In this document: positions 1-64,000 of the stretch, one piece after another
Layout: every line of letters starts with the position of its first letter
Numbering within the stretch: the stretch's first letter is position 1
Assembly (NCBI GenBank): GCA_003054655.1
Contig: QAYZ01000015.1
Span: forward strand, 124,001-188,000
DNA from: Spartobacteria bacterium LR76
Lineage (GTDB): Bacteria > Verrucomicrobiota > Verrucomicrobiia > Chthoniobacterales > Terrimicrobiaceae
DNA length: 64,000 nt
Reading direction: 5' to 3'
Program-made: the position numbers and the translations under genes
The notes under the pieces: model-generated
Databases searched by the model: none
Told to the model about the DNA's origin: nothing
Seen by the model: only the letters and a program-made list of their open reading frames with translations

Positions 1-339
1 GGCGACGAAGGTATTTTCCCCGCTCACGTAGAGATCGGGCTGGCCCGCCTTTTCATTCAGGACATGGGCGGCACCGCTGGCGTGAAACTGGATCGTGCCG
101 GTAAAGAGGTCGGCGTCGCGCGGGATGACGTAGCGATCCTTGCGGATGCGGGCGATGTCGCCATCGACCTCCATCTGGCGCAGGGTATCGCGCAGCTTGG
201 CCCGGTTTTGGGGCGGAAGCCGCAGCACCTTGGAGATTTCCACCTTGTCCAAGGGACGATCGGTGATGGCTTTCAGGATGGACTCGCGGAGGTTCATCGC
301 AGGCCGACGGGCCTTACTCGGGGTTTTGGGCCTTGGCAT
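1..339 (-). CDS. rnr: Ribonuclease R, N-terminal part (runs off window edge)
   Basis: This is the 5' end of a gene that leaves the window at position 1. From an inner start at 297 the product reads MNLRESILKAITDRPLDKVE and continues as a winged-helix (HTH_12-like) domain followed by the start of a cold-shock OB fold (DADLFTGTIQFHASGAA). That arrangement is typical of RNase R, a processive 3'-5' exoribonuclease for structured RNA. The RNB catalytic domain lies outside the window, so assignment rests on the N-terminus only. An in-frame ATG at 339 would add a basic stretch (MPRPKTPSKARRPA), common in this family and used here. Neither start has a clear ribosome binding site. Confidence 0.72.
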   Translation of the reverse strand, partial: MPRPKTPSKARRPAMNLRESILKAITDRPLDKVEISKVLRLPPQNRAKLRDTLRQMEVDGDIARIRKDRYVIPRDADLFTGTIQFHASGAAHVLNEKAGQPDLYVSGENTFVA

Positions 340-407
340 TGCCTGTGGAATCGCTGCTAAACGCCTTCGAGGCAAGAAAATGCTTGGATGTCACTCCCGC
401 CATCGGG

Positions 408-947
408 ATGTTTGAAAGCGTGAAGCGTTCCTCCCACGGCCTGACTTTTCCGGAAATTTTGATCGCCGCCTGCACGGTGATTCTCGTGTTGTTTATCGCC
501 GGGGCGATGCTGATCCCTAGGCTAATCGAGGGAGACAACATGGTCCGCCCTCAAGCTAGGAACGACGTGACACAGATCGCAACCGCCATCAGCGCCTATG
601 ATGCGGAATACGGCCGCCTGCCGCCTCACGCAAATGGGCCAGTCAGCCGCGCATTGATCGACATTCTGACTGGGAATGACGCGGAGGCAAACCCGCGGAA
701 GATCGTTTTCATCGAAATCAACCCTTGGAAACTCTACCGCAGCGGCACCAACTCCGCCGGAGACTTCCTTGACCCGTGGGGCAACCCGTATTTTATCGCC
801 ACGAGCGAGAGCAACACCATCAGCCAGGCTGGCAGCGTACCCGGGCGCACCGTCCACGATCTGCCCAAATCCGTCGCCGTCTGGAACGTCCCCACCACGA
901 CCCTGACCCGCGAAGCACACCGGCAGGCAGTCACCTCCTGGGAATAA
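408..947 (+). CDS. Prepilin-like protein (type II secretion pseudopilin family)
   Basis: From ATG 408 (179 aa) the protein opens with a short basic leader and a type III signal, HG/LTFPEILIAACTV, in which the cut would follow Gly and Glu sits at +5, then one hydrophobic helix. The exported part is GspG-like ([38 protein letters not shown]). The ORF stays open to 333, but an extension would put non-leader sequence before the prepilin site, so 408 is preferred. It is a paralogue of the next gene, pointing to tandem duplication. Expected fate is cleavage by prepilin peptidase and assembly in the inner membrane. No secretion ATPase or secretin lies nearby, so its machine is unknown. Confidence 0.75.
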   Translation: MFESVKRSSHGLTFPEILIAACTVILVLFIAGAMLIPRLIEGDNMVRPQARNDVTQIATAISAYDAEYGRLPPHANGPVSRALIDILTGNDAEANPRKIVFIEINPWKLYRSGTNSAGDFLDPWGNPYFIATSESNTISQAGSVPGRTVHDLPKSVAVWNVPTTTLTREAHRQAVTSWE

Positions 948-1007
948 CCTCGCATTCCCGAGAGAAAAATGCTTGCCCGCGATGCCCGGTGGCCGCACTT
1001 TTGGGGC

Positions 1008-1553
1008 ATGATTCGTTCCTCCCGCGGCTTTACGCTCATCGAGCTTCTGATCGTCATCGCCATTATCGGCATCCTGATGGCCCTCCTCTTCCCAGCCGTC
1101 GGCTCTGCCATCGACGCCGCCCGCCGCGCCCAGGCCAAGAACGACGTGACCCAGCTCGCCACCGCAGTCACCGCCTACGAGACGGAATATGGTCGTCTGC
1201 CGATATCAGGAAACACTGACGATAAGCAGATTCAAGTCGGCAAGGATCTCGTCGAGATACTGACGGCCACAGGTAGCGGCACGAACGACAATCCGCGCAA
1301 GATCACCTTCATCGAAATAAACACCTGGAAGAAGGGAAAAAGCGGCACCAACTCCTCAGGTGACTTCCTCGACCCGTGGGGCGGCTACTACTACGTCAAG
1401 CTCGACTACAACTACGACAACAACTTGACAGGTGTTGGAACCAACGGCACAAACGTTCGCAAAAAGATCGCTGCGTGGAACAATCCCACTACCCAAAAGG
1501 ATAACCCGTCGGCAGGTCAAAAAACCCGCCGCTACGTCAATTCCTGGGAGTAA
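1008..1553 (+). CDS. Prepilin-like protein, GspG family
   Basis: This is a 181-aa protein from ATG 1008. It has a near-consensus prepilin signal, [21 protein letters not shown], with Gly at -1 and Glu at +5. The pilin body carries the GspG-like stretch [20 protein letters not shown] and the [14 protein letters not shown] loop. It is clearly paralogous to the gene at 408-947 and lies 60 bases downstream on the same strand, so the two are probably co-transcribed. An upstream in-frame ATG at 969 would give an unusual leader and is not favoured. It probably forms or caps a pseudopilus or fimbria-like structure; proteins of this type are very numerous in Verrucomicrobiota and Planctomycetota and mostly have no assigned function. 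Confidence 0.8.
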
Positions 1554-1565
1554 GCACCATTTTTC

Positions 1566-1636
1566 GCGGGTGTAGTTCAATGGTAGAACGGCAGCTTCCC
1601 AAGCTGCATACGGGGGTTCGATTCCCCTCACCCGCT
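1566..1636 (+). tRNA. tRNA-Gly, anticodon CCC
   Basis: The acceptor arms GCGGGTG and CACCCGC pair perfectly. The D arm carries TAGTTCAATGGTAGAAC. The anticodon stem GCAGC/GCTGC encloses the loop TTCCCAA, giving anticodon CCC, which reads GGG codons. The T arm contains TTCGATT. The discriminator base is T and no CCA is encoded. The gene begins 13 bases after the stop of the prepilin-like gene. Confidence 0.95.
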
Positions 1637-1857
1637 CTCCCCTTCCCCTCCGGCTCAGCGAGCCGGGTGTAACAAGAGTGTAGCATGCCATGGAGTCCGT
1701 GGCATCTGATCACCGCGCAGGTGATCGAGTTTCTGCCTCTCATGCGACAGCAGACGCCAGCGGCGGAATTTTCCCGTCATCACCGAAGCCGGAGCGGCGG
1801 CAAAACGTCCACTTCATGCAAATCCCCTCGTGGGCGTGACGGACTGTCGCGGAAATC

Positions 1858-3201
1858 CTAGCAACGGAGCCGCGAGGAGAGCCCTCCGATTCTCTTCGCC
1901 AAGGTGGAGAGCGAGCGTTCCGGGAAGAAGTTCAGCCCCGTCCTGATCTCGTCCTGGAAAGGCGCGAGCCAGCGCCGGTCGAGGTAGTCCTGTCCCCAGA
2001 ATGCGCCGAGGATGGAGCCTGCAGTGGCTCCGAAGCTGTCAGTATCATTGCCCTGCGAGACCTGTTTGCAAAAGCCGTCGTCGATGCTGGTGGCAAACCG
2101 GAGGGTGTTCACCAGCGTTCCGCATTCCTGATAGACCTGGCAGTGGCTAAACTCCCGGTATTTACCATGGATCAGCTCATACCCATCGAGCCAGTCGGAA
2201 GCTGAGGCGACTTTTTGGAAGGAATCCGAGACGATCTGGAAAAACCGGCTGCGCCGCGGCACGTATTGGAGGGCCACCCGGAAGATGTCCAGGGGATCGG
2301 AGGCGACATAGGCCGCCGCAATCGCCGCGGCGACAAACATCGTGGCGTACACGCCGGTTTTTCGATGCGTAAAGGAGGCGTCCCGCCAGGCCAGCTCCGC
2401 CGCGGTGGCTGGATCGCCGGGGCAGGCATAGCCGTACGCATCGGCCCGGATGACGGCTCCGCAAAGCTGATCATTCGGGTTCCAGACTCGCACCCACCTG
2501 GCAAAGTCGTCGCCGGGAGCTCCATCGATTCCCTCACCCCAGTGAGAGAGACCGCACCTCAGCAATATCGTTCGCTCCGGGCCCCAGCAGAACGACAGCG
2601 ACTGATGCCGTAGCCAGAGCTTCTTGAGATCGTGGTGAGTGAACGAAAGGCCGTTCTGCTCCAGGTTGAGCATGCCGAGCAGGGTATAGTCAATATCGTC
2701 ATCCGGCGCGGCGAAACGAATCGCCTCCCGCACGGTAAGGGGCGCGTCTTCATGAAATCGCTCTTTTCCGCCCAGCCGCAGGCGGCTCGATATGTAATCC
2801 TGCAGGGGCCACTCTCCCAGCGTCTCCAGGGCCTCGCGTAATTCTTGCAGGGTGGGATTCACCTCGATGGGCTTGCCCAGGATGCAGCCGCAAACGGACC
2901 CAAGAAATGCCGCCTCGGTGCGCGATTGCGAGTCGGCCGGAGCGAGAGTGGCGAGCGGAGCCCGGGACCGGGCGGGATCGCATTCCTCCCAGATGTCCTC
3001 CAGCGTCTCGGGTTCAACGTAGGCCCAGTCTCTTCGCGGCGGCAGAGAGTCCAGTCGATGGGCAAAGGCATCCAGGGCGTCGTAGCTGTCGGGCAGGCGA
3101 CGAAGCTCCTCATGGAGCCCATCAACCACGAAACCATCGGCGCGGCGGTTGGCGATGATCGTACCCAGATGATGGCGGAGGACGGGAAAGGAAGGAAACA
3201 T
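1858..3201 (-). CDS. ADP-ribosylglycohydrolase (DraG/ARH-like) family protein
   Basis: A protein of about 447 aa from ATG 3201. The family fold begins near residue 100 (AAFLGSVCGCILGKPIEV) and carries the C-terminal metal-binding signature QGNDTDSFGATAGSILGAFW, typical of dinuclear Mg/Mn ADP-ribosylglycohydrolases. Family members remove ADP-ribose from arginine or act on related N- or O-glycosides. Many stand-alone bacterial members next to sugar genes have unknown substrates. The ORF is open to 3354, but 3201 is chosen because the upstream part overlaps the preceding gene. It follows the 3215-4249 gene after 13 bases and is probably co-transcribed with it. It is distinct from the nif-linked draG at 22610-23554 and need not act on NifH. 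Confidence 0.8.
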   Translation of the reverse strand: MFPSFPVLRHHLGTIIANRRADGFVVDGLHEELRRLPDSYDALDAFAHRLDSLPPRRDWAYVEPETLEDIWEECDPARSRAPLATLAPADSQSRTEAAFLGSVCGCILGKPIEVNPTLQELREALETLGEWPLQDYISSRLRLGGKERFHEDAPLTVREAIRFAAPDDDIDYTLLGMLNLEQNGLSFTHHDLKKLWLRHQSLSFCWGPERTILLRCGLSHWGEGIDGAPGDDFARWVRVWNPNDQLCGAVIRADAYGYACPGDPATAAELAWRDASFTHRKTGVYATMFVAAAIAAAYVASDPLDIFRVALQYVPRRSRFFQIVSDSFQKVASASDWLDGYELIHGKYREFSHCQVYQECGTLVNTLRFATSIDDGFCKQVSQGNDTDSFGATAGSILGAFWGQDYLDRRWLAPFQDEIRTGLNFFPERSLSTLAKRIGGLSSRLRC

Positions 3202-3214
3202 GGGAAAGGCAGGT

Positions 3215-4249
3215 TTATCGTTCGGGATAGTCGAGAAAGTAGAGGAACATTTCCGCGGCGTGCCAGGTGTGGGGGCTGCTCCATTGGGCGGCAGGCCATG
3301 CGGGAGAAAGGAACGCCATGCGGGAATAGTCGGCCTGGCTGGCGCGCACCTCACGGGTGAGCGGAAAGGTTCGCTCGCTCACAGTTTCCGGCGGCGGATC
3401 GCCGTAGAAATGCGCCTCGGCCCAATGCAGATAAGGATACAGGTCGAGATGCTCCCGATCGAACCGCGGGTGGGCGGCGTGCTGGTCGCGAAAGTCCATC
3501 CAGAAAAGCGAGCTGTAGGCATCGTCGATCACGGGGATCTCGTAGGGATCATCCAACCCGAGCCGCCGGAGGCCATACTTCAGCCATTTGGTCTGATAGA
3601 CCGGCCGCTCCGCGAAATCAGTCTGCCCGCAGATATGGCTGCCTGTCCGAAAGCGGGGAATTTCCTTGAGCGCCATCTCGATAAGACGGTGCCCGTCCTC
3701 CCCCGCCAGGCTCGCGAGATAGAGAGTCTGCCCGAGGTTGTCGGCCTCGGCGATGCCTTGATTATTGTAGTCGTAAGGGGAGCACAATTCTCCGATCCAT
3801 CGCCGCAGGAGATTCACATTTCCGGTACGTTCGAAGCAAAGCGCCATCATGGCTGCATCGCGGTACCAGGGGCGCGTATAGACCCACAGGTTGGGCATGG
3901 GCCCCCAGGGCAGGAGATTGACGAGCAGTTCCGCATGCAGGGCGCGGAGCAGGGGCGCTCTCCGGTGACCGGCAAAATCGGGAAGGACGACCCGGCCCGT
4001 GCTGAGCGCCTGACGTTCGCCATGCTGCTCGATCCAGAAGGCCTCCTCGTCCTCGGCCAGGGTGATCTGCCCCTCATCCGTTTCGAGGACTATGCGATAT
4101 TGCCAGGGATCTGGAAAGCAGCCGCGCACCCTCCATTGCCGGACTACCTCGCCAAAGACGGCATCCCAAAGGATTCCATCCTGATAGACATATTTCTTTC
4201 TCGGCCCCATGCCGAAGAGTTGGAAAAATGAAGCTGAAGGTGGCTGCAT
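3215..4249 (-). CDS. Uncharacterised protein, possible alpha/alpha-barrel glycosidase-like
   Basis: A 344-aa protein with no signal peptide. The middle (WVYTRPWYRDAAMMALCF, then NNQGIAEADNLGQTLYLASL) resembles the helical-hairpin repeats of six-hairpin glycosidases, with acidic residues that could serve in a sugar site. I do not recognise a named family. It is first in a two-gene unit with the ADP-ribosylglycohydrolase-like gene (13-base gap) and diverges from an AraC regulator 37 bases away, which suggests inducible use of a sugar or nucleoside-like compound. An alternative start is Met14 at 4210. The function is open. Confidence 0.6.
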   Translation of the reverse strand: MQPPSASFFQLFGMGPRKKYVYQDGILWDAVFGEVVRQWRVRGCFPDPWQYRIVLETDEGQITLAEDEEAFWIEQHGERQALSTGRVVLPDFAGHRRAPLLRALHAELLVNLLPWGPMPNLWVYTRPWYRDAAMMALCFERTGNVNLLRRWIGELCSPYDYNNQGIAEADNLGQTLYLASLAGEDGHRLIEMALKEIPRFRTGSHICGQTDFAERPVYQTKWLKYGLRRLGLDDPYEIPVIDDAYSSLFWMDFRDQHAAHPRFDREHLDLYPYLHWAEAHFYGDPPPETVSERTFPLTREVRASQADYSRMAFLSPAWPAAQWSSPHTWHAAEMFLYFLDYPER

Positions 4250-4286
4250 GATTGTGATAGAGTGATTCCATCACTTCCCGTCCCGG

Positions 4287-5156
4287 ATGACCATGGCTCC
4301 AGCGATCAAAAACCTTGGTGAAACGAACCTGATCGGTCCGCGCATCACCCAAAAAAGCGTCGATGCGACGGCATGTCCTCCGCTCGGGGCGGCGGGTATC
4401 CACAGCGTCGGGCGGGCTTGGATCTCCGATCATTACGAGGTGGTGCGAGTCGACCCGGACTTTGAGCATCTCACGGTCTGCGTCCAAGGAGAGGGTCTGT
4501 CCCTGATGAACGGCTCATGGGTGCCGTGGTCAAAGGGCCGCACCGTGCTATCCCCATTCCACGCCTGCCATGGCGCCCGGTCCCTCGCCCGCAAGTGCGC
4601 ACCGAAATCCCCCTGGGTGATCGCGTGGATCACTTTCTCCACGGGTGGCGGCATGTCGGAAACTCCCAGGCTGCGGGTGCCGAGGCCGGTCCTGCTGTCG
4701 GGTGATCACGCGTTTCTTTATACTTTGATCGAGGGTCTTGAGCAGGAGCTTGCTTCCGCCAATGATCCGTCCGCCATCTTTCATTGGGCTCAACTGATCG
4801 CGGGCTTCACCCAGCGTCTCTCCGCCGGAGGTACCCGGGATGCCAGGCTCCACGCCTTGTGGCGATCCATCGAGAACTCCCTCTCAAGCGAGTGGACGAT
4901 TGACGCGATGGCGAGGAAAGCGGGCATGAGCGAGGTCCACCTGCGCCGACTGTGCCACCGGGAACTCGGGCTCAGCCCGAGCCGCCAGTTGGCGCGACTG
5001 CGAATCAAGCGCGCCTCTGCGCTTCTCCAGCAGACAACCGATTCGGTCGAGGCGATCGCGAGTGCCGTTGGCTATTCGGACGCGTTTGCGTTCTCGACAG
5101 CATTCCGGCGGCACACCGGTTACTCGCCTCGCCGGTTCCGCCAGGCAGCTTCTTAG
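4287..5156 (+). CDS. AraC-family transcriptional regulator
   Basis: A 289-aa protein. The N-terminal two thirds is a sensor-like region (DHYEVVRVDPDFEHLTVCVQ) as in cupin-type AraC proteins. The C-terminal ~100 residues hold two helix-turn-helix units: WTIDAMARKAGMSEVHLRRL, then SVEAIASAVGYSDAFAFSTA followed by FRRHTGYSPRRFR, the AraC hallmark. It diverges from the 4249-1858 gene pair with a short shared promoter region, so it most likely controls that pair in response to a small carbohydrate-like ligand. Start at 4287 or Met3 at 4293. Confidence 0.88.
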   Translation: MTMAPAIKNLGETNLIGPRITQKSVDATACPPLGAAGIHSVGRAWISDHYEVVRVDPDFEHLTVCVQGEGLSLMNGSWVPWSKGRTVLSPFHACHGARSLARKCAPKSPWVIAWITFSTGGGMSETPRLRVPRPVLLSGDHAFLYTLIEGLEQELASANDPSAIFHWAQLIAGFTQRLSAGGTRDARLHALWRSIENSLSSEWTIDAMARKAGMSEVHLRRLCHRELGLSPSRQLARLRIKRASALLQQTTDSVEAIASAVGYSDAFAFSTAFRRHTGYSPRRFRQAAS

Positions 5157-5222
5157 CATTCGCGAGCCGGAGAATGTCCGATCAGGGCGCAAACTACTCG
5201 TCGCACAGCACGCGCCAGCGAT

Positions 5223-5245
5223 AAGACTCGTCGAGAGTCTTTTGA
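5223..5245 (+). terminator. Candidate rho-independent terminator after the AraC gene
   Basis: The arms AAGACTC (5223-5229) and GAGTCTT (5235-5241) form a hairpin with a 5-base loop, followed by a short broken T tract (TTTTGATTTG). It lies 67 bases beyond the AraC stop. The T tract is weak. Confidence 0.45.
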
Positions 5246-5311
5246 TTTGCCGACGAGGCCGCCGAAGGCCAATCCCCAGGCCTCCCGCGGAGCTATTTTC
5301 CCCGCCCGGCC

Positions 5312-5734
5312 TTATCTCTCCGCTTTGTCCAGGAACCAGCTTCCCTTGTCGATCGCGTAAACCGTGATCTGGCCATCAGGCCCTAGCTGGACATTCTCTA
5401 CGATAAAAGGCAAATCCGCATTCCTTCGTACCGTCGTACCCTCCGGCGGCACTTTGAGTCCTGCGGCAAGGTCAACGACCAGCCGGACATTTCGCAAGCC
5501 ATCCTGGCGTAGGACCATTCTTGTCTGGCCGGCGGCGGTGACGTGAAAGATGCCCACGAGATAAACAGGCTTCGGGAACAAGTCCCCGCGGAGAGCTGCC
5601 GCCTCCTCAAAAGTCATCACCTTTCCGGCAGGGTTGTCCGGCGGAGCCAGATAGCCTGAACTCTCATCACCTGACGACCGCGCAAGCATGGCATAGCACA
5701 CCGTCAGGGCCAAAATAATACACCGCCAAGTCAC
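5312..5734 (-). CDS. Small exported protein of unknown function
   Basis: A 140-aa protein. The first ~22 residues (MTWRCIILALTVCYAMLARS) look like a signal peptide. The mature part is mostly beta-type (PKPVYLVGIFHVTAAGQTRM, NVRLVVDLAAGL) and ends charged. No family is recognised. It is convergent with the AraC gene and has no obvious operon partner. It could be a small periplasmic or surface protein. Confidence 0.55.
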   Translation of the reverse strand: MTWRCIILALTVCYAMLARSSGDESSGYLAPPDNPAGKVMTFEEAAALRGDLFPKPVYLVGIFHVTAAGQTRMVLRQDGLRNVRLVVDLAAGLKVPPEGTTVRRNADLPFIVENVQLGPDGQITVYAIDKGSWFLDKAER

Positions 5735-5962
5735 GAAAGAGAATTAGCAAAGAAAACAAGAGGAACCACACCTCAAATCACCTCAGAGTTCATTACGTAT
5801 CGAAATACAACCCCTCGAACTTTGCGCGCTCGCGAAAAGTTTCTGCCGAGGGAGCCCACTCCAGAGCCTTTCCTTCTCGTGCGAATTTGTCATGAGCATG
5901 CGATTGCCTTTGGAAATCACCTCCCTGCCTCATTCGCAGAAAATCGCAATCCCACCGTTCGG

Positions 5963-6017
5963 TTTTCATTGACTTGTGATTACATTTGTATACATATGTT
6001 TTCATTCGCAATGAAAA
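5963..6017 (+). promoter_or_regulatory. Promoter and inverted-repeat operator of the RHH-pspA-yqiJK operon
   Basis: A -35 like TTGACT (5969-5974) and a -10 like TACATA (5991-5996) are 16 bases apart. Directly downstream, TTTTCATT (5999-6006) and AATGAAAA (6010-6017) form a perfect 8-bp inverted repeat with a 3-base centre, ending 16 bases before the ATG of the ribbon-helix-helix-like gene. A direct copy of TTTTCATT lies at 5963-5970. The layout fits autoregulation by the first gene product. The remainder of the 5735-6033 gap shows no gene. Confidence 0.55.
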
Positions 6018-6033
6018 GAACACACTTACCAAG

Positions 6034-6534
6034 ATGAAAAGCATTCCGATGAGCGTGAGGCTGTCGGAAGACGAGGCGGCCTTTTTGGCGAGACTGGATA
6101 TCGCGGGGGCGACGACGCCGAGCGACAAGCTGCGGGCGATCATCTCCGAGACACGAAAACGTATGGACGGCGTGGAGGATTTTTCCGACTGCGCCGAACT
6201 CTTCCGGGACATGCTGAGCCCGACGGCGAGGCGCATCCGGGAGGCCAACAAGGCAACGAACCAGCGGTCGGAGCTATTGGACCGCTTCCTTGAGTGGCTG
6301 CCAGAGGTGGCGGCCTACTTCATCACGACACTCCCCGAGGAGAACGTGGGGAAGGATGCCTTGCGCAAGTTGGAATCCGGGCTGGCGGACCGGATCACGG
6401 CCTTCTTGGAAGGCTTTTTACGAATGGGAGTCACCAGCCAGGCTCCCTGCTACGACGAGGCGCTCGTAACGAAGCGGCTCAAGATGATTTTGGAACTGGC
6501 GGAAATCGCCAAGAAACAACAACCCAACCCCTGA
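6034..6534 (+). CDS. Ribbon-helix-helix-like small regulator, first gene of PspA/flotillin operon
   Basis: A 166-aa protein. The start MKSIPMSVRLSEDEAAFLAR looks like the beta-strand and first helix of a ribbon-helix-helix DNA-binding domain (about residues 3-45). The rest is helical and acidic (ELLDRFLEWLPEVAAYFITT). It lies 5 bases before pspA and directly behind an inverted repeat that overlaps the predicted promoter, so it is a plausible autorepressor of the operon. The ORF stays open to 5986, but that extension would run through the operator. The DNA-binding call is inference; a purely structural role is possible. Confidence 0.6.
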   Translation: MKSIPMSVRLSEDEAAFLARLDIAGATTPSDKLRAIISETRKRMDGVEDFSDCAELFRDMLSPTARRIREANKATNQRSELLDRFLEWLPEVAAYFITTLPEENVGKDALRKLESGLADRITAFLEGFLRMGVTSQAPCYDEALVTKRLKMILELAEIAKKQQPNP

Positions 6535-6539
6535 AAACC

Positions 6540-7211
6540 ATGAAAGAAACCCTCGCTGCCCGTGTCGGGCGAATCATTAGCGGCGGAGCGCACAAGATCG
6601 TCGAGGCGATCGAGAATGCGGCTCCGGAAACCGTGCTCGAGCAGGCCCTGCGCGAGATCGATGGTGCTGTCGATGAAGTGCGGGCCGAACTCGGCACCGT
6701 GGCTGCGCGCAAGCATCTGGCCAGCGAGCGGCTCATGGAGGAGAACCGCAAGCACGAGGATCTCGCCGAGAAAATCGAGCTGGCGCTGAAGGAGGATCGC
6801 GAGGATCTGGCCGAGGCCGCCGTGGCCCGGCAGATCGACATCGAGGCGCAGATCCCCCTGCTGGAAAACACCATCGCCGATGCGGAGGATAAGACCCGCG
6901 AGCTGGAAGGCATGATCGCCGCTCTGCAGGCGCGCAAGCGCGAGATGGCGGAGGATTTGCGTCAATACCGCGTCGCCGCCGAGGCCAAGGCCCAGGCGAG
7001 CACGCCGACGCTGGAATCCGGCGGAAGCTGGGAGCGCCGGGCCGAGCAGGCGCAGGCGGCCTTTGATCGCATCATCGAGAAACAGACCGGACTCCCGCCA
7101 AAAGGCAACCTCGGCAACGAGGCGAAGCTCGCGGAGTTGGAAGACCTGGCACGAAAAAACCGCATTCAAGAAAGACTTGTCGCCGCAAAAGCGAAACTAT
7201 CCCCGTCATGA
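6540..7211 (+). CDS. pspA: PspA/IM30-family membrane-associated protein
   Basis: A 223-aa protein, almost entirely long charged coiled coil as in PspA/IM30/Vipp1. The N-terminal amphipathic helix (MKETLAARVGRIISGGAHKI) would bind membrane, followed by PETVLEQALREIDGAVDEVR, a standard PspA stretch. These ESCRT-III-like proteins form rods on damaged membranes. The stop overlaps the next start by 4 bases (ATGA). The partners YqiJ and YqiK and an upstream small regulator indicate a membrane-stress module controlled locally rather than by PspF. Confidence 0.88.
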   Translation: MKETLAARVGRIISGGAHKIVEAIENAAPETVLEQALREIDGAVDEVRAELGTVAARKHLASERLMEENRKHEDLAEKIELALKEDREDLAEAAVARQIDIEAQIPLLENTIADAEDKTRELEGMIAALQARKREMAEDLRQYRVAAEAKAQASTPTLESGGSWERRAEQAQAAFDRIIEKQTGLPPKGNLGNEAKLAELEDLARKNRIQERLVAAKAKLSPS

Positions 7212-7888
7212 TCCATTTCCTCCTGGCCTCCGAAAATACGCCCTTCACCATCGCGCTCGTCGTCATGGTCGCCATCGGGGCGCTGGAGCTGGTCTTTTCC
7301 ATCTTCGGCCCCGGGCTTTCCCACCTGATCGAGACCGGCCTGCCGGATCTCAATCATGAGCTGGGAGACGTGGCTCCGCATGACGCGCATGCGCTGGATG
7401 ATGTGCCGTCGCCGCTGTCGAAGCTGCTCGGATGGCTCAGGATCGGACAGGTGCCGCTGCTCATTCTCTTCGTCGTGTTCCTCACGGCGTTCGGAGTGAT
7501 CGGCCTGATGCTCCAGTTCACGCTGGCGAGCCTGACAAAGTTCATGCTTCCCGCTCCCGTGGCGGGCATCGTCGCCTTCCTCGGCGCGGTCCCCTGCGTA
7601 CGGACGGGTGGCGGTCTTCTCGCGAAAATCCTGCCTCGTGACGAAACGACGGCAGTCTCGGAGGACAGCTTCGTCGGCCGTATCGCCGTCATCACCAGCG
7701 GCACGGCGCGGCAGGGAAGTCCCGCGGAGGCCCGCCTCCAGGATCAGCACAAGCAAAGCCATTACATTCTGGTGGAGCCCGATGTGGAGGGGGAGGAATT
7801 CCCATCGGGCACCACCGTCCTCATCGTCGAAAAACACGCCAATATTTACCGGGCCATTTCCAATCCCAACCCTGCCCTCGTCGATTAA
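7208..7888 (+). CDS. yqiJ: YqiJ-like inner-membrane protein with C-terminal OB fold
   Basis: A 226-aa protein with membrane segments at roughly residues 13-35, 83-108 and 115-135, then a soluble C-terminal OB-fold-like domain (VGRIAVITSGTARQGSPAEA to EFPSGTTVLIVEKHANIYRA). This is the YqiJ/NfeD-related architecture, which accompanies YqiK flotillins. It overlaps pspA by ATGA and is followed by yqiK after 36 bases. It probably forms a membrane complex with the flotillin that organises bilayer microdomains or repairs the envelope. Confidence 0.85.
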   Translation: MIHFLLASENTPFTIALVVMVAIGALELVFSIFGPGLSHLIETGLPDLNHELGDVAPHDAHALDDVPSPLSKLLGWLRIGQVPLLILFVVFLTAFGVIGLMLQFTLASLTKFMLPAPVAGIVAFLGAVPCVRTGGGLLAKILPRDETTAVSEDSFVGRIAVITSGTARQGSPAEARLQDQHKQSHYILVEPDVEGEEFPSGTTVLIVEKHANIYRAISNPNPALVD

Positions 7889-7924
7889 CCAACCAGCCAA
7901 CACCCCAATACCACCCACCAAGTC

Positions 7925-9679
7925 ATGAACGACTTCAGCAACACCATCTTCATCCTCGTCGTCGCCGGCATCGTGCTGGTGGCGCTCTTCACCATTGGCC
8001 TCATCGTGGCCCGGCTGTACCATCGAGCATCGAAGGAGACGTCTTTCGTACGGACGGGCTTCGGCGGTCAGCGCGTCATCATGAGCGGCGGCGCGATCGT
8101 CGTCCCGGTGCTCCATGAGACGATCCCCGTCAACATGAACACGCTGCGCCTCGAGGTGCGCCGCGCCAATGAACAGGCGCTCATCACCAAGGACCGCATG
8201 CGCGTCGATGTGCAGGCGGAGTTCTATGTCCGCGTCAAACCCACCGCCGAGGCTGTGGCCGACGCCGCACAGACGCTGGGCCGCCGAACGACGAATCCGC
8301 AGCTACTGAAGGAACTCGTCGAGGGTAAGTTCGTCGACGCCCTGCGCGCCGTGGCCGCCGCCATGAACATGGAGGAACTGCACGAGCAGCGCGTGGATTT
8401 CGTCCAGCGTGTGCAGCAGGCCGTGTCGGAGGATTTGCGCAAGAACGGTCTGGAGCTCGAGTCGGTGTCGCTCACCTCGCTCGACCAGACGAGCCAGCAA
8501 TTCTTCAACCCGCAGAATGCCTTCGACGCCCAGGGTTTGACCAAGCTCACGCAGGAAATCGAGGCTCGCCGCAAACAGCGCAACGACATCGAGCAGGAAA
8601 CCGCCGTGCAGATCCAGATGAAGAACCTGGAGGCCGAGCGCCAGAGCCTTGAGATCACACGAGAAGCGGAGTACGCCCGGCTGGAGCAGGCCCGCGAGGT
8701 CGAGATTCGCCGCGCCGCCCAGATGGCGGAAATCGCCGCCGAGCGTGCCTCGAAGGAACGGGAATCCAAGGAAGCCGAGATCACCGCGAAGCTGGCCGTC
8801 GACCAGGCACAAATCCTCGCCGAGCGAGCGATCTCCGAGGAGCGCATCCGCACCGAGCAGACGCTGAAGCAGCGCGACATCGAGAAGATCAAAGCCGTCG
8901 AAACCGCAGAGGTGGAAAAGACCAAGGCGGTCGAGCTTTCCGAGCAGGATCGCGCCATCGCAGTCGCCGCGAAATCGAAGCAACAATCCGAGGCGGAAAC
9001 CATCGCCTCCCACGCCCGCGCCCTCTCCGTGAAGGCGGCGGAAGAAGTCATCACCGTAAAGGAGCGCGAGATCGCCGAACGCCAAAAGCAGATCGAGCTC
9101 GTCGAAGCCGCAAAGCAGGCCGAGCGCGAAGCCATCGGAGTGACCGTCGCCGCCGAGGCGGAGAAACAGGCCGCGCAGGATCGCGCCGAGGCCGCCCGCA
9201 TCGCCGCGCAAGGTGAGGCGGAAGCCGAGAAGCTGCGCGCCGAAGCTGCCGAGAAACGTTACTCGGTCGACGCCGCCGGTACTCGTGCCCTGCACGAGGC
9301 GGAGAACGTCCTTTCCGCCGAGGTGATCGCGATGAAGATCCAGCAGGCCATCCTGGCCAACCTCCCGCAGATCATCCGCGAGAGCGTGAAGCCGATGGAA
9401 CGTATCGACGGAATCAAGATCGTCCAGGTAGGCGGGTTGAACGGCGAAGGCGCTCCGGCCAATGGCGCGACGGTTTCCGCCGATGGCGGCAATCTCGCCG
9501 ATCAGGTCGTTTCCAGCGCCCTGCGCTACCGCACCCAGGCTCCGCTCGTCGACACGCTCCTCAAGGAAGTCGGGATCGACGGCGCAAGCGTGAACGGGCT
9601 GACTCAGGCCGTGAAATCCGCCTTTCGCCCCGTCGACCACGGCAACGGCGAGGTTCCGCAGCAGCCCGGCAACAATTAA
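7925..9679 (+). CDS. yqiK: Flotillin-family protein YqiK
   Basis: A 584-aa protein. One N-terminal membrane helix (IFILVVAGIVLVALFTIGLI) is followed by a SPFH/PHB domain (about residues 45-200, from QRVIMSGGAIVVPVLHETIP). Next is a very long Glu/Ala/Arg coiled coil (about 215-460), then a C-terminal conserved segment (NVLSAEVIAMKIQQAILANL). Flotillins form oligomeric membrane cages. Length and order match E. coli YqiK. It is last in the RHH-pspA-yqiJ-yqiK operon and is followed by two hairpins, the second a good terminator. Confidence 0.92.
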   Translation: MNDFSNTIFILVVAGIVLVALFTIGLIVARLYHRASKETSFVRTGFGGQRVIMSGGAIVVPVLHETIPVNMNTLRLEVRRANEQALITKDRMRVDVQAEFYVRVKPTAEAVADAAQTLGRRTTNPQLLKELVEGKFVDALRAVAAAMNMEELHEQRVDFVQRVQQAVSEDLRKNGLELESVSLTSLDQTSQQFFNPQNAFDAQGLTKLTQEIEARRKQRNDIEQETAVQIQMKNLEAERQSLEITREAEYARLEQAREVEIRRAAQMAEIAAERASKERESKEAEITAKLAVDQAQILAERAISEERIRTEQTLKQRDIEKIKAVETAEVEKTKAVELSEQDRAIAVAAKSKQQSEAETIASHARALSVKAAEEVITVKEREIAERQKQIELVEAAKQAEREAIGVTVAAEAEKQAAQDRAEAARIAAQGEAEAEKLRAEAAEKRYSVDAAGTRALHEAENVLSAEVIAMKIQQAILANLPQIIRESVKPMERIDGIKIVQVGGLNGEGAPANGATVSADGGNLADQVVSSALRYRTQAPLVDTLLKEVGIDGASVNGLTQAVKSAFRPVDHGNGEVPQQPGNN

Positions 9680-9700
9680 TCATTGCCATGAACCGCAACA

Positions 9701-9744
9701 TGTGGGAGCACTCGCATTAGGCATCCGCCTTTGCGAGTCCCACA
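9701..9744. repeat. Long imperfect hairpin downstream of yqiK
   Basis: TGTGGGA (9701-9707) pairs with TCCCACA (9738-9744), and the inner arms CTCGCA (9711-9716) and TGCGAG (9732-9737) continue the stem past a 3-base bulge (GCA). There is no T tract, so it is not a simple terminator. It could stabilise the yqiK mRNA 3' end or be a REP-like element; no second copy was seen in this window. Confidence 0.55.
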
Positions 9745-9781
9745 CGGGAGATAGCTTAGGACGTTAACTATTTAGGCAGCA

Positions 9782-9827
9782 GAAAAGCGTGGCGCGAGGA
9801 GACTCGTCGCCACGCTTTTCATTTTTT
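9782..9827 (+). terminator. Rho-independent terminator of the pspA-yqiK operon
   Basis: AAAAGCGTGGCG and CGCCACGCTTTT form a perfect 12-bp stem with a 13-base loop, followed by CATTTTTTG. It lies about 100 bases after the yqiK stop. Confidence 0.85.
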
Positions 9828-10084
9828 GTAGTGCGCTCGATCAGAACATCTTCCATGGAGGGCACTCAAATAATATCAGCATCAATTCGATCTTTCGCGC
9901 GGGAACGCCAATGGAAATTCAAACACCGATTAAGCTGACAAGAGCGACGATCAAGCGAACCAATAACTACGGACATTTACGTAAACCACGCCTGTCTGCG
10001 ACAGATTCGCCCGCATTCTTCACAAAAAAGAAGCTTTTTTGAATATCCTGAGGCTCTTCGCTGAACCAGAGACCACATTGATTC
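9828..10084. other. Non-coding gap before the channel-like gene
   Basis: This is the remaining part of the 405-base gap after yqiK. It is noticeably AT-richer than its surroundings and should hold the promoter of the following genes. I see no convincing ORF, RNA or repeat in it. Confidence 0.5.
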
Positions 10085-10663
10085 TTGAGCGTTTCACAAA
10101 ATCCTGTTTGCGTAAAGTCACCCCTCGCAGTTGCCGTCGTGAAACCCCTTCCGGATCAATCGCTTTACGTCACTTCCGCTGACGAAATCGCCTGGGGCGG
10201 CATCCTGATCGCCCTCACGCTGATCATTCACGGTTTTGGCATGCTGCTGACGATCGAGTTCAGCGGCTTCTACAAGAGCCGTTTTGAGAGGCATCCCAAT
10301 TTCATCACGGGCATCATCGGCCTGATCCTGGCAAGCTGGATTATTACCTCCGTCCACATCACCGAGGTGATGCTGTGGGCCGGGTTCTTTCAGTGGAAAG
10401 ACTGTTTCGCCAACTTCAGCACGGCCAGCTACTTTGCGTTCACAGAATACACCACGCTGGGCAGCAACTTTGACCTGCCCGAGAATTGGCGGCTGCTGGA
10501 GGGCATGATCGCCACCTCGGGGCTGATCGGTTTCGCATGGTCCACCGGCGTACTAATGACGCTGGCCCAAGGCTTTCAGAAACAACAACTCCAGCGCATC
10601 AACAAGCGCTACCGACTCCTGCGCTCAACCTCAGTCAGCGAAACCACGGAAAGCGGCGCTTAG
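10085..10663 (+). CDS. Small ion-channel-like membrane protein
   Basis: Up to 192 aa. Hydrophobic helices at about residues 37-60 and 76-98 are followed by a pore-like re-entrant stretch (NFSTASYFAFTEYTTLGSN) and a further helix, ending in a basic cytoplasmic tail. The layout resembles two-TM ion-channel domains, but the filter reads YTTLGSN rather than TVGYG, so ion selectivity is not predictable. The start is uncertain: TTG at 10085 is given, GTG at 10139 is an alternative, and there is no nearby ATG. It is followed after 17 bases by ppk2. Confidence 0.6.
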   Translation: MSVSQNPVCVKSPLAVAVVKPLPDQSLYVTSADEIAWGGILIALTLIIHGFGMLLTIEFSGFYKSRFERHPNFITGIIGLILASWIITSVHITEVMLWAGFFQWKDCFANFSTASYFAFTEYTTLGSNFDLPENWRLLEGMIATSGLIGFAWSTGVLMTLAQGFQKQQLQRINKRYRLLRSTSVSETTESGA

Positions 10664-10680
10664 CAACTCACCACTCCTCC

Positions 10681-11634
10681 ATGAAATACTGCAAACTTTT
10701 CCGCGTGAAACCGGGCAGCGATCTCCGGCTGAAGAAAATCGATCCCAACTTCACCGCCGAGCACGAGGGCAAGAAATCCGCCGTCAAAATGGTGGAGAAG
10801 CTCAATAAGGAACTGCGCGACCTGCAGTACCTCCTCTACGCAGAGGGCAAGCATTCGCTGCTCATCTGCCTGCAGGCGCTCGACGCGGCGGGCAAGGACG
10901 GCACGATCAATCACGTACTCGGCTCGATGAACCCGCAGGGTGCGCGCGTGCATGGATTCAAGGCCCCGTCCAAGGAGGAACTGGCCCATGACTTTCTCTG
11001 GCGCATCGCGAAGCAGACCCCGGGCAAGGGCGAGGTGGTGGTCTTCAACCGCTCACACTACGAGGATGTGCTCGTCGTGCGCGTGCATAACCTGGTCCCG
11101 AAATCCGTCTGGAAACAGCGCTACGACATCATCAACAACTTCGAGCGCAATCTCGCCGAGAGCGGCACGCATATCCTGAAGTTCTTCCTGCACATCAGCT
11201 CGGAGGAGCAGTTGCTGCGTTTTCGCCAGCGGCTGGAGGACCCGGCGCGCCACTGGAAGATCAGCGAGAGCGACTACTCCGAGCGCGAGCATTGGGACGA
11301 CTACACCAAGGCCTATGAAGAGGCACTGCGCAAGACCAGCACCGACTACGCACCGTGGTATGTCATCCCGGCTAACAACAAGTGGTTCCGCAATCTTGCC
11401 GTAGCCAAGATCGTGACGGAAAAACTCAAGTCGCTGAACATGAAATTCCCCGCGCCGAGCGTGAACATCGAGGAGATTACCGAGCAGTTTCACCAAGCCC
11501 AAAAGAAGGAAGAGGATCGTATCGGCAAAGCAGCCTGGGAAAAGCTGAGCTCCCGCAAGGACAGCAAGGAGGAGATCAAACAGGCGGACATCGTCGAGGA
11601 AGCGCTCCATCCCTCGGGGTCCGGCCCGGCTTAA
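10681..11634 (+). CDS. ppk2: Polyphosphate kinase 2 (class III-like)
   Basis: A 317-aa protein. It carries the Walker A motif DAAGKDGTI (about residues 70-78), the lid and substrate stretch WRIAKQTPGKGEVVVFNRSH, and the Walker B-type FNRSHYEDVLVVRVH that marks the PPK2 group able to use AMP and ADP. It transfers phosphate from polyphosphate to nucleotides in the cytoplasm. The chosen ATG 10681 matches the family N-terminus (LFRVKPGSDLRLKKIDP); the longer open frame overlaps the upstream gene. The class assignment is by motif only. Confidence 0.9.
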   Translation: MKYCKLFRVKPGSDLRLKKIDPNFTAEHEGKKSAVKMVEKLNKELRDLQYLLYAEGKHSLLICLQALDAAGKDGTINHVLGSMNPQGARVHGFKAPSKEELAHDFLWRIAKQTPGKGEVVVFNRSHYEDVLVVRVHNLVPKSVWKQRYDIINNFERNLAESGTHILKFFLHISSEEQLLRFRQRLEDPARHWKISESDYSEREHWDDYTKAYEEALRKTSTDYAPWYVIPANNKWFRNLAVAKIVTEKLKSLNMKFPAPSVNIEEITEQFHQAQKKEEDRIGKAAWEKLSSRKDSKEEIKQADIVEEALHPSGSGPA

Positions 11635-11644
11635 AGGATATCTC

Positions 11645-11944
11645 GTGCGGATATTCAGCCTCATCCTTCCCGCCATCCTTGTGCTGGCGGGCGTCATCGC
11701 GCGCGGCATCATACAGGATCGCCATCCGTTCTTCCTTTTCGTCGCAACGGTAGTGGGAGCGGGATGCAGTTACTGTGTTGTCCGCTCGCTGGTCACCAAG
11801 GTCACGCCGGGCAACCACAAGATCGCACCCTGCGATCGCCTCACTGAGCCGTTCGGCTACTGGTTCAACGTCGCAGGGTGGACGCTATGTTATTTTTTGA
11901 TGCTCTGGCTGGCGTGGAGCATCCCGCCGCTGCGGAGCAGCTAG
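11645..11944 (+). CDS. Small inner-membrane protein
   Basis: A 99-aa protein from GTG 11645, 10 bases after ppk2. Hydrophobic segments lie at about residues 3-20, 29-50 and 72-92. No family is recognised. Its stop TAG (11942-11944) overlaps the stop of the convergent ferredoxin gene within the shared tetranucleotide CTAG. Confidence 0.55.
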   Translation: MRIFSLILPAILVLAGVIARGIIQDRHPFFLFVATVVGAGCSYCVVRSLVTKVTPGNHKIAPCDRLTEPFGYWFNVAGWTLCYFLMLWLAWSIPPLRSS

Positions 11945-12114
11945 GATGCGCTGATCGCGCCAGAGTTGCAGGTGGTCTCGCAGTTGCCGCAGTCGATGCA
12001 GAGATTGGCATCGATCACGGCGGTGAGGCCTTTGATTTTGATGGCGTCGTTGGGGCAGGCTTCCACGCAGGAGCCGCAGGTTTCACATTTTTGAGGGTCG
12101 ATTTGGTAGGCCAT
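11941..12114 (-). CDS. 2[4Fe-4S] bacterial-type ferredoxin
   Basis: A 57-aa protein. It has two clusters of the form CxxCxxCxxxC: Cys10, 13, 16, 20 and Cys39, 42, 45, 49. The usual Pro after the fourth cysteine is present in the first motif (CPNDAI) and replaced in the second (CNSGAI). Low-potential ferredoxins of this type donate electrons to nitrogenase reductase in many diazotrophs. It lies on the nif coding strand at the far end of the nif region, 44 bases after the 12608-12159 gene, so a role as NifH electron donor is plausible. It overlaps the convergent membrane-protein gene by 4 bases. Confidence 0.92.
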   Translation of the reverse strand: MAYQIDPQKCETCGSCVEACPNDAIKIKGLTAVIDANLCIDCGNCETTCNSGAISAS

Positions 12115-12158
12115 GGGTTTTTGATTTTGGAAGAGGACTGGAGTGAGCGTCGTTCACG

Positions 12159-12608
12159 TCAGGCTCCGAGGACGGCTGCGCCGATCGCCATGGGTGGCGG
12201 CGCCCAGGTCCACGCGGCGTTCGGGCTGGAGTGTCCGCCATTGAGCCGCAGGGCTTCGCTGATTTCTGCGCCTGTCCGGGTGAAGCCTCCTTCGGCTGCC
12301 TTGAGGACTTCCATATTGATGTTGATGTCGGTGGTGCCGGAGGTGCTGGAGCCGCAGATGCAAAGCACCCGCATGGGAGGTTCGGAGGGCTCTGTGATCC
12401 AAAGCACCTGATCGCCGACCTTGGCACCGAGGTGGGATTGGGCGAAGTTTGGGGCCTCAACCCGCCAGGGCAGGTTGTCCTCCTTGGGAAGCTCGCTCAC
12501 ATATTTGGGAAGCGGGCCGCTTTTTCCGGCGAGGGCGATTTTGGTCATTGTCCCGAATTTCCAGATTCCATCAGGGGTTTGTTCGGATTGAGCGAGGTAG
12601 AACGCCAT
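12159..12608 (-). CDS. Uncharacterised nif-linked protein
   Basis: A 149-aa soluble protein beginning MAFYLAQSEQTPDGIWKFGT. A central beta-type part (HLGAKVGDQVLWITEPSEPP, RVLCICGSSTSGTTDININM) is followed by a Gly/Ala/Pro-rich end. No family is recognised. It lies between nifV and an 8Fe-8S ferredoxin gene on the nif strand, and its start faces a small plus-strand gene across 54 bases. A nitrogen-fixation or ferredoxin-related role is inferred from position only. Confidence 0.55.
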   Translation of the reverse strand: MAFYLAQSEQTPDGIWKFGTMTKIALAGKSGPLPKYVSELPKEDNLPWRVEAPNFAQSHLGAKVGDQVLWITEPSEPPMRVLCICGSSTSGTTDININMEVLKAAEGGFTRTGAEISEALRLNGGHSSPNAAWTWAPPPMAIGAAVLGA

Positions 12609-12662
12609 GGTATCGGAGCTTTCTTATTTATGAGGTGCGAGGTTTCTGCTAAGGATCGAGGC

Positions 12663-12890
12663 ATGAAAATGCTGGCTCGCCTGCGCTATCTTTTTGAGGA
12701 GGGCTTTGAGGTCGGAACTCTCTCCGCCTATGACAGAACGCAGGAAGAGGAAGGGAAAGGGCATGCCAGTCTGACCTTTGTCGACGTCGACATCGACGGA
12801 GCGCGCCGACTGGTGACGGAGGAATTTCTGATCACTGAGGAAGAGGCGCGCCTTTGCTCGCAGCTTTTCCTCGATCAACAGTCCAACTAG
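12663..12890 (+). CDS. Small acidic protein inserted in nif region
   Basis: A 75-aa protein (MKMLARLRYLFEEGFEVGTL start). AAGGA lies 7 bases before ATG 12663, a good ribosome binding site in a region where few genes have one. It is rich in Glu and Asp, with FVDVDIDGARRLVTEEFLIT in the middle. It diverges from the 12608-12159 gene and converges on nifV, ending 11 bases from the nifV stop. An overlapping minus-strand frame looks less protein-like. No family is recognised. Confidence 0.5.
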   Translation: MKMLARLRYLFEEGFEVGTLSAYDRTQEEEGKGHASLTFVDVDIDGARRLVTEEFLITEEEARLCSQLFLDQQSN

Positions 12891-12901
12891 GCGAATCCGT
12901 T

Positions 12902-14068
12902 TCATTTGCACAAAGCGGTCGAGGCAGCCTGACCGCTATCGGACGCGGCGAGAAAGGATAACGCCTCGCCAACCGTTAAGGCCCGTCCAAGCAATGACGC
13001 GGCAGCGCAGAGAGCAGGATAGACTCGAGCGGCCTCAGTATCTTCCAGGCAGAGCACTCGTGCCACGGCGCGGGGTCCCGTCTGCGGGCCGATCATAAAG
13101 GTCTCGGCGCACCCCGTTTCCTCCGCGGAGTACGCCTGGTAGCTCAAGGCCTCGCGATGAAGGCCCAGAATGTGGAGGCCGCTTTCATGAACGTGGATCT
13201 CGCGACCGCTGACGGGTTTTGTCGGCGGAACGCAGCGTTTTGCAAAGCTCTCCAGCATGCGGCAAAGCGGGACCAGTTCCTGGCGGCGAATGCCTGCATC
13301 CACGCCCAACGCAGCATGAAGTCCCATCACGACCTCTTCAAAAGCGGCATTGCCGGCGCGTTCGCCGACGCCGTTGATCGTCGTGCTCAGGCACCTTGCC
13401 CCCGCCTGCCACGCGGCGACGGTATTGGCCGTGGCCATGCCCAGGTCGTTATGAGCGTGAATCTCTATCGGCTTGCCGCGTAGTGCCCGCGTCGCCAACC
13501 GCACCATGGAAGCAGTGCGGTCGGGAGTAAGGACGCCCACCGTATCGGCCAGCCGGAGCCGTAGCACGGGAAGCTCCGCGACCGCGTGGCAGAACTCCGA
13601 TAAGAAAACCGGATCAGCCCGCGAAGCATCCTGTCCGCCGATAGCCACATAGCTAAAGCGGGTCGCCGCTTCCTCGCTGAGTTCGGCGAGCGTGCGCAAG
13701 ACCCACTGGCGGGACTTTCCCCAGATGCGAAGATGGCAATCCGAGAGCGGGAAGGAAAGATTGACTCCATCGACCGCGCACAACCGCGCCGCCGCAATGT
13801 CCTCGCGACGCGCCCGGCACCACGCCAGCAGCCATGCCTCGGGGACGGCGTCGCGCACGCGATTGATCCGGGAAACGGCCTCGTCCCCGGAAGCGGGAAT
13901 ACCGACCTCCAGCTCGCGCACTCCGGTTTCCCAGAGCTTGCGCGCGATCTGACACCGCTCCGCCGAGCTAAGAGTGAGCCCGGCGGATTGCTCGCCGTCG
14001 CGCAGCGTCGTGTCGACGAACCAGGCGCGCGCGCCAGCGATCTCCTCACTGAGAGTCGGATCGCGCAT
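12902..14068 (-). CDS. nifV: Homocitrate synthase NifV
   Basis: A 388-aa protein that condenses acetyl-CoA and 2-oxoglutarate to homocitrate, the organic acid of FeMo-cofactor. It has the DRE-TIM signature VDTTLRDGEQSAG near residue 18 and the metal-binding HAHNDLGMATANT, then the C-terminal regulatory-linker region. ATG 14068 (MRDPTLSEEIAGARAW) is chosen because the longer frame overlaps the preceding ferredoxin gene. It follows that gene by 7 bases and is the last gene of the nifH-nifV run. Location in a nif operon favours NifV over isopropylmalate synthase. Confidence 0.92.
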   Translation of the reverse strand: MRDPTLSEEIAGARAWFVDTTLRDGEQSAGLTLSSAERCQIARKLWETGVRELEVGIPASGDEAVSRINRVRDAVPEAWLLAWCRARREDIAAARLCAVDGVNLSFPLSDCHLRIWGKSRQWVLRTLAELSEEAATRFSYVAIGGQDASRADPVFLSEFCHAVAELPVLRLRLADTVGVLTPDRTASMVRLATRALRGKPIEIHAHNDLGMATANTVAAWQAGARCLSTTINGVGERAGNAAFEEVVMGLHAALGVDAGIRRQELVPLCRMLESFAKRCVPPTKPVSGREIHVHESGLHILGLHREALSYQAYSAEETGCAETFMIGPQTGPRAVARVLCLEDTEAARVYPALCAAASLLGRALTVGEALSFLAASDSGQAASTALCK

Positions 14069-14075
14069 GATGAGA

Positions 14076-14381
14076 TTACGAGGCGAGATACTCGGTCGCG
14101 ACGCTGCCCTCCTCAAAGGCGTCCAGGATGGCGTCGATGGCCTCCTCGGTAATGCCCGTGTAGGTATTCCCTGAGGGATAGTCAATAATCACAGGCCCCT
14201 TGGTGCACATGTTCAGGCAGCCGGTCACGCAGACCTCGATGCCGTCCATCATGCGGTCCTGGATCTCGTTCTGGAGATAGCTCAGGAGGGACATGGAGTC
14301 TTTTTTGTAGCAGACGCCCTGGCGTTCTCCATTCGCCCGGAAGCTGCCGCAGACCAGCAGGTGATGATTGGGTGTATTCAT
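14076..14381 (-). CDS. Thioredoxin-like [2Fe-2S] ferredoxin
   Basis: A 101-aa protein of the Clostridium pasteurianum 2Fe-2S ferredoxin type. Cys11 and Cys24 (VCGSFRANGERQGVC) and Cys55 and Cys59 (TGCLNMC) match the expected ligands; Cys51 is extra. It has the MNTPNHHLLVCGSFRANG start and an IIDYPSGNTYTGITEEAIDA end typical of this fold. In clostridial-type diazotrophs such ferredoxins interact with the MoFe protein. It sits between nifB (15-base gap) and nifV (7-base gap). Confidence 0.92.
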   Translation of the reverse strand: MNTPNHHLLVCGSFRANGERQGVCYKKDSMSLLSYLQNEIQDRMMDGIEVCVTGCLNMCTKGPVIIDYPSGNTYTGITEEAIDAILDAFEEGSVATEYLAS

Positions 14382-14396
14382 TGGTAAAATTTGCGA

Positions 14397-15689
14397 TTAC
14401 GAACAGCCATTGCCTCCGCCCGAGCAGCCGTTGCCGCAGCTCGTAAAGCGGCGCTGAAGCGAGGCGGGGATTTCCTCGTCATGGAAAAGTGCCTCAAGGC
14501 CTTCCTCGACCAGCCCTTCCATTTCCACGATCACGAGGCCGAAACCCTCGATGATCTGCTTGGGCCTCGGTCCGCAGGCGCTGACGAGCAGGGCGCGGCA
14601 GTCGCGCAGGGTATTGGCCAGTTCCTTCCACCGGTCGTCTCCCCCACCCGTGCCGGGCAGGGCCCGCACGTCGACGATCTCGTATTCGTCCGTCTCCGGC
14701 AGGTGGGAGTAGACGATGACTTTGGTCGCCTCGCCCAGGTGGAGATTGACGAGCATTCCCTCCTGGGTCGCCACGGCGATGTAGGGCCGGGTTTTATCGA
14801 TGGGTGTATTCATCTCGGTGAATTCTTGCAGGGTTCCGGCGAACTCGACGGATTGATCCTCGCCCAGCAGCCCCACCGCGTCGGCTCGGCAGCGGGCGCA
14901 GTGGCTCATCTGCGAAACATGCTCACCGCACTGGAGCCGCACACGGGCCATCATGATGCCATCGGGCTCGTAGAGATTCTCGTAAGGCGTGTCCTGCACG
15001 GGGCAGAGCGGGATGCAGTTCATCACGGTGGCTCCGAGGGCCTTCACCACGCGTGCGATTTCCGGGATGTGGCGGTCATTCACGCCGGGAACGACGATGG
15101 AGTTGACCTTCACAAGTACACCAGCGGCGGCCAGCCGCTTTACGGCGTCGAGTTGCCGCTCGATGAGCACCGCTGCGGCGTCATCGTTTTTGAGGACCTT
15201 GCCATTATCCCGCGCCCAGGCGTAGACGAGCCCGCCCACGGCGGGATCGACAGCATTCATGGTGATGGTGACATGGCTCACCTGAAGCTCGACCAGTTCA
15301 TCGATATGCGGACCGATGTGCAGACCGTTGCTCGCGAGACACATCATCATGTCCGGGAAACGCCGACGCACGAGGCGAAGGGTTTCCATCGTCTCGTAGG
15401 GATTGGCAAACGGATCACCGGGACCCGCGATCCCCATGACCCGGATGGAGGGAATCTTCTCCACCATCTCCTCCAGATAGGCGAGCGCCTGCACGGGCGA
15501 GAGCACGCGGCTGGTCACGCCAGGGCGGCTTTCATTCACGCAGTCGTATTTGCGATTGCAGTAGTTGCACTGGATGTTACAGCGCGGGGCGATGGGCAGA
15601 TGAATGCGGGCGTACTGATGGCTGCCCCCGATGCTGTAGCAGGGATGCTGATCGAGGTTGAAACACGCGGTGTCGACTTGTGCGCTCAT
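14397..15689 (-). CDS. nifB: FeMo-cofactor biosynthesis protein NifB with C-terminal NifX-like domain
   Basis: A 430-aa radical-SAM protein that builds NifB-co, the 8Fe-9S-C core of FeMo-co. The SAM cluster motif is RCNIQCNYC (Cys37, 41, 44). The typical NifB stretch MGIAGPGDPFANPYETMETL follows. From about residue 305 (RPYIAVATQEGMLVNLHLGE) a NifX-like dinitrogenase iron-molybdenum cofactor-binding domain is fused. The protein ends in a short Cys/Gly-rich tail (SCGNGCSGGGNGCS). Its start overlaps the nifN stop by ATGA. Confidence 0.96.
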   Translation of the reverse strand: MSAQVDTACFNLDQHPCYSIGGSHQYARIHLPIAPRCNIQCNYCNRKYDCVNESRPGVTSRVLSPVQALAYLEEMVEKIPSIRVMGIAGPGDPFANPYETMETLRLVRRRFPDMMMCLASNGLHIGPHIDELVELQVSHVTITMNAVDPAVGGLVYAWARDNGKVLKNDDAAAVLIERQLDAVKRLAAAGVLVKVNSIVVPGVNDRHIPEIARVVKALGATVMNCIPLCPVQDTPYENLYEPDGIMMARVRLQCGEHVSQMSHCARCRADAVGLLGEDQSVEFAGTLQEFTEMNTPIDKTRPYIAVATQEGMLVNLHLGEATKVIVYSHLPETDEYEIVDVRALPGTGGGDDRWKELANTLRDCRALLVSACGPRPKQIIEGFGLVIVEMEGLVEEGLEALFHDEEIPASLQRRFTSCGNGCSGGGNGCS

Positions 15690-17074
15690 AGATAGGAATA
15701 CCCGACGGTTGATTTCTCCTGCTTGCGGGCGAGGAAGGTGTTGACGATCTGGTCGTAGAACTGCTGGGCACCGCGATAGCCGACATGCAGCACACGCTGG
15801 CCGCCGAGGCGGTCGTGGATGGGGAATCCAGCGTGCACGAGCGGGATGTCGAGGGCGCGAGCCATGCCGTACCCCTTGCTGTTGCCAATAAGCACGTCGG
15901 GCTTGAGTTCCTTGCCCAGCGCGTCGATGTCGGCAAAATCCATATTGTCACGGACCATGCAGGTCGACGGCAATTCCGGCACGGCCACGCGGAGCGCGGT
16001 CGGGAAATGCTCCGACTTGCCGCCGCTCGCGCAGAGCACCGGCTCGACGCCGATTTCGCAAAGAAAGGACGTGAGACCGATCACCAGATCCGCCTCGCCG
16101 TAAACCACGGCCCGCTTGCCAAAGACCACCTTGTGCGCGTCGACCATGGAATCGAGCAACCGACCGCGCTCCGCCGTGATGGCCGGCGGACAGGGCCGGC
16201 CCGAGATGCGCTCCAGAGCCTGAATCATCGCCTCGGTGGCGCGCAATCCGATCGGCGTGCCGAGGTTTTCACGCACAACGCCGAATCGCTCCGCCAGATT
16301 CGTCGCGGCCGTGCGCCGAGTGAAGCGAAGCGTGTCCCCAAACTCCAGCGTTGCGCGTGCGCCGGACATCCGGCGAATCGCCTCGACGCTCGTCCCGCCC
16401 TCCGGCAGCGCCTCGTAATCCATCCACGTCGGGCCGTCCAGCGTGTCACTGTAGTCCGGCAGCATCGTGACAGGTAATCCGAAAGCTTCGACCAGTTCGC
16501 GCAGATGTCTCAGATCCGCAGTGGAGAGCATGCCAGGCAGCAGGTTCACACCCCCATGCGGATCGGGAGGCAATACGAGCTGGTCGATCAATGCCGTGAC
16601 GGCATCGTGAAATCCATCAATGTGCGATCCGCGATAGCTGGCGGTCGAGACATGCACGACCGGCGGCAGGTCCGGGATGGCGCGGCGGCAATCCAGAAGC
16701 AGAGCCGCCATGTCCTCGCCGATGGTCTCGCTCAGGCAGGTCGTAGCCACGCCGATGAGGGCGGGCTTGTATTGACGCGAGACGTTCTTGAGTCCCGCGT
16801 GCAGATTCTTCGCTCCGCCGAAAACGGCAGAGTCCTCGTTGAAATTCGACGCTGCGATGTCCATCGGCTCGCGGAAATGGCTGATGAGATACCGCCGGAT
16901 GTAGGTCGAGCAGCCCTGCGAGCCATGCAGGAAGGGAATCGCACCCTCGATACCGCGAAAGACCAGACACGCGCCGAGCGGCGTGCAGAGTTTACAAGCG
17001 TTGCGAGTCGCAGCAGTGCAGTGCGAGAGATCAGGCGCCTTCGGCTCCTCGGTGAGTGAAAATTCCTCAATCAT
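15686..17074 (-). CDS. nifN: Nitrogenase cofactor scaffold subunit NifN
   Basis: A 462-aa NifK-like subunit of the NifEN scaffold on which NifB-co is matured. It has the family stretches HGSQGCSTYIRRYLISHFRE, TTCLSETIGED and the C-terminal HAGFPIHDRLGGQR. The start at 17074 overlaps the nifE stop by 4 bases (ATGA); the longer frame to 17125 lies inside nifE. The end overlaps nifB by 4 bases. Placement directly after nifE separates it from nifK. Confidence 0.95.
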   Translation of the reverse strand: MIEEFSLTEEPKAPDLSHCTAATRNACKLCTPLGACLVFRGIEGAIPFLHGSQGCSTYIRRYLISHFREPMDIAASNFNEDSAVFGGAKNLHAGLKNVSRQYKPALIGVATTCLSETIGEDMAALLLDCRRAIPDLPPVVHVSTASYRGSHIDGFHDAVTALIDQLVLPPDPHGGVNLLPGMLSTADLRHLRELVEAFGLPVTMLPDYSDTLDGPTWMDYEALPEGGTSVEAIRRMSGARATLEFGDTLRFTRRTAATNLAERFGVVRENLGTPIGLRATEAMIQALERISGRPCPPAITAERGRLLDSMVDAHKVVFGKRAVVYGEADLVIGLTSFLCEIGVEPVLCASGGKSEHFPTALRVAVPELPSTCMVRDNMDFADIDALGKELKPDVLIGNSKGYGMARALDIPLVHAGFPIHDRLGGQRVLHVGYRGAQQFYDQIVNTFLARKQEKSTVGYSYL

Positions 17075-18447
17075 GCCGCCATCCTCTCCTGTTTGCGATT
17101 GGCGCGGCGCGGCACGTAGTTCCACACCGGGCTCATGACGGAGGCGTGCACCTCCTTGGCGAAGTTCAGCATACCTTCGAACCCGGCCAGCGCCTCCTTG
17201 CGCTCATGATTGTGGTCGCAGAAGCCGATGCCGAGCTTGTAGGCGATCGGGCGCTCCTTCACGCCGCCAATGAAGAGATCGACATCCTTCTCAAGGCAGA
17301 ACTTGGCGAGTTCGAGCGGATTGGAATCATCCACGATCACCGTGCCGGGATCGCAGAGTTCCTTGAGCTGTTCGTAATCCTGCGGGTTGCCCGTCTGCGA
17401 CCCGACGAGTACCGTCCGCATGCCGAGGCTACGGAGAGCGCGGACGAGGGAAAACGCCTTGAAAGCCCCGCCAACGTAGATGGCGGCCTTTTTGCCCTTG
17501 AGGATTTTGCGATACCGGCGCAGCTCGGGCTGGATCTTCAGGAGTTCCTGCTTCACCAGGTCGCGGGCGCGGCTTTCGATCTCGGGATCGCCGAAGACTC
17601 CGGCCGCGCCGTAGATCGCCGCCGCCGTGTCCTCGATGCCAAAGAAGGAGATGCGTTGAAAAGGGATGCCGTACTCGTCGTTGAGTCGCTTGGCCAGATG
17701 GGTCATCGAGCCGGAGCACTGGACGAGATTGAGCTTTGCACCATGGCAGCGGCGAATCTCATCCACCCGTCCATCTCCCGAGATGCAGGAGACGACCTGG
17801 ATGCCGATACGGCGGAAGTAGTCCTTCATGATCCAGGTCTCGCCGGCAATGTTGAATTCCCCGAGAAGGTTGATGCTGTGCGGCGAGATGCCGCTGATGT
17901 CTCCGGTGCCGATGAGTTTGTAAATGGCTTCGCAGGCGGCGCGATAGCCGTCCTTCTTGGTTCCGCTGAAGCCAGGGCTCTCGACCGGGATGACCGGGAT
18001 GCCTGCCTCTTTTGAAATGGTTTTGCACACCGCGTCCACGTCATCACCGATCAGCCCGGTGATGCACGTGGAGTAAACGAATGCCGCCTTGGGAGAACAC
18101 GCGGCGATCAGTTCACGGAGAGCGGCGGCGAGCTTCTTTTCCCCTCCGAAGATGACGTCTTTCTCCTGGAGATCGGTCGAGAAGCTGTTGCGATGAAGCT
18201 GCGGCCCGCTGGAGTGGGCCCCGCGAATGTCCCAGGTGTACGCGGCGCACCCGATGGGGCCGTGGACGACATGGAGGGCATCCGCTATGGGATAAAGAAC
18301 AACGCGCGACCCGCAGAAAACGCAGGCGCGCTGGCTCACCGAACCCGCCGCGCTGCGCTTGCCACAGGCGATCTCGGCCGCGCCCTCTCCCTTGCGGAAG
18401 ACCTGATTGCGGCGTTCTTCGAGGATCTCGATGTCGTCGTGCGGCAT
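17071..18447 (-). CDS. nifE: Nitrogenase cofactor scaffold subunit NifE
   Basis: A 458-aa NifD paralogue that pairs with NifN. It carries the Cys residues for the NifEN cluster in CVFCGSRVVLYPIADALHVV, HGPIGCAAYTWDIRG and YSTCITGLIGDD. The FeMo-co-site segment is diverged, as expected for a scaffold, and the C-terminal ENYxxVPRR-like end is NYVPRRANRK. It lies 35 bases after nifK and overlaps nifN by ATGA. Confidence 0.95.
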   Translation of the reverse strand: MPHDDIEILEERRNQVFRKGEGAAEIACGKRSAAGSVSQRACVFCGSRVVLYPIADALHVVHGPIGCAAYTWDIRGAHSSGPQLHRNSFSTDLQEKDVIFGGEKKLAAALRELIAACSPKAAFVYSTCITGLIGDDVDAVCKTISKEAGIPVIPVESPGFSGTKKDGYRAACEAIYKLIGTGDISGISPHSINLLGEFNIAGETWIMKDYFRRIGIQVVSCISGDGRVDEIRRCHGAKLNLVQCSGSMTHLAKRLNDEYGIPFQRISFFGIEDTAAAIYGAAGVFGDPEIESRARDLVKQELLKIQPELRRYRKILKGKKAAIYVGGAFKAFSLVRALRSLGMRTVLVGSQTGNPQDYEQLKELCDPGTVIVDDSNPLELAKFCLEKDVDLFIGGVKERPIAYKLGIGFCDHNHERKEALAGFEGMLNFAKEVHASVMSPVWNYVPRRANRKQERMAA

Positions 18448-18482
18448 GGCAGCAGGCGGGTTGGTGCTCCTTCAGATGGCTA

Positions 18483-19856
18483 TTACTGGACGAGTTCGAA
18501 CCACTCCTCGGGACAGGTGCGGTCGCGCTGGTCGAGCAGTGCGTCGCTGATCTTCTCCACGAGATGCATGGCGCCGCGATAGCCCACGGTCGGGAAGAGC
18601 CGGTGACCGACGCGGTCCAGGATCGGGAACCCGAAGCGGACGAGCGGGATATTCTCGGCGCGACCGATGTGCTTGCCGTAGGTGTTGCCCAGGATGAGCT
18701 TCACCGGATCGGCCTTGATGCGCTCGTGCAATTCGAAGAGGTCTCCCTGCTGTTTCACGATGGCATCGGGGAAACGACCGTCGAGGATCGCATTCACGCG
18801 ATTCTCAAAGGCCCGGCCCGTTGCGCCGGAGAAGATATACTTCGGCTTGAGGCCCAGCTCGATGGCAAAGCGGGTCATGGCCACCACGTGGTCGGGATCG
18901 CCAAAGATGGCAACCGGCACCTCGTGGAAGTACTGACCGATATCCTGGATCACATCCAGGAGGCGACCGCGCTCCGCGTCGATCGAGGCCGGTACATCCA
19001 CCTCGGCAATGCGGCGCAGGGCGTCGATGTAGAGATCTGTGTTGGTGAGGCCGATCGGAGCATCGAGCGCCTCGAAGGGCACTCCGCACTTGTCGTTGAG
19101 CTTCTGCGCGGCAGGATGAGCGGTGAACTCGCCGAGCGCGACCGTCTTGATGGCGTCGCCCATGCGCTTGATCGCCTCCACCGGAGTGCCACCCTTCGGG
19201 TACATCTCGTAGACACCAGTCTGGGGCAGGTCGAGGACGTCGGATGTATCCGGGCAGAGCGTGTACTTCACCCCCAGCTCGTCGGCGAGCCTCTTCAGCT
19301 CGCGCATGTCGCTGGGGTCGAGCCAGCCGGGGAAGATGTTGATCGCGTCCGTGCTCTCGCCGGTTTTCTCGGCGAGGTAGTTCACGATGCCCACACACAT
19401 GTTCGAGTAGCCGGTCACGTTGGAACCGACAAAACTCGGGGTGTTGGCGTGGATGACGGTCTTACCCTCGGGGATTTTGCCTTCCTCGCGGGCCTTCTTG
19501 ATGATGGTCGGGATGTCGTCTCCGATGACCTCGGAGAGGCAGGTGGTGTGCACCGCCACGACTTCCGGATTGTAGATCGAGAAGATGTTGATGAGCGCCT
19601 GCTGGAGGTTCGCCATGCCGCCGAACACGGAGGCACCCTCCGTGAAGGAGCTGGTGGTTGCCGCCACCGGTTCCTTGAAGTGACGCGTGAGATGGCTGCG
19701 ATGATACGCACAGCATCCCTGCGAACCGTGGCTGTGCGGCATGCAGCTATGGATGCCCAGGGCCGCGTACATGGCGCCGATCGGCTGGCATGTCTTGGCC
19801 GGGTTGATCTTCAGCGCGCTGCGCTCGCTGATAGTGGGTGTGGCTAAGTCTAACAT
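18483..19856 (-). CDS. nifK: Nitrogenase MoFe protein beta chain NifK
   Basis: A 457-aa beta subunit. The P-cluster ligands are visible: Cys23 (KTCQPIGA), Cys48 (GSQGCCAYHRSH) and Cys106 (TTCLSEVIGDD), plus the serine of TPSFVGSNVTGY. It starts only ~20 residues before the first ligand, lacking the ~50-residue N-terminal extension of Azotobacter-type NifK. That short form is typical of Group II (clostridial-like) enzymes and goes with the insertion seen in NifD. It lies 36 bases after nifD. Confidence 0.97.
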   Translation of the reverse strand: MLDLATPTISERSALKINPAKTCQPIGAMYAALGIHSCMPHSHGSQGCCAYHRSHLTRHFKEPVAATTSSFTEGASVFGGMANLQQALINIFSIYNPEVVAVHTTCLSEVIGDDIPTIIKKAREEGKIPEGKTVIHANTPSFVGSNVTGYSNMCVGIVNYLAEKTGESTDAINIFPGWLDPSDMRELKRLADELGVKYTLCPDTSDVLDLPQTGVYEMYPKGGTPVEAIKRMGDAIKTVALGEFTAHPAAQKLNDKCGVPFEALDAPIGLTNTDLYIDALRRIAEVDVPASIDAERGRLLDVIQDIGQYFHEVPVAIFGDPDHVVAMTRFAIELGLKPKYIFSGATGRAFENRVNAILDGRFPDAIVKQQGDLFELHERIKADPVKLILGNTYGKHIGRAENIPLVRFGFPILDRVGHRLFPTVGYRGAMHLVEKISDALLDQRDRTCPEEWFELVQ

Positions 19857-19892
19857 GGAATTAGGTTTCCTTAAGTGTTGAGCTGATGCCGG

Positions 19893-21560
19893 TCAGGCGG
19901 CCTTTTGTTCCTCTGCCGGAGCTTCCGTGGCTGCGGCCTTGCGATCCTTGACCCAGGGCGGCACGACGTAGCTCCAAACCTTGGTCGAGAGCATGCGGTC
20001 GATCTCCTTGTAGAAGTTGATCGCACCCGCGAAGGACGCGTAAGGTCCACCGTAGTCGTAGGAGTGGAGCTGCTTGCAGGGCACGCCCATCTTTTCGATG
20101 ATGAACTTGTCCTTGATGCCGGAGCCGATGATGTCGGGCTTCCAGGTCTTGATCAGGTGCTCCAGCTCGTGATGGCTGATGTCGTCGATGACGAGCGCAC
20201 GCTTCTTCATCTCGCGCATCATTCCGAGGTAATCGGAGAAGGCGAACCCTGCGTCGATGAGCTTCTGCTTTGCCTCGGGCGAGATGCGCGGGCGGAAGCG
20301 GGTTTCATCGGGTTCCACGTCGAGTTCCTCAATGTTGCGGCTGTCGGCGTCGACCTTGATGTTGGGCAGCACGTCGCGGCCCTCGTAGTCGTCGCGGTGA
20401 GCGAACTCATAGCCGGCAGAGACCGTCTCGATGCCGATGTCGCCAAAGAGATCCTGGTAGTGGTGGGCGCGGGAACCGCCAACGAAGATGGCGGCCTTCT
20501 TGCCCTGGTGCTTGGCCTTGATCTCGGCCTGGATCGGGCGCAGCACGGCGAGTTCCGCCGCGATGACCTCCTCGACCCGGTCCATGAGTTCCTTGTCGTC
20601 AAAGTACTTCGCAATCTTGCGAAGCGACTTGGCGGTGGAATCCGCGCCGATGAAGTTCACCTTGAACCACGGGATGCCGAATTTCGTCTCCATCATCTCC
20701 GCCATGTAGTTGATCGAGCGGTGGCACATGACCACGTTGAGATCGGCCTGATGGCAGTTGATGATTTCGTCGTAGGACACGCCGCCGCTGAGGGTGGCGA
20801 GGATCGAGATGCCGCACTTCTTCAGCAGTTCGTCGATGGCCCAGGCGTCGCCGCCGATGTTGTACTCGCCAAGGATGTTGATCTTGTACTTGGCGTCGTT
20901 GGGCGTGTCGTCGAGGCCGATCATGTGCTTGAACACACCGTTGTTGGCGATGTGGTGGCCGGCGGATTGACTGACCCCCTTGTACCCTTCGCAGGAGAAG
21001 CCAAAGACATTGATGCCGAGCTCCTCCTTGGCCTGGCGGCAGACACTGTGAATGTCATCGCCGATGAGGCCGACCGGACACGTGGCATAGACCGAGATGG
21101 CCTTGGGCTTGAAGAGCCGGTAGGCCTCGCGGATCGCCTCGGCGAGGCGCTTCTCGCCGCCGAAGACGATGTGGTCTTCCTGCATGTCGGTGGTCATGCA
21201 GTATTGCATGTAGTTCGTCTGACCCTCCGGTACGCGGGCGAGGTTGCGCCGCGTCATCCACGAGTAGTACCCGCAGCCCACGGGGCCGTGGGTGATGTGC
21301 AGGATGTCGTGGATGGGACCGATGACAACGCCCCGGCAGCCCGCATACGTACACCCGCGCTGGGTGATGATGCCCGGGATGGTGCGGGAGTTCGCACCGA
21401 TTTCCGGCGGCGTCTCGGGATCGTTCGGCACGATCTGCTTTGCGCGTTTGCGCAGGGTCTTCGAGGGCAGGCCCTTGAGCATCTGCTCGCGCAGAGCGTC
21501 AGGCGTTACGCCCTCGACTTCTTCGATGGTTCCTGTCGGGATCGTTGCTTCGGTCGACAT
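19893..21560 (-). CDS. nifD: Nitrogenase MoFe protein alpha chain NifD
   Basis: A 555-aa alpha subunit. P-cluster ligands are Cys70, Cys96 and Cys161. FeMo-co ligands are Cys279 (MCHRSINY) and His499 (LHSYDYGGPY). Gln198 and His202 (GVSQSAGHH), and Val78 at the substrate-gate position, are all conserved. An extra stretch at about residues 393-440 (GRDVLPNIKVDADSRNIEEL region) matches the ~50-residue insertion of Group II nitrogenases. No delta subunit follows, so this is the Mo rather than the V or Fe-only enzyme. It lies 9 bases after nifH, with no nifI genes between. Confidence 0.97.
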   Translation of the reverse strand: MSTEATIPTGTIEEVEGVTPDALREQMLKGLPSKTLRKRAKQIVPNDPETPPEIGANSRTIPGIITQRGCTYAGCRGVVIGPIHDILHITHGPVGCGYYSWMTRRNLARVPEGQTNYMQYCMTTDMQEDHIVFGGEKRLAEAIREAYRLFKPKAISVYATCPVGLIGDDIHSVCRQAKEELGINVFGFSCEGYKGVSQSAGHHIANNGVFKHMIGLDDTPNDAKYKINILGEYNIGGDAWAIDELLKKCGISILATLSGGVSYDEIINCHQADLNVVMCHRSINYMAEMMETKFGIPWFKVNFIGADSTAKSLRKIAKYFDDKELMDRVEEVIAAELAVLRPIQAEIKAKHQGKKAAIFVGGSRAHHYQDLFGDIGIETVSAGYEFAHRDDYEGRDVLPNIKVDADSRNIEELDVEPDETRFRPRISPEAKQKLIDAGFAFSDYLGMMREMKKRALVIDDISHHELEHLIKTWKPDIIGSGIKDKFIIEKMGVPCKQLHSYDYGGPYASFAGAINFYKEIDRMLSTKVWSYVVPPWVKDRKAAATEAPAEEQKAA

Positions 21561-21569
21561 GATGAGAGA

Positions 21570-22448
<879 letters not shown>

Positions 22449-22450
22449 TT

Positions 22451-22468
22451 AATCACACCGCGTGCCAA
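22451..22468 (-). promoter_or_regulatory. Candidate sigma-54 (-24/-12-like) promoter of nifH
   Basis: Read on the minus strand: TTGGCACGCGGTGTGATT. The -24 half TTGGCAC is perfect. At the -12 position GTGAT replaces TTGCA, so the invariant GC is GA. The implied start of transcription is about 45-50 bases before nifH ATG 22394. The presence of NifA, a GAFTGA-bearing sigma-54 activator, supports it. No TGT-N10-ACA NifA site was found in 22395-22620. Confidence 0.5.
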
Positions 22469-22572
22469 GGTCGGCCTGCTCGGCGACGCCCCGCAGCAAC
22501 ACCGCCCGGATGATTGCTAATGAATCACTTAGGAACACTGTCGTTCACTTGCGCAGCGTTAGCGCAAAATTG

Positions 22573-22598
22573 CGATTCCTACAGAAATGTAGGAATCG
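22573..22598 (-). terminator. Perfect hairpin between draG and nifH, probable draTG terminator
   Basis: CGATTCCTACA (22573-22583) and TGTAGGAATCG (22588-22598) form an 11-bp perfect stem around a 4-base centre. On the minus strand it begins 12 bases after the draG stop and is followed by CAATTTTG, a weak T tract. It would separate nifA-draT-draG transcription from nifH. A smaller hairpin, TTGCGC/GCGCAA around AGCGTTA, follows immediately. Confidence 0.55.
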
Positions 22599-22609
22599 GG
22601 AATTACGAC

Positions 22610-23554
22610 CTACGCGAATGTAGGAAGTTTCCGCAGCCGGACGAGGATCTCGTCAAGAATAGGGCGTCCGCGAAGGTGCTCACGCCATTCGGCAGGGATG
22701 CCTGTCCGTCCGAAGCGGATTCCCGCGATGCCGCCAGCGAGGCAGGCGGTCGTATCCGTGTCGTTGCCGAGAGCCACGGCGGCGATCACGACATTTCGGT
22801 AGGAATTCTCACCGCAGGCTGCCCGGGCCGAGTGCAGCGAGTCGACGACATAGCCAGTGCCGCCGGGTGTTTCGGTGGAGGCTGGCAATACAACCTCCCG
22901 CAACTCCCGCCGATGGGCGAGGCTGTTGGCGTAGAGTACATCCAGATCGGCTGCCGCGCGGTCCCAGGCATTCTCGACGCCCGCGAGCTCCCGACGCGCC
23001 CAGAGGCAATACAGGGCGCAGCACACCTGCGAGCGCGGATGCGCATGCGTGATGGCGCACTGTTCATGAGCCACGGCCACGAGGCGGGCATCGGAGCCCT
23101 CCAGGAGCAGCGCCAACGGGAGCGAACGCATCAAGCCGCCATTTCCGTTATTGCGCTCTCCGGCCAGGCCCGACTCATATGGGGTGGCCCCGGCGGAGAG
23201 ACGCCGCAAAGCTTCGCCCGTCTGGATGCCGATATCGAAGACCTTCCCATCCGCCGCGAGATACCCGCGACTGGCCCAGGCAAGAAGCTTGCGGGAAAAA
23301 TGGTAGGGGTCCCAGTCGCGTCGCTCGATCAGCGACTCCACCAGGCAGAGCGCCTGCGCGCCGTCGTCCGACCACGTGCCGCAGGGCACATGGGCGTAAC
23401 TGCGGGAAAAAGAAGGCGGGGGAAACATGTCGATGTCCTCCCTCGGAGGCAGTTCCCTGGCGTGATGAAACTCATAGGGCACGCCCACGGCGTCGCCCAC
23501 CAGCAACCCCCAAAGTCCACCCTCGATCTTCTCCAATACGCCTTCCTTCATCAA
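22610..23554 (-). CDS. draG: ADP-ribosyl-[dinitrogen reductase] hydrolase DraG
   Basis: A 314-aa glycohydrolase that removes ADP-ribose from the NifH arginine and restores nitrogenase activity. Family metal-site motifs are GLLVGDAVGVPYEF at the N-terminus, TWSDDGAQ, and ALGNDTDTTACLAGGIAG near the C-terminus, which provide the dinuclear metal ligands. Two in-frame Met codons (23554, 23551) are possible starts. It overlaps draT by ATGA and lies directly upstream of nifH on the same strand. The draT linkage makes DraG the best call over a generic family member. Confidence 0.92.
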   Translation of the reverse strand: MMKEGVLEKIEGGLWGLLVGDAVGVPYEFHHARELPPREDIDMFPPPSFSRSYAHVPCGTWSDDGAQALCLVESLIERRDWDPYHFSRKLLAWASRGYLAADGKVFDIGIQTGEALRRLSAGATPYESGLAGERNNGNGGLMRSLPLALLLEGSDARLVAVAHEQCAITHAHPRSQVCCALYCLWARRELAGVENAWDRAAADLDVLYANSLAHRRELREVVLPASTETPGGTGYVVDSLHSARAACGENSYRNVVIAAVALGNDTDTTACLAGGIAGIRFGRTGIPAEWREHLRGRPILDEILVRLRKLPTFA

Positions 23555-24348
23555 TAAAGCAGCCGCCGCACGCGGTATTCCCCGCCGATTACCAGATACT
23601 CCTGCTCGCCGCGCAGGATGCTATCCGGCAGGAGGTCGCTAAAGAAAAAGATTTTGCCCAGCGGGATGCGCGCCTCCCAGACGGTCGACCCAAACTCCCA
23701 CGCGCACTCGCGGTCGGAGGTGAAGGACGAGATGTTGTTCATGCGCACGACCGGCTCGCCGGGTACGGGGTCCGGCATTTCCTGATACCCCGCCGCATCG
23801 TACGTGCCCCGATAAAGCGTGATCCAGCGTTCGCCGGGATGGCGGCGGGCGAGTTCATACTGGCAGAATTCAAAAAGCAGATCGAGCTGCGAGTCGATGG
23901 CATTGGTGCGCGCACTGCCCTTGATGCGATCGGCCGAGTAGGCGGTGATCCGGTCCTGGTCGTCGGCCAGCGGGCCATTGTGAAACGTGGGCGGCATGCC
24001 GAGCCGGCTGTGCACCCATCCCTTCAGCACCGCGCCCTCGATGGAATTGGAATCCACCGACCAGCCGCGCAAATAACGCACGTAGCTGTTTCGCAGGCTG
24101 CTGCGGGCAGCCTTCTCGTAGTGCTCCCACTGGTGCAGGGCGAACTGCACCGAGATATACTCGTGAAAAATCTCCCCCCTCCGCGTAGCGCTCGGCTCGG
24201 CATCGAGCAGAGCAAAGAGGCGTTTGTTGTCCTCCCGCACACGGCCGATGTGCAAGGCGGTGGGATCATCCTGGAAATCCACCGACGCGATGGCCCAGGG
24301 CGGACGGTTGCAGAGAGAGAAGACGTTGAGATGGGGGGGAACGGACAC
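23551..24348 (-). CDS. draT: NAD(+)-dinitrogen-reductase ADP-ribosyltransferase DraT
   Basis: A 265-aa protein that inactivates NifH by transferring ADP-ribose from NAD to its Arg97 when nitrogen or energy status changes. Characteristic stretches include SNSIEGAVLKGWVHSRLGMP, WITLYRGTYDA (NAD-site Arg) and ISSFTSDRECAWEFGSTVWE, with an EQEYLVIGGEYRV end. Its stop overlaps draG and it begins 12 bases after nifA, so activation and shut-off components are co-transcribed. Confidence 0.94.
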   Translation of the reverse strand: MSVPPHLNVFSLCNRPPWAIASVDFQDDPTALHIGRVREDNKRLFALLDAEPSATRRGEIFHEYISVQFALHQWEHYEKAARSSLRNSYVRYLRGWSVDSNSIEGAVLKGWVHSRLGMPPTFHNGPLADDQDRITAYSADRIKGSARTNAIDSQLDLLFEFCQYELARRHPGERWITLYRGTYDAAGYQEMPDPVPGEPVVRMNNISSFTSDRECAWEFGSTVWEARIPLGKIFFFSDLLPDSILRGEQEYLVIGGEYRVRRLLY

Positions 24349-24360
24349 GGCAGGAAAGAC

Positions 24361-26025
24361 TTATGGACGAAAACCTCGCGGATCTATGCCGTATTTTTTG
24401 ACACGCAATCCCACCACCCTCTCGGTGAGCCCGAGATGCCGGGCGACGGCAGCCATGTTGCCTTTGTGTGTCTTGAGCGCTTCGATGAGAAACTCGCGCT
24501 CCACGCCGTGGATCGCCGCTTTCATCTTCGACTCCTCGACCGGCTGACTGGACTCGGGCACCTGCAGCGTGGGCGGCAGGTGCCAGCCATGGATCACATC
24601 CTCGGTGGCAAGCAGGGTGGCTCGCTCGATGCAATTCTCAAGTTCGCGCACATTGCCCGGCCAATGGTAGCTCATGAGCATGTCGATGGCCGAGGTGGAT
24701 ATCCGTTTGATGCTCTTGCCGTTGGCGATGCTGTACTTCTCGACGAAGAAATCGGCGAGCTGCAGGATATCCGTCTTTCGCTCCCGCAGCGACGGCACGT
24801 AGATCGGGAATACATTCAGGCGGTAATACAAGTCCTCGCGAAACCGCCCCTGCTCAACGAACTCCTCCAGCGAGCGGTTCGTCGCAGCGATCACGCGTAC
24901 GTCACAGCGCAGCGTCTCGGTCCCCCCCACCCGCTCAAACTCCTTTTCCTGCAGGATGCGAAGCAGCTTGGCCTGGGTCTGGAGCGGCAGTTCGCCCACC
25001 TCGTCGAGGAAGATCGTTCCGCGATGGGCCAGCTCAAATCGCCCCTTGCGCATGGCGATGGCTCCGGTGAAGGCCCCCCGCTCATGGCCAAACAGCTCGC
25101 TCTCCACGATGCTCTCTGGCAGCGCGGCGCAGTTGATCTTCACGAAGGGCTTGCCCACGCGCGGGCTGCGCTCATGCACGGCATGCGCGACGAGTTCCTT
25201 GCCCACTCCGCTCTCACCGCGGATCAGCACCGTAGTGTTGCTCGCCGCCACCTGCTCGATCGAGTGGTAGACGGTCTGCATGACTCGCGAGTTTCCGATG
25301 ATGTTGTCGGGACGGAAGTGGCGCTTAAGCTGCTCCTGGAGTCGCTCATTCTCCTGGCGAAAATAATCGATCTGCTCGTGGGCGCGCTGCCGTTGTTTCA
25401 CGGCCTGGGCGATCATCTGCGCAATGAGCGTAAGCAGACGCAGATCGGCCTGCAGGGAAACGACCGTCTTGCTGCGGCTGATCACGCTGAGCGTACCGAG
25501 GATCTCATTGGCCCGCGCCACCGGCACACAGATGAAGGCCCCCCGGCCCTGCGAGAGCACTCTCCAGTCCACGGTCGGGATCGCCGACCCGTGCACCACA
25601 TGCATGGGCCTGGCGATGTCGGGAATGATCTCGGCCTCGCCCTTCTCGATCACCCGGGCAACGATCTGGTTGAAGCGTTCCGCCTCGTTGCTCGCTATTC
25701 CCCGGGGCACCTCCTGCACCGCCTCGACATGAGCCTCGTTAATGGCACGGTTCAGAATGCGCAAGGTGCCGTTTTGCAGGCCGATCGACTCGGATATCTC
25801 ATGCAGCAATCCGCTCAGGACGTCCTGGAGTTCCCCCCCCTCCTGCAACGTCCGAGCGATGTCAAAAAGGATCTTCAACTCCTGAATGACGCGGCATAAA
25901 GGAGCTGGCAGGTTTGCCAGATCGGCGTTCGAGGGGGGCATCTGCGCGAAGTCGCAGCCCGGACAGCCGTCAGCAATGTCGTTGTAGTCAATGATCGAGC
26001 GATCCGGCCCGATATCCTTATTCAC
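24361..26025 (-). CDS. nifA: Nif-specific sigma-54 activator NifA
   Basis: A 554-aa regulator. The N-terminal tail has a CPGC pair (DGCPGCDFAQ). A GAF domain spans about residues 50-200. The AAA+ domain has Walker A GESGVGKE and the sigma-54-contacting GAFTGA loop. A Fis-type helix-turn-helix ends the protein (NMAAVARHLGLTERVVGLRV). It would activate the nifH promoter and perhaps its own operon. I see no Cys-rich interdomain linker of the oxygen-sensing NifA type. It is first of nifA-draT-draG, with an 11-bp inverted repeat 68-107 bases upstream. Confidence 0.94.
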   Translation of the reverse strand: MNKDIGPDRSIIDYNDIADGCPGCDFAQMPPSNADLANLPAPLCRVIQELKILFDIARTLQEGGELQDVLSGLLHEISESIGLQNGTLRILNRAINEAHVEAVQEVPRGIASNEAERFNQIVARVIEKGEAEIIPDIARPMHVVHGSAIPTVDWRVLSQGRGAFICVPVARANEILGTLSVISRSKTVVSLQADLRLLTLIAQMIAQAVKQRQRAHEQIDYFRQENERLQEQLKRHFRPDNIIGNSRVMQTVYHSIEQVAASNTTVLIRGESGVGKELVAHAVHERSPRVGKPFVKINCAALPESIVESELFGHERGAFTGAIAMRKGRFELAHRGTIFLDEVGELPLQTQAKLLRILQEKEFERVGGTETLRCDVRVIAATNRSLEEFVEQGRFREDLYYRLNVFPIYVPSLRERKTDILQLADFFVEKYSIANGKSIKRISTSAIDMLMSYHWPGNVRELENCIERATLLATEDVIHGWHLPPTLQVPESSQPVEESKMKAAIHGVEREFLIEALKTHKGNMAAVARHLGLTERVVGLRVKKYGIDPRGFRP

Positions 26026-26092
26026 GGTGATCTACCAAAGCATGATTTGCGCCATGAGCCAACCGAGACGGGGCGCTCCCCTCGGGAACTTT

Positions 26093-26132
26093 CTGAAAAT
26101 TGACCGGACGGAAGAGTAAATTCAATTTTCAG
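26093..26132. promoter_or_regulatory. Inverted repeat upstream of nifA
   Basis: CTGAAAATTGA (26093-26103) and TCAATTTTCAG (26122-26132) are perfect 11-bp complements separated by 18 bases. The AT-rich arms stand out in GC-rich surroundings. It lies between the XRE regulator stop and the nifA start. No T tract follows on the minus strand, so a transcription-factor site for nifA is more likely than a terminator. Confidence 0.6.
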
Positions 26133-26161
26133 ACGCAGCTTCCCTCACCGCGCCCGCCGCC

Positions 26162-27277
26162 TCATGGCGTCAAGACCCGGCCGGTCTCGCCGGTCTCGTA
26201 TCCCGGGATCTGCGAGATGGAACGGACGAACTTCCCGATGGCCAGATGGTCGATCAATGCCTCGAGAAGAGGCTTGCCCAGTTGATCCCGGCGTATCACC
26301 AGGTCAAATGCCACCTGCGACAGCGGGATGAAGTGCAGCCCATAGACCCGGGCAATCGATTCGCAGCCCAGACCCACATCAGCCAGTCCCGTCGCGATCC
26401 GTCGGGCACAGTCCGAGTGGCTCACGGTGATGGATTCGTACCCGGCGATCTCTGCTGCCGGCACGCCGTTGACCTTGAGCATCTCCTCCAGGTGATTGCG
26501 ACACCCGGAACCGGCCTCGCGATTGGCCAGCCGGATGCCTCCTCCGGGTAAATCGCCAAACCCTCGAAAGGCGTTCTCCCAGTTGCGCCCGACCATCCAT
26601 CCCTGCTCCCAGCGGGTGAAGCGCATGATCAGGCAGCTCTTGAGCAAGCCCAGCCGCTTCACTCCCTCGAGGTTGGCGTCGTCGTCCTCTCCAAAATGAA
26701 TTCCCGCGAGATGCACCTCGCCAGCGGCCAGACGCCGGAGGGCCACCGAGCTCCCACAGGGAATCCACACGCATCGCCCTTTCCCCGAGTGCCGCGATGC
26801 CGCTTCACAAAGCAGAGCCAGAGCGGGATCGCAGCCTGCGATAAAGAGATTCTCCGCCAGGTCGGACAAGTCCAGACTCGTTTCCGCAGCCGGGCCATCC
26901 GGTGTTTTCCGCAAAACGGCATCCGAGACCGACAGGCCGGCGCCGATCTTCGCGAGAAGATCGGACTCCCCCGCGATCCATCGCCCGTCGAGTTGCGCGA
27001 GATCCAGCCGCATCCCCTCCTCCGGGGTGTTGCCCACGATATGCACGGGCAGCACCGCAGGCGCCTCCTCTGCACCAAACAGACTCTCGACCGGGCAGTC
27101 CAGGGCACGCGCAAGGCGCAATGCCGTGTCGACTCGTGGAACCACCTGGTTCCGCTCGATTTGATTCAGCGATTGCCGCGTGATCCCTGCCACACGGGCC
27201 AATCCCGCCTGGGTCATATTTCGCCTCGCCCGCAGTTGAACGATGCGTTCCCCCGCTCTTTCGAGACCATCCGACAT
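26162..27277 (-). CDS. XRE-type regulator with periplasmic-binding-like ligand domain (probable Mo/W-responsive)
   Basis: A 371-aa protein. An XRE helix-turn-helix covers about residues 8-65 (NMTQAGLARVAGITRQSLNQ). From about residue 95 there is a binding-protein-like domain (LFIAGCDPALALLCEAASRH; GGGIRLANREAGSGCRNHLE; TVSHSDCARRIATGLADVGL), the PF12727 type often linked to molybdate or tungstate genes. It diverges from the PEP-CTERM/mod operon and borders nifA, and two AT-rich palindromes lie in the shared promoter. It is probably the local substitute for ModE. The ligand is inferred from context. Confidence 0.8.
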   Translation of the reverse strand: MSDGLERAGERIVQLRARRNMTQAGLARVAGITRQSLNQIERNQVVPRVDTALRLARALDCPVESLFGAEEAPAVLPVHIVGNTPEEGMRLDLAQLDGRWIAGESDLLAKIGAGLSVSDAVLRKTPDGPAAETSLDLSDLAENLFIAGCDPALALLCEAASRHSGKGRCVWIPCGSSVALRRLAAGEVHLAGIHFGEDDDANLEGVKRLGLLKSCLIMRFTRWEQGWMVGRNWENAFRGFGDLPGGGIRLANREAGSGCRNHLEEMLKVNGVPAAEIAGYESITVSHSDCARRIATGLADVGLGCESIARVYGLHFIPLSQVAFDLVIRRDQLGKPLLEALIDHLAIGKFVRSISQIPGYETGETGRVLTP

Positions 27278-27349
27278 GGAGGCCGATGCTCCGGAAAGCA
27301 GGAGACAACGTCAAGCACCGTTGACGCATCTCCCTAATATTGACTGATA

Positions 27350-27390
27350 TACTTTTTGCAAAAAGTAGTTTTTGTAAAATAATGTTTACA
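27350..27390. promoter_or_regulatory. Twin AT-rich palindromes between regulator and mod operon
   Basis: TACTTTTTG/CAAAAAGTA forms a perfect 18-bp palindrome at 27350-27367. Directly after it, TGTAAA (27373-27378) and TTTACA (27385-27390) form a second inverted repeat with a 6-base spacer. Both lie in the 244-base divergent region, 73-113 bases upstream of the regulator start. Likely operators for the XRE regulator. Confidence 0.65.
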
Positions 27391-27419
27391 TATTTCCATC
27401 TATTAGATTTTCTTCTTTT

Positions 27420-27521
27420 CCGGAAAGCGCAAGAAGGGCTGCCGGGTTGTTTTGGGTAGGCGCGGAGGGTCCGCGTGCTGGAATGCGCTGCAAATTAAGC
27501 AGTTCCTCCCAGAGCGCTTAA
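27420..27521 (+). promoter_or_regulatory. Structured 5' leader of the PEP-CTERM/mod operon
   Basis: Three possible stems precede the first gene. CCGG (27420-27423) pairs with CCGG (27442-27445), with AGC/GCT inside. CGCGGA (27461-27466) pairs with TCCGCG (27470-27475) around GGG. CTGC/GCAG is nested inside GCGCT/AGCGC close to the start codon. It may be a metal- or cofactor-responsive leader, but it could also be ordinary GC-rich folding. No match to the Moco/Tuco RNA consensus can be claimed by eye. Confidence 0.3.
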
Positions 27522-28451
27522 ATGCTGCCAAACAACCAAATACGCGCAGGGTCCGGCCAGGCGGTCGGAGGGTATCTGTCAAAAATAACTGCCGGTCAAC
27601 AATTTCCCAGGTTTCTCACCCTTGCCGCCCTCATCGGGCTATCGGCCACCGTACAAGCCACGGTATTGACATCCGGAACGTTCACCTCCGGAAGCGCCAC
27701 AAGCTGTATGGTCTTCAGCAATGGCACCTCATGGTCGGGAGGTGCTGTGGGAGTGCAAGGCTCCGAAAGCGTCACAACCGGAGGTGGCTCTGCTCTTGCA
27801 GCCAACGTCGCGTTCAAGTTCAACATCGGCTCGTTCATCGACTCGCTCAACAGCACATACGGCAGAGGAAACTGGGCGGTCTCCAATATCCAGCTATCGT
27901 TCCAGTACACGCTGTATGCCAACAAAAACCTGTTCAACTCCGGTGCAGGCACATTCGACATCTACTGGGTTGCTACAGATTCCTGGGTGCCGAATACGTC
28001 CAACCCGACATACGCGACGACCGCGGATGCACTCTCCACCTGGTCCGGTGGCCAGTCCCTGCTCGCCACGGAATACTACGACTGGACGACGCCGGGATAC
28101 ACAGGAACAACTGACGATCTCACATCGGGCCTTTGGGTTACCGACAAAAGCGGCATACGCCAGTCGACCCTTAGCTACGACCTCGGGAGCAACACATCAT
28201 TCCTGGACGACATCCTCACGGCCAGCGCGTCGGGAGATGACAACATCTCGCTCTACCTCATGTCCACCAGCGACTCGCTCGGACTGATTATCTTCACCAG
28301 TGGCACACCGGTCCTCCCGACACTGAGCTTCGATGTGGTGTCGGTTCCCGAGCCGGCAACTTATGCCCTTGCCCTGCTCGGAGCCGGAGCGGCCAGCTTC
28401 CTCCAGCGCAGGCGGCGAGCCGTCACGCCAACTCCGGACGCTCGCTCATAG
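27522..28451 (+). CDS. PEP-CTERM exported protein, first gene of mod operon
   Basis: A 309-aa protein. The N-terminal signal segment is FLTLAALIGLSATVQA. A beta-rich Ser/Thr/Gly body follows (SFIDSLNSTYGRGNWAVSNI; FDIYWVATDSWVPNTSNPT). It ends in a PEP-CTERM sorting signal: VPEPATYALALLGAGAAS, then an Arg cluster. Such signals are cleaved by exosortase and the protein is placed on the outer surface or in the matrix. The body is paralogous to residues ~20-255 of the next product. It opens the operon with modA/modB, and its TAG stop shares one base with the next GTG start. Confidence 0.82.
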   Translation: MLPNNQIRAGSGQAVGGYLSKITAGQQFPRFLTLAALIGLSATVQATVLTSGTFTSGSATSCMVFSNGTSWSGGAVGVQGSESVTTGGGSALAANVAFKFNIGSFIDSLNSTYGRGNWAVSNIQLSFQYTLYANKNLFNSGAGTFDIYWVATDSWVPNTSNPTYATTADALSTWSGGQSLLATEYYDWTTPGYTGTTDDLTSGLWVTDKSGIRQSTLSYDLGSNTSFLDDILTASASGDDNISLYLMSTSDSLGLIIFTSGTPVLPTLSFDVVSVPEPATYALALLGAGAASFLQRRRRAVTPTPDARS

Positions 28452-29977
28452 TGAAGACTCTCGGCTGGATCAGGCTTTTCCTGCTGGCCGGTATCGCTGG
28501 CCTGGCCGCGCCCTCACGCGCGGTCGAGCCAACGGTTTACTCGGACATCTCGAGCAATGACGCCTTCCTTCCCACCGGTTCGCTGGATAATCCCAATACC
28601 GGAGGAGACAATGCCGATCACGACCTGACCGATTGGAACTATGGCGATGCCGGCACTCTCGTCATCGCATCGGGCAATTCCCAGTACGTCGACCCGAACA
28701 CGGGGCAGACGATCAGCAAAGGAGAGTTTCAAAGCGTGATCATGTTCAGCTCCGCCGAGGCCATCACGCTTTTCGACGCGACCTACGGCGCTGGCAACTG
28801 GGTCATCACCTCCATTGCGCTGAGCTTTGCCAGCAACTGGGCCGACGCAGGGGCGATCCCCAACAACCCGATCTTCGGCATGATCCAGGGAGGCGAGTTC
28901 GTCATCGAGTGGCTTTCCGACGACGACTGGGTGCAAGGGACGGGAAATCCCAGCAATCCGACTCAGGATGGAGTCACCTATGATTCGCTCTCCACACTGC
29001 TGGTCAGCGAGCACGAGGTGCTGGGATCATATACCTACGATCCTCCCGGGAGCAGCGTTCGTCTCACGTGGAACCTGCCATTGACCGACAATCTCATCGC
29101 CGACATCTCCGCCGGAGACGACCTCTCCTTCCTGATGTATGCGGGAGATGACACCATCAACTATCTCTTCAACTCGAACCGCTACGGGAACGACAACGAG
29201 CCAAAGATCATCATCACCGCCATCCCGGAGCCATCTGTACTCGGACTTGCCATGGTGGGAGGACTGTTTGCACTCGGCAGGCGCTTTCGCCGCATGGCTT
29301 TCACCCTCCCGGAGGTGCTCGTTGCCATCAGCCTGATCGCCATTGCGGCCAGCGTGACTACCAACTGGATCAACTCCGGGATCGAGAAAGCCCGCGGCAT
29401 CGAATGCACCGGAAATCTCCGGCAATGGGGCGTGGCCTTGCAACTCTACATCCAGGATCACGACGGCTTCCTCCCCCGGCGCGGCCAGGGAGTCCGCCCG
29501 GTGACCGTGATCGACCGCGATGAGGACTGGTTCAACAACCTGCCTCCTTATCTCGAGATGAGTCCATACAAGGAGCTCTACGCCAGGGGGCAGGTGCCCA
29601 GGCCTGGGAGGCGCAGCGTGTTTCTCTGCCCGAGCGCCACGATCCCGGCAGACTGCCAGCATTTCATCAGCTACGGGATGAACATGTACCTCTCGCGCTG
29701 GGACCAGCGGGACGCCAGCCGGATCATGCAGTTGCCCAGGCCGTCGAGCCTCGCCTTCCTGGCCGACTCGCCCGGAGGCTACGCCTCCACGGTGCCCTCG
29801 GGCAGCGAGTACTCGGTCGTCGCGCGCCACTCGGGCGGAGCAAACGTGGTTTTCGTCGACGGCCACGTGCAGAGATTTCCCGGCGGGTACCTCGGCTGCG
29901 GATCAGGAGATATTTCCCAACCCGACGTACGATGGAAGACCGAGGTCGCCGGAGACACTTGGAAGCCCAACCTATGA
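28451..29977 (+). CDS. In-frame fusion: PEP-CTERM protein joined to H-X9-DG prepilin
   Basis: A 508-aa protein from GTG 28451. Residues 1-25 are a signal peptide. Residues ~25-255 are a paralogue of the preceding protein (FDATYGAGNWVITSIALSFA; FVIEWLSDDDWVQGTGNPS). Residues ~258-281 are a complete PEP-CTERM signal (IPEPSVLGLAMVGGLFALG then RRFRR). Residue 282 is Met (29294), beginning a prepilin: MAFTLPEVLVAISLIAIAAS, with Glu at +5 after an Ala/Phe cut. A body with the H-X9-DG motif follows (RHSGGANVVFVDGH). No stop separates the halves. Internal initiation at 29294 is possible but has only a weak upstream GGCAGG. It overlaps the next gene by ATGA. Confidence 0.85.
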   Translation: MKTLGWIRLFLLAGIAGLAAPSRAVEPTVYSDISSNDAFLPTGSLDNPNTGGDNADHDLTDWNYGDAGTLVIASGNSQYVDPNTGQTISKGEFQSVIMFSSAEAITLFDATYGAGNWVITSIALSFASNWADAGAIPNNPIFGMIQGGEFVIEWLSDDDWVQGTGNPSNPTQDGVTYDSLSTLLVSEHEVLGSYTYDPPGSSVRLTWNLPLTDNLIADISAGDDLSFLMYAGDDTINYLFNSNRYGNDNEPKIIITAIPEPSVLGLAMVGGLFALGRRFRRMAFTLPEVLVAISLIAIAASVTTNWINSGIEKARGIECTGNLRQWGVALQLYIQDHDGFLPRRGQGVRPVTVIDRDEDWFNNLPPYLEMSPYKELYARGQVPRPGRRSVFLCPSATIPADCQHFISYGMNMYLSRWDQRDASRIMQLPRPSSLAFLADSPGGYASTVPSGSEYSVVARHSGGANVVFVDGHVQRFPGGYLGCGSGDISQPDVRWKTEVAGDTWKPNL

Positions 29978-30846
29978 AACCACTCCTTCAGCGCAGGCGA
30001 GCCCTCACGCTTCTTGCGGCATCAATCCTGCTCGTCTCGCAGTCGTCGTGCCATCGCAACTCTCCCTCCGCCGCCGATCCAGTCAAGGTCGCCATCATCG
30101 GGGGATTCATGACGACGGGTATGTGGGAGGCGGTCACGGCGGAGTTTACGCGGGAAACCGGGATTCCCGTGGAGGTCGTGAGCACAGGACCCAAGGAAAT
30201 CATCGATACGGCCTTTCGCAAGGGAGGCATTGATCTCATCACCATGCATTCCAGCGATGTGGCGACCAATCTGGTCGCCGACGGCCTGGGGGTCGCCATG
30301 CGCCCCTGGGCGCGCAACGAACTCGTCATCGTCGGTCCGTCGGATGATCCCGCCCGCATTCGCGGTCTGAAGAGCGGCGCGGAAGCCGTGGCACGCATCG
30401 CCGCAGCCAAGGCCTCCTTTGTCGAGGCGCGGAATGTCGGCAGCCAGACGGTCTGCGCTCGCCTGTGGAAGCTCGCGGGCATTCACCCCGAGGGCGGCTG
30501 GCTCATTCCGGACGAAAGCCCGGCGCCGCAACGCGTGGTGGAGTTTGCCTCCGCTCGCCACGCCTACGTGATCGTGGGCCGAATCCCCATGCTCAGCGGC
30601 AAAATCCCCAATGCCGGGATGGAGATCCTCGTCGAGGGCGACCCGGAGATGCGGCGACCGTATGTGGTCATCGAGGCCAATCCCGCGAAGCGGCTGGGAA
30701 ACAATCCGGCAGGCGCAAAAAAGCTCGCCGATTTCCTGACCTCCCCGGCGGGCCAGATCGCTCTCTCCCGGTTTGCCGAACGCCAGGGGGGAAACGCCCC
30801 GATCTTCTATCCCGTAGCACCTGTCAATACAACTCACCAAGGATAA
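29974..30846 (+). CDS. Substrate-binding lipoprotein, probable molybdate/tungstate type
   Basis: A 290-aa protein. The N-terminal signal ends at a lipobox-like SQSSC (Cys26). The body is a periplasmic binding protein of the extracellular PBP family (VKVAIIGGFMTTGMWEAVTA; GPKEIIDTAFRKGGIDLITM; PAGAKKLADFLTSPAGQIAL). It resembles tungstate/molybdate-type binders more than amino-acid binders. Start 29974 overlaps the fusion-gene stop (ATGA), and modA follows after 3 bases, so it is translationally tied to both. Exact ligand uncertain. Confidence 0.75.
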   Translation: MKPLLQRRRALTLLAASILLVSQSSCHRNSPSAADPVKVAIIGGFMTTGMWEAVTAEFTRETGIPVEVVSTGPKEIIDTAFRKGGIDLITMHSSDVATNLVADGLGVAMRPWARNELVIVGPSDDPARIRGLKSGAEAVARIAAAKASFVEARNVGSQTVCARLWKLAGIHPEGGWLIPDESPAPQRVVEFASARHAYVIVGRIPMLSGKIPNAGMEILVEGDPEMRRPYVVIEANPAKRLGNNPAGAKKLADFLTSPAGQIALSRFAERQGGNAPIFYPVAPVNTTHQG

Positions 30847-30849
30847 CCC

Positions 30850-31620
30850 ATGAAACGCCAGATCATCAAATACCTCCTGGGAAGCGCCATCGCCTTCGCC
30901 GCGGCCATTTCCTCCCTCCCAGCCCAGACCATCGTGGTTTCTGCCGCTGCCAGTTTGAAAGAAGCCCTGGCCGATGTGAATGCAGCCTTCTCCGCAAGGA
31001 ATCCCGGCATCGCCATCGACCTGAACCTCGCGGGTTCCGGAGCGCTCCAGCAGCAAATCGAGCAGGGCGCGCCGGTCGATGTCTTCATCTCCGCCGCGAC
31101 CAGGCAGATGGATGCGCTCAACGCCAAGGGACTGCTCCTGGAGGGGTCGGTCTTCGATCTTCTCGGCAACAAGGTCGTGCTGGTCGGTCCTCCGGGCGCC
31201 ACGGCACCCGCCGGCTTTGCCGCCCTGGCCGATGCATCGGTAAAACACATCGCCATCGGTGAACCGGGCAGCGTGCCAGCCGGCCAGTACGCCCAGCAGA
31301 TATTTGCCTTTTACAAGATCACCGAGGCCGTGAAGCCCAAGCTGATTTTTGCCAAGGATGTCCGCATGGTCCTGACGTATGCGGAAACGGGCAATGTCGA
31401 TGCAGGCGTGGTCTACATGACGGATGCAAAGCAATCCGGCAAAGTCGCCATCCTCGCCGAGGCACCCGCAGGGTCGCACGATCCGGTCGTTTATCCCGCG
31501 GCCATCATCAAGACCGCACGCCAACCCGCCGCCGCCCAGACCTATCTCGCCTTCCTGAAATCAACCGAGGCAGCCGAGCTTTTCACCAAGCGGGGGTTTG
31601 AGATACTTACCAAACGCTGA
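30850..31620 (+). CDS. modA: Molybdate ABC transporter binding protein ModA
   Basis: A 256-aa protein. A cleavable signal (GSAIAFAAAISSLPAQT) precedes the ModA start of the mature chain, IVVSAAASLKEALADVNAAF, and the family stretches ALQQQIEQGAPVDVFISAAT and AETGNVDAGVVYMTDAK follow. It binds molybdate or tungstate in the periplasm for the nitrogenase cofactor. Its stop shares one base with the modB start. Confidence 0.92.
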   Translation: MKRQIIKYLLGSAIAFAAAISSLPAQTIVVSAAASLKEALADVNAAFSARNPGIAIDLNLAGSGALQQQIEQGAPVDVFISAATRQMDALNAKGLLLEGSVFDLLGNKVVLVGPPGATAPAGFAALADASVKHIAIGEPGSVPAGQYAQQIFAFYKITEAVKPKLIFAKDVRMVLTYAETGNVDAGVVYMTDAKQSGKVAILAEAPAGSHDPVVYPAAIIKTARQPAAAQTYLAFLKSTEAAELFTKRGFEILTKR

Positions 31621-32285
31621 TGGATACCACGCCGATCTGGTTGAGCCTCAAGACAACCGTCACAGCGACGGCCATCACCTTCGTGCTCGGCATCATTGCC
31701 GCACGCTGGAGATTCGGTGCTCGCGGTCATTGGGTCGGCGTGGTGGATGCCCTGCTACTCCTGCCTCTGGCGCTCCCGCCGACCGTCATCGGCCTCGCGC
31801 TGCTGTTGTTCTTCGGGCGCAACTCACCCGTCGGCGCACTTCTGACGGATATCGGCGTCGACGTCATCTTCTCCTGGCAGGCGACCGTCATCACAGCAGT
31901 GGTCGCCTCGTTTCCGCTGATGTATCAATCCGCCTACGCCGCCTTTCAGCAAATCGACACCGAGCTCCTCGATGTCGGTCGCCTGTACGGCATGAATGAA
32001 TGGCAGCTCCTCTGGCGTGTCATGCTCGCCCTCGCCTGGCCGGGCATCCTCGTCGGCACGATCCTGAGCTTTGTCCGGGCGCTGGGGGAGTTTGGGGCGA
32101 CCCTCATGCTGGCGGGCAGCATTCCCGGCCGTACCCAGACGATTCCCCTCGCCATCTTTTTTCATGTCGAGAGCGGCGAGCTTTATCAGGCTGCCCTGCT
32201 CTCGCTGGTGACGTTGGGGCTCTCTGTCCTCGTGCTCCTGGTGGTGCGCCTGCCACAATCCATGAAGGTGCCGCTTCGCAGGTGA
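31620..32285 (+). CDS. modB: Molybdate ABC transporter permease ModB
   Basis: A 221-aa inner-membrane protein with about five hydrophobic segments. It carries the ModB stretches LPPTVIGLALLLFFGRNSP and DTELLDVGRLYGMNEWQLLW, and the EAA-type loop RALGEFGATLMLAGSIPGRT. Its ATPase partner ModC is not encoded here: the next gene, 6 bases away, is a convergent esterase. The transporter must borrow an ATPase from elsewhere or use a distant modC. Confidence 0.93.
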   Translation: MDTTPIWLSLKTTVTATAITFVLGIIAARWRFGARGHWVGVVDALLLLPLALPPTVIGLALLLFFGRNSPVGALLTDIGVDVIFSWQATVITAVVASFPLMYQSAYAAFQQIDTELLDVGRLYGMNEWQLLWRVMLALAWPGILVGTILSFVRALGEFGATLMLAGSIPGRTQTIPLAIFFHVESGELYQAALLSLVTLGLSVLVLLVVRLPQSMKVPLRR

Positions 32286-32291
32286 CCCGGG

Positions 32292-33662
32292 TTATTTGAA
32301 CGGATCGACCCGGAAGCCCTCCGGGGAAATCGGCAGCGGCTTGCCCTGCTGAAGGGCTGCCAGCCAATTCGCGCTCTCGACCATGTAAAGTCCCTGCGCT
32401 CCGCCCGTGCCGTGGTGGTTGGAACGCGTCATGATGATGAGCTCCTTGGGGGCCTGGATCGCGTTGAATGCGGCGATGACACCGAACGGCCGCGATGTAT
32501 CATCGATCAATCCCACCGAAACCAAAGACGGGCACTTCACCCGTGCGGCGAAGTACGCGGCATCAAAATAACCTGCCGTCGTGGCGACCCTGGCCGGGTC
32601 GCGATCTCGCGGCCCCCAGTTGGAAAGCCAGTACGGCCAGCCGAAGGCCCGGGCGGGATTGGCTTTCGGTCCATAGACATCGCACCCGGCGGGCACATTG
32701 ACCATCAGCCCGGTGGCTTTGGGAAATAGTGCCGCCGTGGCAAAGCCTTGCAACCCGCCCTGCGAGGTTCCCGTCACGATGAGCGTCTTGCCATCCCAGT
32801 CGGGCCGGGAAGCGAGATACTCCGCCGCTCGTACGCAGCCAAGCAGCATGCGGAGAAAGTACGACTGCTCGCGATCCTCGCTCCCCATGTAGACATAGTT
32901 TTTCAGGTCTCCGTCCTTCTTCTGTTTGTAAAAATCTTCGGGTTCGTCGATCGGGAGATCGTGGGCGCTGATGTTGAGCGCGAGCCAGCCCTTCGCTGCA
33001 CGATTGGTCACCTCGTCTTTTTTCAGCGGATAGACACCCGCGTACTGCAGGATCAGCACGGCGGGAAACTTCTCCCCCGTCGTCGGGCGGGCGAGCTGCC
33101 CCTGGACATGAGTCCCTCGGATGTTGTCGAGCGTGACCTTGTAATAATCCGTGCCGGGAGGATTCGCTGCCTCGGCCTTCTGAAGCACCGGATTCACGGG
33201 CACGGCGGCGAGTTCCTTCAGCTTTTCACTCCAGAACGAATCAAAATCCGCCGGGGCTGGCTGGGAAAGCTGCACCTTTTGCCAATCAAACATCCCGCCC
33301 CCGACTCCGATAGGGAGGCCATTGCCTCCCGGTTTGCGCACAGAGAGCATCAACGCGCCCGGTTCCGCCCGGCTGCCCGCGACCGTGGCGGGACCAGCAC
33401 TCAGATCGATCTGCCCACTGCTCACCACGCCCTCGCCGTCTTTCTTCACGGTATACTCAAGCAGGCCGATCTTTGTCCGATCCGCCTTCGCATCGGCCAG
33501 ATCAACCGTCCACGTGACGGTATCTCCGGAGGAGTAGAGTCCATCTTTGCGGTCGGGCGTGATCGAGAGGGCAATCGCCTCATCCGCACGCACCTCGGGA
33601 GAGGCCGCCAGACAGGACAACAGAATCAACGCAATAGTTGCGTAACGCGTGAGGGAGTTCAT
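32292..33662 (-). CDS. Exported acetyl-xylan-esterase-like (CE7/AXE1) hydrolase
   Basis: A 456-aa protein with a signal peptide (YATIALILLSCLAASPEVRA). An N-terminal beta-sandwich-like region (residues ~30-115) precedes an alpha/beta-hydrolase AXE1 domain: DFDSFWSEKLKELAAVPVNP, the nucleophile elbow VTGTSQGGLQGFA, and the late His in RSNHHGTGG. CE7 enzymes deacetylate xylo-oligosaccharides and related acetylated compounds. It is a paralogue of the esterase at 40726-42120, and the two flank the Verru_Chthon cassette. Confidence 0.85.
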   Translation of the reverse strand: MNSLTRYATIALILLSCLAASPEVRADEAIALSITPDRKDGLYSSGDTVTWTVDLADAKADRTKIGLLEYTVKKDGEGVVSSGQIDLSAGPATVAGSRAEPGALMLSVRKPGGNGLPIGVGGGMFDWQKVQLSQPAPADFDSFWSEKLKELAAVPVNPVLQKAEAANPPGTDYYKVTLDNIRGTHVQGQLARPTTGEKFPAVLILQYAGVYPLKKDEVTNRAAKGWLALNISAHDLPIDEPEDFYKQKKDGDLKNYVYMGSEDREQSYFLRMLLGCVRAAEYLASRPDWDGKTLIVTGTSQGGLQGFATAALFPKATGLMVNVPAGCDVYGPKANPARAFGWPYWLSNWGPRDRDPARVATTAGYFDAAYFAARVKCPSLVSVGLIDDTSRPFGVIAAFNAIQAPKELIIMTRSNHHGTGGAQGLYMVESANWLAALQQGKPLPISPEGFRVDPFK

Positions 33663-33970
33663 GAATTAGGGAGTTTGTTAACTGCTTCATCGTAGGTATC
33701 TTTAAACAGCCCCTTCCACAGGAAGAAAATTCTCCCTATAGTATACTCATTCCCTCCCAGCGCCGTCCCCTCGGTGTCCCCGTAATTCCGCGATATTCCG
33801 AATGTCGCACCCCCCCGTGCACCACAATCGAAAACACCTCTTTCCCCCTCTGCTCTATCGTTAGAATTTAAGAAGAATGGAAACGCGTAGGTCGGGTCCT
33901 AGTGTATATACAAAGCAAAACGACAGACCCGGATGATTCCGCCGATGTCCCCCCAGAGAACCTATCACCG
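33663..33970. other. Divergent intergenic region before the Verru_Chthon cassette
   Basis: A 308-base gap between the CE7 gene and the first cassette gene. It is AT-richer and should hold promoters in both directions. The palindrome AGTATACT lies near 33740. The cassette D frame stays open back to a GTG at 33902, but a prepilin leader is best formed from 33971. No RNA or repeat array is seen. Confidence 0.5.
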
Positions 33971-34672
33971 ATGAACCGTTTCCCCACACCATCGACCACC
34001 AGCCAACGGGCCGCATTCACGCTCATCGAGCTGCTCACCGTGATGGCGATCGTCGCCATCCTTGCCGGGGCCAGCCTCCCGGCCATCTCCTCGTTGAGCC
34101 GCACGAATAACCTGAACGGTTCCCTGAGCGAGCTCGCCGGCCTCCTGGCACAGGCCCGCCAGTACGCCGTGGCCCAGCGCACCTATGTCTGGCTGGCCAT
34201 GCGGGAAAATAACGATACCTCCGGCGAGCCATCGGTCGACGTCGCCCTCCTGGCGTCAAAGACCGGCATGCAGCCCTCCTCTCCCTGGGCCGCCCAGGGC
34301 ACGGTGCCCAGCGACACGATCTCCCTGCTCATTCGCCCGAAGACCCTCAAACAGGTGCGCCTCGAGGAGGGCGGCACCTTTACCCGCCAAAACATCGCCG
34401 ACCTCCCCGCCCAGCCTCAGATCGGCCCGGACAACAGCCCGGCCGACGGCAGCGCGACCTTTACCGTGCGCCTGCCCGGGACATCGCGCAACGTGACCTT
34501 TGACCGCGTCATTCAATTTCTGCCAGATGGAGAAGCCAGGGTGGCCGACAGCCCGATCGACATCATCGAGATGGGGGTGCGCTCGATGCGGGGATCAGTC
34601 GCTGATCAAAACAACATTGCCGTCCTTCGGATCAATGGCCTCACCGGACAAACACGCGTCTATCGCCCGTGA
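33971..34672 (+). CDS. Verru_Chthon cassette protein D (prepilin)
   Basis: A 233-aa protein from ATG 33971. The leader ends RA/AFTLIELLTVMAIVAILA with Glu at +5, a type IV prepilin signal. The body resembles GspH (LSELAGLLAQARQYAVAQRT) and ends RINGLTGQTRVYRP. It is the first of four overlapping genes matching the Verru_Chthon cassette that was named from Verrucomicrobium and Chthoniobacter genomes. The function of the cassette is unknown; a pseudopilus-like envelope structure is inferred. It overlaps the next gene by 38 bases. Confidence 0.85.
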   Translation: MNRFPTPSTTSQRAAFTLIELLTVMAIVAILAGASLPAISSLSRTNNLNGSLSELAGLLAQARQYAVAQRTYVWLAMRENNDTSGEPSVDVALLASKTGMQPSSPWAAQGTVPSDTISLLIRPKTLKQVRLEEGGTFTRQNIADLPAQPQIGPDNSPADGSATFTVRLPGTSRNVTFDRVIQFLPDGEARVADSPIDIIEMGVRSMRGSVADQNNIAVLRINGLTGQTRVYRP

Positions 34673-35120
34673 CCCTCATGCCGCATTTTCCCTCGTCGAG
34701 GTCGTCCTCGCGCTCGGGATTTGCGCCTTTGTCCTGGTCGCAATGATCGGCCTCTTTCAGGTCGGCCTCACCTCCGCCCGGGAGTCGGAGGCCCGCCTGC
34801 AGGCCGCCAACATGGCATCGCTCCTCATCGCCCAGCGTGCGTCGTCTCTCACCAACACCAGCTTCGCCATCCCCGCCTCCGCCCTCACCCAGGCATACGG
34901 AAACGCCTTCACCTCATCCAATGTCTACGTCGGCGAGGATGGCCGCATCACCAGCAGCGCCGCAGATGCGCTCTATCGCATCACCTGCTCCGCCGGGACC
35001 AACGCCACCACCGGCCCCTATGCCTCCCAGATCTCCCTGTCATTAAGCTGGCCGCCCCAGGCCGCACGCGCCAACTCCCAAGGCAGCTATGAAACACTCA
35101 CCTACCTGCCGCTCCGCTAA
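34635..35120 (+). CDS. Verru_Chthon cassette protein B (prepilin)
   Basis: A 161-aa protein. The prepilin signal HA/AFSLVEVVLALGICAFVLV has Glu at +5. It is GspI-like in shape: short helix then small beta domain (ADALYRITCSAGTN; LSLSWPPQAARA). ATG 34635 is chosen inside the end of the D gene because it places a short basic leader directly before the signal. It overlaps the C gene by 32 bases, and such deep overlaps suggest coupled translation of equal amounts. Confidence 0.85.
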   Translation: MASPDKHASIARDPHAAFSLVEVVLALGICAFVLVAMIGLFQVGLTSARESEARLQAANMASLLIAQRASSLTNTSFAIPASALTQAYGNAFTSSNVYVGEDGRITSSAADALYRITCSAGTNATTGPYASQISLSLSWPPQAARANSQGSYETLTYLPLR

Positions 35121-35856
35121 GCCAGCGGGGTTCAGCCTCATCGAACTGCTGGTCGCCGTCGCCGTGCTGGCGCTGATGACCCTCATGCTCGGGCAGCTTT
35201 TTTCGACCGTCAACACGACCTGGCTCGGTGGTCAGTCGCGCGTCGACAACTTCTCCAAATCGCGCGTCCTCCTCGACCTCCTCTCCGAGGATCTCCGCAA
35301 GGGCGTCTATCGCAGCGACCTTTGCTCCTTCCCCAACTCCGAGATCGCCCTCTATACCCAGCGCGCCGGTTTCTCCAAGGGCGCAACCAATCTGCGCGAT
35401 GTGTCGCTCGTCACCTACAGCCTCCAGCCTGACACCACCTTGCAGCGAGCCGATTACGCAGTGACCTTCGCCAACACCGCCGGCATCACCTTTGGCAACA
35501 CCAACTCTCTTCCCGAGACAGCCAACGCCATAGGTCGCGACACCGTCTCGGGGGTGCTCGGGTTCCGCGTCTTCTTCCTCGGCACCAACGGCTCGCTCAC
35601 CTCGGCGTATGCCGCGTCAAACGGTCTCAGGGGCTTCGCCGTCGGCCTCGCTGTCGTCGACCAGAAAACTCTCGAAAAACTCTCCTCCGACCAGATCACC
35701 ACGCTGCAAAGCAACTTCTTTAACAAGGCATCCGGCACCAATAGCATCCGCGCCGACTGGCAGCATTACATGGATTCCCAACTGCCTTGGGACAGCTATC
35801 CCCGCGACCTCGCTCGCGGGATCAAAATCTTCGAGCGTTATGTACCTCTCCGGTAG
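35089..35856 (+). CDS. Verru_Chthon cassette protein C (prepilin)
   Basis: A 255-aa protein with leader MKHSPTCRSAKPAG and prepilin signal G/FSLIELLVAVAVLALMTL. It is GspJ-like: TWLGGQSRVDNFSKSRVLLD follows the helix, then a beta domain with SGVLGFRVFFLGTNG. It overlaps B by 32 and A by 17 bases. In type II secretion, J-like minor pilins cap the pseudopilus together with H-, I- and K-like proteins, and the four cassette genes parallel that set. Confidence 0.86.
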   Translation: MKHSPTCRSAKPAGFSLIELLVAVAVLALMTLMLGQLFSTVNTTWLGGQSRVDNFSKSRVLLDLLSEDLRKGVYRSDLCSFPNSEIALYTQRAGFSKGATNLRDVSLVTYSLQPDTTLQRADYAVTFANTAGITFGNTNSLPETANAIGRDTVSGVLGFRVFFLGTNGSLTSAYAASNGLRGFAVGLAVVDQKTLEKLSSDQITTLQSNFFNKASGTNSIRADWQHYMDSQLPWDSYPRDLARGIKIFERYVPLR

Positions 35857-38800
35857 TTCCCCCTCCCGCCTGCGCCAGCGCGGCATCGCCCTCGTCGTCG
35901 TCCTCTCGATGGTCGTCGTCGTGGCATTGATCCTCATTGCCTTCGTCACCGCCATGCGCCTGGAGCGCACTGCCTCGACCAGCTATAGCCAGTCGATCAA
36001 TGCCGATGAGATCGCGCGTGGTGCCCTGAGCCTCATCACCGCCGATTTGATCAACGAGATGGCCGCCGACGCCCCGCCGAGCGTCATGATCGCCGGGCTG
36101 CCGCCCTCGGCCACCAACAAGCCGCTCTTCACCAACGTCACCTCGGCCAATATCCTGCCGCGTCGCGTGGGCACCAATGCCGCCATGCCCAATCTCGTGC
36201 GCATCAGCACCACCACGGCGGCCTACACGAATGGCTCAACCCCCGGCCTCACCGCCTCGTCCATCAGCTCGACCGCAAAATCCGCCGATGGCCGCTACGT
36301 CACCCGCGCGCGCTGGGAAACCCCCTGCCTCGGCACTTATCCCTCGGACAACGACACCCCCAAGTGGGTGATCGTCACGCGCGGCGGAGTCACCAATGCC
36401 GGCACCTTCAGCGGCCCCACCGCTCTCAACACCCCCGGCGCAGCCAATACCAACTACGCCATCGGCCGCTTCGCCTACGCCATCTATGACATCGGCGGCC
36501 TCATGGATGTGACGGTGGCGGGGTATCCCACATCGACTCTGGCAACCTCGGATATCGAGAAAATCAAAGGCACACTTGCCGGAGCCAACCTGAACGCTTT
36601 GGGGATCGACGCCCAGGCGCTGGTGGACTGGCGAAATAAAAGTTCGAGCGCATCCACAGCAAACTATCTCTCGATGGTGACCAACTACCGGGCCATCAAT
36701 GGATCCGACGCGGTCGCCGCCGGCGACACCACATTCCTGAGCCGACAGGACCTGATTCGCGCGGCAAAACTCGGTATTGCCGGGTTAAGTACAAACAATC
36801 TCACCAACCTCACGATCTTCAGCCGGGAGCTTAATGCTCCGTCCTGGCGCCCGCAGAACATCCCGGGCAGTTCTCTTTCCTATTACAGTCTCGGCAACTC
36901 GACGAATTCCACCAACGTGTTTGCCCCATTGGTTCGTCATTCGACCTCCGCCCAGATCACATCGTACCAGATCGATGGTTCCTCCTATACGTATGCGGTC
37001 CAGCCCGGCGATCCAATCGCAGGTCGCAGGTTTCCTTTGGATAGAATCAAGTGGCTGGGTGCGGGCGGTCCGACCAATGGCGGCACGCCGGAGAACATCC
37101 AGGCCTGCTTCGGGTTGGAGTGGGACGATGCCACGGGAGTCTGGAAATATGTCGGCCCGAGGATCTCGGGCGTAGCCAACACCGAGCAGTCATCCATCAA
37201 AACCCTCGCGCAAATCGCAGCCGAACAAACAAAACGCGAGCCCAATTTTTTCGAACTCCTGCAAGCAGCCGTGCTTACCGGGTCGCTCGGCCTGGATGGA
37301 GATCCCGCTACTTCCAGCGGCTATGAGCCATTCTATTTTTATACCACGCATGAAGCGTCAAAGACCCTGCATATCTTCCGAATCGGGGCGTCGATCATCT
37401 CCTCCTACGAACCCAGCGCCCAGCCATGCGTTATCGAGTACAGTCAAAGCGGAGAAGGCTGGCAAGCCACAGGCATCGACGATCTTCCCTATCTTAACTC
37501 CCTTTCCATCCTTGCCGGTTTGGATCCATCGAGCGCTCCAGGATCTGCAGCAAGAGATCTCAATGTCTACCTAATGGTCGGATTGTGGAATCCAAGTCGT
37601 TCCGCAGTCTTTCAGACCAATCGTCCTCCCGTAAGGCTTTGCGCAAAAGGCGTAGTCGCTTATGGAAACGAGTACGGAGCGATGAGCACCCGGATAATCC
37701 CGTACGCCGACGCCACCCTGGAGCGTCCGGGCATTACAACTAATCTCGATCTCTCAGCTGAGCTATCCACCACAGGCACCAACGGAGTGGACGGATTTAC
37801 TGATCCACACATGCTTTATCCTTCCGATCTGATGCCTGGCTCCGATTGGGAAACTCTGCCTTCCATCAAGGGAACATCTCTGGCTGGCCTGAAACTCCCA
37901 AACTTTTCCTACAGCACGACGAAAACGCCCACCGCTGCCGACGTTAGCTCGGAATACAAGTACTCCAGTCAGTGGACAACCTTGGCGGCCTACCTGAGCT
38001 ACGACGCGACCCGCCCCTTCAATGCCTGGTTGGAGTACAAGAACAAGGCTGGCAACTGGGTGCCCTACACATACTTTGGCGGCATAAACGACCCCGTCAC
38101 ATGGGCAGCCAAACCCGCCCTGATCGAAACCGTCAGCATGCACATGCGGGGCTGGCTCGTCACTGCTACGAATACGAACTACTATGCGGCAGATCCTCCG
38201 CCATTTGATCCGACCGCGGCGCAAGGCAACACCAATGCATTCGTGTATCGCAAGGGAGCCTTCGTCTCCACGGATCCCCGGTCTCTGCGCTTCAATCAGA
38301 CCTTCTTTACCACCAGCATGAACTTCACGAATTGGGCGAAATTCCTCTGGAGTTCACTCTGGTCATCCGCCACAGACCCTGCGTTCGCGAGTTGGGGTCT
38401 GGCCGGCAGCCAGACAGCGCAGGCGATCTTCGGCCCTCCATGGCTTCCCTCGGGCGTGGCGCGCAATAACAACACAAATTTCACAAAAGCCAGCACCAAC
38501 AACAATCCGGCAATGTACGTCGATCCGGACGGCGTGCGGCGCATTGCCGATAGCGGACTGTACACCACAAGCGATACAACAACGTGGAAAGGCAACCCTT
38601 GGGCGCTGTCTACCCAACGCACATTGGATCGTCCTTTCATTCTCAATCGCCCATACTACAGCGTCGGAGAACTTGGCTACATCTCACGCGACTATCCTTT
38701 CCGCACCTTGGATTTCTGGACGGACAAAAGCGCAGACGGAGGATTGCTGGACTTCTTCACCGTGGACAACGCGCCTTCGAAGTACACCGTCGGAAAGGTG

Positions 38801-39238
38801 AGTCTCAACACAAAGAACCCTGATATCCTAACAGCACTTTTAAACAACTCGCTGTCTGATGCCTTATCAGGCACAACATACTCGTACTCGACCAATGCAG
38901 CGGGTCTCATCGTCTCATCAACTGCTGCTACACCGATTTTCAACAAAGACGAAATCGCAACCCGGCTCACATCTGGTTACTCAGGAGCCGGAACAAGTGA
39001 CGACGCCATGCTAAAGCCTCGACGTGAGGCGATTACTCGTGCACTGGCTGATGTGGGCCAAGTGCGCACCTGGAATCTCCTCATCGACATATTTGCGCAA
39101 GCGGGACGTTACTCGCAAAACGCCACCAAACTCGATGATTTCATTGTAGAAGGAGAGCGCCACTTTTGGCTCCATATCGCAATCGACCGATTTACGGGGG
39201 AGATTGTCGATCAGCGTCTTGAACTTGTGAATCCCTGA
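35840..39238 (+). CDS. Verru_Chthon cassette protein A (large GspK-like protein)
   Basis: A 1132-aa protein from ATG 35840. The N-terminus has a basic leader and one hydrophobic helix (GIALVVVLSMVVVVALILIA) without a clear FTxxE site, followed by ERTASTSYSQSINADEIARG, as in GspK-like minor pilins. The remainder is a very large Thr/Asn-rich exported region. The end reads RHFWLHIAIDRFTGEIVDQR. The size fits Verru_Chthon cassette protein A. It could be the tip or adhesive part of the structure formed with B, C and D. Confidence 0.86.
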   Translation: MYLSGSSPSRLRQRGIALVVVLSMVVVVALILIAFVTAMRLERTASTSYSQSINADEIARGALSLITADLINEMAADAPPSVMIAGLPPSATNKPLFTNVTSANILPRRVGTNAAMPNLVRISTTTAAYTNGSTPGLTASSISSTAKSADGRYVTRARWETPCLGTYPSDNDTPKWVIVTRGGVTNAGTFSGPTALNTPGAANTNYAIGRFAYAIYDIGGLMDVTVAGYPTSTLATSDIEKIKGTLAGANLNALGIDAQALVDWRNKSSSASTANYLSMVTNYRAINGSDAVAAGDTTFLSRQDLIRAAKLGIAGLSTNNLTNLTIFSRELNAPSWRPQNIPGSSLSYYSLGNSTNSTNVFAPLVRHSTSAQITSYQIDGSSYTYAVQPGDPIAGRRFPLDRIKWLGAGGPTNGGTPENIQACFGLEWDDATGVWKYVGPRISGVANTEQSSIKTLAQIAAEQTKREPNFFELLQAAVLTGSLGLDGDPATSSGYEPFYFYTTHEASKTLHIFRIGASIISSYEPSAQPCVIEYSQSGEGWQATGIDDLPYLNSLSILAGLDPSSAPGSAARDLNVYLMVGLWNPSRSAVFQTNRPPVRLCAKGVVAYGNEYGAMSTRIIPYADATLERPGITTNLDLSAELSTTGTNGVDGFTDPHMLYPSDLMPGSDWETLPSIKGTSLAGLKLPNFSYSTTKTPTAADVSSEYKYSSQWTTLAAYLSYDATRPFNAWLEYKNKAGNWVPYTYFGGINDPVTWAAKPALIETVSMHMRGWLVTATNTNYYAADPPPFDPTAAQGNTNAFVYRKGAFVSTDPRSLRFNQTFFTTSMNFTNWAKFLWSSLWSSATDPAFASWGLAGSQTAQAIFGPPWLPSGVARNNNTNFTKASTNNNPAMYVDPDGVRRIADSGLYTTSDTTTWKGNPWALSTQRTLDRPFILNRPYYSVGELGYISRDYPFRTLDFWTDKSADGGLLDFFTVDNAPSKYTVGKVSLNTKNPDILTALLNNSLSDALSGTTYSYSTNAAGLIVSSTAATPIFNKDEIATRLTSGYSGAGTSDDAMLKPRREAITRALADVGQVRTWNLLIDIFAQAGRYSQNATKLDDFIVEGERHFWLHIAIDRFTGEIVDQRLELVNP

Positions 39239-39241
39239 TCC

Positions 39242-39895
39242 ATGAAGCGTTTTATTTTTTCCACCGTTCTGGCCGCGGCTCTTTCGGGAAACACGTTTCC
39301 CTCCGCGGGGGAGATTCCTCCGCCACGAACCCCATATGTTGCCTCCGTTCCCCAATACGCAGATTGGACCATGCGTCTCGTGCCGTCCACAGACGCCACC
39401 AAGGAAAAGGAGCCTGCACTCAGCCCCGGCACACCAGTCCTTGTTCAAACAACGAGAACTCTCGGTATCCGCCATCGAGTGACGACGTACGCCAGCGGTT
39501 ACCGATTAGAATCCTGGCAAAGCGGTGTCGCGGCGCTCAACGATCTGGACGAGTCCGACGTCACGGTTGCTGATATGTCCCAGGTTGAGGCTTTTGACAT
39601 GTCCATTCAGAATGTTTTTACCGAGACAGCGTGGGTAAATATCTCAAATTTTCAAGGAATCGCGCAGATCGACAAAGTGAACTACTATCACTATGTCAAC
39701 GGCTCCGAGGAGGCATGGATCAATATCGAAACGATGCTTCCGTCTTTTTATAAAAAGGGAGAGCTGATGTACCGTTTTCAATTCAATCCCGCGCCGACCG
39801 CCATGCTCGTTCTCCCTCCCAAATATCAGGCGGGACTCGACAAGTTTAACCGGATGATGGACCGGCGTGCCCGACTCGCCAAAGAGATCAAGTAA
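39242..39895 (+). CDS. Exported protein following the Verru_Chthon cassette
   Basis: A 217-aa protein with a signal peptide (FIFSTVLAAALSGNTFPSAG), 3 bases after the cassette A stop and so probably translated from the same message. The body has YADWTMRLVPSTDATKEKEP and VNYYHYVNGSEEAWINIETM; no family is recognised. Position suggests an accessory of the cassette, for example a periplasmic partner of protein A. Confidence 0.7.
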   Translation: MKRFIFSTVLAAALSGNTFPSAGEIPPPRTPYVASVPQYADWTMRLVPSTDATKEKEPALSPGTPVLVQTTRTLGIRHRVTTYASGYRLESWQSGVAALNDLDESDVTVADMSQVEAFDMSIQNVFTETAWVNISNFQGIAQIDKVNYYHYVNGSEEAWINIETMLPSFYKKGELMYRFQFNPAPTAMLVLPPKYQAGLDKFNRMMDRRARLAKEIK

Positions 39896-39899
39896 TCCT

Positions 39900-40652
39900 A
39901 TGAAAACCTTGGAGAAACTCGCGCTGCTGGCCACCGCAACCGGCATTTCATTTTCCACAGGTTGCCAGGCCGGTACGGTTTTCGAAGACGACTTTAGCAA
40001 AGCCACTGCCACCGGATCGGAAAAGGCGGGCGCGGTCGAGTCTGCGGGGAACTGGCAGGGCGGACGCGGGGCGGTCGGCGTGGATCTCGTGACTGATCCC
40101 GCACTGGGCGCGGGGCCGAGCATGCAGATTCACTTCCCGTCAAACTCCTCGATTTACACCTCCTTTGATCCCGTCTCGCTCGACAGCGTCGGCGACAAGA
40201 TCGAGGTGAAGTTTCGCTTCCGGTTTCCCACCACGCAGGCTTCGGTAATTTCCGGACTCCGCTTTGGACTCTATAACGTGGAGGATGAGGGAAAAGCCAT
40301 CAACGGAGCGGGCTATGTCATGACGATCGACCCCGCCACGGGCAAAGGGCCTTCGATTTCCTTCGATCCCAATACCAGTGAGAAGACCATCCTGGGCGGC
40401 TCCGATCCCGTGCCGATCGTCGCCTTTGGTCCCTCGACAAAACCCATCGGCACCGAGGCTCACACGATCTCGTTTATCCTGGAGAAAACCAATGACGGGA
40501 TTCACATCTCCTGGTCACTCGACGATGTGCCCGTGGCAAAGGGTGTCGATGGGAACTCCGGCGCTGCGACGTTCAATGCCTTCGTTCTCGGCCTCGGCGG
40601 GCGCGCGGACTCCATCAATCTCGACGACATCGTCGTTACCAAGACGCCGTAG
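39900..40652 (+). CDS. Exported lectin-like/concanavalin-fold protein
   Basis: A 250-aa protein from ATG 39900, 4 bases after the previous stop. A signal segment (LALLATATGISFSTGCQAGT) contains a Cys at residue 22 that could be a lipobox-type site. The body is a beta-sandwich-like domain (VFEDDFSKA start; DKIEVKFRFRFPTTQASVIS; AHTISFILEKTNDGIHISWS) as in LamG/concanavalin-like carbohydrate-binding proteins. It is last in the cassette operon, just before a strong terminator. Confidence 0.65.
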   Translation: MKTLEKLALLATATGISFSTGCQAGTVFEDDFSKATATGSEKAGAVESAGNWQGGRGAVGVDLVTDPALGAGPSMQIHFPSNSSIYTSFDPVSLDSVGDKIEVKFRFRFPTTQASVISGLRFGLYNVEDEGKAINGAGYVMTIDPATGKGPSISFDPNTSEKTILGGSDPVPIVAFGPSTKPIGTEAHTISFILEKTNDGIHISWSLDDVPVAKGVDGNSGAATFNAFVLGLGGRADSINLDDIVVTKTP

Positions 40653-40668
40653 TCTTTTCGCCAGAAAG

Positions 40669-40703
40669 CAAAAAAGCCCCGGTCTTCCAACCGGAGCTTT
40701 TTT
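40669..40703. terminator. Bidirectional terminator between cassette operon and CE7 gene
   Basis: AAAAAAGC, CCGGT and their complements ACCGG, GCTTTTTT form a GC-cored stem bordered by A and T runs on both sides, so it can end transcription from either strand. It lies between stops at 40652 and 40726. Confidence 0.88.
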
Positions 40704-40725
40704 ATAGGTCGAATCGTCTACCGCC

Positions 40726-42120
40726 TCAGGGCGTGACAACCGCGCCGCCCTGCTGCTCCTTGGCCTTGTTGACCAGCGTCTCGGAGACCATGGTCCAGAA
40801 TTTAGGGTCATCGTGGTTGTGACCATTGGCGGGCCGGTTATCCACCGACTTCGGACCGGGAATGACATTGTAAGCCGCATACTCACAGGTCGGCGGAGTG
40901 ATCAGATCGACGAAGCCGATGTAGAAATGAATCGGCGACTTGATCATCGTGGCCATGTTGGCTCCATCGGCATACCGAGTCGCCTCGACCACGACCGGAT
41001 CTGGCTTGCCATCCGGCCCCTTCGGAATGGGCTTCGGCCAGCCGCCGATGCGTCCGGCGGTCGCTCCGGCAAAGTCGCAGAGGCCTGGGATGGCCGCAAA
41101 GGTATAGGTGACCTTGGGCTCCAGCGCGGCTCCCGCGATCGCCTGCCCCCCGCCCTGGCTGCCGCCCATGATCATGAGCGTGTGACCATCCCACTCCGGC
41201 TGAGCCTGGAGGAACTGCAAGGCGCGAAGGACGCGGAGATACATCCCAACGAAGTAAAAGGCGTGGCGGTTATCACGGCCGCGCACGCGGTAGTCCTTCA
41301 GTTCCCCGCTATCGAGTGCGGCGTAAAATTCCTTGGGCTTCCCGTTGGGGATGCCGTGGGCATTGATCGTCATGGCGATGAAGCCTTTCTGGGCGTAGCG
41401 GATGGGGCCGAGGAAATCCGAGTTGCGTACGCCTGCGCCGTCCACGATCAGCAAAGCCGGGGCGCTCTTCGGCTTGGCATCGGTCGGCATGGAATAGTAG
41501 CCGGAAACCGGCGCGCCGCCGGTGCAGGCGATCTGCACGTCAAAGACCCGGGTGCCCGGGCGGTCCGCCGGGGCGGGCACCTCCGTCATCTTCGGGTCCA
41601 TCGGCAAGGCGGCGAGCTCCTTCTTCTTTCCCTCCCAGAACGCTACAAAATCATCCGGCACAGGAAGCGCGGGGCGGATCGCCGTCACGTCAATACCCGC
41701 CGCCGCTGCCGCAGTGAGGTTGCCCTGCGAGGGCGAGGCAAAGTTGACATCGCACCGCAGGAAGCCGGGTTCATCGAGCTTGCCGGTCACGGTCGCCACG
41801 CCGTCCTTGATGTCCGCCGTCCCGTTCTGCACTGGTTCGGCATTATCCTTTGAGATTTTCCAATACACCTTGCCCTCGGGCACTGGCTGCTTGTTTTGCT
41901 CCAGAGTGATCTTGAAGGTCACGTCCTCGCCCTTCTTGTAGAGTGCGTCCGGCTTTTCGGTCTCTACTGTCACCACGTATTCAGCCTGGGTCTTCCCATC
42001 CCATGAGGAGGTGGCAGAAAGACGACTGACACCGAGGAAACACACCGACATGACTGCTAGGATCGGCAGTCCAATGGACCACCCAACGGGGAGGATTCGC
42101 ATGGCTAAACCATTAGCCAT
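40726..42120 (-). CDS. Exported acetyl-xylan-esterase-like (CE7/AXE1) hydrolase
   Basis: A 464-aa protein. A hydrophobic N-terminal segment (GWSIGLPILAVMSVCFLGVS) acts as signal or anchor. A beta-sandwich module at residues ~40-145 precedes the AXE1 domain: PVPDDFVAFWEGKKKELAAL, elbow IMGGSQGGGQAIA, and late His residues in NGHNHDDPKFW. Alternative start Met7 at 42102. It is paralogous to the 32292-33662 esterase. It diverges from the deacetylase/GH92/lyase group, with a palindrome between them. Confidence 0.85.
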   Translation of the reverse strand: MANGLAMRILPVGWSIGLPILAVMSVCFLGVSRLSATSSWDGKTQAEYVVTVETEKPDALYKKGEDVTFKITLEQNKQPVPEGKVYWKISKDNAEPVQNGTADIKDGVATVTGKLDEPGFLRCDVNFASPSQGNLTAAAAAGIDVTAIRPALPVPDDFVAFWEGKKKELAALPMDPKMTEVPAPADRPGTRVFDVQIACTGGAPVSGYYSMPTDAKPKSAPALLIVDGAGVRNSDFLGPIRYAQKGFIAMTINAHGIPNGKPKEFYAALDSGELKDYRVRGRDNRHAFYFVGMYLRVLRALQFLQAQPEWDGHTLMIMGGSQGGGQAIAGAALEPKVTYTFAAIPGLCDFAGATAGRIGGWPKPIPKGPDGKPDPVVVEATRYADGANMATMIKSPIHFYIGFVDLITPPTCEYAAYNVIPGPKSVDNRPANGHNHDDPKFWTMVSETLVNKAKEQQGGAVVTP

Positions 42121-42147
42121 ACGTCAGGAGGCCTCAACCCGCCACCA

Positions 42148-42163
42148 ATTCTATTTATAGAAT
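42148..42163. promoter_or_regulatory. Palindrome in the divergent esterase/deacetylase promoter
   Basis: ATTCTAT and ATAGAAT flank a TT centre (16 bp). It sits 28 bases before the esterase start and 63 before the deacetylase start. Its position suits a repressor operator controlling both directions, possibly for the LacI regulator at 46832-47857. A half copy, ATTCTAT, occurs after the LacI gene. Confidence 0.45.
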
Positions 42164-42225
42164 AATATCCTGATACTCGCAAAAAAAAAGCGCGCTAGAT
42201 TGGGAGATATTCCACAATCCCTCTC

Positions 42226-43158
42226 ATGATTCTCCCAGCAACGCCCGGATCCTCGCCCGGTGACACGCATATCTCCCGATGGCGCGGCGGGAAGAAAGCG
42301 GTATTTCAGCTTCAGTTTGACGATAACGCCGCAAGCCAGATGCTGGGAGCCATCCCGGAACTCTGCCGCAGAGGCATGGTCGGAACGATCTACGTGAATC
42401 CCGCGAACGAGCCATGGAAAACCCTTGAGGAAATGTGGCTGCATCCGTCACCGGGGATCGAGTACGCCAACCACACCTACAGCCATGTCGGCGCGACGAG
42501 CTTTGAGCAGCTCGATGACGAACTCGCGCGTTGCAGCGAGGTGATCGCCCGCTGCTATCCCGATCGGCCGTGGCCCCGTCTCCTGTCTTTTGGCCAACCG
42601 GGGGGAGTTCCCTGGACGGTCACACCCGAGGAGGTCGAGCGCGCCCTTGCCAGGCATCACCTCATCAATCGCCCTCCCTTCAAAGGATACCCATTTCAAT
42701 TCAAGGGAGGCCTGGAGGAAATTCTCTCCCTGGTGGATGCCGCGCTCGCGAGCGGAGGCATGGAGTATTATGTCTTTCACGGGGTGGGCGGAGACTGGCA
42801 CTCCACCCCCTGGGAGTGGTTCATCGCCCTGCTCGACAAGCTGGATGCACACCGCGACAACCTCTGGATCACCGATCCTGTCTCATGGCACCAGTATGAA
42901 AGGGAGCGCGACACCTCATCGCTGACCGTGCAGGCTGATGGCGAGGAGCAGATACGTATTGCCCTATCCTGTCCTGCCGATCCCGTATTCTACGATCTCC
43001 CCCTCACTCTGGAAACACTGGCCCCACGCGGGTGGAGGCAGGCTCTTGTAACCCAGGCGTCAGCCGTGAACTACGTGCCGGTCGTCGATGGATGGATACG
43101 TTACGAAGCCATTCCCAATGCCGGAGATATCGCCATCGCCCCCGCCCGCCCGCAATGA
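42226..43158 (+). CDS. Polysaccharide deacetylase-like protein (NodB fold)
   Basis: A 310-aa protein with no signal peptide. NodB-homology features are the metal-binding FDDN (VFQLQFDDNAAS, residues ~28-39) and NHTYSH, in the order expected for CE4 deacetylases. The C-terminus is a beta-type extension (IRIALSCPADPVFYDLPLTL). CE4 enzymes remove acetyl groups from N- or O-acetylated glycans with a divalent metal; the exact substrate is unknown. Its stop overlaps the GH92 start (ATGA), so the two are coupled. Confidence 0.82.
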   Translation: MILPATPGSSPGDTHISRWRGGKKAVFQLQFDDNAASQMLGAIPELCRRGMVGTIYVNPANEPWKTLEEMWLHPSPGIEYANHTYSHVGATSFEQLDDELARCSEVIARCYPDRPWPRLLSFGQPGGVPWTVTPEEVERALARHHLINRPPFKGYPFQFKGGLEEILSLVDAALASGGMEYYVFHGVGGDWHSTPWEWFIALLDKLDAHRDNLWITDPVSWHQYERERDTSSLTVQADGEEQIRIALSCPADPVFYDLPLTLETLAPRGWRQALVTQASAVNYVPVVDGWIRYEAIPNAGDIAIAPARPQ

Positions 43159-45083
43159 CATCGCTCGTAAATCTCGTCAACCCGCTCCAGGGCACTGCGT
43201 CGGACAAGCACTTCTCGACTGGCAATACGCTCCCCATCACAGCGCTCCCGTTTGGCCTGCATCACTGGAGCCTCCAGACCCGGGAGGACCCGTGGTTCTT
43301 TCACCCGGCTGATCGCAAGCTATGGGGCATCCGGCTGACACATCAGCCCAGTCCATGGATGCTGGATTACGGTGCCCTGCTGATCTCGGCCTTCCATGGC
43401 CGGATCGCGGAGACCGCTGCCCTGCAATCCGCCGCCTATCGCATCGTGGAGTGCCGCCCCCACGTCACGCGCCTCCACCTGCCGGGACAGGGTATTGACA
43501 TTTCCCTCGCTCCCTCGCCCTCCGGTCTGCTTCTCGCTTTTGAGACGGCGGCAGAGGCCGCCCTAAAGGTCCGCCTCTCGTTCCGCCAGGAGTTTTCCGT
43601 GGATTCGTCGGATACCCTCATCCATGGACGCACCACCGATAACAGTGGCGGCGTACCCGAGGGGTTCGGACTCTCCTTCCGAGGTCGTTTCAGCGAGCGC
43701 CCCAGTCACGTCCACCGCCTTCCGGACGGAGCATGCTGGGAATTCGCCCCAGGACGCCGCCGGGTGGAGCTTCGCCTCGCCGCCTCCTTCATCGCTGACA
43801 CCATCGCCCGGCACGCCCTTGCCTCGCAGCTCGAGGAAAGATCGTTCTCCGAGATCGAGAGTGCCGCGTTTGAGACCTGGGAGGCGCTGCTCGGCCGTCT
43901 GGACTTTCCCGACCCGGAGCATTCCCGTCGTCGCACCTTCTATTCCTGCCTTTACAGGACTCTTCTCTTCCCCCGCCTGCTCACGGAGAAAGACCCCTCG
44001 GGCAAGGACATCCACTACAGCCCTTATGATGGGGCGATCCATGCCGGGCCGCTTTGCACCGACAATGGATTCTGGGATACCTACCGCACAGTCTATCCTC
44101 TCCTCGCCCACGCCTATCCCGAGCAGCTCACGGTCATCCTCGAGGGCTGGCTCAACGCCTGCAAGCAGGCGGGCTGGACGCCCAAGTGGCCCAGTCCGGG
44201 TTTGAAGGACTGCATGATCGGCACGCACTTCGACGCCGTGGCGGCGGACGCCGTCGCCCGGGGCGTCACGGGATGGGACGTCGAAGCCGTATTTCCTTTT
44301 CTCTGGCGCAACGCCACGGAGCAGAGCAACGACGGGCGCTTTGGCCGCCAGGGGCTGGAGGACTTTATCCAACTCGGCTATCTCCCGGCCGACCGGCACC
44401 GGTATTCCGTCTCAGCCACGCTCGACTATGCCTATGGCGACTTTTGCGTGATGCAGGTCGCCCGGCATCTCGGCAAAACCCGCGAGGCTGGAATGCTAGC
44501 CCAGCGCATCGGCAACTATCGCAACGTCTTCGATCCCTCGGCTGGCTTCATGCGAGAGCGCAACAGCGACGGTTCCTGGCTGGCACCATTTGCGGAGTTG
44601 CGCTGGGGCGGCGGATTCATCGAGGGCGGCCCGTGGCAGCATTCCTTCCATGTCCCGCACGACGTACCCGGCCTCGCCAGCCTCTTTGGCGGAGCAGCCG
44701 GACTCCTCCGCAAGCTGGATGCCATGCTCGCCACGCCGCCAGCGTTCGAGGTGGGACACTATGGCTTTGAAATCCACGAGATGACCGAGATGGCGCTGGC
44801 TGGTTTCGGTCAATACGCCCACTCAAACCAACCCGTCCACGCCTACCTGTTTCTTTACGCGCTCCTCGGGCAGCCCGAGAAGACATCCCACTGGGTGCGC
44901 CGGGTCTGCGACGAACTCTACAGCCCGGATGCGCTGCCCGGCGACGAGGACAATGGTGAGATGAGCGCCTGGTACATCTGGGCCAATCTCGGCCTCTTTC
45001 CCCATTGCCCCGGCCGGTCCGGACTAGTCTCTTTTGATGCGCCACACACACGCGCAACGGTCCGCGCGGACCTCATCCCTTAA
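43155..45083 (+). CDS. GH92-family alpha-mannosidase-like glycosidase
   Basis: A 642-aa protein with no obvious signal peptide. The (alpha/alpha)6-barrel part has GH92 signatures: DNGFWDTYRTVYPLL, WTPKWPSPGLKDCMIGTHFD, GGPWQHSFHVPHDVPGL and EMSAWYIWANLGLFPHCPG near the C-terminus. GH92 enzymes are calcium-dependent exo-alpha-mannosidases. At 642 aa it is a little shorter than most. Start 43155 overlaps the deacetylase stop, with 17 bases to the lyase-like gene. Confidence 0.88.
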   Translation: MTSLVNLVNPLQGTASDKHFSTGNTLPITALPFGLHHWSLQTREDPWFFHPADRKLWGIRLTHQPSPWMLDYGALLISAFHGRIAETAALQSAAYRIVECRPHVTRLHLPGQGIDISLAPSPSGLLLAFETAAEAALKVRLSFRQEFSVDSSDTLIHGRTTDNSGGVPEGFGLSFRGRFSERPSHVHRLPDGACWEFAPGRRRVELRLAASFIADTIARHALASQLEERSFSEIESAAFETWEALLGRLDFPDPEHSRRRTFYSCLYRTLLFPRLLTEKDPSGKDIHYSPYDGAIHAGPLCTDNGFWDTYRTVYPLLAHAYPEQLTVILEGWLNACKQAGWTPKWPSPGLKDCMIGTHFDAVAADAVARGVTGWDVEAVFPFLWRNATEQSNDGRFGRQGLEDFIQLGYLPADRHRYSVSATLDYAYGDFCVMQVARHLGKTREAGMLAQRIGNYRNVFDPSAGFMRERNSDGSWLAPFAELRWGGGFIEGGPWQHSFHVPHDVPGLASLFGGAAGLLRKLDAMLATPPAFEVGHYGFEIHEMTEMALAGFGQYAHSNQPVHAYLFLYALLGQPEKTSHWVRRVCDELYSPDALPGDEDNGEMSAWYIWANLGLFPHCPGRSGLVSFDAPHTRATVRADLIP

Positions 45084-45100
45084 CCCGTCTCACCCCGCCC

Positions 45101-46750
45101 ATGTCCACCTCCGGAAAATTCGCTCTCGCCTGCCTGTTCACCGCAGCACTCTCCTCCCCCCTCTTCGCCGATGCCTGGCGCTCCGCGCTTTACCCGGAGG
45201 ACTGGAAACCCGGCTACGAGGCGCCAGATGGCGGTTATCTGCATGATTTCTCCTACGCGGGATATCAGCGCGGGGAAAAGCCGATCCCGCATCGCACGGA
45301 GAATCTGATCGACGTCACCGCCGCCCCCTACTCCGCCGACAAGACCGGGCAGAATGACTCCACGTCGGCGATCCAGGCCGCGCTCGACGCCGCCTCCGAG
45401 GCCGGGGGAGGCGTGGTTTTTCTGCCCGCCGGGACGTACAAGGTCGCACCGGCCCCCGAGGGAAAGAACGCCCTGTTCATCTGGGGAGACAATGTCGTGC
45501 TGCGCGGCGCGGGCAAGGACAAGACCTTCCTCTTTAACGATTCCGTCCAGATGCGGAGCAAAAGCGTCATTGCCCTCGGATCAAAAAATGGCGTCTGGTG
45601 GGGTTCAAAGAGCTACCCGACCGTGCCGATCACCCAGGATCTCCTGAAACCGACCACCGTCGTTCCTGTCGCGGACCTCGCCGACATGGCCGTGGGCGAT
45701 TATGTCGTGATCCGCTCCGATATCACCCAGCGCATGATCGACCAGCTTGGGATGACGGGCGTGTGGAAGCCCACCGACTCCTACCTGCCCGCACCCGCCT
45801 ATGCGCGTCGCATCACCTCCATCGACCCCGAAGGGAAAACCATCACCGTCGACGTTCCATTACGGGGATTTGTCTACACCGCCGACAACGCCCGTGTGGC
45901 CATCCTGAAAAAAGCGAAACCCGTGCAGGAATCCGGGGTTGAAAATCTCGCCATCGGGATGAAACAGCACCCGGGCGGCGGACTGGACGACGACGACAAA
46001 AAGAACATGCAACAGGGAACGACAGCTTACGACCTCTTCCGCGCTGCCGCCCTGACCTTTGACGGCGCAGAGAACTGCTGGGCGCGAGGCATCAGCTCCT
46101 ACTGCCCGCCCGGCAATGATCCCAACATCCACCTCCTCTCACACGGCGTGCGGCTCATGCGTACCCGCAATGTCACGTTGGAGGACTGCTTCTTTGCCTA
46201 TCCCCAGTACCGGGGCGAGGGCGGCAATGGATATATGTACACGCTGTACGGAAACGAATGCCTCTTGAAAAACTGCACAGGCAAGGGAGGGCGGCATAAT
46301 TTCTCTTTTGGCGAAATGGGTGCGACGGGTAATGTCTTACTGAACTTTCACGCCATCGATGGCCGCCTCCCCAGCGACTTCCATATGTACCTTTCCAGGG
46401 TGAACCTCATCGACAATGCCGTCGCCGACGGCGACTACTTCGCCGCAGTGAAGCGCTTCGCCCCGCCCACCCACGGAGAAACCACCTCGGAGTCGGTCTT
46501 CTGGAACACCACAGGCCTACGGTACCAGCCGGAAGTGGGCGAATACGCAGGACATCCGACCAAAAACCCTCAATTTCTCATCATCTCCCACCAATGGGGC
46601 CGGGGCTATGTCATCGGCACCCAGGGGCCCAGCCATGACGTGGAAACCGACGATTTTTGCGAGGGCGTCGGGCGAGGTGCCGACCTGCAACCTCGGTCGC
46701 TCTATGAGGATCAACTCAAACGCCGGCTTGGCTCCGCGATCCAGCCCTAG
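45101..46750 (+). CDS. Exported right-handed beta-helix protein (pectate-lyase-3 superfamily)
   Basis: A 549-aa protein with a signal peptide (FALACLFTAALSSPLFADAW). The DKTGQNDSTSAIQAALDAAS stretch with GGGVVFLPAGTYKV is the entry of pectate-lyase-3-type parallel beta-helices. Later coils include NVTLEDCFFAYPQYRGEGGN and LLKNCTGKGGRHNFSFGEMG. The specificity (pectin-like or other uronan) cannot be read from sequence. It belongs with the preceding deacetylase and GH92 as one degradation unit, with the LacI regulator downstream. Confidence 0.8.
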   Translation: MSTSGKFALACLFTAALSSPLFADAWRSALYPEDWKPGYEAPDGGYLHDFSYAGYQRGEKPIPHRTENLIDVTAAPYSADKTGQNDSTSAIQAALDAASEAGGGVVFLPAGTYKVAPAPEGKNALFIWGDNVVLRGAGKDKTFLFNDSVQMRSKSVIALGSKNGVWWGSKSYPTVPITQDLLKPTTVVPVADLADMAVGDYVVIRSDITQRMIDQLGMTGVWKPTDSYLPAPAYARRITSIDPEGKTITVDVPLRGFVYTADNARVAILKKAKPVQESGVENLAIGMKQHPGGGLDDDDKKNMQQGTTAYDLFRAAALTFDGAENCWARGISSYCPPGNDPNIHLLSHGVRLMRTRNVTLEDCFFAYPQYRGEGGNGYMYTLYGNECLLKNCTGKGGRHNFSFGEMGATGNVLLNFHAIDGRLPSDFHMYLSRVNLIDNAVADGDYFAAVKRFAPPTHGETTSESVFWNTTGLRYQPEVGEYAGHPTKNPQFLIISHQWGRGYVIGTQGPSHDVETDDFCEGVGRGADLQPRSLYEDQLKRRLGSAIQP

Positions 46751-46831
46751 ATCGCAAGCAAACCTTATGCATCTGCCGGGCGTAACTCAGACAAGGAAAG
46801 GAGCAGTCCTCTCTCCTCTCAAACACCCGGC

Positions 46832-47857
46832 ATGAGTTTCGAACGCGTCTCGCAAAAGGACATCGCCGCCAGGGCCGGCGTCCATATCACCACGGTCTCG
46901 CTGGCGCTGAGAGACAGCCCGCGACTGCCCGAGGAAACGCGCATACGCATTCGCCAAATGGCGGAGGAAATGGGGTACGCCCCCGATCCCATGCTCTCGG
47001 CCCTTACCGCCTACCGGAAAAGCGCCAAGGTCTCCCGATACCAAGGCACCCTCGCCTGGCTCAATACCATCCTGCGCCCGGAACCCGACAACCTCGGCTA
47101 CAAAGACGGCGCCATGGCGCGCTGCGCTGAGCTGGGTTATGTGCTGGAGGAGTTTCGCGTTGCAGACATGCCGCTGCCGCGCATCTCGCGAGTCCTCCGC
47201 GCGCGCAACATCACCGGCATCTTCCTGCCCCCTCAACCAGGCCGTCTCACCCATATCAATTTCGACTGGGAAAACTTCTCCGCGATCTCGTTCGGTTACA
47301 GTCTGGCCCGACCGAGGCTGCACGTCGTCACCAACGCACAGTACCGCTCCGTCCACATCGCCATCCGGGCCATGCGGGCCCGAGGGTATCGGCGCATCGG
47401 ATTTGCCACCGTCCAGGCGACCGACGTCCGGACGGATCGCAATTTCTCCTCCGGCTATCTCGCCGAGCAGCGCCGGTACAATGAGAAATACAGCGTCCCG
47501 ATGTTCATCTACGACGACGTGGCCGACGCCAGGCGGAAGCACTTTGTCAAGGACTTCGGTCTCTGGTACACAGCTCACAAACCCGACGCCGTCCTGAGCC
47601 TCGATGGCGAGATTTCCGGAGCTCTCGCCGATCTCGGCATCCAACCGGAAACCTGCGGCCATGCCTCTCTGATGGCTTCGCCCTCGGGCAATCTCGCCGG
47701 GGTCTACCAAAATGGCCCCATGATCGGCCGCACAGCGGTGGATTTCCTCGTGGGCATGATCCATCGCAACGAGCGAGGCATCCCCTCCGTCCCTCTTTAT
47801 ATCCTCGTGGATAGCACGTGGCGGGACGCTCCCTCCCTGCCCGACAAGCGCCGCTAA
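46832..47857 (+). CDS. LacI-family transcriptional regulator
   Basis: A 341-aa protein. The N-terminal helix-turn-helix is VSQKDIAARAGVHITTVSLA, with the hinge helix region LSALTAYRKS in place of the usual VARSL-type sequence. A periplasmic-binding-like ligand domain follows (YRRIGFATVQATDVRTDRNF; GPMIGRTAVDFLVGMIH). It would repress the neighbouring polysaccharide genes until a sugar binds. Orientation is the same as the degradation genes, 81 bases after the lyase-like gene. Confidence 0.9.
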   Translation: MSFERVSQKDIAARAGVHITTVSLALRDSPRLPEETRIRIRQMAEEMGYAPDPMLSALTAYRKSAKVSRYQGTLAWLNTILRPEPDNLGYKDGAMARCAELGYVLEEFRVADMPLPRISRVLRARNITGIFLPPQPGRLTHINFDWENFSAISFGYSLARPRLHVVTNAQYRSVHIAIRAMRARGYRRIGFATVQATDVRTDRNFSSGYLAEQRRYNEKYSVPMFIYDDVADARRKHFVKDFGLWYTAHKPDAVLSLDGEISGALADLGIQPETCGHASLMASPSGNLAGVYQNGPMIGRTAVDFLVGMIHRNERGIPSVPLYILVDSTWRDAPSLPDKRR

Positions 47858-47897
47858 AACCGCCCGCCGAGGCTCATCCCGAGCCATTCTATAATAC

Positions 47898-47918
47898 GAG
47901 CAAGGATGTCGTTTGCTC
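47898..47918. promoter_or_regulatory. Inverted repeat upstream of the dehydrogenase gene
   Basis: GAGCAA and TTGCTC flank a 9-base spacer. It lies 80 bases before the dehydrogenase start and just after the LacI stop. Possible operator; it lacks the central CG common in LacI-family sites. Confidence 0.35.
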
Positions 47919-47998
47919 CGTAAACGGGCGATTTTAAGCTTAGGGAAATTCAAGGCAATCGACCAGCCGCCCCGAGTGCGGTCGAGGCTCCGGAAAAC

Positions 47999-49099
47999 AT
48001 GACGACATCCATCAAAACACCCCTTCCTCACGCGGAGCCTCAGAAAGAATTTGGAGGATGGTCTTCGATCAGTGGCGCGACGGAAACGCAGCGTCTGCTG
48101 ATCTGCCTGATCGATGGCGAAATCCAGAAGTTTTTCCCTGACGGTGATCTGCCGGTGCAACTATATCCCGTCACGCGTCAGGTCGAGGCCTGCAAGCTTG
48201 ATGCAGCCGAGTGGTTGAAGCTGCTCAAGGAGTTTCAGCCGACCGCCATTCTGACCTGCTGGTCGACTCCCGCCATCCCCGACGAGATCGCCAGCGATCC
48301 CGAGTCTTCGCTCAAATACATCTGCCACATCACCGGCACGGTCCGCCGGCTCGTACCGCGTTCGTTTTTTGAACGAGGCGGTGTCGTGACCAACTGGGGT
48401 CCGCTCGCGGGCGGCCAGGTGGCCGAGCAGGCGCTCCTCCTCGCGCTCGCCTCGCTGCGCAACATCGGCCAGTGGCGGCAGCAGATCGCCGACAAGCACC
48501 ATGTGCCCTACTGGGATTTCGTGGATTCCCTCCGCACCCGTACGCTTTTCGGCCGCAGGGTCGGCATCCATGGCTTTGGCCAGATCGCCCAGGCGCTCGT
48601 GAGGCTGCTCAAGCCCTTCCAGGTCAAAATCTCCGCCTATTCCGAAGGAGTCCCTCCCAGCCTGATGGAGGGTCTCGGGGTGAAGCCCTGCCAGTCACTG
48701 GAGGAGCTCGTTCCGCAGAGCGAAATCTTCTTTGAGTGCGAGGCGCTTAATCCCTCTTCCGAGCGCAGCGTCACCCGCGAGCTTCTGGCCAGGCTTCCCG
48801 ATCAGGCGCTCGTGGTAAACATCGCCCGGGGCATCATCTTGGACGAAGCCGCCCTTGTGTCCGAAGTGCAGGCCGGCCGCCTCCATGCCGCTCTCGATGT
48901 CATTACCCAGGAGCCGATCTCGCCCGAGTATCCGCTCTGGCATCAGGAAAATGCGCTTCTCTCGCCCCACATCGGCGCTCCGACCTCGGACAGCCAGTGG
49001 ACCTATGGCGCATTCGCGACGGCCAATCTCCGGCGCTTCCTGAGCGGAGAGGCTCTCGACGGCATCGTCTCCCTCGCCTCTTACGACCGCTCCACCTAG
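47999..49099 (+). CDS. D-isomer-specific 2-hydroxyacid dehydrogenase family protein
   Basis: A 366-aa protein. The Rossmann motif is GIHGFGQIAQALVRLLKPF. The catalytic Arg lies in NIARGIILDEAAL, the Glu in ITQEPISPEYPLW and the His in LLSPHIGAPTSDS, giving the Arg-Glu-His triad of phosphoglycerate/glyoxylate/hydroxypyruvate reductases. The cofactor is NAD(P)H; the substrate is unknown. Its position after a LacI gene and glycan enzymes suggests the metabolism of a sugar-acid product. A good terminator follows. Confidence 0.88.
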   Translation: MTTSIKTPLPHAEPQKEFGGWSSISGATETQRLLICLIDGEIQKFFPDGDLPVQLYPVTRQVEACKLDAAEWLKLLKEFQPTAILTCWSTPAIPDEIASDPESSLKYICHITGTVRRLVPRSFFERGGVVTNWGPLAGGQVAEQALLLALASLRNIGQWRQQIADKHHVPYWDFVDSLRTRTLFGRRVGIHGFGQIAQALVRLLKPFQVKISAYSEGVPPSLMEGLGVKPCQSLEELVPQSEIFFECEALNPSSERSVTRELLARLPDQALVVNIARGIILDEAALVSEVQAGRLHAALDVITQEPISPEYPLWHQENALLSPHIGAPTSDSQWTYGAFATANLRRFLSGEALDGIVSLASYDRST

Positions 49100-49130
49100 C
49101 ACTTACGCCACGCTGCCTAAAAGCGTAAGA

Positions 49131-49170
49131 AAAGCCGCCGACTTTCCAGTCCGGCGGCTTTACTTTTCTA
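49131..49170. terminator. Bidirectional terminator
   Basis: AAAGCCGCCG and CGGCGGCTTT form a 10-bp GC-rich stem with an 11-base loop, followed by ACTTTTCT, and preceded by AAGA for the opposite strand. It separates convergent genes ending at 49099 and 49185. Confidence 0.82.
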
Positions 49171-49184
49171 GACGTCGCTAAAGA

Positions 49185-49724
49185 TCAGTTCGCCACCAGG
49201 GAAAAGTCGTCGAAATCCGCAAGACACGGGCGCTGAGAGTAGCAATGCACCGCAAATGTCACGAACTCGGCTCCCTGCGGAGCGACGAAGTCCATCGTGT
49301 ATTCCGTCCATGCATTTACACCCTGCGTGATCTGCCTGGCAGCCATCTCGGCAGGAACCTCGACTTTTTTGCCCTCCGCGTCCTTGAACATCAGCCACAC
49401 ACCGGCACCACCCTGGTTGAGACTCCGCGCCCAAAAGCTCAGGTGATAGGATTTGCCAGGAGTGACCTCCAGCCTGGAGCTTTCCATCCACGAACCCGGC
49501 CCGCCGTCACCCTGCTCCACGCGCAATCCAAACTGGCCGCTGTGCGCCGCCTCCGCCTGCACGGAGCTCAGGTTGTTTGCCGTGTCTTCCTTGGACGCTT
49601 TCCAGCCTTCGGCGTTCTGCTCAAAACCCGGGTTTACGAAGGGCAGTTCATCCGCCCAGGCCGGGAGACAGAAAGCTCCCGCCAATACCATGCCTGCAAT
49701 GATGCATTTCCGAGAGGAGTTCAT
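49185..49724 (-). CDS. Exported single-domain carbohydrate-binding (CBM4/9-like) protein
   Basis: A 179-aa protein with a signal peptide (CIIAGMVLAGAFCLPAWADE). The mature part is one jelly-roll domain of the CenC/CBM4_9 kind: FVNPGFEQNAEGWKASKED, HSGQFGLRVEQGDGGPGS, VTPGKSYHLSFWARS, and the end ADFDDFSLVAN. No enzyme domain is attached. It probably binds polysaccharide outside the inner membrane. A 74-base gap separates it from the protease gene upstream. Confidence 0.8.
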   Translation of the reverse strand: MNSSRKCIIAGMVLAGAFCLPAWADELPFVNPGFEQNAEGWKASKEDTANNLSSVQAEAAHSGQFGLRVEQGDGGPGSWMESSRLEVTPGKSYHLSFWARSLNQGGAGVWLMFKDAEGKKVEVPAEMAARQITQGVNAWTEYTMDFVAPQGAEFVTFAVHCYSQRPCLADFDDFSLVAN

Positions 49725-49798
49725 TTTCGAACCCTACGGGCACCCAGCCAAACCGGGAAAGAAATTGCCGTTCTAACTATCGACAGCCAGCCCCGGAG

Positions 49799-51844
49799 TT
49801 ACTCCAGCGGCGAAACAAAACTGCTGACCACAAAGATCGCATTGGCCAGCGAATGGAGAACGATGCACGGGAGAACGCTGCCAGAGAGCTTTCGTAACAA
49901 GGCAAGCAACATTCCGAGCACAAACACGTAAGCCAGAGCGGCCCATCCGTATTGAAAATGGATCGCGGTAAAAAGGAGCGATGAGACCAGCGCGGTAAGC
50001 CCCCACCCCATGGAACGAATCCACCCAGTATAAGCATATCCTCGGAAGAGCAGTTCCTCCGCCACCGGAGCAAAGAGACACAGGCAGAGGATGAACGAAA
50101 CGGGGCTATGCCGCCCCAACTGCATCAACCGGAGAGCCTCCAGTGAGCGCGTATCCAGGAAGCTGTCGATGACGTATCCCAAACCGGCGACGACGAGGAA
50201 AAACACGAAAAGCCAGATCAGCGAAGCCTTGAGCTTCGGTCGCAGCAGGCCGAGTCTTTCCGTGAGCCGCATCCGGGTTCCGCAACAGGCCATCGTGCCC
50301 AGGATGACCAGCCAGGCGGAACTGATCAAAATGCGCTCGGCCATGCCGTTTGTCATCATGCGTTCCACCGCGGCTTGCTGGTGCTTTACCCCCATTTCCA
50401 AAAGCAGCGGCACGATAGCCGGGATCACCGCGAGCACCTGAAGCCCCAGGTAGGCAAAAGCGAGTCCCAATGCCACCAGCAAGGTCACCCAGGGAGAGCC
50501 GCAGCCATCGACAGCGGTTTCCCTCGCCGGTCGCGAGCGCAAATAGAGCAAAAGCCCGCACCCGGCAACCAGAGAGCCGATCGTGCCGAAGGGCAGCGAG
50601 GTCAACACCGCGACAAAGACCGTGATAACCCCCGCCCACACTTCATTCCTCTGCCACGCAATCACCATCAGCAGCATCCCGGCGAGAAAACCTCCCGCGA
50701 GAGCCAGCAAGACATGCACCCCGATCCCGATGTTGCGAATGGTTTCGTAATCAAATCTGGGCGTCTGCTGCTCCGTCCGCTTCGGTTTGATCAGCGGGTT
50801 GGGACCATCCTCGTAGGCATATTTCCTCGCAGCCTCAAAAGTCTCCTGCGTCCACATCTCGGGAAAGTAGCGGCCACCCGTGGAGTCAAACTGCTCGCGT
50901 GCCGTCTCCCGATCACCGGCCAGCAACGCGAGCCGGGTCAACTGAAAGCGAACCATGAGATTGTCCGGCTCGGAGGCAATCCACTCAAGGAATCCCTCCC
51001 GGGTGCGAGCCCAGTCCAGCCTGTCGTCGCCGAAGACGATCTCACCCTTTACCGGCATGCGATCCGCCATCCAGACCAGGAATGCGTATTGGCGGTCCTG
51101 ATCCGCCTCCGGTCGCGCTTTTGCCAATCCGGCAATCCACCCCTCAAACTCTCCCTCGTCGCCATACCAGCGGGGCAGCATCCAGTAACAGGCGTTGGTG
51201 TAATATCGTCCGTAGGTCGGTTCCTTGTTGATGGCTTCACCGACCATCTCGAAATACTCCTCGGTCTCCCAACCTTCACCGAGAGCGACGATCTGCGCTG
51301 CCTCGTACCAGCCAGGACACTTCTGGGTCAGATTTCGAGCGTCATCCAGGATCTGGTGAGCCTGCGCAAGCCGATCACCAAATAATTTCCACCCTTCGTT
51401 GGAGACGGTATCGCTCGTGCCGGAACCTCGCGCCTTCCAGGCGTAGCTCGTCAACGCACGAGCCAGGGCGACCCGAGCCGTGATGCTCTCCGGATGCCCG
51501 GCCACCCATTTCTCAAAAAACGCGATGCGACCCGCCTGCTCCTGCTCCCCATCGGGCAATCCGCCCAGGACGCCATAGTAGGTCGAAAGCAGCCACGTCC
51601 CACCATCGAGGCGCTCCTTGCTCGTCCGGAGTTCGGCGGCCAGTGCTTCGAGGCCGTCGATATTTTCGGCAGCCAGCACCTGGCGCGTCTGCTCGATCAG
51701 CTCAAGACAACGTCCGTACGCCGGTGTCGGCACCTTGACCGGCTCCGCAGGCGGCAGATCCGCTGCGGAAAGCGCTAGCGCCCAAAAAAATAGTGCGATA
51801 GCGAACCATCTCGCTATCGCACTGGAAAGGAAGGAAGCCGGCAT
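49799..51844 (-). CDS. DUF4034-like domain fused to CPBP intramembrane protease
   Basis: A 681-aa protein. A signal/anchor segment (ARWFAIALFFWALALSAAD) is followed by a large helical TPR-like region (about residues 45-345) resembling DUF4034. Then come multiple transmembrane helices ending in a CPBP/Abi protease domain with EELLFRGYAY, AIHFQYGWAA and HSLANAIFV, which hold the catalytic Glu and His residues. It may process or scaffold membrane proteins. ATG 51844 is chosen over GTG 51871. Codons ~8-17 form a perfect terminator-like hairpin. Confidence 0.82.
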   Translation of the reverse strand: MPASFLSSAIARWFAIALFFWALALSAADLPPAEPVKVPTPAYGRCLELIEQTRQVLAAENIDGLEALAAELRTSKERLDGGTWLLSTYYGVLGGLPDGEQEQAGRIAFFEKWVAGHPESITARVALARALTSYAWKARGSGTSDTVSNEGWKLFGDRLAQAHQILDDARNLTQKCPGWYEAAQIVALGEGWETEEYFEMVGEAINKEPTYGRYYTNACYWMLPRWYGDEGEFEGWIAGLAKARPEADQDRQYAFLVWMADRMPVKGEIVFGDDRLDWARTREGFLEWIASEPDNLMVRFQLTRLALLAGDRETAREQFDSTGGRYFPEMWTQETFEAARKYAYEDGPNPLIKPKRTEQQTPRFDYETIRNIGIGVHVLLALAGGFLAGMLLMVIAWQRNEVWAGVITVFVAVLTSLPFGTIGSLVAGCGLLLYLRSRPARETAVDGCGSPWVTLLVALGLAFAYLGLQVLAVIPAIVPLLLEMGVKHQQAAVERMMTNGMAERILISSAWLVILGTMACCGTRMRLTERLGLLRPKLKASLIWLFVFFLVVAGLGYVIDSFLDTRSLEALRLMQLGRHSPVSFILCLCLFAPVAEELLFRGYAYTGWIRSMGWGLTALVSSLLFTAIHFQYGWAALAYVFVLGMLLALLRKLSGSVLPCIVLHSLANAIFVVSSFVSPLE
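51784..51822 (-). terminator. Terminator-like hairpin inside the protease signal-peptide codons
   Basis: On the minus strand GTGCGATAGCGA and TCGCTATCGCAC form a perfect 12-bp stem around GATGGT, followed by TATTTTTTT. It begins 53 bases after the stop of the CpxP-like gene and lies within the first codons of the protease gene. It could end the tal/CpxP-like transcript and attenuate the protease. Confidence 0.75.
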
Positions 51845-51874
51845 GAACGTGTCGACCCCGCCGTGAATCACGGC

Positions 51875-52489
51875 CTATTTTGAAGTCAGCTTGGCAAACT
51901 CCGCCTTTTGGGCAGGAGTCAGCACCTTGAGCAAAGCTTCGGAGGAGGCCAGCTTGCGGGCGCGAAGGAGATCGAGACGTTCCTGATAGCCGATTTTGCC
52001 CGCCTCAAACTTGCCGTTGATCTTGCCGACGGCTTTGAGACCGGCAAGGCGGATCTTCTCGACTTCCTGGATCTGCTTCGGTGTCAGCGCGAGCTCCTTC
52101 TGCACCGACGGGGTGTAGAGAATGAGCGCGCCGAGGACCTGACGCTCGATCTTCATAAACTTCGCACGCTGGGCCGTATTCAAGGTGGAGAGCGCACGCT
52201 CATTGTAGCGAGCGTTCAGGGCCAGCAGTTGCTTCTCCGCATCGAGCCGCTGTTCCGGCGTGCTCGGGTTTGTCGCCACGATCTTGCGGGCGGCGTTCTT
52301 ATACTCGGCACGCAGGGAATCCAGCACGGCTCGTTGCAACGAGTTGAGCTTCAACTCATCGCGTACCTTCTCGACACCCAGCAGGACGGGTACCGAGCCA
52401 GGATGCTCCACCGCCGCCGTGACGGCTTTTGCCTGCGGCACCAGCGTGAGCGCCAGCGCCGCGAGAATGGTCAGGATGCGGAATTTCAT
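51875..52489 (-). CDS. Exported helical CpxP/Spy-like (LTxxQ-type) protein
   Basis: A 204-aa protein with a signal peptide ([19 protein letters not shown]). The mature chain is almost all helical, with repeated LTxxQ-like elements ([39 protein letters not shown]). Such proteins act as periplasmic chaperones or stress sensors in other bacteria. It overlaps the transaldolase stop by 4 bases (ATGA), which may be accidental packing. Confidence 0.7.
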
Positions 52490-53463
52490 GCCACAGATTG
52501 GAGAATGATCTCCTCGAGTTTCACGATGTCGGCGGCAAACTTGCGGATGCCGTCGGAGAGTTTGTCGGTCGCCATCGGGTCCTCGTTGAGGAGCCAGCGG
52601 AAGACCTTCTCCGTCACATCGATCTTCTCGATGCTGGAGGCCTTGGCTTCCTCGGGGCTGAGCTTGCGGGCCACCGGATCGGTCGAGTTCTGAAGCTTCT
52701 CGAGCAGGTCGGGGCTGATCGTGAGGAGGTCGCAGCCCGCGAGTTCGAGGATCTCCCCGACGTTGCGGAAACTGGCACCCATCACCTGGGTCTTGTAGCC
52801 AAACTTCTTATAGTAGTTGTAGACGCGCTGGACGGACTGCACGCCCGGGTCCTCCGCCCCGACGTACTCCTTGCCTGTGTGGGCCTTGTAGTAGTCGTAA
52901 ATACGTCCCACGAAGGGAGAAATGAGCGTCACACCAGCATCGGCGCAGGCGATGGCCTGGGGCAGCGAGAAAAGCAGGGTGAGATTGCAGTGAATGCCTT
53001 CCTTTTCACAAACCTCGGCGGCACGAGCGCCTTCCCAGGTGGAGGCGATCTTGATCAGGATGCGCTCACGGGAGATGCCCGCTTTTTCGTAAAGGCCGAT
53101 CAAATAACGCGCCTTTTCCACCGTCGCCTCGACATCGAAGGAAAGACGGGCGTCCACCTCGGTCGACACGCGGCCCGGCACGATCTCAAGGATTTTTGTG
53201 CCGAAGGCAATGAGCAGATCGTCGATGATCTTCTTCGCCAGGGCCTCGCCGCTGAGCGAAGACCCCTTGTTGTCGGCGATGGCCTTTTCAAGCAACGGCT
53301 TGTACTCGGCCTGCTGCACCGCCTTGAAAATCAGGGTCGGATTGGTGGTCGCATCCTGGGGAGAATATTTCTTGATGGATTCAAAATCCCCGGTGTCGGC
53401 GACAACTGTTGTAAACTTCTTGAGTTCGTCGAGTTGAGTGGAGGCGGCGAGAGAGGCGCTCAT
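52486..53463 (-). CDS. tal: Transaldolase
   Basis: A 325-aa cytoplasmic pentose-phosphate enzyme moving dihydroxyacetone units between sugar phosphates. It has the family signatures [12 protein letters not shown] near residue 35, the Schiff-base lysine in [11 protein letters not shown], then [20 protein letters not shown] and GRIYDYYK. The length matches classical TalB-type enzymes. It diverges from the beta-helix gene at 53622. Confidence 0.96.
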
Positions 53464-53621
53464 TACGATTTAAGGTTTTAACACGGTGTCGCCTTGATCG
53501 GGGAAAAGCAACTGCGAAATCGCCACGCTTTTTTGGGAAAAAATTGCTCGAAAGATAGAATGGCTTAACGGATTGTTATCGTTCCGTGTGGCATAACTGA
53601 GTAGACGTTCACAGATCCGGC

Positions 53622-55802
53622 ATGTCATCTCCATCCCCATTTCCCCTCCGGCCACCAGCTTTGGCCGGGGTAATCGCAAGGCATGTGCGCTCCTCTCGGG
53701 CTCGCGACATCGCAGTCGACCCTGCCGGGGGGATGTTTGACTCCAAGACCATCCCGGCCGCGATCAAGAAAAGCTCTCCGGACGACGGAGTGCTCGTTCC
53801 CTCCGGCGAGTATGAACTCACCGAGGTCGACAAGTCGCTGCGCATCCAGGCCGTCGAGAATGGAGCGACCCTGCGAGGCCCCATGGTCATCTCCGGCGAT
53901 TTCGTCGTTTTCTCGGGCTTGAAGATTCGTGGCAACGACCAGGCCCCAGCCATTGAAGTCCGCAAAGGCATCGTCGTTTTCGAGGAGTGCCTGATCGAGG
54001 GTGGCATCCGCGTCTGTGAGGGAGCACAGGCCTACTTTAGCGTCTGTCACATCCGGAAGGCCGAGGAGGGTCTTTGCGTCACCGACCAGTCGACTGCCGA
54101 GCTTTTCCGCACTGCCGTTTCCGGCTGCCATGCAGGCGTGGCCGTGCGCCATGGCTCCACCTGCGCCCTCTACGCCAGCCGCATCGAGCAGTGCGCCGCA
54201 AAACCCGGGGCCGATGAACTCGGAGCAGGGATCTTCGCAGAGGCATCGACCGTCTACGCGGAAGGCCTCTCCCTTCGCGGAAACAGCGTCGGGCTTTACC
54301 TGCAGGACTGCCCCGAGGTGCGGCTGCTGAGCACCTGCTTTTCCGAACATCATGCCGCCAGCATCATTTCCGCAGGGCTGGCATCGAGCAAACTGCAACT
54401 CCGCTCCTGCTCTTTCGATAAGCAATCCTCGGCTCGCTGCGGACAGATCAATATCACCGGCGGATCGCTCCTGATGGAGCATTCTCTCGTCCGGCCCGAG
54501 GGAGCCATCGCCCTCACCGCAAACCAGTCCCGGCTTGAGCTGTTTCATTCCCGGCTGGAATCCGCTTCGGAAATCGCCCTCGATGCCCAGATGAGCCACA
54601 TCGAGGCGCTGGACCTTTCCCTCCAGTCCATCGGCAGCGCCGCTCTGTCTGCCTCGGAATGCCGGGGCGTCATCAAGCAGAGTTCATTCACCGGCCAGCC
54701 GCCCGCCACCATTCTTCGCTCGAGTGATCTGCTCCTGGAGGAGTGCAAACTCATCGACTCCAGTGTATCCGACCCCGACACGGTCGAAAAACGCGCCGGT
54801 TCCGCCATGGATGCCCTCATGGAGGCTCTCAATCAAACGGTGAGCCATGAGAACGTCCGGGCTGAACTCGAATGCATCATCCGCCAGGCTCATGCCGCCT
54901 ACCGCCGCGGCCTGCGCGGCTTCCCGATGACCACCCAGAGCTTTCACGCCGCCCTCATCGGCCCCAAGTCCGTGGGCGAGGAAAGCGCGGGAGCCATGCT
55001 GGCCCAGGCGCTGCACGTCTTTAGCATCATCAACAGTCCGGAACTCCACCGCGTCACGATCGACCAACTGCTGGAGGAAGGCGTCGAGGCTTTGCCCAAG
55101 GAAGGCGCATTGCTTCTTAGCGCCCGGGAAGCAACCGGTTTCACCGCCGCCACGACCGCCGCGGTGCGGACTCTCATCGAGAATCTCACCCGTGATCCGG
55201 AGCGCCTCGTGATCATGGAGGGGGAGCGAGAGGAAATCCGCCGGGTGCTCCGCCTCAGCCCGGCCATCCAGCTCGCGTTCTCCAACATTATCAACTTCGC
55301 CTCCTACGGTCCGGTCGAGCTGACCAACCTCTTTACCCAGGCCTGCATCCGCGACGGTATCACGCTGAGTTCCGATGCCGCGCTCACCCTGCTGCTCGCG
55401 TTTCATTTCTATTCCGACCGGATGGATCGGCGCTTCACCTCTGTCGAGGGAGTACTGGCCCTGTATCAGCGTGCCCGGCGGCTTTATCTTGAGCGTTGCG
55501 GCCGCCTGGAGCGCTTCGACTGCGAGATGGAGGCACAGGATCTGGACCTGCCCATGGATAAAGTGCTGCGAAATGCAACCGACCGCATGCCGGCCTTTTC
55601 CTCCTTCTGCCCTTCCTGCTCGAAGGAAAACCCCTGGGTTCACGGGCTGGACCGCACCATGGTGTGCGTGCATTGCGAGAAACCCTATCTCGCCAAGTGG
55701 GGCCTCTGGAGAGAATCCTTCGCCTACCGGCGGCTCAAGGAAGCCGCCCCGCGCATCGAAGGCGGCGCAATTTCCCGTCGCGCGCATCAAACTCATAAGT
55801 AA
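53622..55802 (+). CDS. Beta-helix/degenerate AAA+/zinc-ribbon fusion protein
   Basis: A 726-aa protein with no signal peptide. Residues ~55-385 are a right-handed beta-helix (GGMFDSKTIPAAIKK entry, then many short coils such as VVFEECLIEGGIRVCEGAQA). Residues ~410-640 resemble a CbbX/SpoVK-type AAA+ domain. Its Walker A position reads GPKSVGEESAG without Lys-Thr, and the Walker B position reads GALLLSAREATG instead of VLFIDEA, so nucleotide hydrolysis is unlikely. The C-terminus has a Zn-ribbon pair, CPSC and CVHC. A cytoplasmic scaffold is likely; function unknown. Confidence 0.75.
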   Translation: MSSPSPFPLRPPALAGVIARHVRSSRARDIAVDPAGGMFDSKTIPAAIKKSSPDDGVLVPSGEYELTEVDKSLRIQAVENGATLRGPMVISGDFVVFSGLKIRGNDQAPAIEVRKGIVVFEECLIEGGIRVCEGAQAYFSVCHIRKAEEGLCVTDQSTAELFRTAVSGCHAGVAVRHGSTCALYASRIEQCAAKPGADELGAGIFAEASTVYAEGLSLRGNSVGLYLQDCPEVRLLSTCFSEHHAASIISAGLASSKLQLRSCSFDKQSSARCGQINITGGSLLMEHSLVRPEGAIALTANQSRLELFHSRLESASEIALDAQMSHIEALDLSLQSIGSAALSASECRGVIKQSSFTGQPPATILRSSDLLLEECKLIDSSVSDPDTVEKRAGSAMDALMEALNQTVSHENVRAELECIIRQAHAAYRRGLRGFPMTTQSFHAALIGPKSVGEESAGAMLAQALHVFSIINSPELHRVTIDQLLEEGVEALPKEGALLLSAREATGFTAATTAAVRTLIENLTRDPERLVIMEGEREEIRRVLRLSPAIQLAFSNIINFASYGPVELTNLFTQACIRDGITLSSDAALTLLLAFHFYSDRMDRRFTSVEGVLALYQRARRLYLERCGRLERFDCEMEAQDLDLPMDKVLRNATDRMPAFSSFCPSCSKENPWVHGLDRTMVCVHCEKPYLAKWGLWRESFAYRRLKEAAPRIEGGAISRRAHQTHK

Positions 55803-55811
55803 ACTCCTCGG

Positions 55812-56840
55812 GTGAAGCCGATCGGAGTCCTTTTCCTCATCTCGCTGCTCACCGCGACGGCGGCCCGGGCCGACACCCAGTCTGCGGCGGCGTACTCCGC
55901 CCGCCATGGGGAGTCTTCCCTCCTCGTCTGGCAGGATGGGAGGACAGTGGTCAGCCGGGGAAAGACTTCCTCCGCCGCGCCACCTTCCAACGTCTACAGC
56001 ATCACCAAGACCCTCTGCGCCATGGGCGCGATGGCTGCGATCACCAAGGGATGGCTGAAACTCGACGAACGCGCCAGCGACGCCATCACGGAATGGAAAA
56101 ATGATCCCCGCAAACGAGACATCACCATCCGCCAGCTCCTCGATCAAACCTCGGGGCTGAACCCCGGGTATGAAACCTTCTACCGTCCGAACCTGAAGGA
56201 TAAGCAGGCGGCCGTCGCCAGGCTATCCTCAGTGGCAAAGCCGGGAACGACCTTCGCCTACGGACCAGCCCATTACGAGGCGCTGGAGCTGGTTCTCTGC
56301 CGCAAGCTGAAGCAACCGCCCCTTCCCTGGATCAACTCGGTGCTCCTCCAGCCCCTCGGCATTCCCACCGCCGGATGGCGGCGCGACCGCGAGGGCACTC
56401 CGTACTTTTCCGCCGGGGCCCACGCCTGCGCCACGCAACTCCTCGCCGTCGGACAAGTCGTGCGCAAGGAGGGCTGGCGCTGGATTTTCCCGATCTTCTC
56501 GTCTCCGGTTTTCCGGGAGGCGGTTCAAGGTTCCGACGCCAATCCGGCCTATGGCGGAGGTCTTTGGAACAACTCGCGCGCGTCGCAAAAAGACGCCGTC
56601 TCGCGCGACGTCGAAGAGGCGATTACCGCCGGACTTGGCCAGCAGGACTGGCAGCGCACCTGCCTTTCCCGCGAAGCCCCGTCCGACCTGCTCGCGATGG
56701 TCGGCTCCTATGGTCAGAGGGTCTACATCGTCCCATCCCAACGCCTCGTCATCGTGCGACAGGGCCGGGAATCCGGCTTCCGCGATCCAGACTTTCTCGC
56801 CGCCTACTTCCGCTCGCCGGGAAAGACAGCGAAGAACTAG
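55812..56840 (+). CDS. Exported serine hydrolase, beta-lactamase/class C-like family
   Basis: A 342-aa protein from GTG 55812 with a signal peptide (GVLFLISLLTATAARADT). The SxxK motif is VYSITKTLCAMGAMAA, followed by ITIRQLLDQTSGLNPGY, typical of the penicillin-binding/beta-lactamase-like group. The second motif reads YGPAHYE, weaker than YxN. It probably acts on peptides or esters in the envelope; it is not an obvious antibiotic-resistance enzyme. It overlaps the convergent hscA stop within CTAG. Confidence 0.8.
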   Translation: MKPIGVLFLISLLTATAARADTQSAAAYSARHGESSLLVWQDGRTVVSRGKTSSAAPPSNVYSITKTLCAMGAMAAITKGWLKLDERASDAITEWKNDPRKRDITIRQLLDQTSGLNPGYETFYRPNLKDKQAAVARLSSVAKPGTTFAYGPAHYEALELVLCRKLKQPPLPWINSVLLQPLGIPTAGWRRDREGTPYFSAGAHACATQLLAVGQVVRKEGWRWIFPIFSSPVFREAVQGSDANPAYGGGLWNNSRASQKDAVSRDVEEAITAGLGQQDWQRTCLSREAPSDLLAMVGSYGQRVYIVPSQRLVIVRQGRESGFRDPDFLAAYFRSPGKTAKN

Positions 56841-58474
56841 CTCCCCATCGCCAGCTCGATCAACTGTGCGGCCAGCGGTTCGGTCAACCGGTCGAGATCG
56901 GCCAGCGCGGTCTTGAGCCTGGAAAGCGACTTCTCCGCTTTCGCGCTGCGTACCGCCTCAGCAGCGACCAGGATCGCGTTGCGGTCGTTCTCGGCCACCT
57001 TGTCACCAAGAGCCTGCAAGGCCTTGTCCACCGCCGGGAGCATCTCGTCGGCCTTGATCGTGGCCTCGGTAAAGACGCGCTCATCCATGTCCTCAAAGGC
57101 ATGCTCGAGGGAATCCTCCAGCATCTTTTCCACTGCCTCGTCGCTCACCTCGACCGCGCTCTCGATCGCGACCTTGGTATCGACTCCTGAGGCGATATCG
57201 CGGGCGAGGACATGCAGCAGTCCATTGGCATCGATCTCAAACTGCACTCCCACCCTCGCCTGACCGCGCGGGGCGGGAGCAAAGGAAACGACAAACTCTC
57301 CGAGCTTCCAGTTATCCCTCGCCATCTCGCGCTCGCCCTGGAGCACGGTGATGCGCATGGAGGTCTGGTTGGCGGCGGCATTGGCAAACATTTCCCCGGC
57401 GCGGCAAGGGATGGTGGTATTGCGCGGGATCAGGACATTCATCAGCCCGCCAAAGGTCTCGATGCCGAGGGAAAGCGGCGTCACATCGAGCAGGGTAACA
57501 TTTTGCACCGAGCCGGAAAGAATGCCGGCCTGAATCGCCGCACCGAGCGCCACCGCCTCGTCGGGATGCTGCGTAACGTTCGGCTCCTTCCCGAAAACCT
57601 CGCGCACAAACTCGCGCACCAGCGCCATGCGGGTGGACCCGCCGACGAGGATCACCTCGTCAAGCTGCCCAACCTCGACCTTCGCATCGTGCAGCGAACG
57701 GAGACAATGGAGCCGGGTTCTCTCAAGAATCGGACGGCATACCGCCTCGATTTCCGGACCGCCCACGCGCTTTCGCTCCTCGGCCTCAGCCGGGGAAATG
57801 CCAAATCTCTCCGCAATCGCATGGTCAAAATCATCGCCGCCGAGCCGGGTGTCGCCGTTCGTGGACAGCACCTGAAAAACCCCGCCCGATAGCTCCAGCA
57901 CCGAAATATCAAACGTGCCGCCTCCGAGGTCATAAACCGCCACGCGCGACTTTTCACCCAGCCGGTCCAAGCCGTACGCGAGTGCTGCTGCCGTAGGCTC
58001 TGCGAGCAGGCGCTCGACTTCGAATCCCGCCAGCTCCCCAGCCCGCTTGGTGGCGCTGCGCTGGGCATCGTTGAAGTAGGCGGGCACCGTAATGACAGCC
58101 TTCGTCACCGGACCGCCCAGGGCACACTCGGCCTGCACCTTGAGCTTGCGCAGGATGAAGGCAGAAATCTCCTCCGGGCTGAGAATACGGGAACCCACCT
58201 GAATCCTCACCGGCTCGCCCGGTCTCCCCACCACCGGCAATGTCGTATCGACCTCGCCGATGCGCGCGCCCATCAGGCGCTTGATGGAAAGTATCCCGTC
58301 ATCGCGATGATCGAGTGCCTCCCAGCCCACCACAGGATCCGCTGCCTCTTCCGGGAAATACAACGCCGACGGCGTGAGGCGGCGTCCCTCTTCATCGGCA
58401 AAAAGCACGGGAAAACCGGCGTCCATCGCGCCGATGAGAGAATTTGTCGTTCCGAGGTCGATTCCTACGATCAT
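56837..58474 (-). CDS. hscA: Fe-S assembly chaperone HscA (Hsp70), shortened
   Basis: A 545-aa Hsp70. It has the ATP-site motifs IVGIDLGTTNS, VYDLGGGTFDIS and ILVGGSTR, and a substrate-binding domain from about residue 310 (LLDVTPLSLGIETFGGLM). Between GGDDFDH and LERTRLHCLRSLHDA only ~35 residues occur where ~110 are usual, so most of subdomain IIB is absent; E. coli HscA has 616 aa. ATG 58474 (MIVGIDLGTTNS) is preferred over GTG 58486. Upstream hscB and iscA make HscA more likely than DnaK. Confidence 0.88.
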   Translation of the reverse strand: MIVGIDLGTTNSLIGAMDAGFPVLFADEEGRRLTPSALYFPEEAADPVVGWEALDHRDDGILSIKRLMGARIGEVDTTLPVVGRPGEPVRIQVGSRILSPEEISAFILRKLKVQAECALGGPVTKAVITVPAYFNDAQRSATKRAGELAGFEVERLLAEPTAAALAYGLDRLGEKSRVAVYDLGGGTFDISVLELSGGVFQVLSTNGDTRLGGDDFDHAIAERFGISPAEAEERKRVGGPEIEAVCRPILERTRLHCLRSLHDAKVEVGQLDEVILVGGSTRMALVREFVREVFGKEPNVTQHPDEAVALGAAIQAGILSGSVQNVTLLDVTPLSLGIETFGGLMNVLIPRNTTIPCRAGEMFANAAANQTSMRITVLQGEREMARDNWKLGEFVVSFAPAPRGQARVGVQFEIDANGLLHVLARDIASGVDTKVAIESAVEVSDEAVEKMLEDSLEHAFEDMDERVFTEATIKADEMLPAVDKALQALGDKVAENDRNAILVAAEAVRSAKAEKSLSRLKTALADLDRLTEPLAAQLIELAMGS

Positions 58475-58498
58475 GGTCACCCGCACGCTACGTGCCGC

Positions 58499-59062
58499 TC
58501 AGCCGTGCGCGAGCTTAAATTCCGCCTCGCGCAGTTGCGACTCCCACTTTCCGATAAAGGCATAATCGCTCGCCAGACCCGCAAGCTCGCCGGGTTCCAC
58601 CGCAGGCCAGCGCGCATCCAGATCGCGCAAACGCGTATCGAACCGTGCGCGGGACTCCGCAATAGCCTCCAGCGCCAGCGTCACCTTCGCCGCAGCAGCG
58701 CGGCATTCCGCCATACTGACCGCCCGGGCGAGGGCCGAGGTCGCGGAAGCTCTTCCTTGCAGCGCCGCATTCGCCGCCTGCATCGTCCCGCCCACCAGCA
58801 GGAAAATCTCCGGCGATCCCAGCCTGCCAGCCAGAGCATCGTCACCCGCCAGCAGACGCAGACGAGCCGAGGGATCGCTCAACACGCGATACGCCTCCTG
58901 GAGTTCCGCAAACCGCCCGGCATCGCCGACACCGGAGTCCGGATGAGCGGCGGCGGATGCGCGCAGATAGCGTTCCTTGAGTTCGGCCTCGTCGGGAATC
59001 GGGCGCGCCGTGATGCCAAACAGGGAAAAGGCGTCCGTCACGCCGAGAAACTCTCGCCGCAC
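58499..59062 (-). CDS. hscB: Fe-S assembly co-chaperone HscB (J-domain protein)
   Basis: A 187-aa protein. The N-terminal J domain (TDAFSLFGITARPIPDEAEL; AAHPDSG with HPD; FAELQEAYRVLSDPSARLRL) is followed by a C-terminal helical domain as in HscB, which delivers the IscU scaffold to HscA and stimulates its ATPase. It overlaps iscA by 25 bases and lies 24 bases before the hscA ATG. No iscU or iscS is in the window. Confidence 0.85.
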   Translation of the reverse strand: MRREFLGVTDAFSLFGITARPIPDEAELKERYLRASAAAHPDSGVGDAGRFAELQEAYRVLSDPSARLRLLAGDDALAGRLGSPEIFLLVGGTMQAANAALQGRASATSALARAVSMAECRAAAAKVTLALEAIAESRARFDTRLRDLDARWPAVEPGELAGLASDYAFIGKWESQLREAEFKLAHG

Positions 59063-59403
59063 GAGCAGTGCGCCACGGCGTTGGGATTCGTCACCTTGAA
59101 GCCGCCCTTTTGCAGATCGTCGCTGTAGTCGAGCTCCGATCCACTGACGAAGAGCGCGCTCTTCGGATCAACCACCACGCGCACAGCGTTGGACTCGACC
59201 ATGATGTCGCGATTCGCCGGGCCGTCGACGAGATCCATCTTGTATTGCAACCCCGAGCAGCCCCCGCCGATCACCGCCACGCGCAGCGCCCCACCCGGTC
59301 GCCCCTGGCGCTCGAGCAAAGACCGCAGCTTCGAGCTGGCTCCATCCAGCACGCGAATGAGCTTCTCGTTTCCGATGCGATATTTGACCTCGGTTGTCTC
59401 CAC
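59038..59403 (-). CDS. iscA: A-type iron-sulfur carrier protein (IscA/ErpA-like)
   Basis: A 121-aa protein. The three conserved cysteines are present: GGGCSGLQYKM and the C-terminal CSCGESF. RVVVDPKSALFVSGSELDYS is the standard middle segment. It carries nascent Fe-S clusters to target proteins. It is first in iscA-hscB-hscA, divergent from the AraC gene, and the end overlaps hscB. IscA and ErpA cannot be told apart here. Confidence 0.9.
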   Translation of the reverse strand: METTEVKYRIGNEKLIRVLDGASSKLRSLLERQGRPGGALRVAVIGGGCSGLQYKMDLVDGPANRDIMVESNAVRVVVDPKSALFVSGSELDYSDDLQKGGFKVTNPNAVAHCSCGESFSA

Positions 59404-59460
59404 GCGCGCAATATGGGGGCGAATTCTTTTCCCCGCAAGATCACTTCCAGCTTGCTATAC

Positions 59461-59475
59461 TGAGACTCATTCTCA
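59461..59475 (+). promoter_or_regulatory. Fur-box-like site before the AraC regulator
   Basis: TGAGACTCATTCTCA matches the 7-1-7 Fur core TGANAATNATTNTCA with one mismatch. A TATACT -10-like element (59456-59461) touches it, and ATG 59488 lies 12 bases downstream. Iron-dependent repression of the regulator is expected. Confidence 0.65.
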
Positions 59476-59487
59476 TTATTTATCGCC

Positions 59488-60417
59488 ATGTCCGCACCAT
59501 CCACTTTCCTAGAAAGCCCGGCCTGGGAGGGTATTCAGGGCGAGTGGAGACGGATCTATGGCAGCTTCCAGGAGGGACTGAGCATCGAATGGCACGATTT
59601 TGAGTGCGCCACGACGCTCGACTGGTCGCGCAGCTTTCACCCCGACAGTCTGGAAATCTGCATCAACCTCGCCGGATGCGGCACCCTGCGCACGAGTCCG
59701 TCCCGCACGCACGTGATCAATCCCCAGACGGTCGCCCACTACAGCGTGGGCAGCGAGGGGCTGGCGGCGGATCGCCACGCGGGCCAGAAGCACCGATTTT
59801 TCACCATCGAGATTTCCCGCCCCTGGCTCAACCAGGCCATCACGGGTTTCGAGGACCATCTCAACCGGGAAACGCTCACCTTTCTCAGCGGCAACCTGAA
59901 GCCATCACAGCAAACGCGGAGCGTGCCGCTCGACCAGCGACTGAAACGCACGACAGAGGAACTCCTCCATCCGCCGATTCCCGAGCCAATCAACTCCCTT
60001 TGGTTCCGCGCCAAAGCGCTCGAGATCGTCTCCCACGTCCTGATCGACACGACGAGCGAGCTCTTTTGCCAGCGACACAAGCGCGTCGCCCTCGATCGTG
60101 TCGAGCGGGTGAAGCAAGCCCTCGCCCGCGACCTGGAGCATCCCCCCACCCTCGGCGAACTCGCCAAGGAGGTCGGCTGCAGTTCGTTTTACCTCAGCCG
60201 CATCTTCTCGGAGCAGACCGGGATGACCATCTCGCGCTATCTGCGCAACCTCCGCCTCGAAAGAGCCGCCGAGCTGCTGCGCAAGGGCGAATGCAATGTC
60301 ACAGAGGCGGCCTTTACCGTCGGCTATTCCAGCCTCAGCCATTTCTCGAAGGCTTTCGCCGAGATGTTCGGCTCCTGCCCGTGTGTCTTCCCTCTTCAGG
60401 GAAAGAAAAAAGGCTAG
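59488..60417 (+). CDS. AraC-family regulator, probable iron/haem-uptake activator
   Basis: A 309-aa protein. The N-terminal ligand region (residues ~1-190) resembles that of PchR-like AraC proteins. The C-terminal DNA-binding domain holds TLGELAKEVGCSSFYLSRIF and NVTEAAFTVGYSSLSHFSKA followed by FAEMFGSCP. It is preceded by a Fur-box-like site and converges on hmuV, sharing CTAG. By analogy with PchR-type proteins it may activate haem or siderophore genes when the ligand is present. Confidence 0.82.
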   Translation: MSAPSTFLESPAWEGIQGEWRRIYGSFQEGLSIEWHDFECATTLDWSRSFHPDSLEICINLAGCGTLRTSPSRTHVINPQTVAHYSVGSEGLAADRHAGQKHRFFTIEISRPWLNQAITGFEDHLNRETLTFLSGNLKPSQQTRSVPLDQRLKRTTEELLHPPIPEPINSLWFRAKALEIVSHVLIDTTSELFCQRHKRVALDRVERVKQALARDLEHPPTLGELAKEVGCSSFYLSRIFSEQTGMTISRYLRNLRLERAAELLRKGECNVTEAAFTVGYSSLSHFSKAFAEMFGSCPCVFPLQGKKKG

Positions 60418-61202
60418 CGGGGAGGCAACTCCACGAAAACCGCCGGGGCTTCGCAAAGCGGGTTTTTCGTGATACGAGCGCGCACGGAGAAAACCTCGCC
60501 GATACGGTCAGCCGTCATCACCTCAGTCGGAGCGCCTTCCGCCACGATAGCGCCTTGTTTCATGAGAAGGACATGATCGGCGTATTGCGCAGCGAGATTC
60601 AGGTCGTGAAGCACCACCAGCACCGTAACGCCGCGCCGCGCCATATTCCGGGCCACCTGCAAGGCTCCATGCTGGTGCGCGGGATCGAGATTGGAAATCG
60701 GCTCGTCGAGCATGAGGCAGCGTCCGTCGCTCACGGGCTTCCAGCCGATCTGGAGCAGCACCCGGGCAAACTGCACGCGCTGCAGCTCGCCGCCCGAGAG
60801 CGTCGTCACCACGCGGTCCGCCAAATGTTCGCTATCCGTCATGCGTAGCGCCTCGCGGGCCAGCGCCTCCTGGGAACCCGCATCGCCGTAGGGCGAGCGT
60901 CCCAGCAGCACGACTTCCAGCGCCGTGAAATCAAAGGGGACAGCGGATTGCTGCGGGAGCACGGCACGGTATTTCGCCAGATCGCGAGCGTTCCACTCCG
61001 CCAGCGGCTTGCCCGCGAAGAAGATCGTCCCGGTAGTCGGCTTGAGCTGGCCACAGAGCAGCTTGAGCAGCGTGGATTTGCCCGCGCCGTTCGGCCCGAG
61101 GATCGCGGTGAATTCCCCCGGACGCACCCGCAGGTTCAGGCTCCGCACCAACTCACGCTCGCGAACTCGAAAAGAAAGCTGCCTCGCCTCGATCATGACC
61201 AA
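60414..61202 (-). CDS. hmuV: Hemin ABC transporter ATP-binding protein HmuV
   Basis: A 262-aa protein. Walker A ILGPNGAGKSTLLKLL, Q-loop LPQQSAVPF, signature TLSGGELQRVQFARVLLQ, Walker B CLMLDEPISNLD and H-loop VVLHDLNLAAQYADH. It powers haem import across the inner membrane with HmuU. Start 61202 (or Met3 at 61196) overlaps the hmuU end. It is last of hmuSTUV, convergent with the AraC gene. Confidence 0.94.
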   Translation of the reverse strand: MVMIEARQLSFRVRERELVRSLNLRVRPGEFTAILGPNGAGKSTLLKLLCGQLKPTTGTIFFAGKPLAEWNARDLAKYRAVLPQQSAVPFDFTALEVVLLGRSPYGDAGSQEALAREALRMTDSEHLADRVVTTLSGGELQRVQFARVLLQIGWKPVSDGRCLMLDEPISNLDPAHQHGALQVARNMARRGVTVLVVLHDLNLAAQYADHVLLMKQGAIVAEGAPTEVMTADRIGEVFSVRARITKNPLCEAPAVFVELPPR

Positions 61203-62245
61203 AGAGCCTTTCTGCGCTGCCTCAGGAGCATCCCGAGAAAAAACGGCGCGCCGAAAGCGGCGGTCAAAATTCCGATCGGCATCTCCGCCGGAGCGACAAT
61301 GACCCGGGCCGTCGTATCAGCCAATACCAGCAGGCTCGCGCCGAGCAAAGCCGAACCTGGAATGAGCCACCGATGATCCGGCCCGATCATGAGTCGCACC
61401 AGATGCGGAACGACCAGGCCGACAAAACCGATGATTCCCGTATAGGCCACGCACACGCCCACTCCCGCCGCCGTGAGAAAAATGATCAGCCCCTTGATTC
61501 TCTCGACCGCATACCCCAGATGCGCCGCCTCGGCCTCGCCGAGCGAAAGCGCATTCAACGCCCCGGCAAACAGCGGAGCCAGCGTCACCAGCCCGAGACA
61601 GAAGGGCAAGGCAATACCCACAATCTTCCAATCCGCCGCCCCCAGGCTCCCCAGCGTCCAGAAAGAGAGGGTACGCAACTGCGCATCCGTGGCGAGAAAG
61701 GTGGCGAATCCGATCACCGCTCCGACGAGGGCATTCACCGCCACGCCCGCCAGCAACAAGGTCGCCACCGCCGTGTAGCCGCTGGTATTGGCCAGCCGCT
61801 GGATGAACAACGTCACGCCCAGCGCACCGGCAAACGCCGCCATCGGCAGAAAGCCCGCATGATGAAGAAAGGGCAGCGTCGGCAGCAACACGCCGCCGAG
61901 CACTATGGAAAACACCGCTCCCAGCGCCGCTCCGCTGGAAACACCAATGAGGCTGGGGTCCGCCAGCGGATTGCGAAAGAGTCCCTGCATGAGAGCCCCC
62001 GCCACGGACAGCCCGGCCCCGACCATGAGGCCGAGCACCACCCGCGGAGCACGCAGATGCCAGAGCACGGCATCGTGCGTACCCGAGGCTGCCGCACCGG
62101 TCAGCTTGCCCCAGAGGATGGACAGGATCTCCCCCGGGGGTATGCGGACCGCACCAAGACTGAGACCGACGATGACAGAGCCAATGGCCGCCACGATCAA
62201 CGCAGCGACCACCATGCCCCGCCCGCGGCGGATACCGGAGTTCAC
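61193..62245 (-). CDS. hmuU: Hemin ABC transporter permease HmuU (FecCD family)
   Basis: A 350-aa polytopic protein with the FecCD signatures LRAPRVVLGLMVGAGLSVAG, LMQGLFRNPLADPSLIGVSS and GIIGFVGLVVPHLVRLMIGP. About nine to ten hydrophobic segments are expected. It overlaps hmuT (62242-62245) and hmuV. The operon order with a HemS-like protein favours haem over siderophore. Confidence 0.94.
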   Translation of the reverse strand: MNSGIRRGRGMVVAALIVAAIGSVIVGLSLGAVRIPPGEILSILWGKLTGAAASGTHDAVLWHLRAPRVVLGLMVGAGLSVAGALMQGLFRNPLADPSLIGVSSGAALGAVFSIVLGGVLLPTLPFLHHAGFLPMAAFAGALGVTLFIQRLANTSGYTAVATLLLAGVAVNALVGAVIGFATFLATDAQLRTLSFWTLGSLGAADWKIVGIALPFCLGLVTLAPLFAGALNALSLGEAEAAHLGYAVERIKGLIIFLTAAGVGVCVAYTGIIGFVGLVVPHLVRLMIGPDHRWLIPGSALLGASLLVLADTTARVIVAPAEMPIGILTAAFGAPFFLGMLLRQRRKALWS

Positions 62246-63087
62246 TTCTGGGCGAGACCCGGAGAAGCCCGGAGCTTCTGGCCCAGCTCCAGCGCGGCCT
62301 TGCCGAGCCGGGGGCCAAAGCCCAGGAGATATAGATCGTCCAGCGCCACCACGCGGCGAGCCTGGCCCGCAGGCGTGAGCGTAAGTCCCGGCTGCTTCAG
62401 CAATTCGTCGACGCCTCCCGCGCTCTCGAGACCCTTGGCTGTCACCAGGATCACGTCGGGAGCCGCCGCCACGGCCGCCTCGGCGGTGAGAGGCTTGTAG
62501 CCTTCGTAATCCGTCACAGCGTTCCGAGCCCCGGCGAGCGCGATCATCGCATCAGCCGCGGTATTTTTTCCGGAGACATTCATCAGCCCGCCTCCGCGGG
62601 TGTAGATGAATAGCACCCTGGGCGCTGTCTCCGGCTTGCCCGCGCTTTCGCTGGCAACCTTGAGGTCATCGCGCAAGGCGGCGATCAGCTTGTCCGCCTC
62701 CTCCGTCTTGCCAACCTCGGAGCCAACCACCCGGATGCGGTTTTCCGCCGCTTCCACGGTGTGCTCATTGGGCAGACGAACGACCTTCACGCCGATTTTC
62801 TCAACCTGGTTGAGCGCCTCCGTCGGGCCGCTGTCGGCATTCACCAGCACGAGGGATGGTTTCATCGACAGGATTCCTTCCGCCGACAGGGCGCGGGAAT
62901 ACCCCACCTTGGGCAGCGCCGCAGCCTGCTCCGGGTAGATGCTGGAGGTATCCACCGCCACGAGAGCATCCTGCGCGCCCAGCGCATAGATCGTCTCGGT
63001 AATGGCTCCTCCCGCGCTCACGATGCGGTCCGACGCGTGGCTTTCGAGTGCGAAAGCCACGGCCAGCAAAACAACGAGCGTCCTCAC
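62242..63087 (-). CDS. hmuT: Hemin-binding periplasmic protein HmuT
   Basis: A 281-aa protein with a signal peptide (TLVVLLAVAFALESHA). The mature chain begins DRIVSAGGAITETIYALGAQ, the standard HmuT/BtuF-like start, and has VGYSRALSAEGILSMKPSLV. It carries haem from the outer-membrane receptor to HmuUV. Overlaps hmuS by ATGA and hmuU by 4 bases. Confidence 0.93.
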   Translation of the reverse strand: MRTLVVLLAVAFALESHASDRIVSAGGAITETIYALGAQDALVAVDTSSIYPEQAAALPKVGYSRALSAEGILSMKPSLVLVNADSGPTEALNQVEKIGVKVVRLPNEHTVEAAENRIRVVGSEVGKTEEADKLIAALRDDLKVASESAGKPETAPRVLFIYTRGGGLMNVSGKNTAADAMIALAGARNAVTDYEGYKPLTAEAAVAAAPDVILVTAKGLESAGGVDELLKQPGLTLTPAGQARRVVALDDLYLLGFGPRLGKAALELGQKLRASPGLAQK

Positions 63088-64000
63088 GCGATCTCCTTGA
63101 CCGGCAGCTCGGCGACGAGCGCCTGCCAGCGGGCATCCTCCACCTCGCCCGGCTTCCTCTTGCCGAAGAAGAGCGCGATGTTTTCGCCAGCGGCGTCATA
63201 GAGTTCGACCGAGGTCACGATGCCATCCGTGGTGGGTTTGCGAACCACCCAGGCAGAAGCGACGTGGGGGAGATGCAGATGCATGTTGAACTCGTCGTCG
63301 AGCACATTCAGCCAGTCCGCGCCAAACATCTTGATGTTCGTCACCTCTCCAGTGTGGATCTGGATGCAGCCGGGGCTGCCGATGAAGACCATGATCGGGA
63401 GCTGGCGCGCAGCCGCCTGCTCGAGCATCACGCGGGTGGCATCGAGCGACAGGCGCTGGGTCATTCCCTCCGGAGCCAGGCGTAGCGACTGCTCGCGGGC
63501 CACGCGAAACTGCTGGAGCAGCATGTAAAAGGCATGTGTGTCCTTGAGCTCCAGCCAGGCTTTCTGGAATCCCGCCACGTCGATCTCTGCATCAGGCAAT
63601 ACCGGACGCGGAGGCGAGACCGGCTCGACCGGCTGCTCCGTCGACTGATCCGCCGCACGGAAGCGATTCATGAGCTCGCCGTATCCGCCGTAGTTGCTCT
63701 CCTTTTGCAGGAAGACCTTGTGAATGGCATTCCCGTGCTTGTCGAAGAACTGGAAGCTCTGGCGCTCGCCCTCCGGCGTGCGATCCGTCACTGCGTAACC
63801 GTACTTCCACGCGTGCATGAAGAGGCGCAGGTCGATGTCGTGCCCGACCACCTGGCCCATGCCGTGGAAAAAGTCAATCTGGCGAAACTCGCCGTACCGC
63901 TCATGCACCGCCGCTTCATTGCGGGTAAGGCACATGATGCGCCCCAGGCGGGGAAACTCTTTAATGAGAGCCGCCCAGTCGCCCTCCAGCCGTGTGACGC
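63084..64000 (-). CDS. hmuS: Hemin-degrading/haem-handling protein HmuS (5' end outside window)
   Basis: At least 305 aa; the frame is open to the window edge. The visible N-side reads RLEGDWAALIKEFPRLGRIM then CLTRNEAAVHERYGEF, as in HemS/HmuS, and the repeat-like C-terminal half has GCIQIHTGEVTNIKMFGADW and FNMHLHLPHVASAWVVRKPT. These cytoplasmic proteins bind or degrade haem after import. The start and the operon promoter, probably Fur-controlled, lie beyond position 64000. Confidence 0.93.
   Translation of the reverse strand, partial: VTRLEGDWAALIKEFPRLGRIMCLTRNEAAVHERYGEFRQIDFFHGMGQVVGHDIDLRLFMHAWKYGYAVTDRTPEGERQSFQFFDKHGNAIHKVFLQKESNYGGYGELMNRFRAADQSTEQPVEPVSPPRPVLPDAEIDVAGFQKAWLELKDTHAFYMLLQQFRVAREQSLRLAPEGMTQRLSLDATRVMLEQAAARQLPIMVFIGSPGCIQIHTGEVTNIKMFGADWLNVLDDEFNMHLHLPHVASAWVVRKPTTDGIVTSVELYDAAGENIALFFGKRKPGEVEDARWQALVAELPVKEIA

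Follow-up and report, generated by a model that had tools for sequence, protein, structure and literature searches.

How can a single reading frame end one exported protein in a PEP-CTERM tail and, with no stop in between, go straight on into a prepilin? The window (the whole stretch that was analysed, 64,000 nucleotides of contig QAYZ01000015.1 of Spartobacteria bacterium LR76) carries at 28451–29977 on the + strand a single 508-aa ORF with a GTG start and zero internal stops, which encodes, in this order, a signal peptide, a beta-sandwich body, a PEP-CTERM tail ending in RRFRR, the sequence MA/FTLPE and an H-X9-DG pilin body. The junction of the fused frame reads ...IIITAIPEPSVLGLAMVGGLFALGRRFRRMA/FTLPEVLVAISLIAIAASVTTNW, in which the slash marks the predicted prepilin peptidase site. 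Such a stop-free frame with these five parts had been described in an initial annotation, and the description stands, with all 508 codons open. The gene and its parts were delimited as follows:

28451..29977, + strand: fused gene (PEP-B + PIL), 508 aa; from the ORF, Pfam and NCBIfam matches, and orthologous fusions in genomes G001 and G002
28451..28522, + strand: N-terminal signal peptide with core residues 6–20; from hydropathy, with a putative boundary
28523..29221, + strand: PEP-B body, a predicted beta-sandwich resembling acidic-polysaccharide-binding CBMs; from an AlphaFold2 model and structure search
29225..29293, + strand: PEP-CTERM tail with PEP motif, hydrophobic segment and RRFRR; from a 23.6-bit match and hydropathy
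29279..29293, + strand: RRFRR cluster common to both signals, a predicted cytoplasmic turn; from sequence
29297..29302, + strand: predicted prepilin peptidase site A283/F284 with E at +5; from TIGR02532 and alignment with 12 split pilins
29300..29974, + strand: mature pilin part with PRRGQG, DRxxDWFN and H-X9-DG motifs; from NCBIfam matches and the pilin alignment

Both sorting signals were recognised by existing models. In a six-frame search the PEP-CTERM tail matched PF07589 at 23.6 bits (cut-off 20.7), while at E 0.001 it was unlisted in the Pfam scan of the whole protein. The prepilin signal, with E at +5, scored 21.3 bits against TIGR02532 (cut-off 16.3), and the H-X9-DG motif 27.9 bits against TIGR04294 (domain cut-off 19). 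On the fused protein, DUF1559 (PF07596) scored above its cut-off (35.9 against 23.3) and Pfam N_methyl slightly below (19.2 against 21.2). The mature pilin part is 35–59% identical to 12 aligned split orthologues, and within this pilin group the alignment shows PRRGQG to be invariant and DRxxDWFN to be conserved.

What is unusual is where these signals lie. The PEP-CTERM motif is internal, with 227 residues following RRFRR, and is thus not near the C-terminus; the prepilin signal starts at residue 284 instead of standing N-terminally after a short basic leader, and its –1 residue is Ala, Gly being the commoner residue at this position of prepilins. A hydropathy scan over 15 residues revealed three peaks of at least 1.5 (residues 6–20, 262–276 and 289–303), of which the inner two lie about 12 residues apart, and RRFRR opens this spacer, the sole stretch between both segments.

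The same junction was sought in related genomes and found in both other species of the genus that were examined (G001 and G002). In a search of 58 genomes the whole fusion proved to be open in G002 (85% identity) and G001 (84%) as well, so that it is stop-free in 3/3 species of the genus examined. The junction reads GRRIRRAA/FTLPE in G002 and GRRIRNTA/FTLPE in G001, the last Arg of the cluster being replaced by Asn (RRIRN) in the latter. Because both other species carry the same fusion, it is not a sequencing artefact, and the in-frame fusion of a PEP-CTERM protein with a prepilin is confirmed as real and conserved in the genus. A stop or frameshift hidden near 29290, which the initial annotation had named as a weakness of its reading, is contradicted by three genomes that agree on an open frame; homologues in which the halves are always split, the other such weakness, give way to the fused ones that exist. 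If the ancestral genes overlapped at an ATGA (see below), a one-base change at the junction would matter, which is what an error of sequencing or assembly masking a stop or frameshift would have going for it; with three species in agreement across many synonymous differences, and with each gene 1527 bases long, we give this explanation next to no chance.

Over the whole fused gene, comparison of the three species gave a dS of 0.60–0.88 and a dN/dS of 0.10–0.15. For the three species pairs, dN/dS was 0.13, 0.10 and 0.11 in the PEP-B body and 0.13, 0.07 and 0.07 in the pilin. The junction (residues 253–310) is under weaker constraint than either body (0.16–0.32), and higher values, each from few sites, were found for linker residues 274–283 (0.28–0.78) and for the signal peptide (0.55–0.82).

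This fusion is not the only one of its kind. The window genome holds at least four PEP-CTERM/prepilin fusions, three of which are common to all three species. Fusion B (a 970-aa frame on contig C10) is present in G001 and G002 too, and fusion E (781 aa, contig C11) is stop-free in G002 (88% identity) and G001 (81%). Fusion D (443 aa, contig C15) was found in the window genome; when it was used as query against G001 and G002, the matches listed cover the pilin part only, at 49% identity or less. Another, fusion C, occurs in G004, a species of the same family. The linkers of the fusions differ in length and are all basic, those of the others being longer than the RRFRR linker of the window fusion, and none of the fusions seen lacks the PEP motif or E at +5. 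The initial annotation had proposed that one arginine cluster serves both signals. For the window fusion this remains plausible, with the cluster in the only spacer between the inner hydrophobic segments, both signals intact and the arrangement topologically compatible; as a general design it has to be qualified, since a shared short cluster is one solution among several.

Outside the genus such fusions are scarce. Among the matches listed, a junction profile gave stop-free full junctions in 4/213 genomes of an order survey, in 3/384 of a class sample (where G004 was unlisted) and in 1/387 of a phylum sample, the last with an additional false positive (L141); the three samples overlap. No stop-free full junction beyond the window genome, G001, G002 and G004 was among the matches listed in these order, class and phylum surveys. 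At most 28, 16 and 15 candidates per genome, respectively, were scored (at most 23 and 150 in two other searches), and the profile, built from known fusions, has limited sensitivity, so that further fusions may have escaped it. Even fusion E came up no better than at E 9.7e-8, in the search with up to 150 candidates, which is beyond the thresholds of the three surveys. A pattern scan of 63 survey loci (L111–L159 and L173–L186) revealed the known fusions and L141 only. L141, an apparent stop-free fusion from another family, was rejected, its 'PEP' lying outside any PEP-CTERM tail. At locus L163 (genome G006) the pilin frame has no PEP-CTERM tail and so is no fusion.

The rarity of fusions across the surveyed 213, 384 and 387 genomes, with none further listed, suggests that such proteins work unfused. 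Combined with the weakly constrained linker, it is what one would expect if the fusion were neutral or decaying, one half being defunct and the join an accident of a tightly packed operon. Yet both bodies have a low dN/dS in all three species pairs, and three different fusions have been retained in all three species, which makes this reading very unlikely.

Fused or not, PEP-CTERM and pilin genes keep close company in this genome. It gave at least 79 PEP-CTERM and at least 101 pilin matches (each from 128 scored candidates), and a same-strand pilin match lies no more than 300 nt downstream of 11 of the 79 PEP-CTERM matches, three of these 11 pairs being fused. Random placement, in a control that ignores gene packing, leads one to expect 0.24 pairs (maximum 2 in 1000 runs). 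No pair in the reverse order, pilin then PEP-CTERM, was found in the window genome. Fusion E falls outside the 11 pairs, its PEP motif not being among the 79 matches. To our knowledge, no function has been assigned to this pairing. The fusion may act as a Rosetta stone linking pilins with exosortase-sorted proteins, which are paired so often here (11 against 0.24).

In the named relatives outside the genus the PEP-CTERM protein and the pilin are separate genes. A search of named genomes yielded 14 loci, including the fused G001 locus itself (L097) and two from Planctomycetota (L108 and L109). The PEP-CTERM gene lies directly 5′ of the orthologous pilin in 8 of the 12 loci checked for geometry, and all eight adjacent split pairs (8/8) overlap by ATGA. 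In a midpoint-rooted tree of 15 pilins the three fused ones form one clade (100/99) nested among split relatives. For this work separate alignments were used, because aligning fused and split proteins jointly misaligned tails or bodies. With the halves separate outside the genus, the overlap universal among adjacent pairs and the fused clade nested among split ones, the fusion is derived from an ATGA-overlapping gene pair, a frame fusion of which would have given rise to the present gene. Because the ends of the ancestral pair overlapped, this would need a frame change and not merely the loss of a stop.

A pilin made from such a frame might also be obtained without any cutting, if ribosomes in addition started within the frame and produced the prepilin alone. 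In-frame candidates are present in the window junction (ATG at codons 268 and 282, GTG at codon 269), in G001 (an ATG that precedes the pilin Phe by ten codons and would give a good leader) and in fusion B (ATG codons at –21 and –19). A prepilin begun at codon 282 would have just the two residues MA as its leader, neither of them basic. Before the codon-282 ATG and the G001 ATG, anti-SD pairing (–5.7 kcal/mol each) is a little stronger than at five operon starts (–2.1 to –5.0 kcal/mol), but none of these energies falls outside the spread of values within the ORF (mean –3.2, 5th percentile –9.4), and Shine-Dalgarno pairing is thus non-discriminating. In G002, moreover, no ATG, GTG or TTG occurs between a point ten codons 5′ of the PEP motif and the +1 Phe of the pilin, and the frame therefore offers no usual internal start for a separate prepilin there, whereas the window frame has two ATGs and one GTG. 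As regards these three codons, the idea that the pilin comes from an internal start alone was rejected for G002, where the rare starts ATT, ATC, ATA and CTG could still serve. Fusion E of the window genome has GTGs only, the last at –26, and fusion D has TTGs only, the last at –16. Taken together, these observations leave internal initiation a rather improbable source of the pilin.

The two signals are of a kind that is processed on opposite sides of the inner membrane, exosortase acting outside and prepilin peptidase inside. Both genes, for which the initial annotation had recommended searching, were found: the window genome has one exosortase match (PF09721, 153.4 bits) and one prepilin peptidase ORF of 379 aa, matched by PF01478 in two pieces (38.7 and 31.1 bits). 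In the reading that we favour, Sec would export the N-terminal half of the fused protein, the PEP-CTERM helix would span the inner membrane from outward to inward, RRFRRMA would make a tight turn in the cytoplasm, and the helix of the prepilin would cross back through the membrane, so that this two-helix hairpin would place the PEP-B and pilin bodies both outside the cytoplasm. Prepilin peptidase might then cut A283/F284 from the inside and exosortase might cut at PEP from the outside, a double cut that would release equimolar amounts of a specialised pilin and of a CBM-like protein sorted to the surface. We infer this topology, the two cleavages and the product ratio, as well as the metal role taken up below. 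The PEP-CTERM anatomy underlying the hairpin prediction is that given in PMC1569441.

With one or both cuts absent, the same hairpin would instead anchor a two-headed protein that displays the CBM-like and pilin bodies together, or the pilin might carry the CBM into a pseudopilus. The fusion itself couples both bodies, linkers of varied length are tolerated and both bodies are constrained, all of which would fit such a protein; an uncut linker, however, needs neither the PEP motif nor a prepilin site with E at +5, and these are kept in every fusion, in a genome that encodes both peptidases. We therefore consider a two-headed product unlikely, if worth keeping in mind, and prefer the doubly cut polyprotein.

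As to what the two products might do, the AlphaFold2 model of the PEP-B body (pLDDT 91.3) matched a chondroitin sulfate-binding CBM (8wab; Z 18.7, rmsd 2.8, 169 residues aligned) and an alginate-binding CBM (7vbo; Z 16.6, rmsd 3.4, 171 aligned), the next match being at Z 9.8. The latter is a member of CBM96, and the PEP-B body is predicted to have a CBM96-type beta-sandwich fold, a shared fold that shows no function. PF24517 was not listed for the fusion at E 0.001; a gene adjoining the PEP-B homologue in locus L103 does match it. A glycan-binding role would suit PEP-B as a matrix-attached exosortase substrate. The model of the pilin part was poor (pLDDT 61.8), and a PDB search with it gave no match at E 0.001.

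The surroundings of the gene suggest a more specific role, on which the initial annotation, leaving aside the TupA-like gene, ModA, ModB, the PBP-domain regulator and the nif cluster, had not touched. The neighbouring features are:

12902..26025, – strand: nif cluster (nifV-like, nifB, nifN, nifE, nifK, nifD, nifH, ADP-ribosylglycohydrolase, nifA-like)
26162..27277, – strand: divergent regulator with XRE-type HTH and PF12727 PBP_like domain; from domain matches
27373..27390, no strand: inverted repeat TGTAAA-N6-TTTACA between regulator and operon, a possible operator; from sequence
27522..28451, + strand: PEP-A, a 5′ PEP-CTERM protein homologous to PEP-B; from sequence matches
29974..30846, + strand: TupA-like substrate-binding protein, in ATGA overlap with the fusion stop; from the 3lr1 match and NCBIfam
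30850..31620, + strand: ModA; TIGR01256, 185.5 bits (cut-off 62.5)
31620..32285, + strand: ModB; TIGR02141, 219.9 bits (cut-off 182.6)

PEP-A, the fusion, the TupA-like gene, ModA and ModB form an apparent operon with overlapping or nearly touching ends, the TAG stop of PEP-A and the GTG start of the fusion overlapping by one base; the gene after ModB is on the opposite strand and is no ATPase. By sequence, the top solved-structure match of the TupA-like protein is the tungstate-binding protein 3lr1 (E 9.4e-27), while the protein scores below the NCBIfam TupA equivalog cut-off (42.5 bits against 400). In the nif cluster the models of nifB, nifE, nifK, nifD and nifH are above their equivalog cut-offs, and those of nifV, nifN and nifA below. 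The inverted repeat is kept in the three species, and a similar one lies 5′ of the PEP-B homologue in L101. Between 26000 and 33000 Rfam gave no match at E 0.5, and the RNA fold of the conserved leader was no better than that of shuffles (z –0.43). Simple NifA and sigma-54 patterns were not found 5′ of the operon, NifA and looser sigma-54 patterns also drawing a blank 5′ of nifH, which leaves this negative with little weight.

Across the 14 loci, a PEP-A/PEP-B homologue occurs in 12 and the TupA-like gene in 11, ModA in five, ModB in four, nif genes in two, and the regulator in five, with a sixth, weak match (8e-4). The TupA-like gene is on the opposite strand in L101, and in L109 several hundred bases separate it from the pilin. 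Within the DNA examined, L102, L103 and L110 are without it and 9/14 loci are without ModA, absences that are not firm because several loci are short. CBM-like protein, pilin and TupA-like gene, sometimes with ModA and ModB, thus recur together in Verrucomicrobiota and Planctomycetota.

The locus resembles an uptake operon for molybdenum or tungsten, a metal specificity that we infer from homology and neighbourhood. In PVC bacteria, the operon in which the fused gene would work also encodes a TupA-like protein, joined here by ModA and ModB, and the role of the gene might be the capture of molybdate or tungstate at the level of the envelope, here for nitrogenase; the operon, the nif neighbourhood and the analogy with ZepA (see below) point this way. 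The same task is presumably carried out in relatives whose genes are split, so it does not require the fusion. We put the probability that the fused gene encodes a two-signal, two-enzyme polyprotein serving oxyanion uptake at the envelope at roughly 0.58. With more doubt than conviction, we suggest further that such back-to-back polyproteins of opposite signals evolved repeatedly in the genus, and that this one belongs to an undescribed PVC envelope system of glycan binder, pilin and TupA-ModAB that supplies nitrogenase with molybdate or tungstate.

If the favoured reading is true, a C-terminal and an N-terminal sorting signal of opposite kind share one cytoplasmic turn, which puts topology rules to the test, and exosortase and prepilin peptidase must each accept a substrate extended on its 'wrong' side. 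The operon would moreover suggest a testable role for large, unexplained pilin families, namely oxyanion capture at the surface, here perhaps for nitrogenase.

PEP-CTERM proteins, H-X9-DG pilins and models of Verrucomicrobiota prepilin cassettes are all known; no report of their in-frame fusion was found in the titles or abstract openings of the open-access papers listed. With the PEP-CTERM/exosortase (EpsH) system the window fusion has in common a signal peptide, PEP motif, hydrophobic segment, basic cluster and exosortase gene, and it differs in that its PEP-CTERM region is internal. It shares prepilin signal, H-X9-DG motif and DUF1559 with the H-X9-DG/DUF1559 prepilin-like proteins, but its 'leader' is a 283-residue exported protein with a hydrophobic segment of its own. 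In fusion D, a row of prepilin-type genes starts with a PEP-CTERM protein. Of the Verru_Chthon cassettes (TIGR02596, TIGR02598, TIGR02599), the pilin of that fusion resembles protein D and the two genes that follow resemble B and C, in matches that are all below curated cut-offs, whereas the pilin of the window fusion matches none of these models; the name Verru_Chthon was not found in the open-access papers listed. ZepA, described in PMC10957091 as a PEP-CTERM exoprotein in zinc acquisition with homologues in the PVC group, offers a parallel in metal acquisition by a PEP-CTERM exoprotein and, compared by that description, differs in its metal and in having no pilin fusion. As in the TupABC/ModABC transporters, TupA-like, ModA and ModB components are found together in the window operon, which in contrast to them opens with two PEP-CTERM CBM-like proteins and a pilin.

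The gap between the divergent XRE/PBP_like regulator gene and PEP-A was compared among three species (that of the window, G001 and G002), and it contains the following element:

within 27373-27470: inverted repeat TGTAAA-N6-TTTACA, 18 bases

Both this repeat and a stretch of about 55 bases beyond it were identical or near-identical in all three species, whereas the fusion gene had diverged among them to a dS of 0.6-0.9. At L101, a cluster locus of a relative, the PEP-B homologue too has a similar repeat on its upstream side. The conserved elements are possibly an operator and a leader RNA; a search of window positions 26000-33000 against Rfam (E 0.5) gave zero matches.

Further PEP-CTERM/pilin fusions are encoded elsewhere in the window's genome (G000):

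C10:457800-463000 (L029): fusion B, PEP-CTERM protein and H-X9-DG-type pilin
C11:698500-703500 (L160): fusion E, PEP-CTERM protein and H-X9-DG-type pilin
C15:13800-17800 (L082): fusion D, PEP-CTERM protein and pilin

Fusions B and E, whose PEP-CTERM parts are long and rich in repeats, are each conserved in the three species. The pilin part of fusion D weakly matches Verru_Chthon cassette protein D and is directly followed by B- and C-like cassette genes, a row of minor-pseudopilin-like genes with its head fused to a PEP-CTERM protein.

Moreover, a PEP-CTERM gene separated by a single stop codon from a same-frame pilin was found at three sites in G000 (C12:155k, C12:38k and C2:69k) and also in G085, G030 and G093. 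Such pairs would have the architecture of the fusion if the stop were read through.

Two CBM-like proteins of the relatives' clusters carry a different C-terminal region in place of the PEP-CTERM tail, suggesting that the sorting signal of these proteins may be exchangeable:

L105:6136-7380: CBM-like protein without PEP-CTERM tail
L106:6534-7574: CBM-like protein without PEP-CTERM tail

Neighbouring genes in the window include:

32292-33662, strand opposite to ModB: acetyl xylan esterase-like gene, next after ModB
33902-34672: further prepilin-type protein (N_methyl above cut-off), shortly downstream of the operon
22610-23554: ADP-ribosylglycohydrolase (PF03747), between nifH and a nifA-like gene

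By analogy with DraG, this ADP-ribosylglycohydrolase may serve in nitrogenase control.
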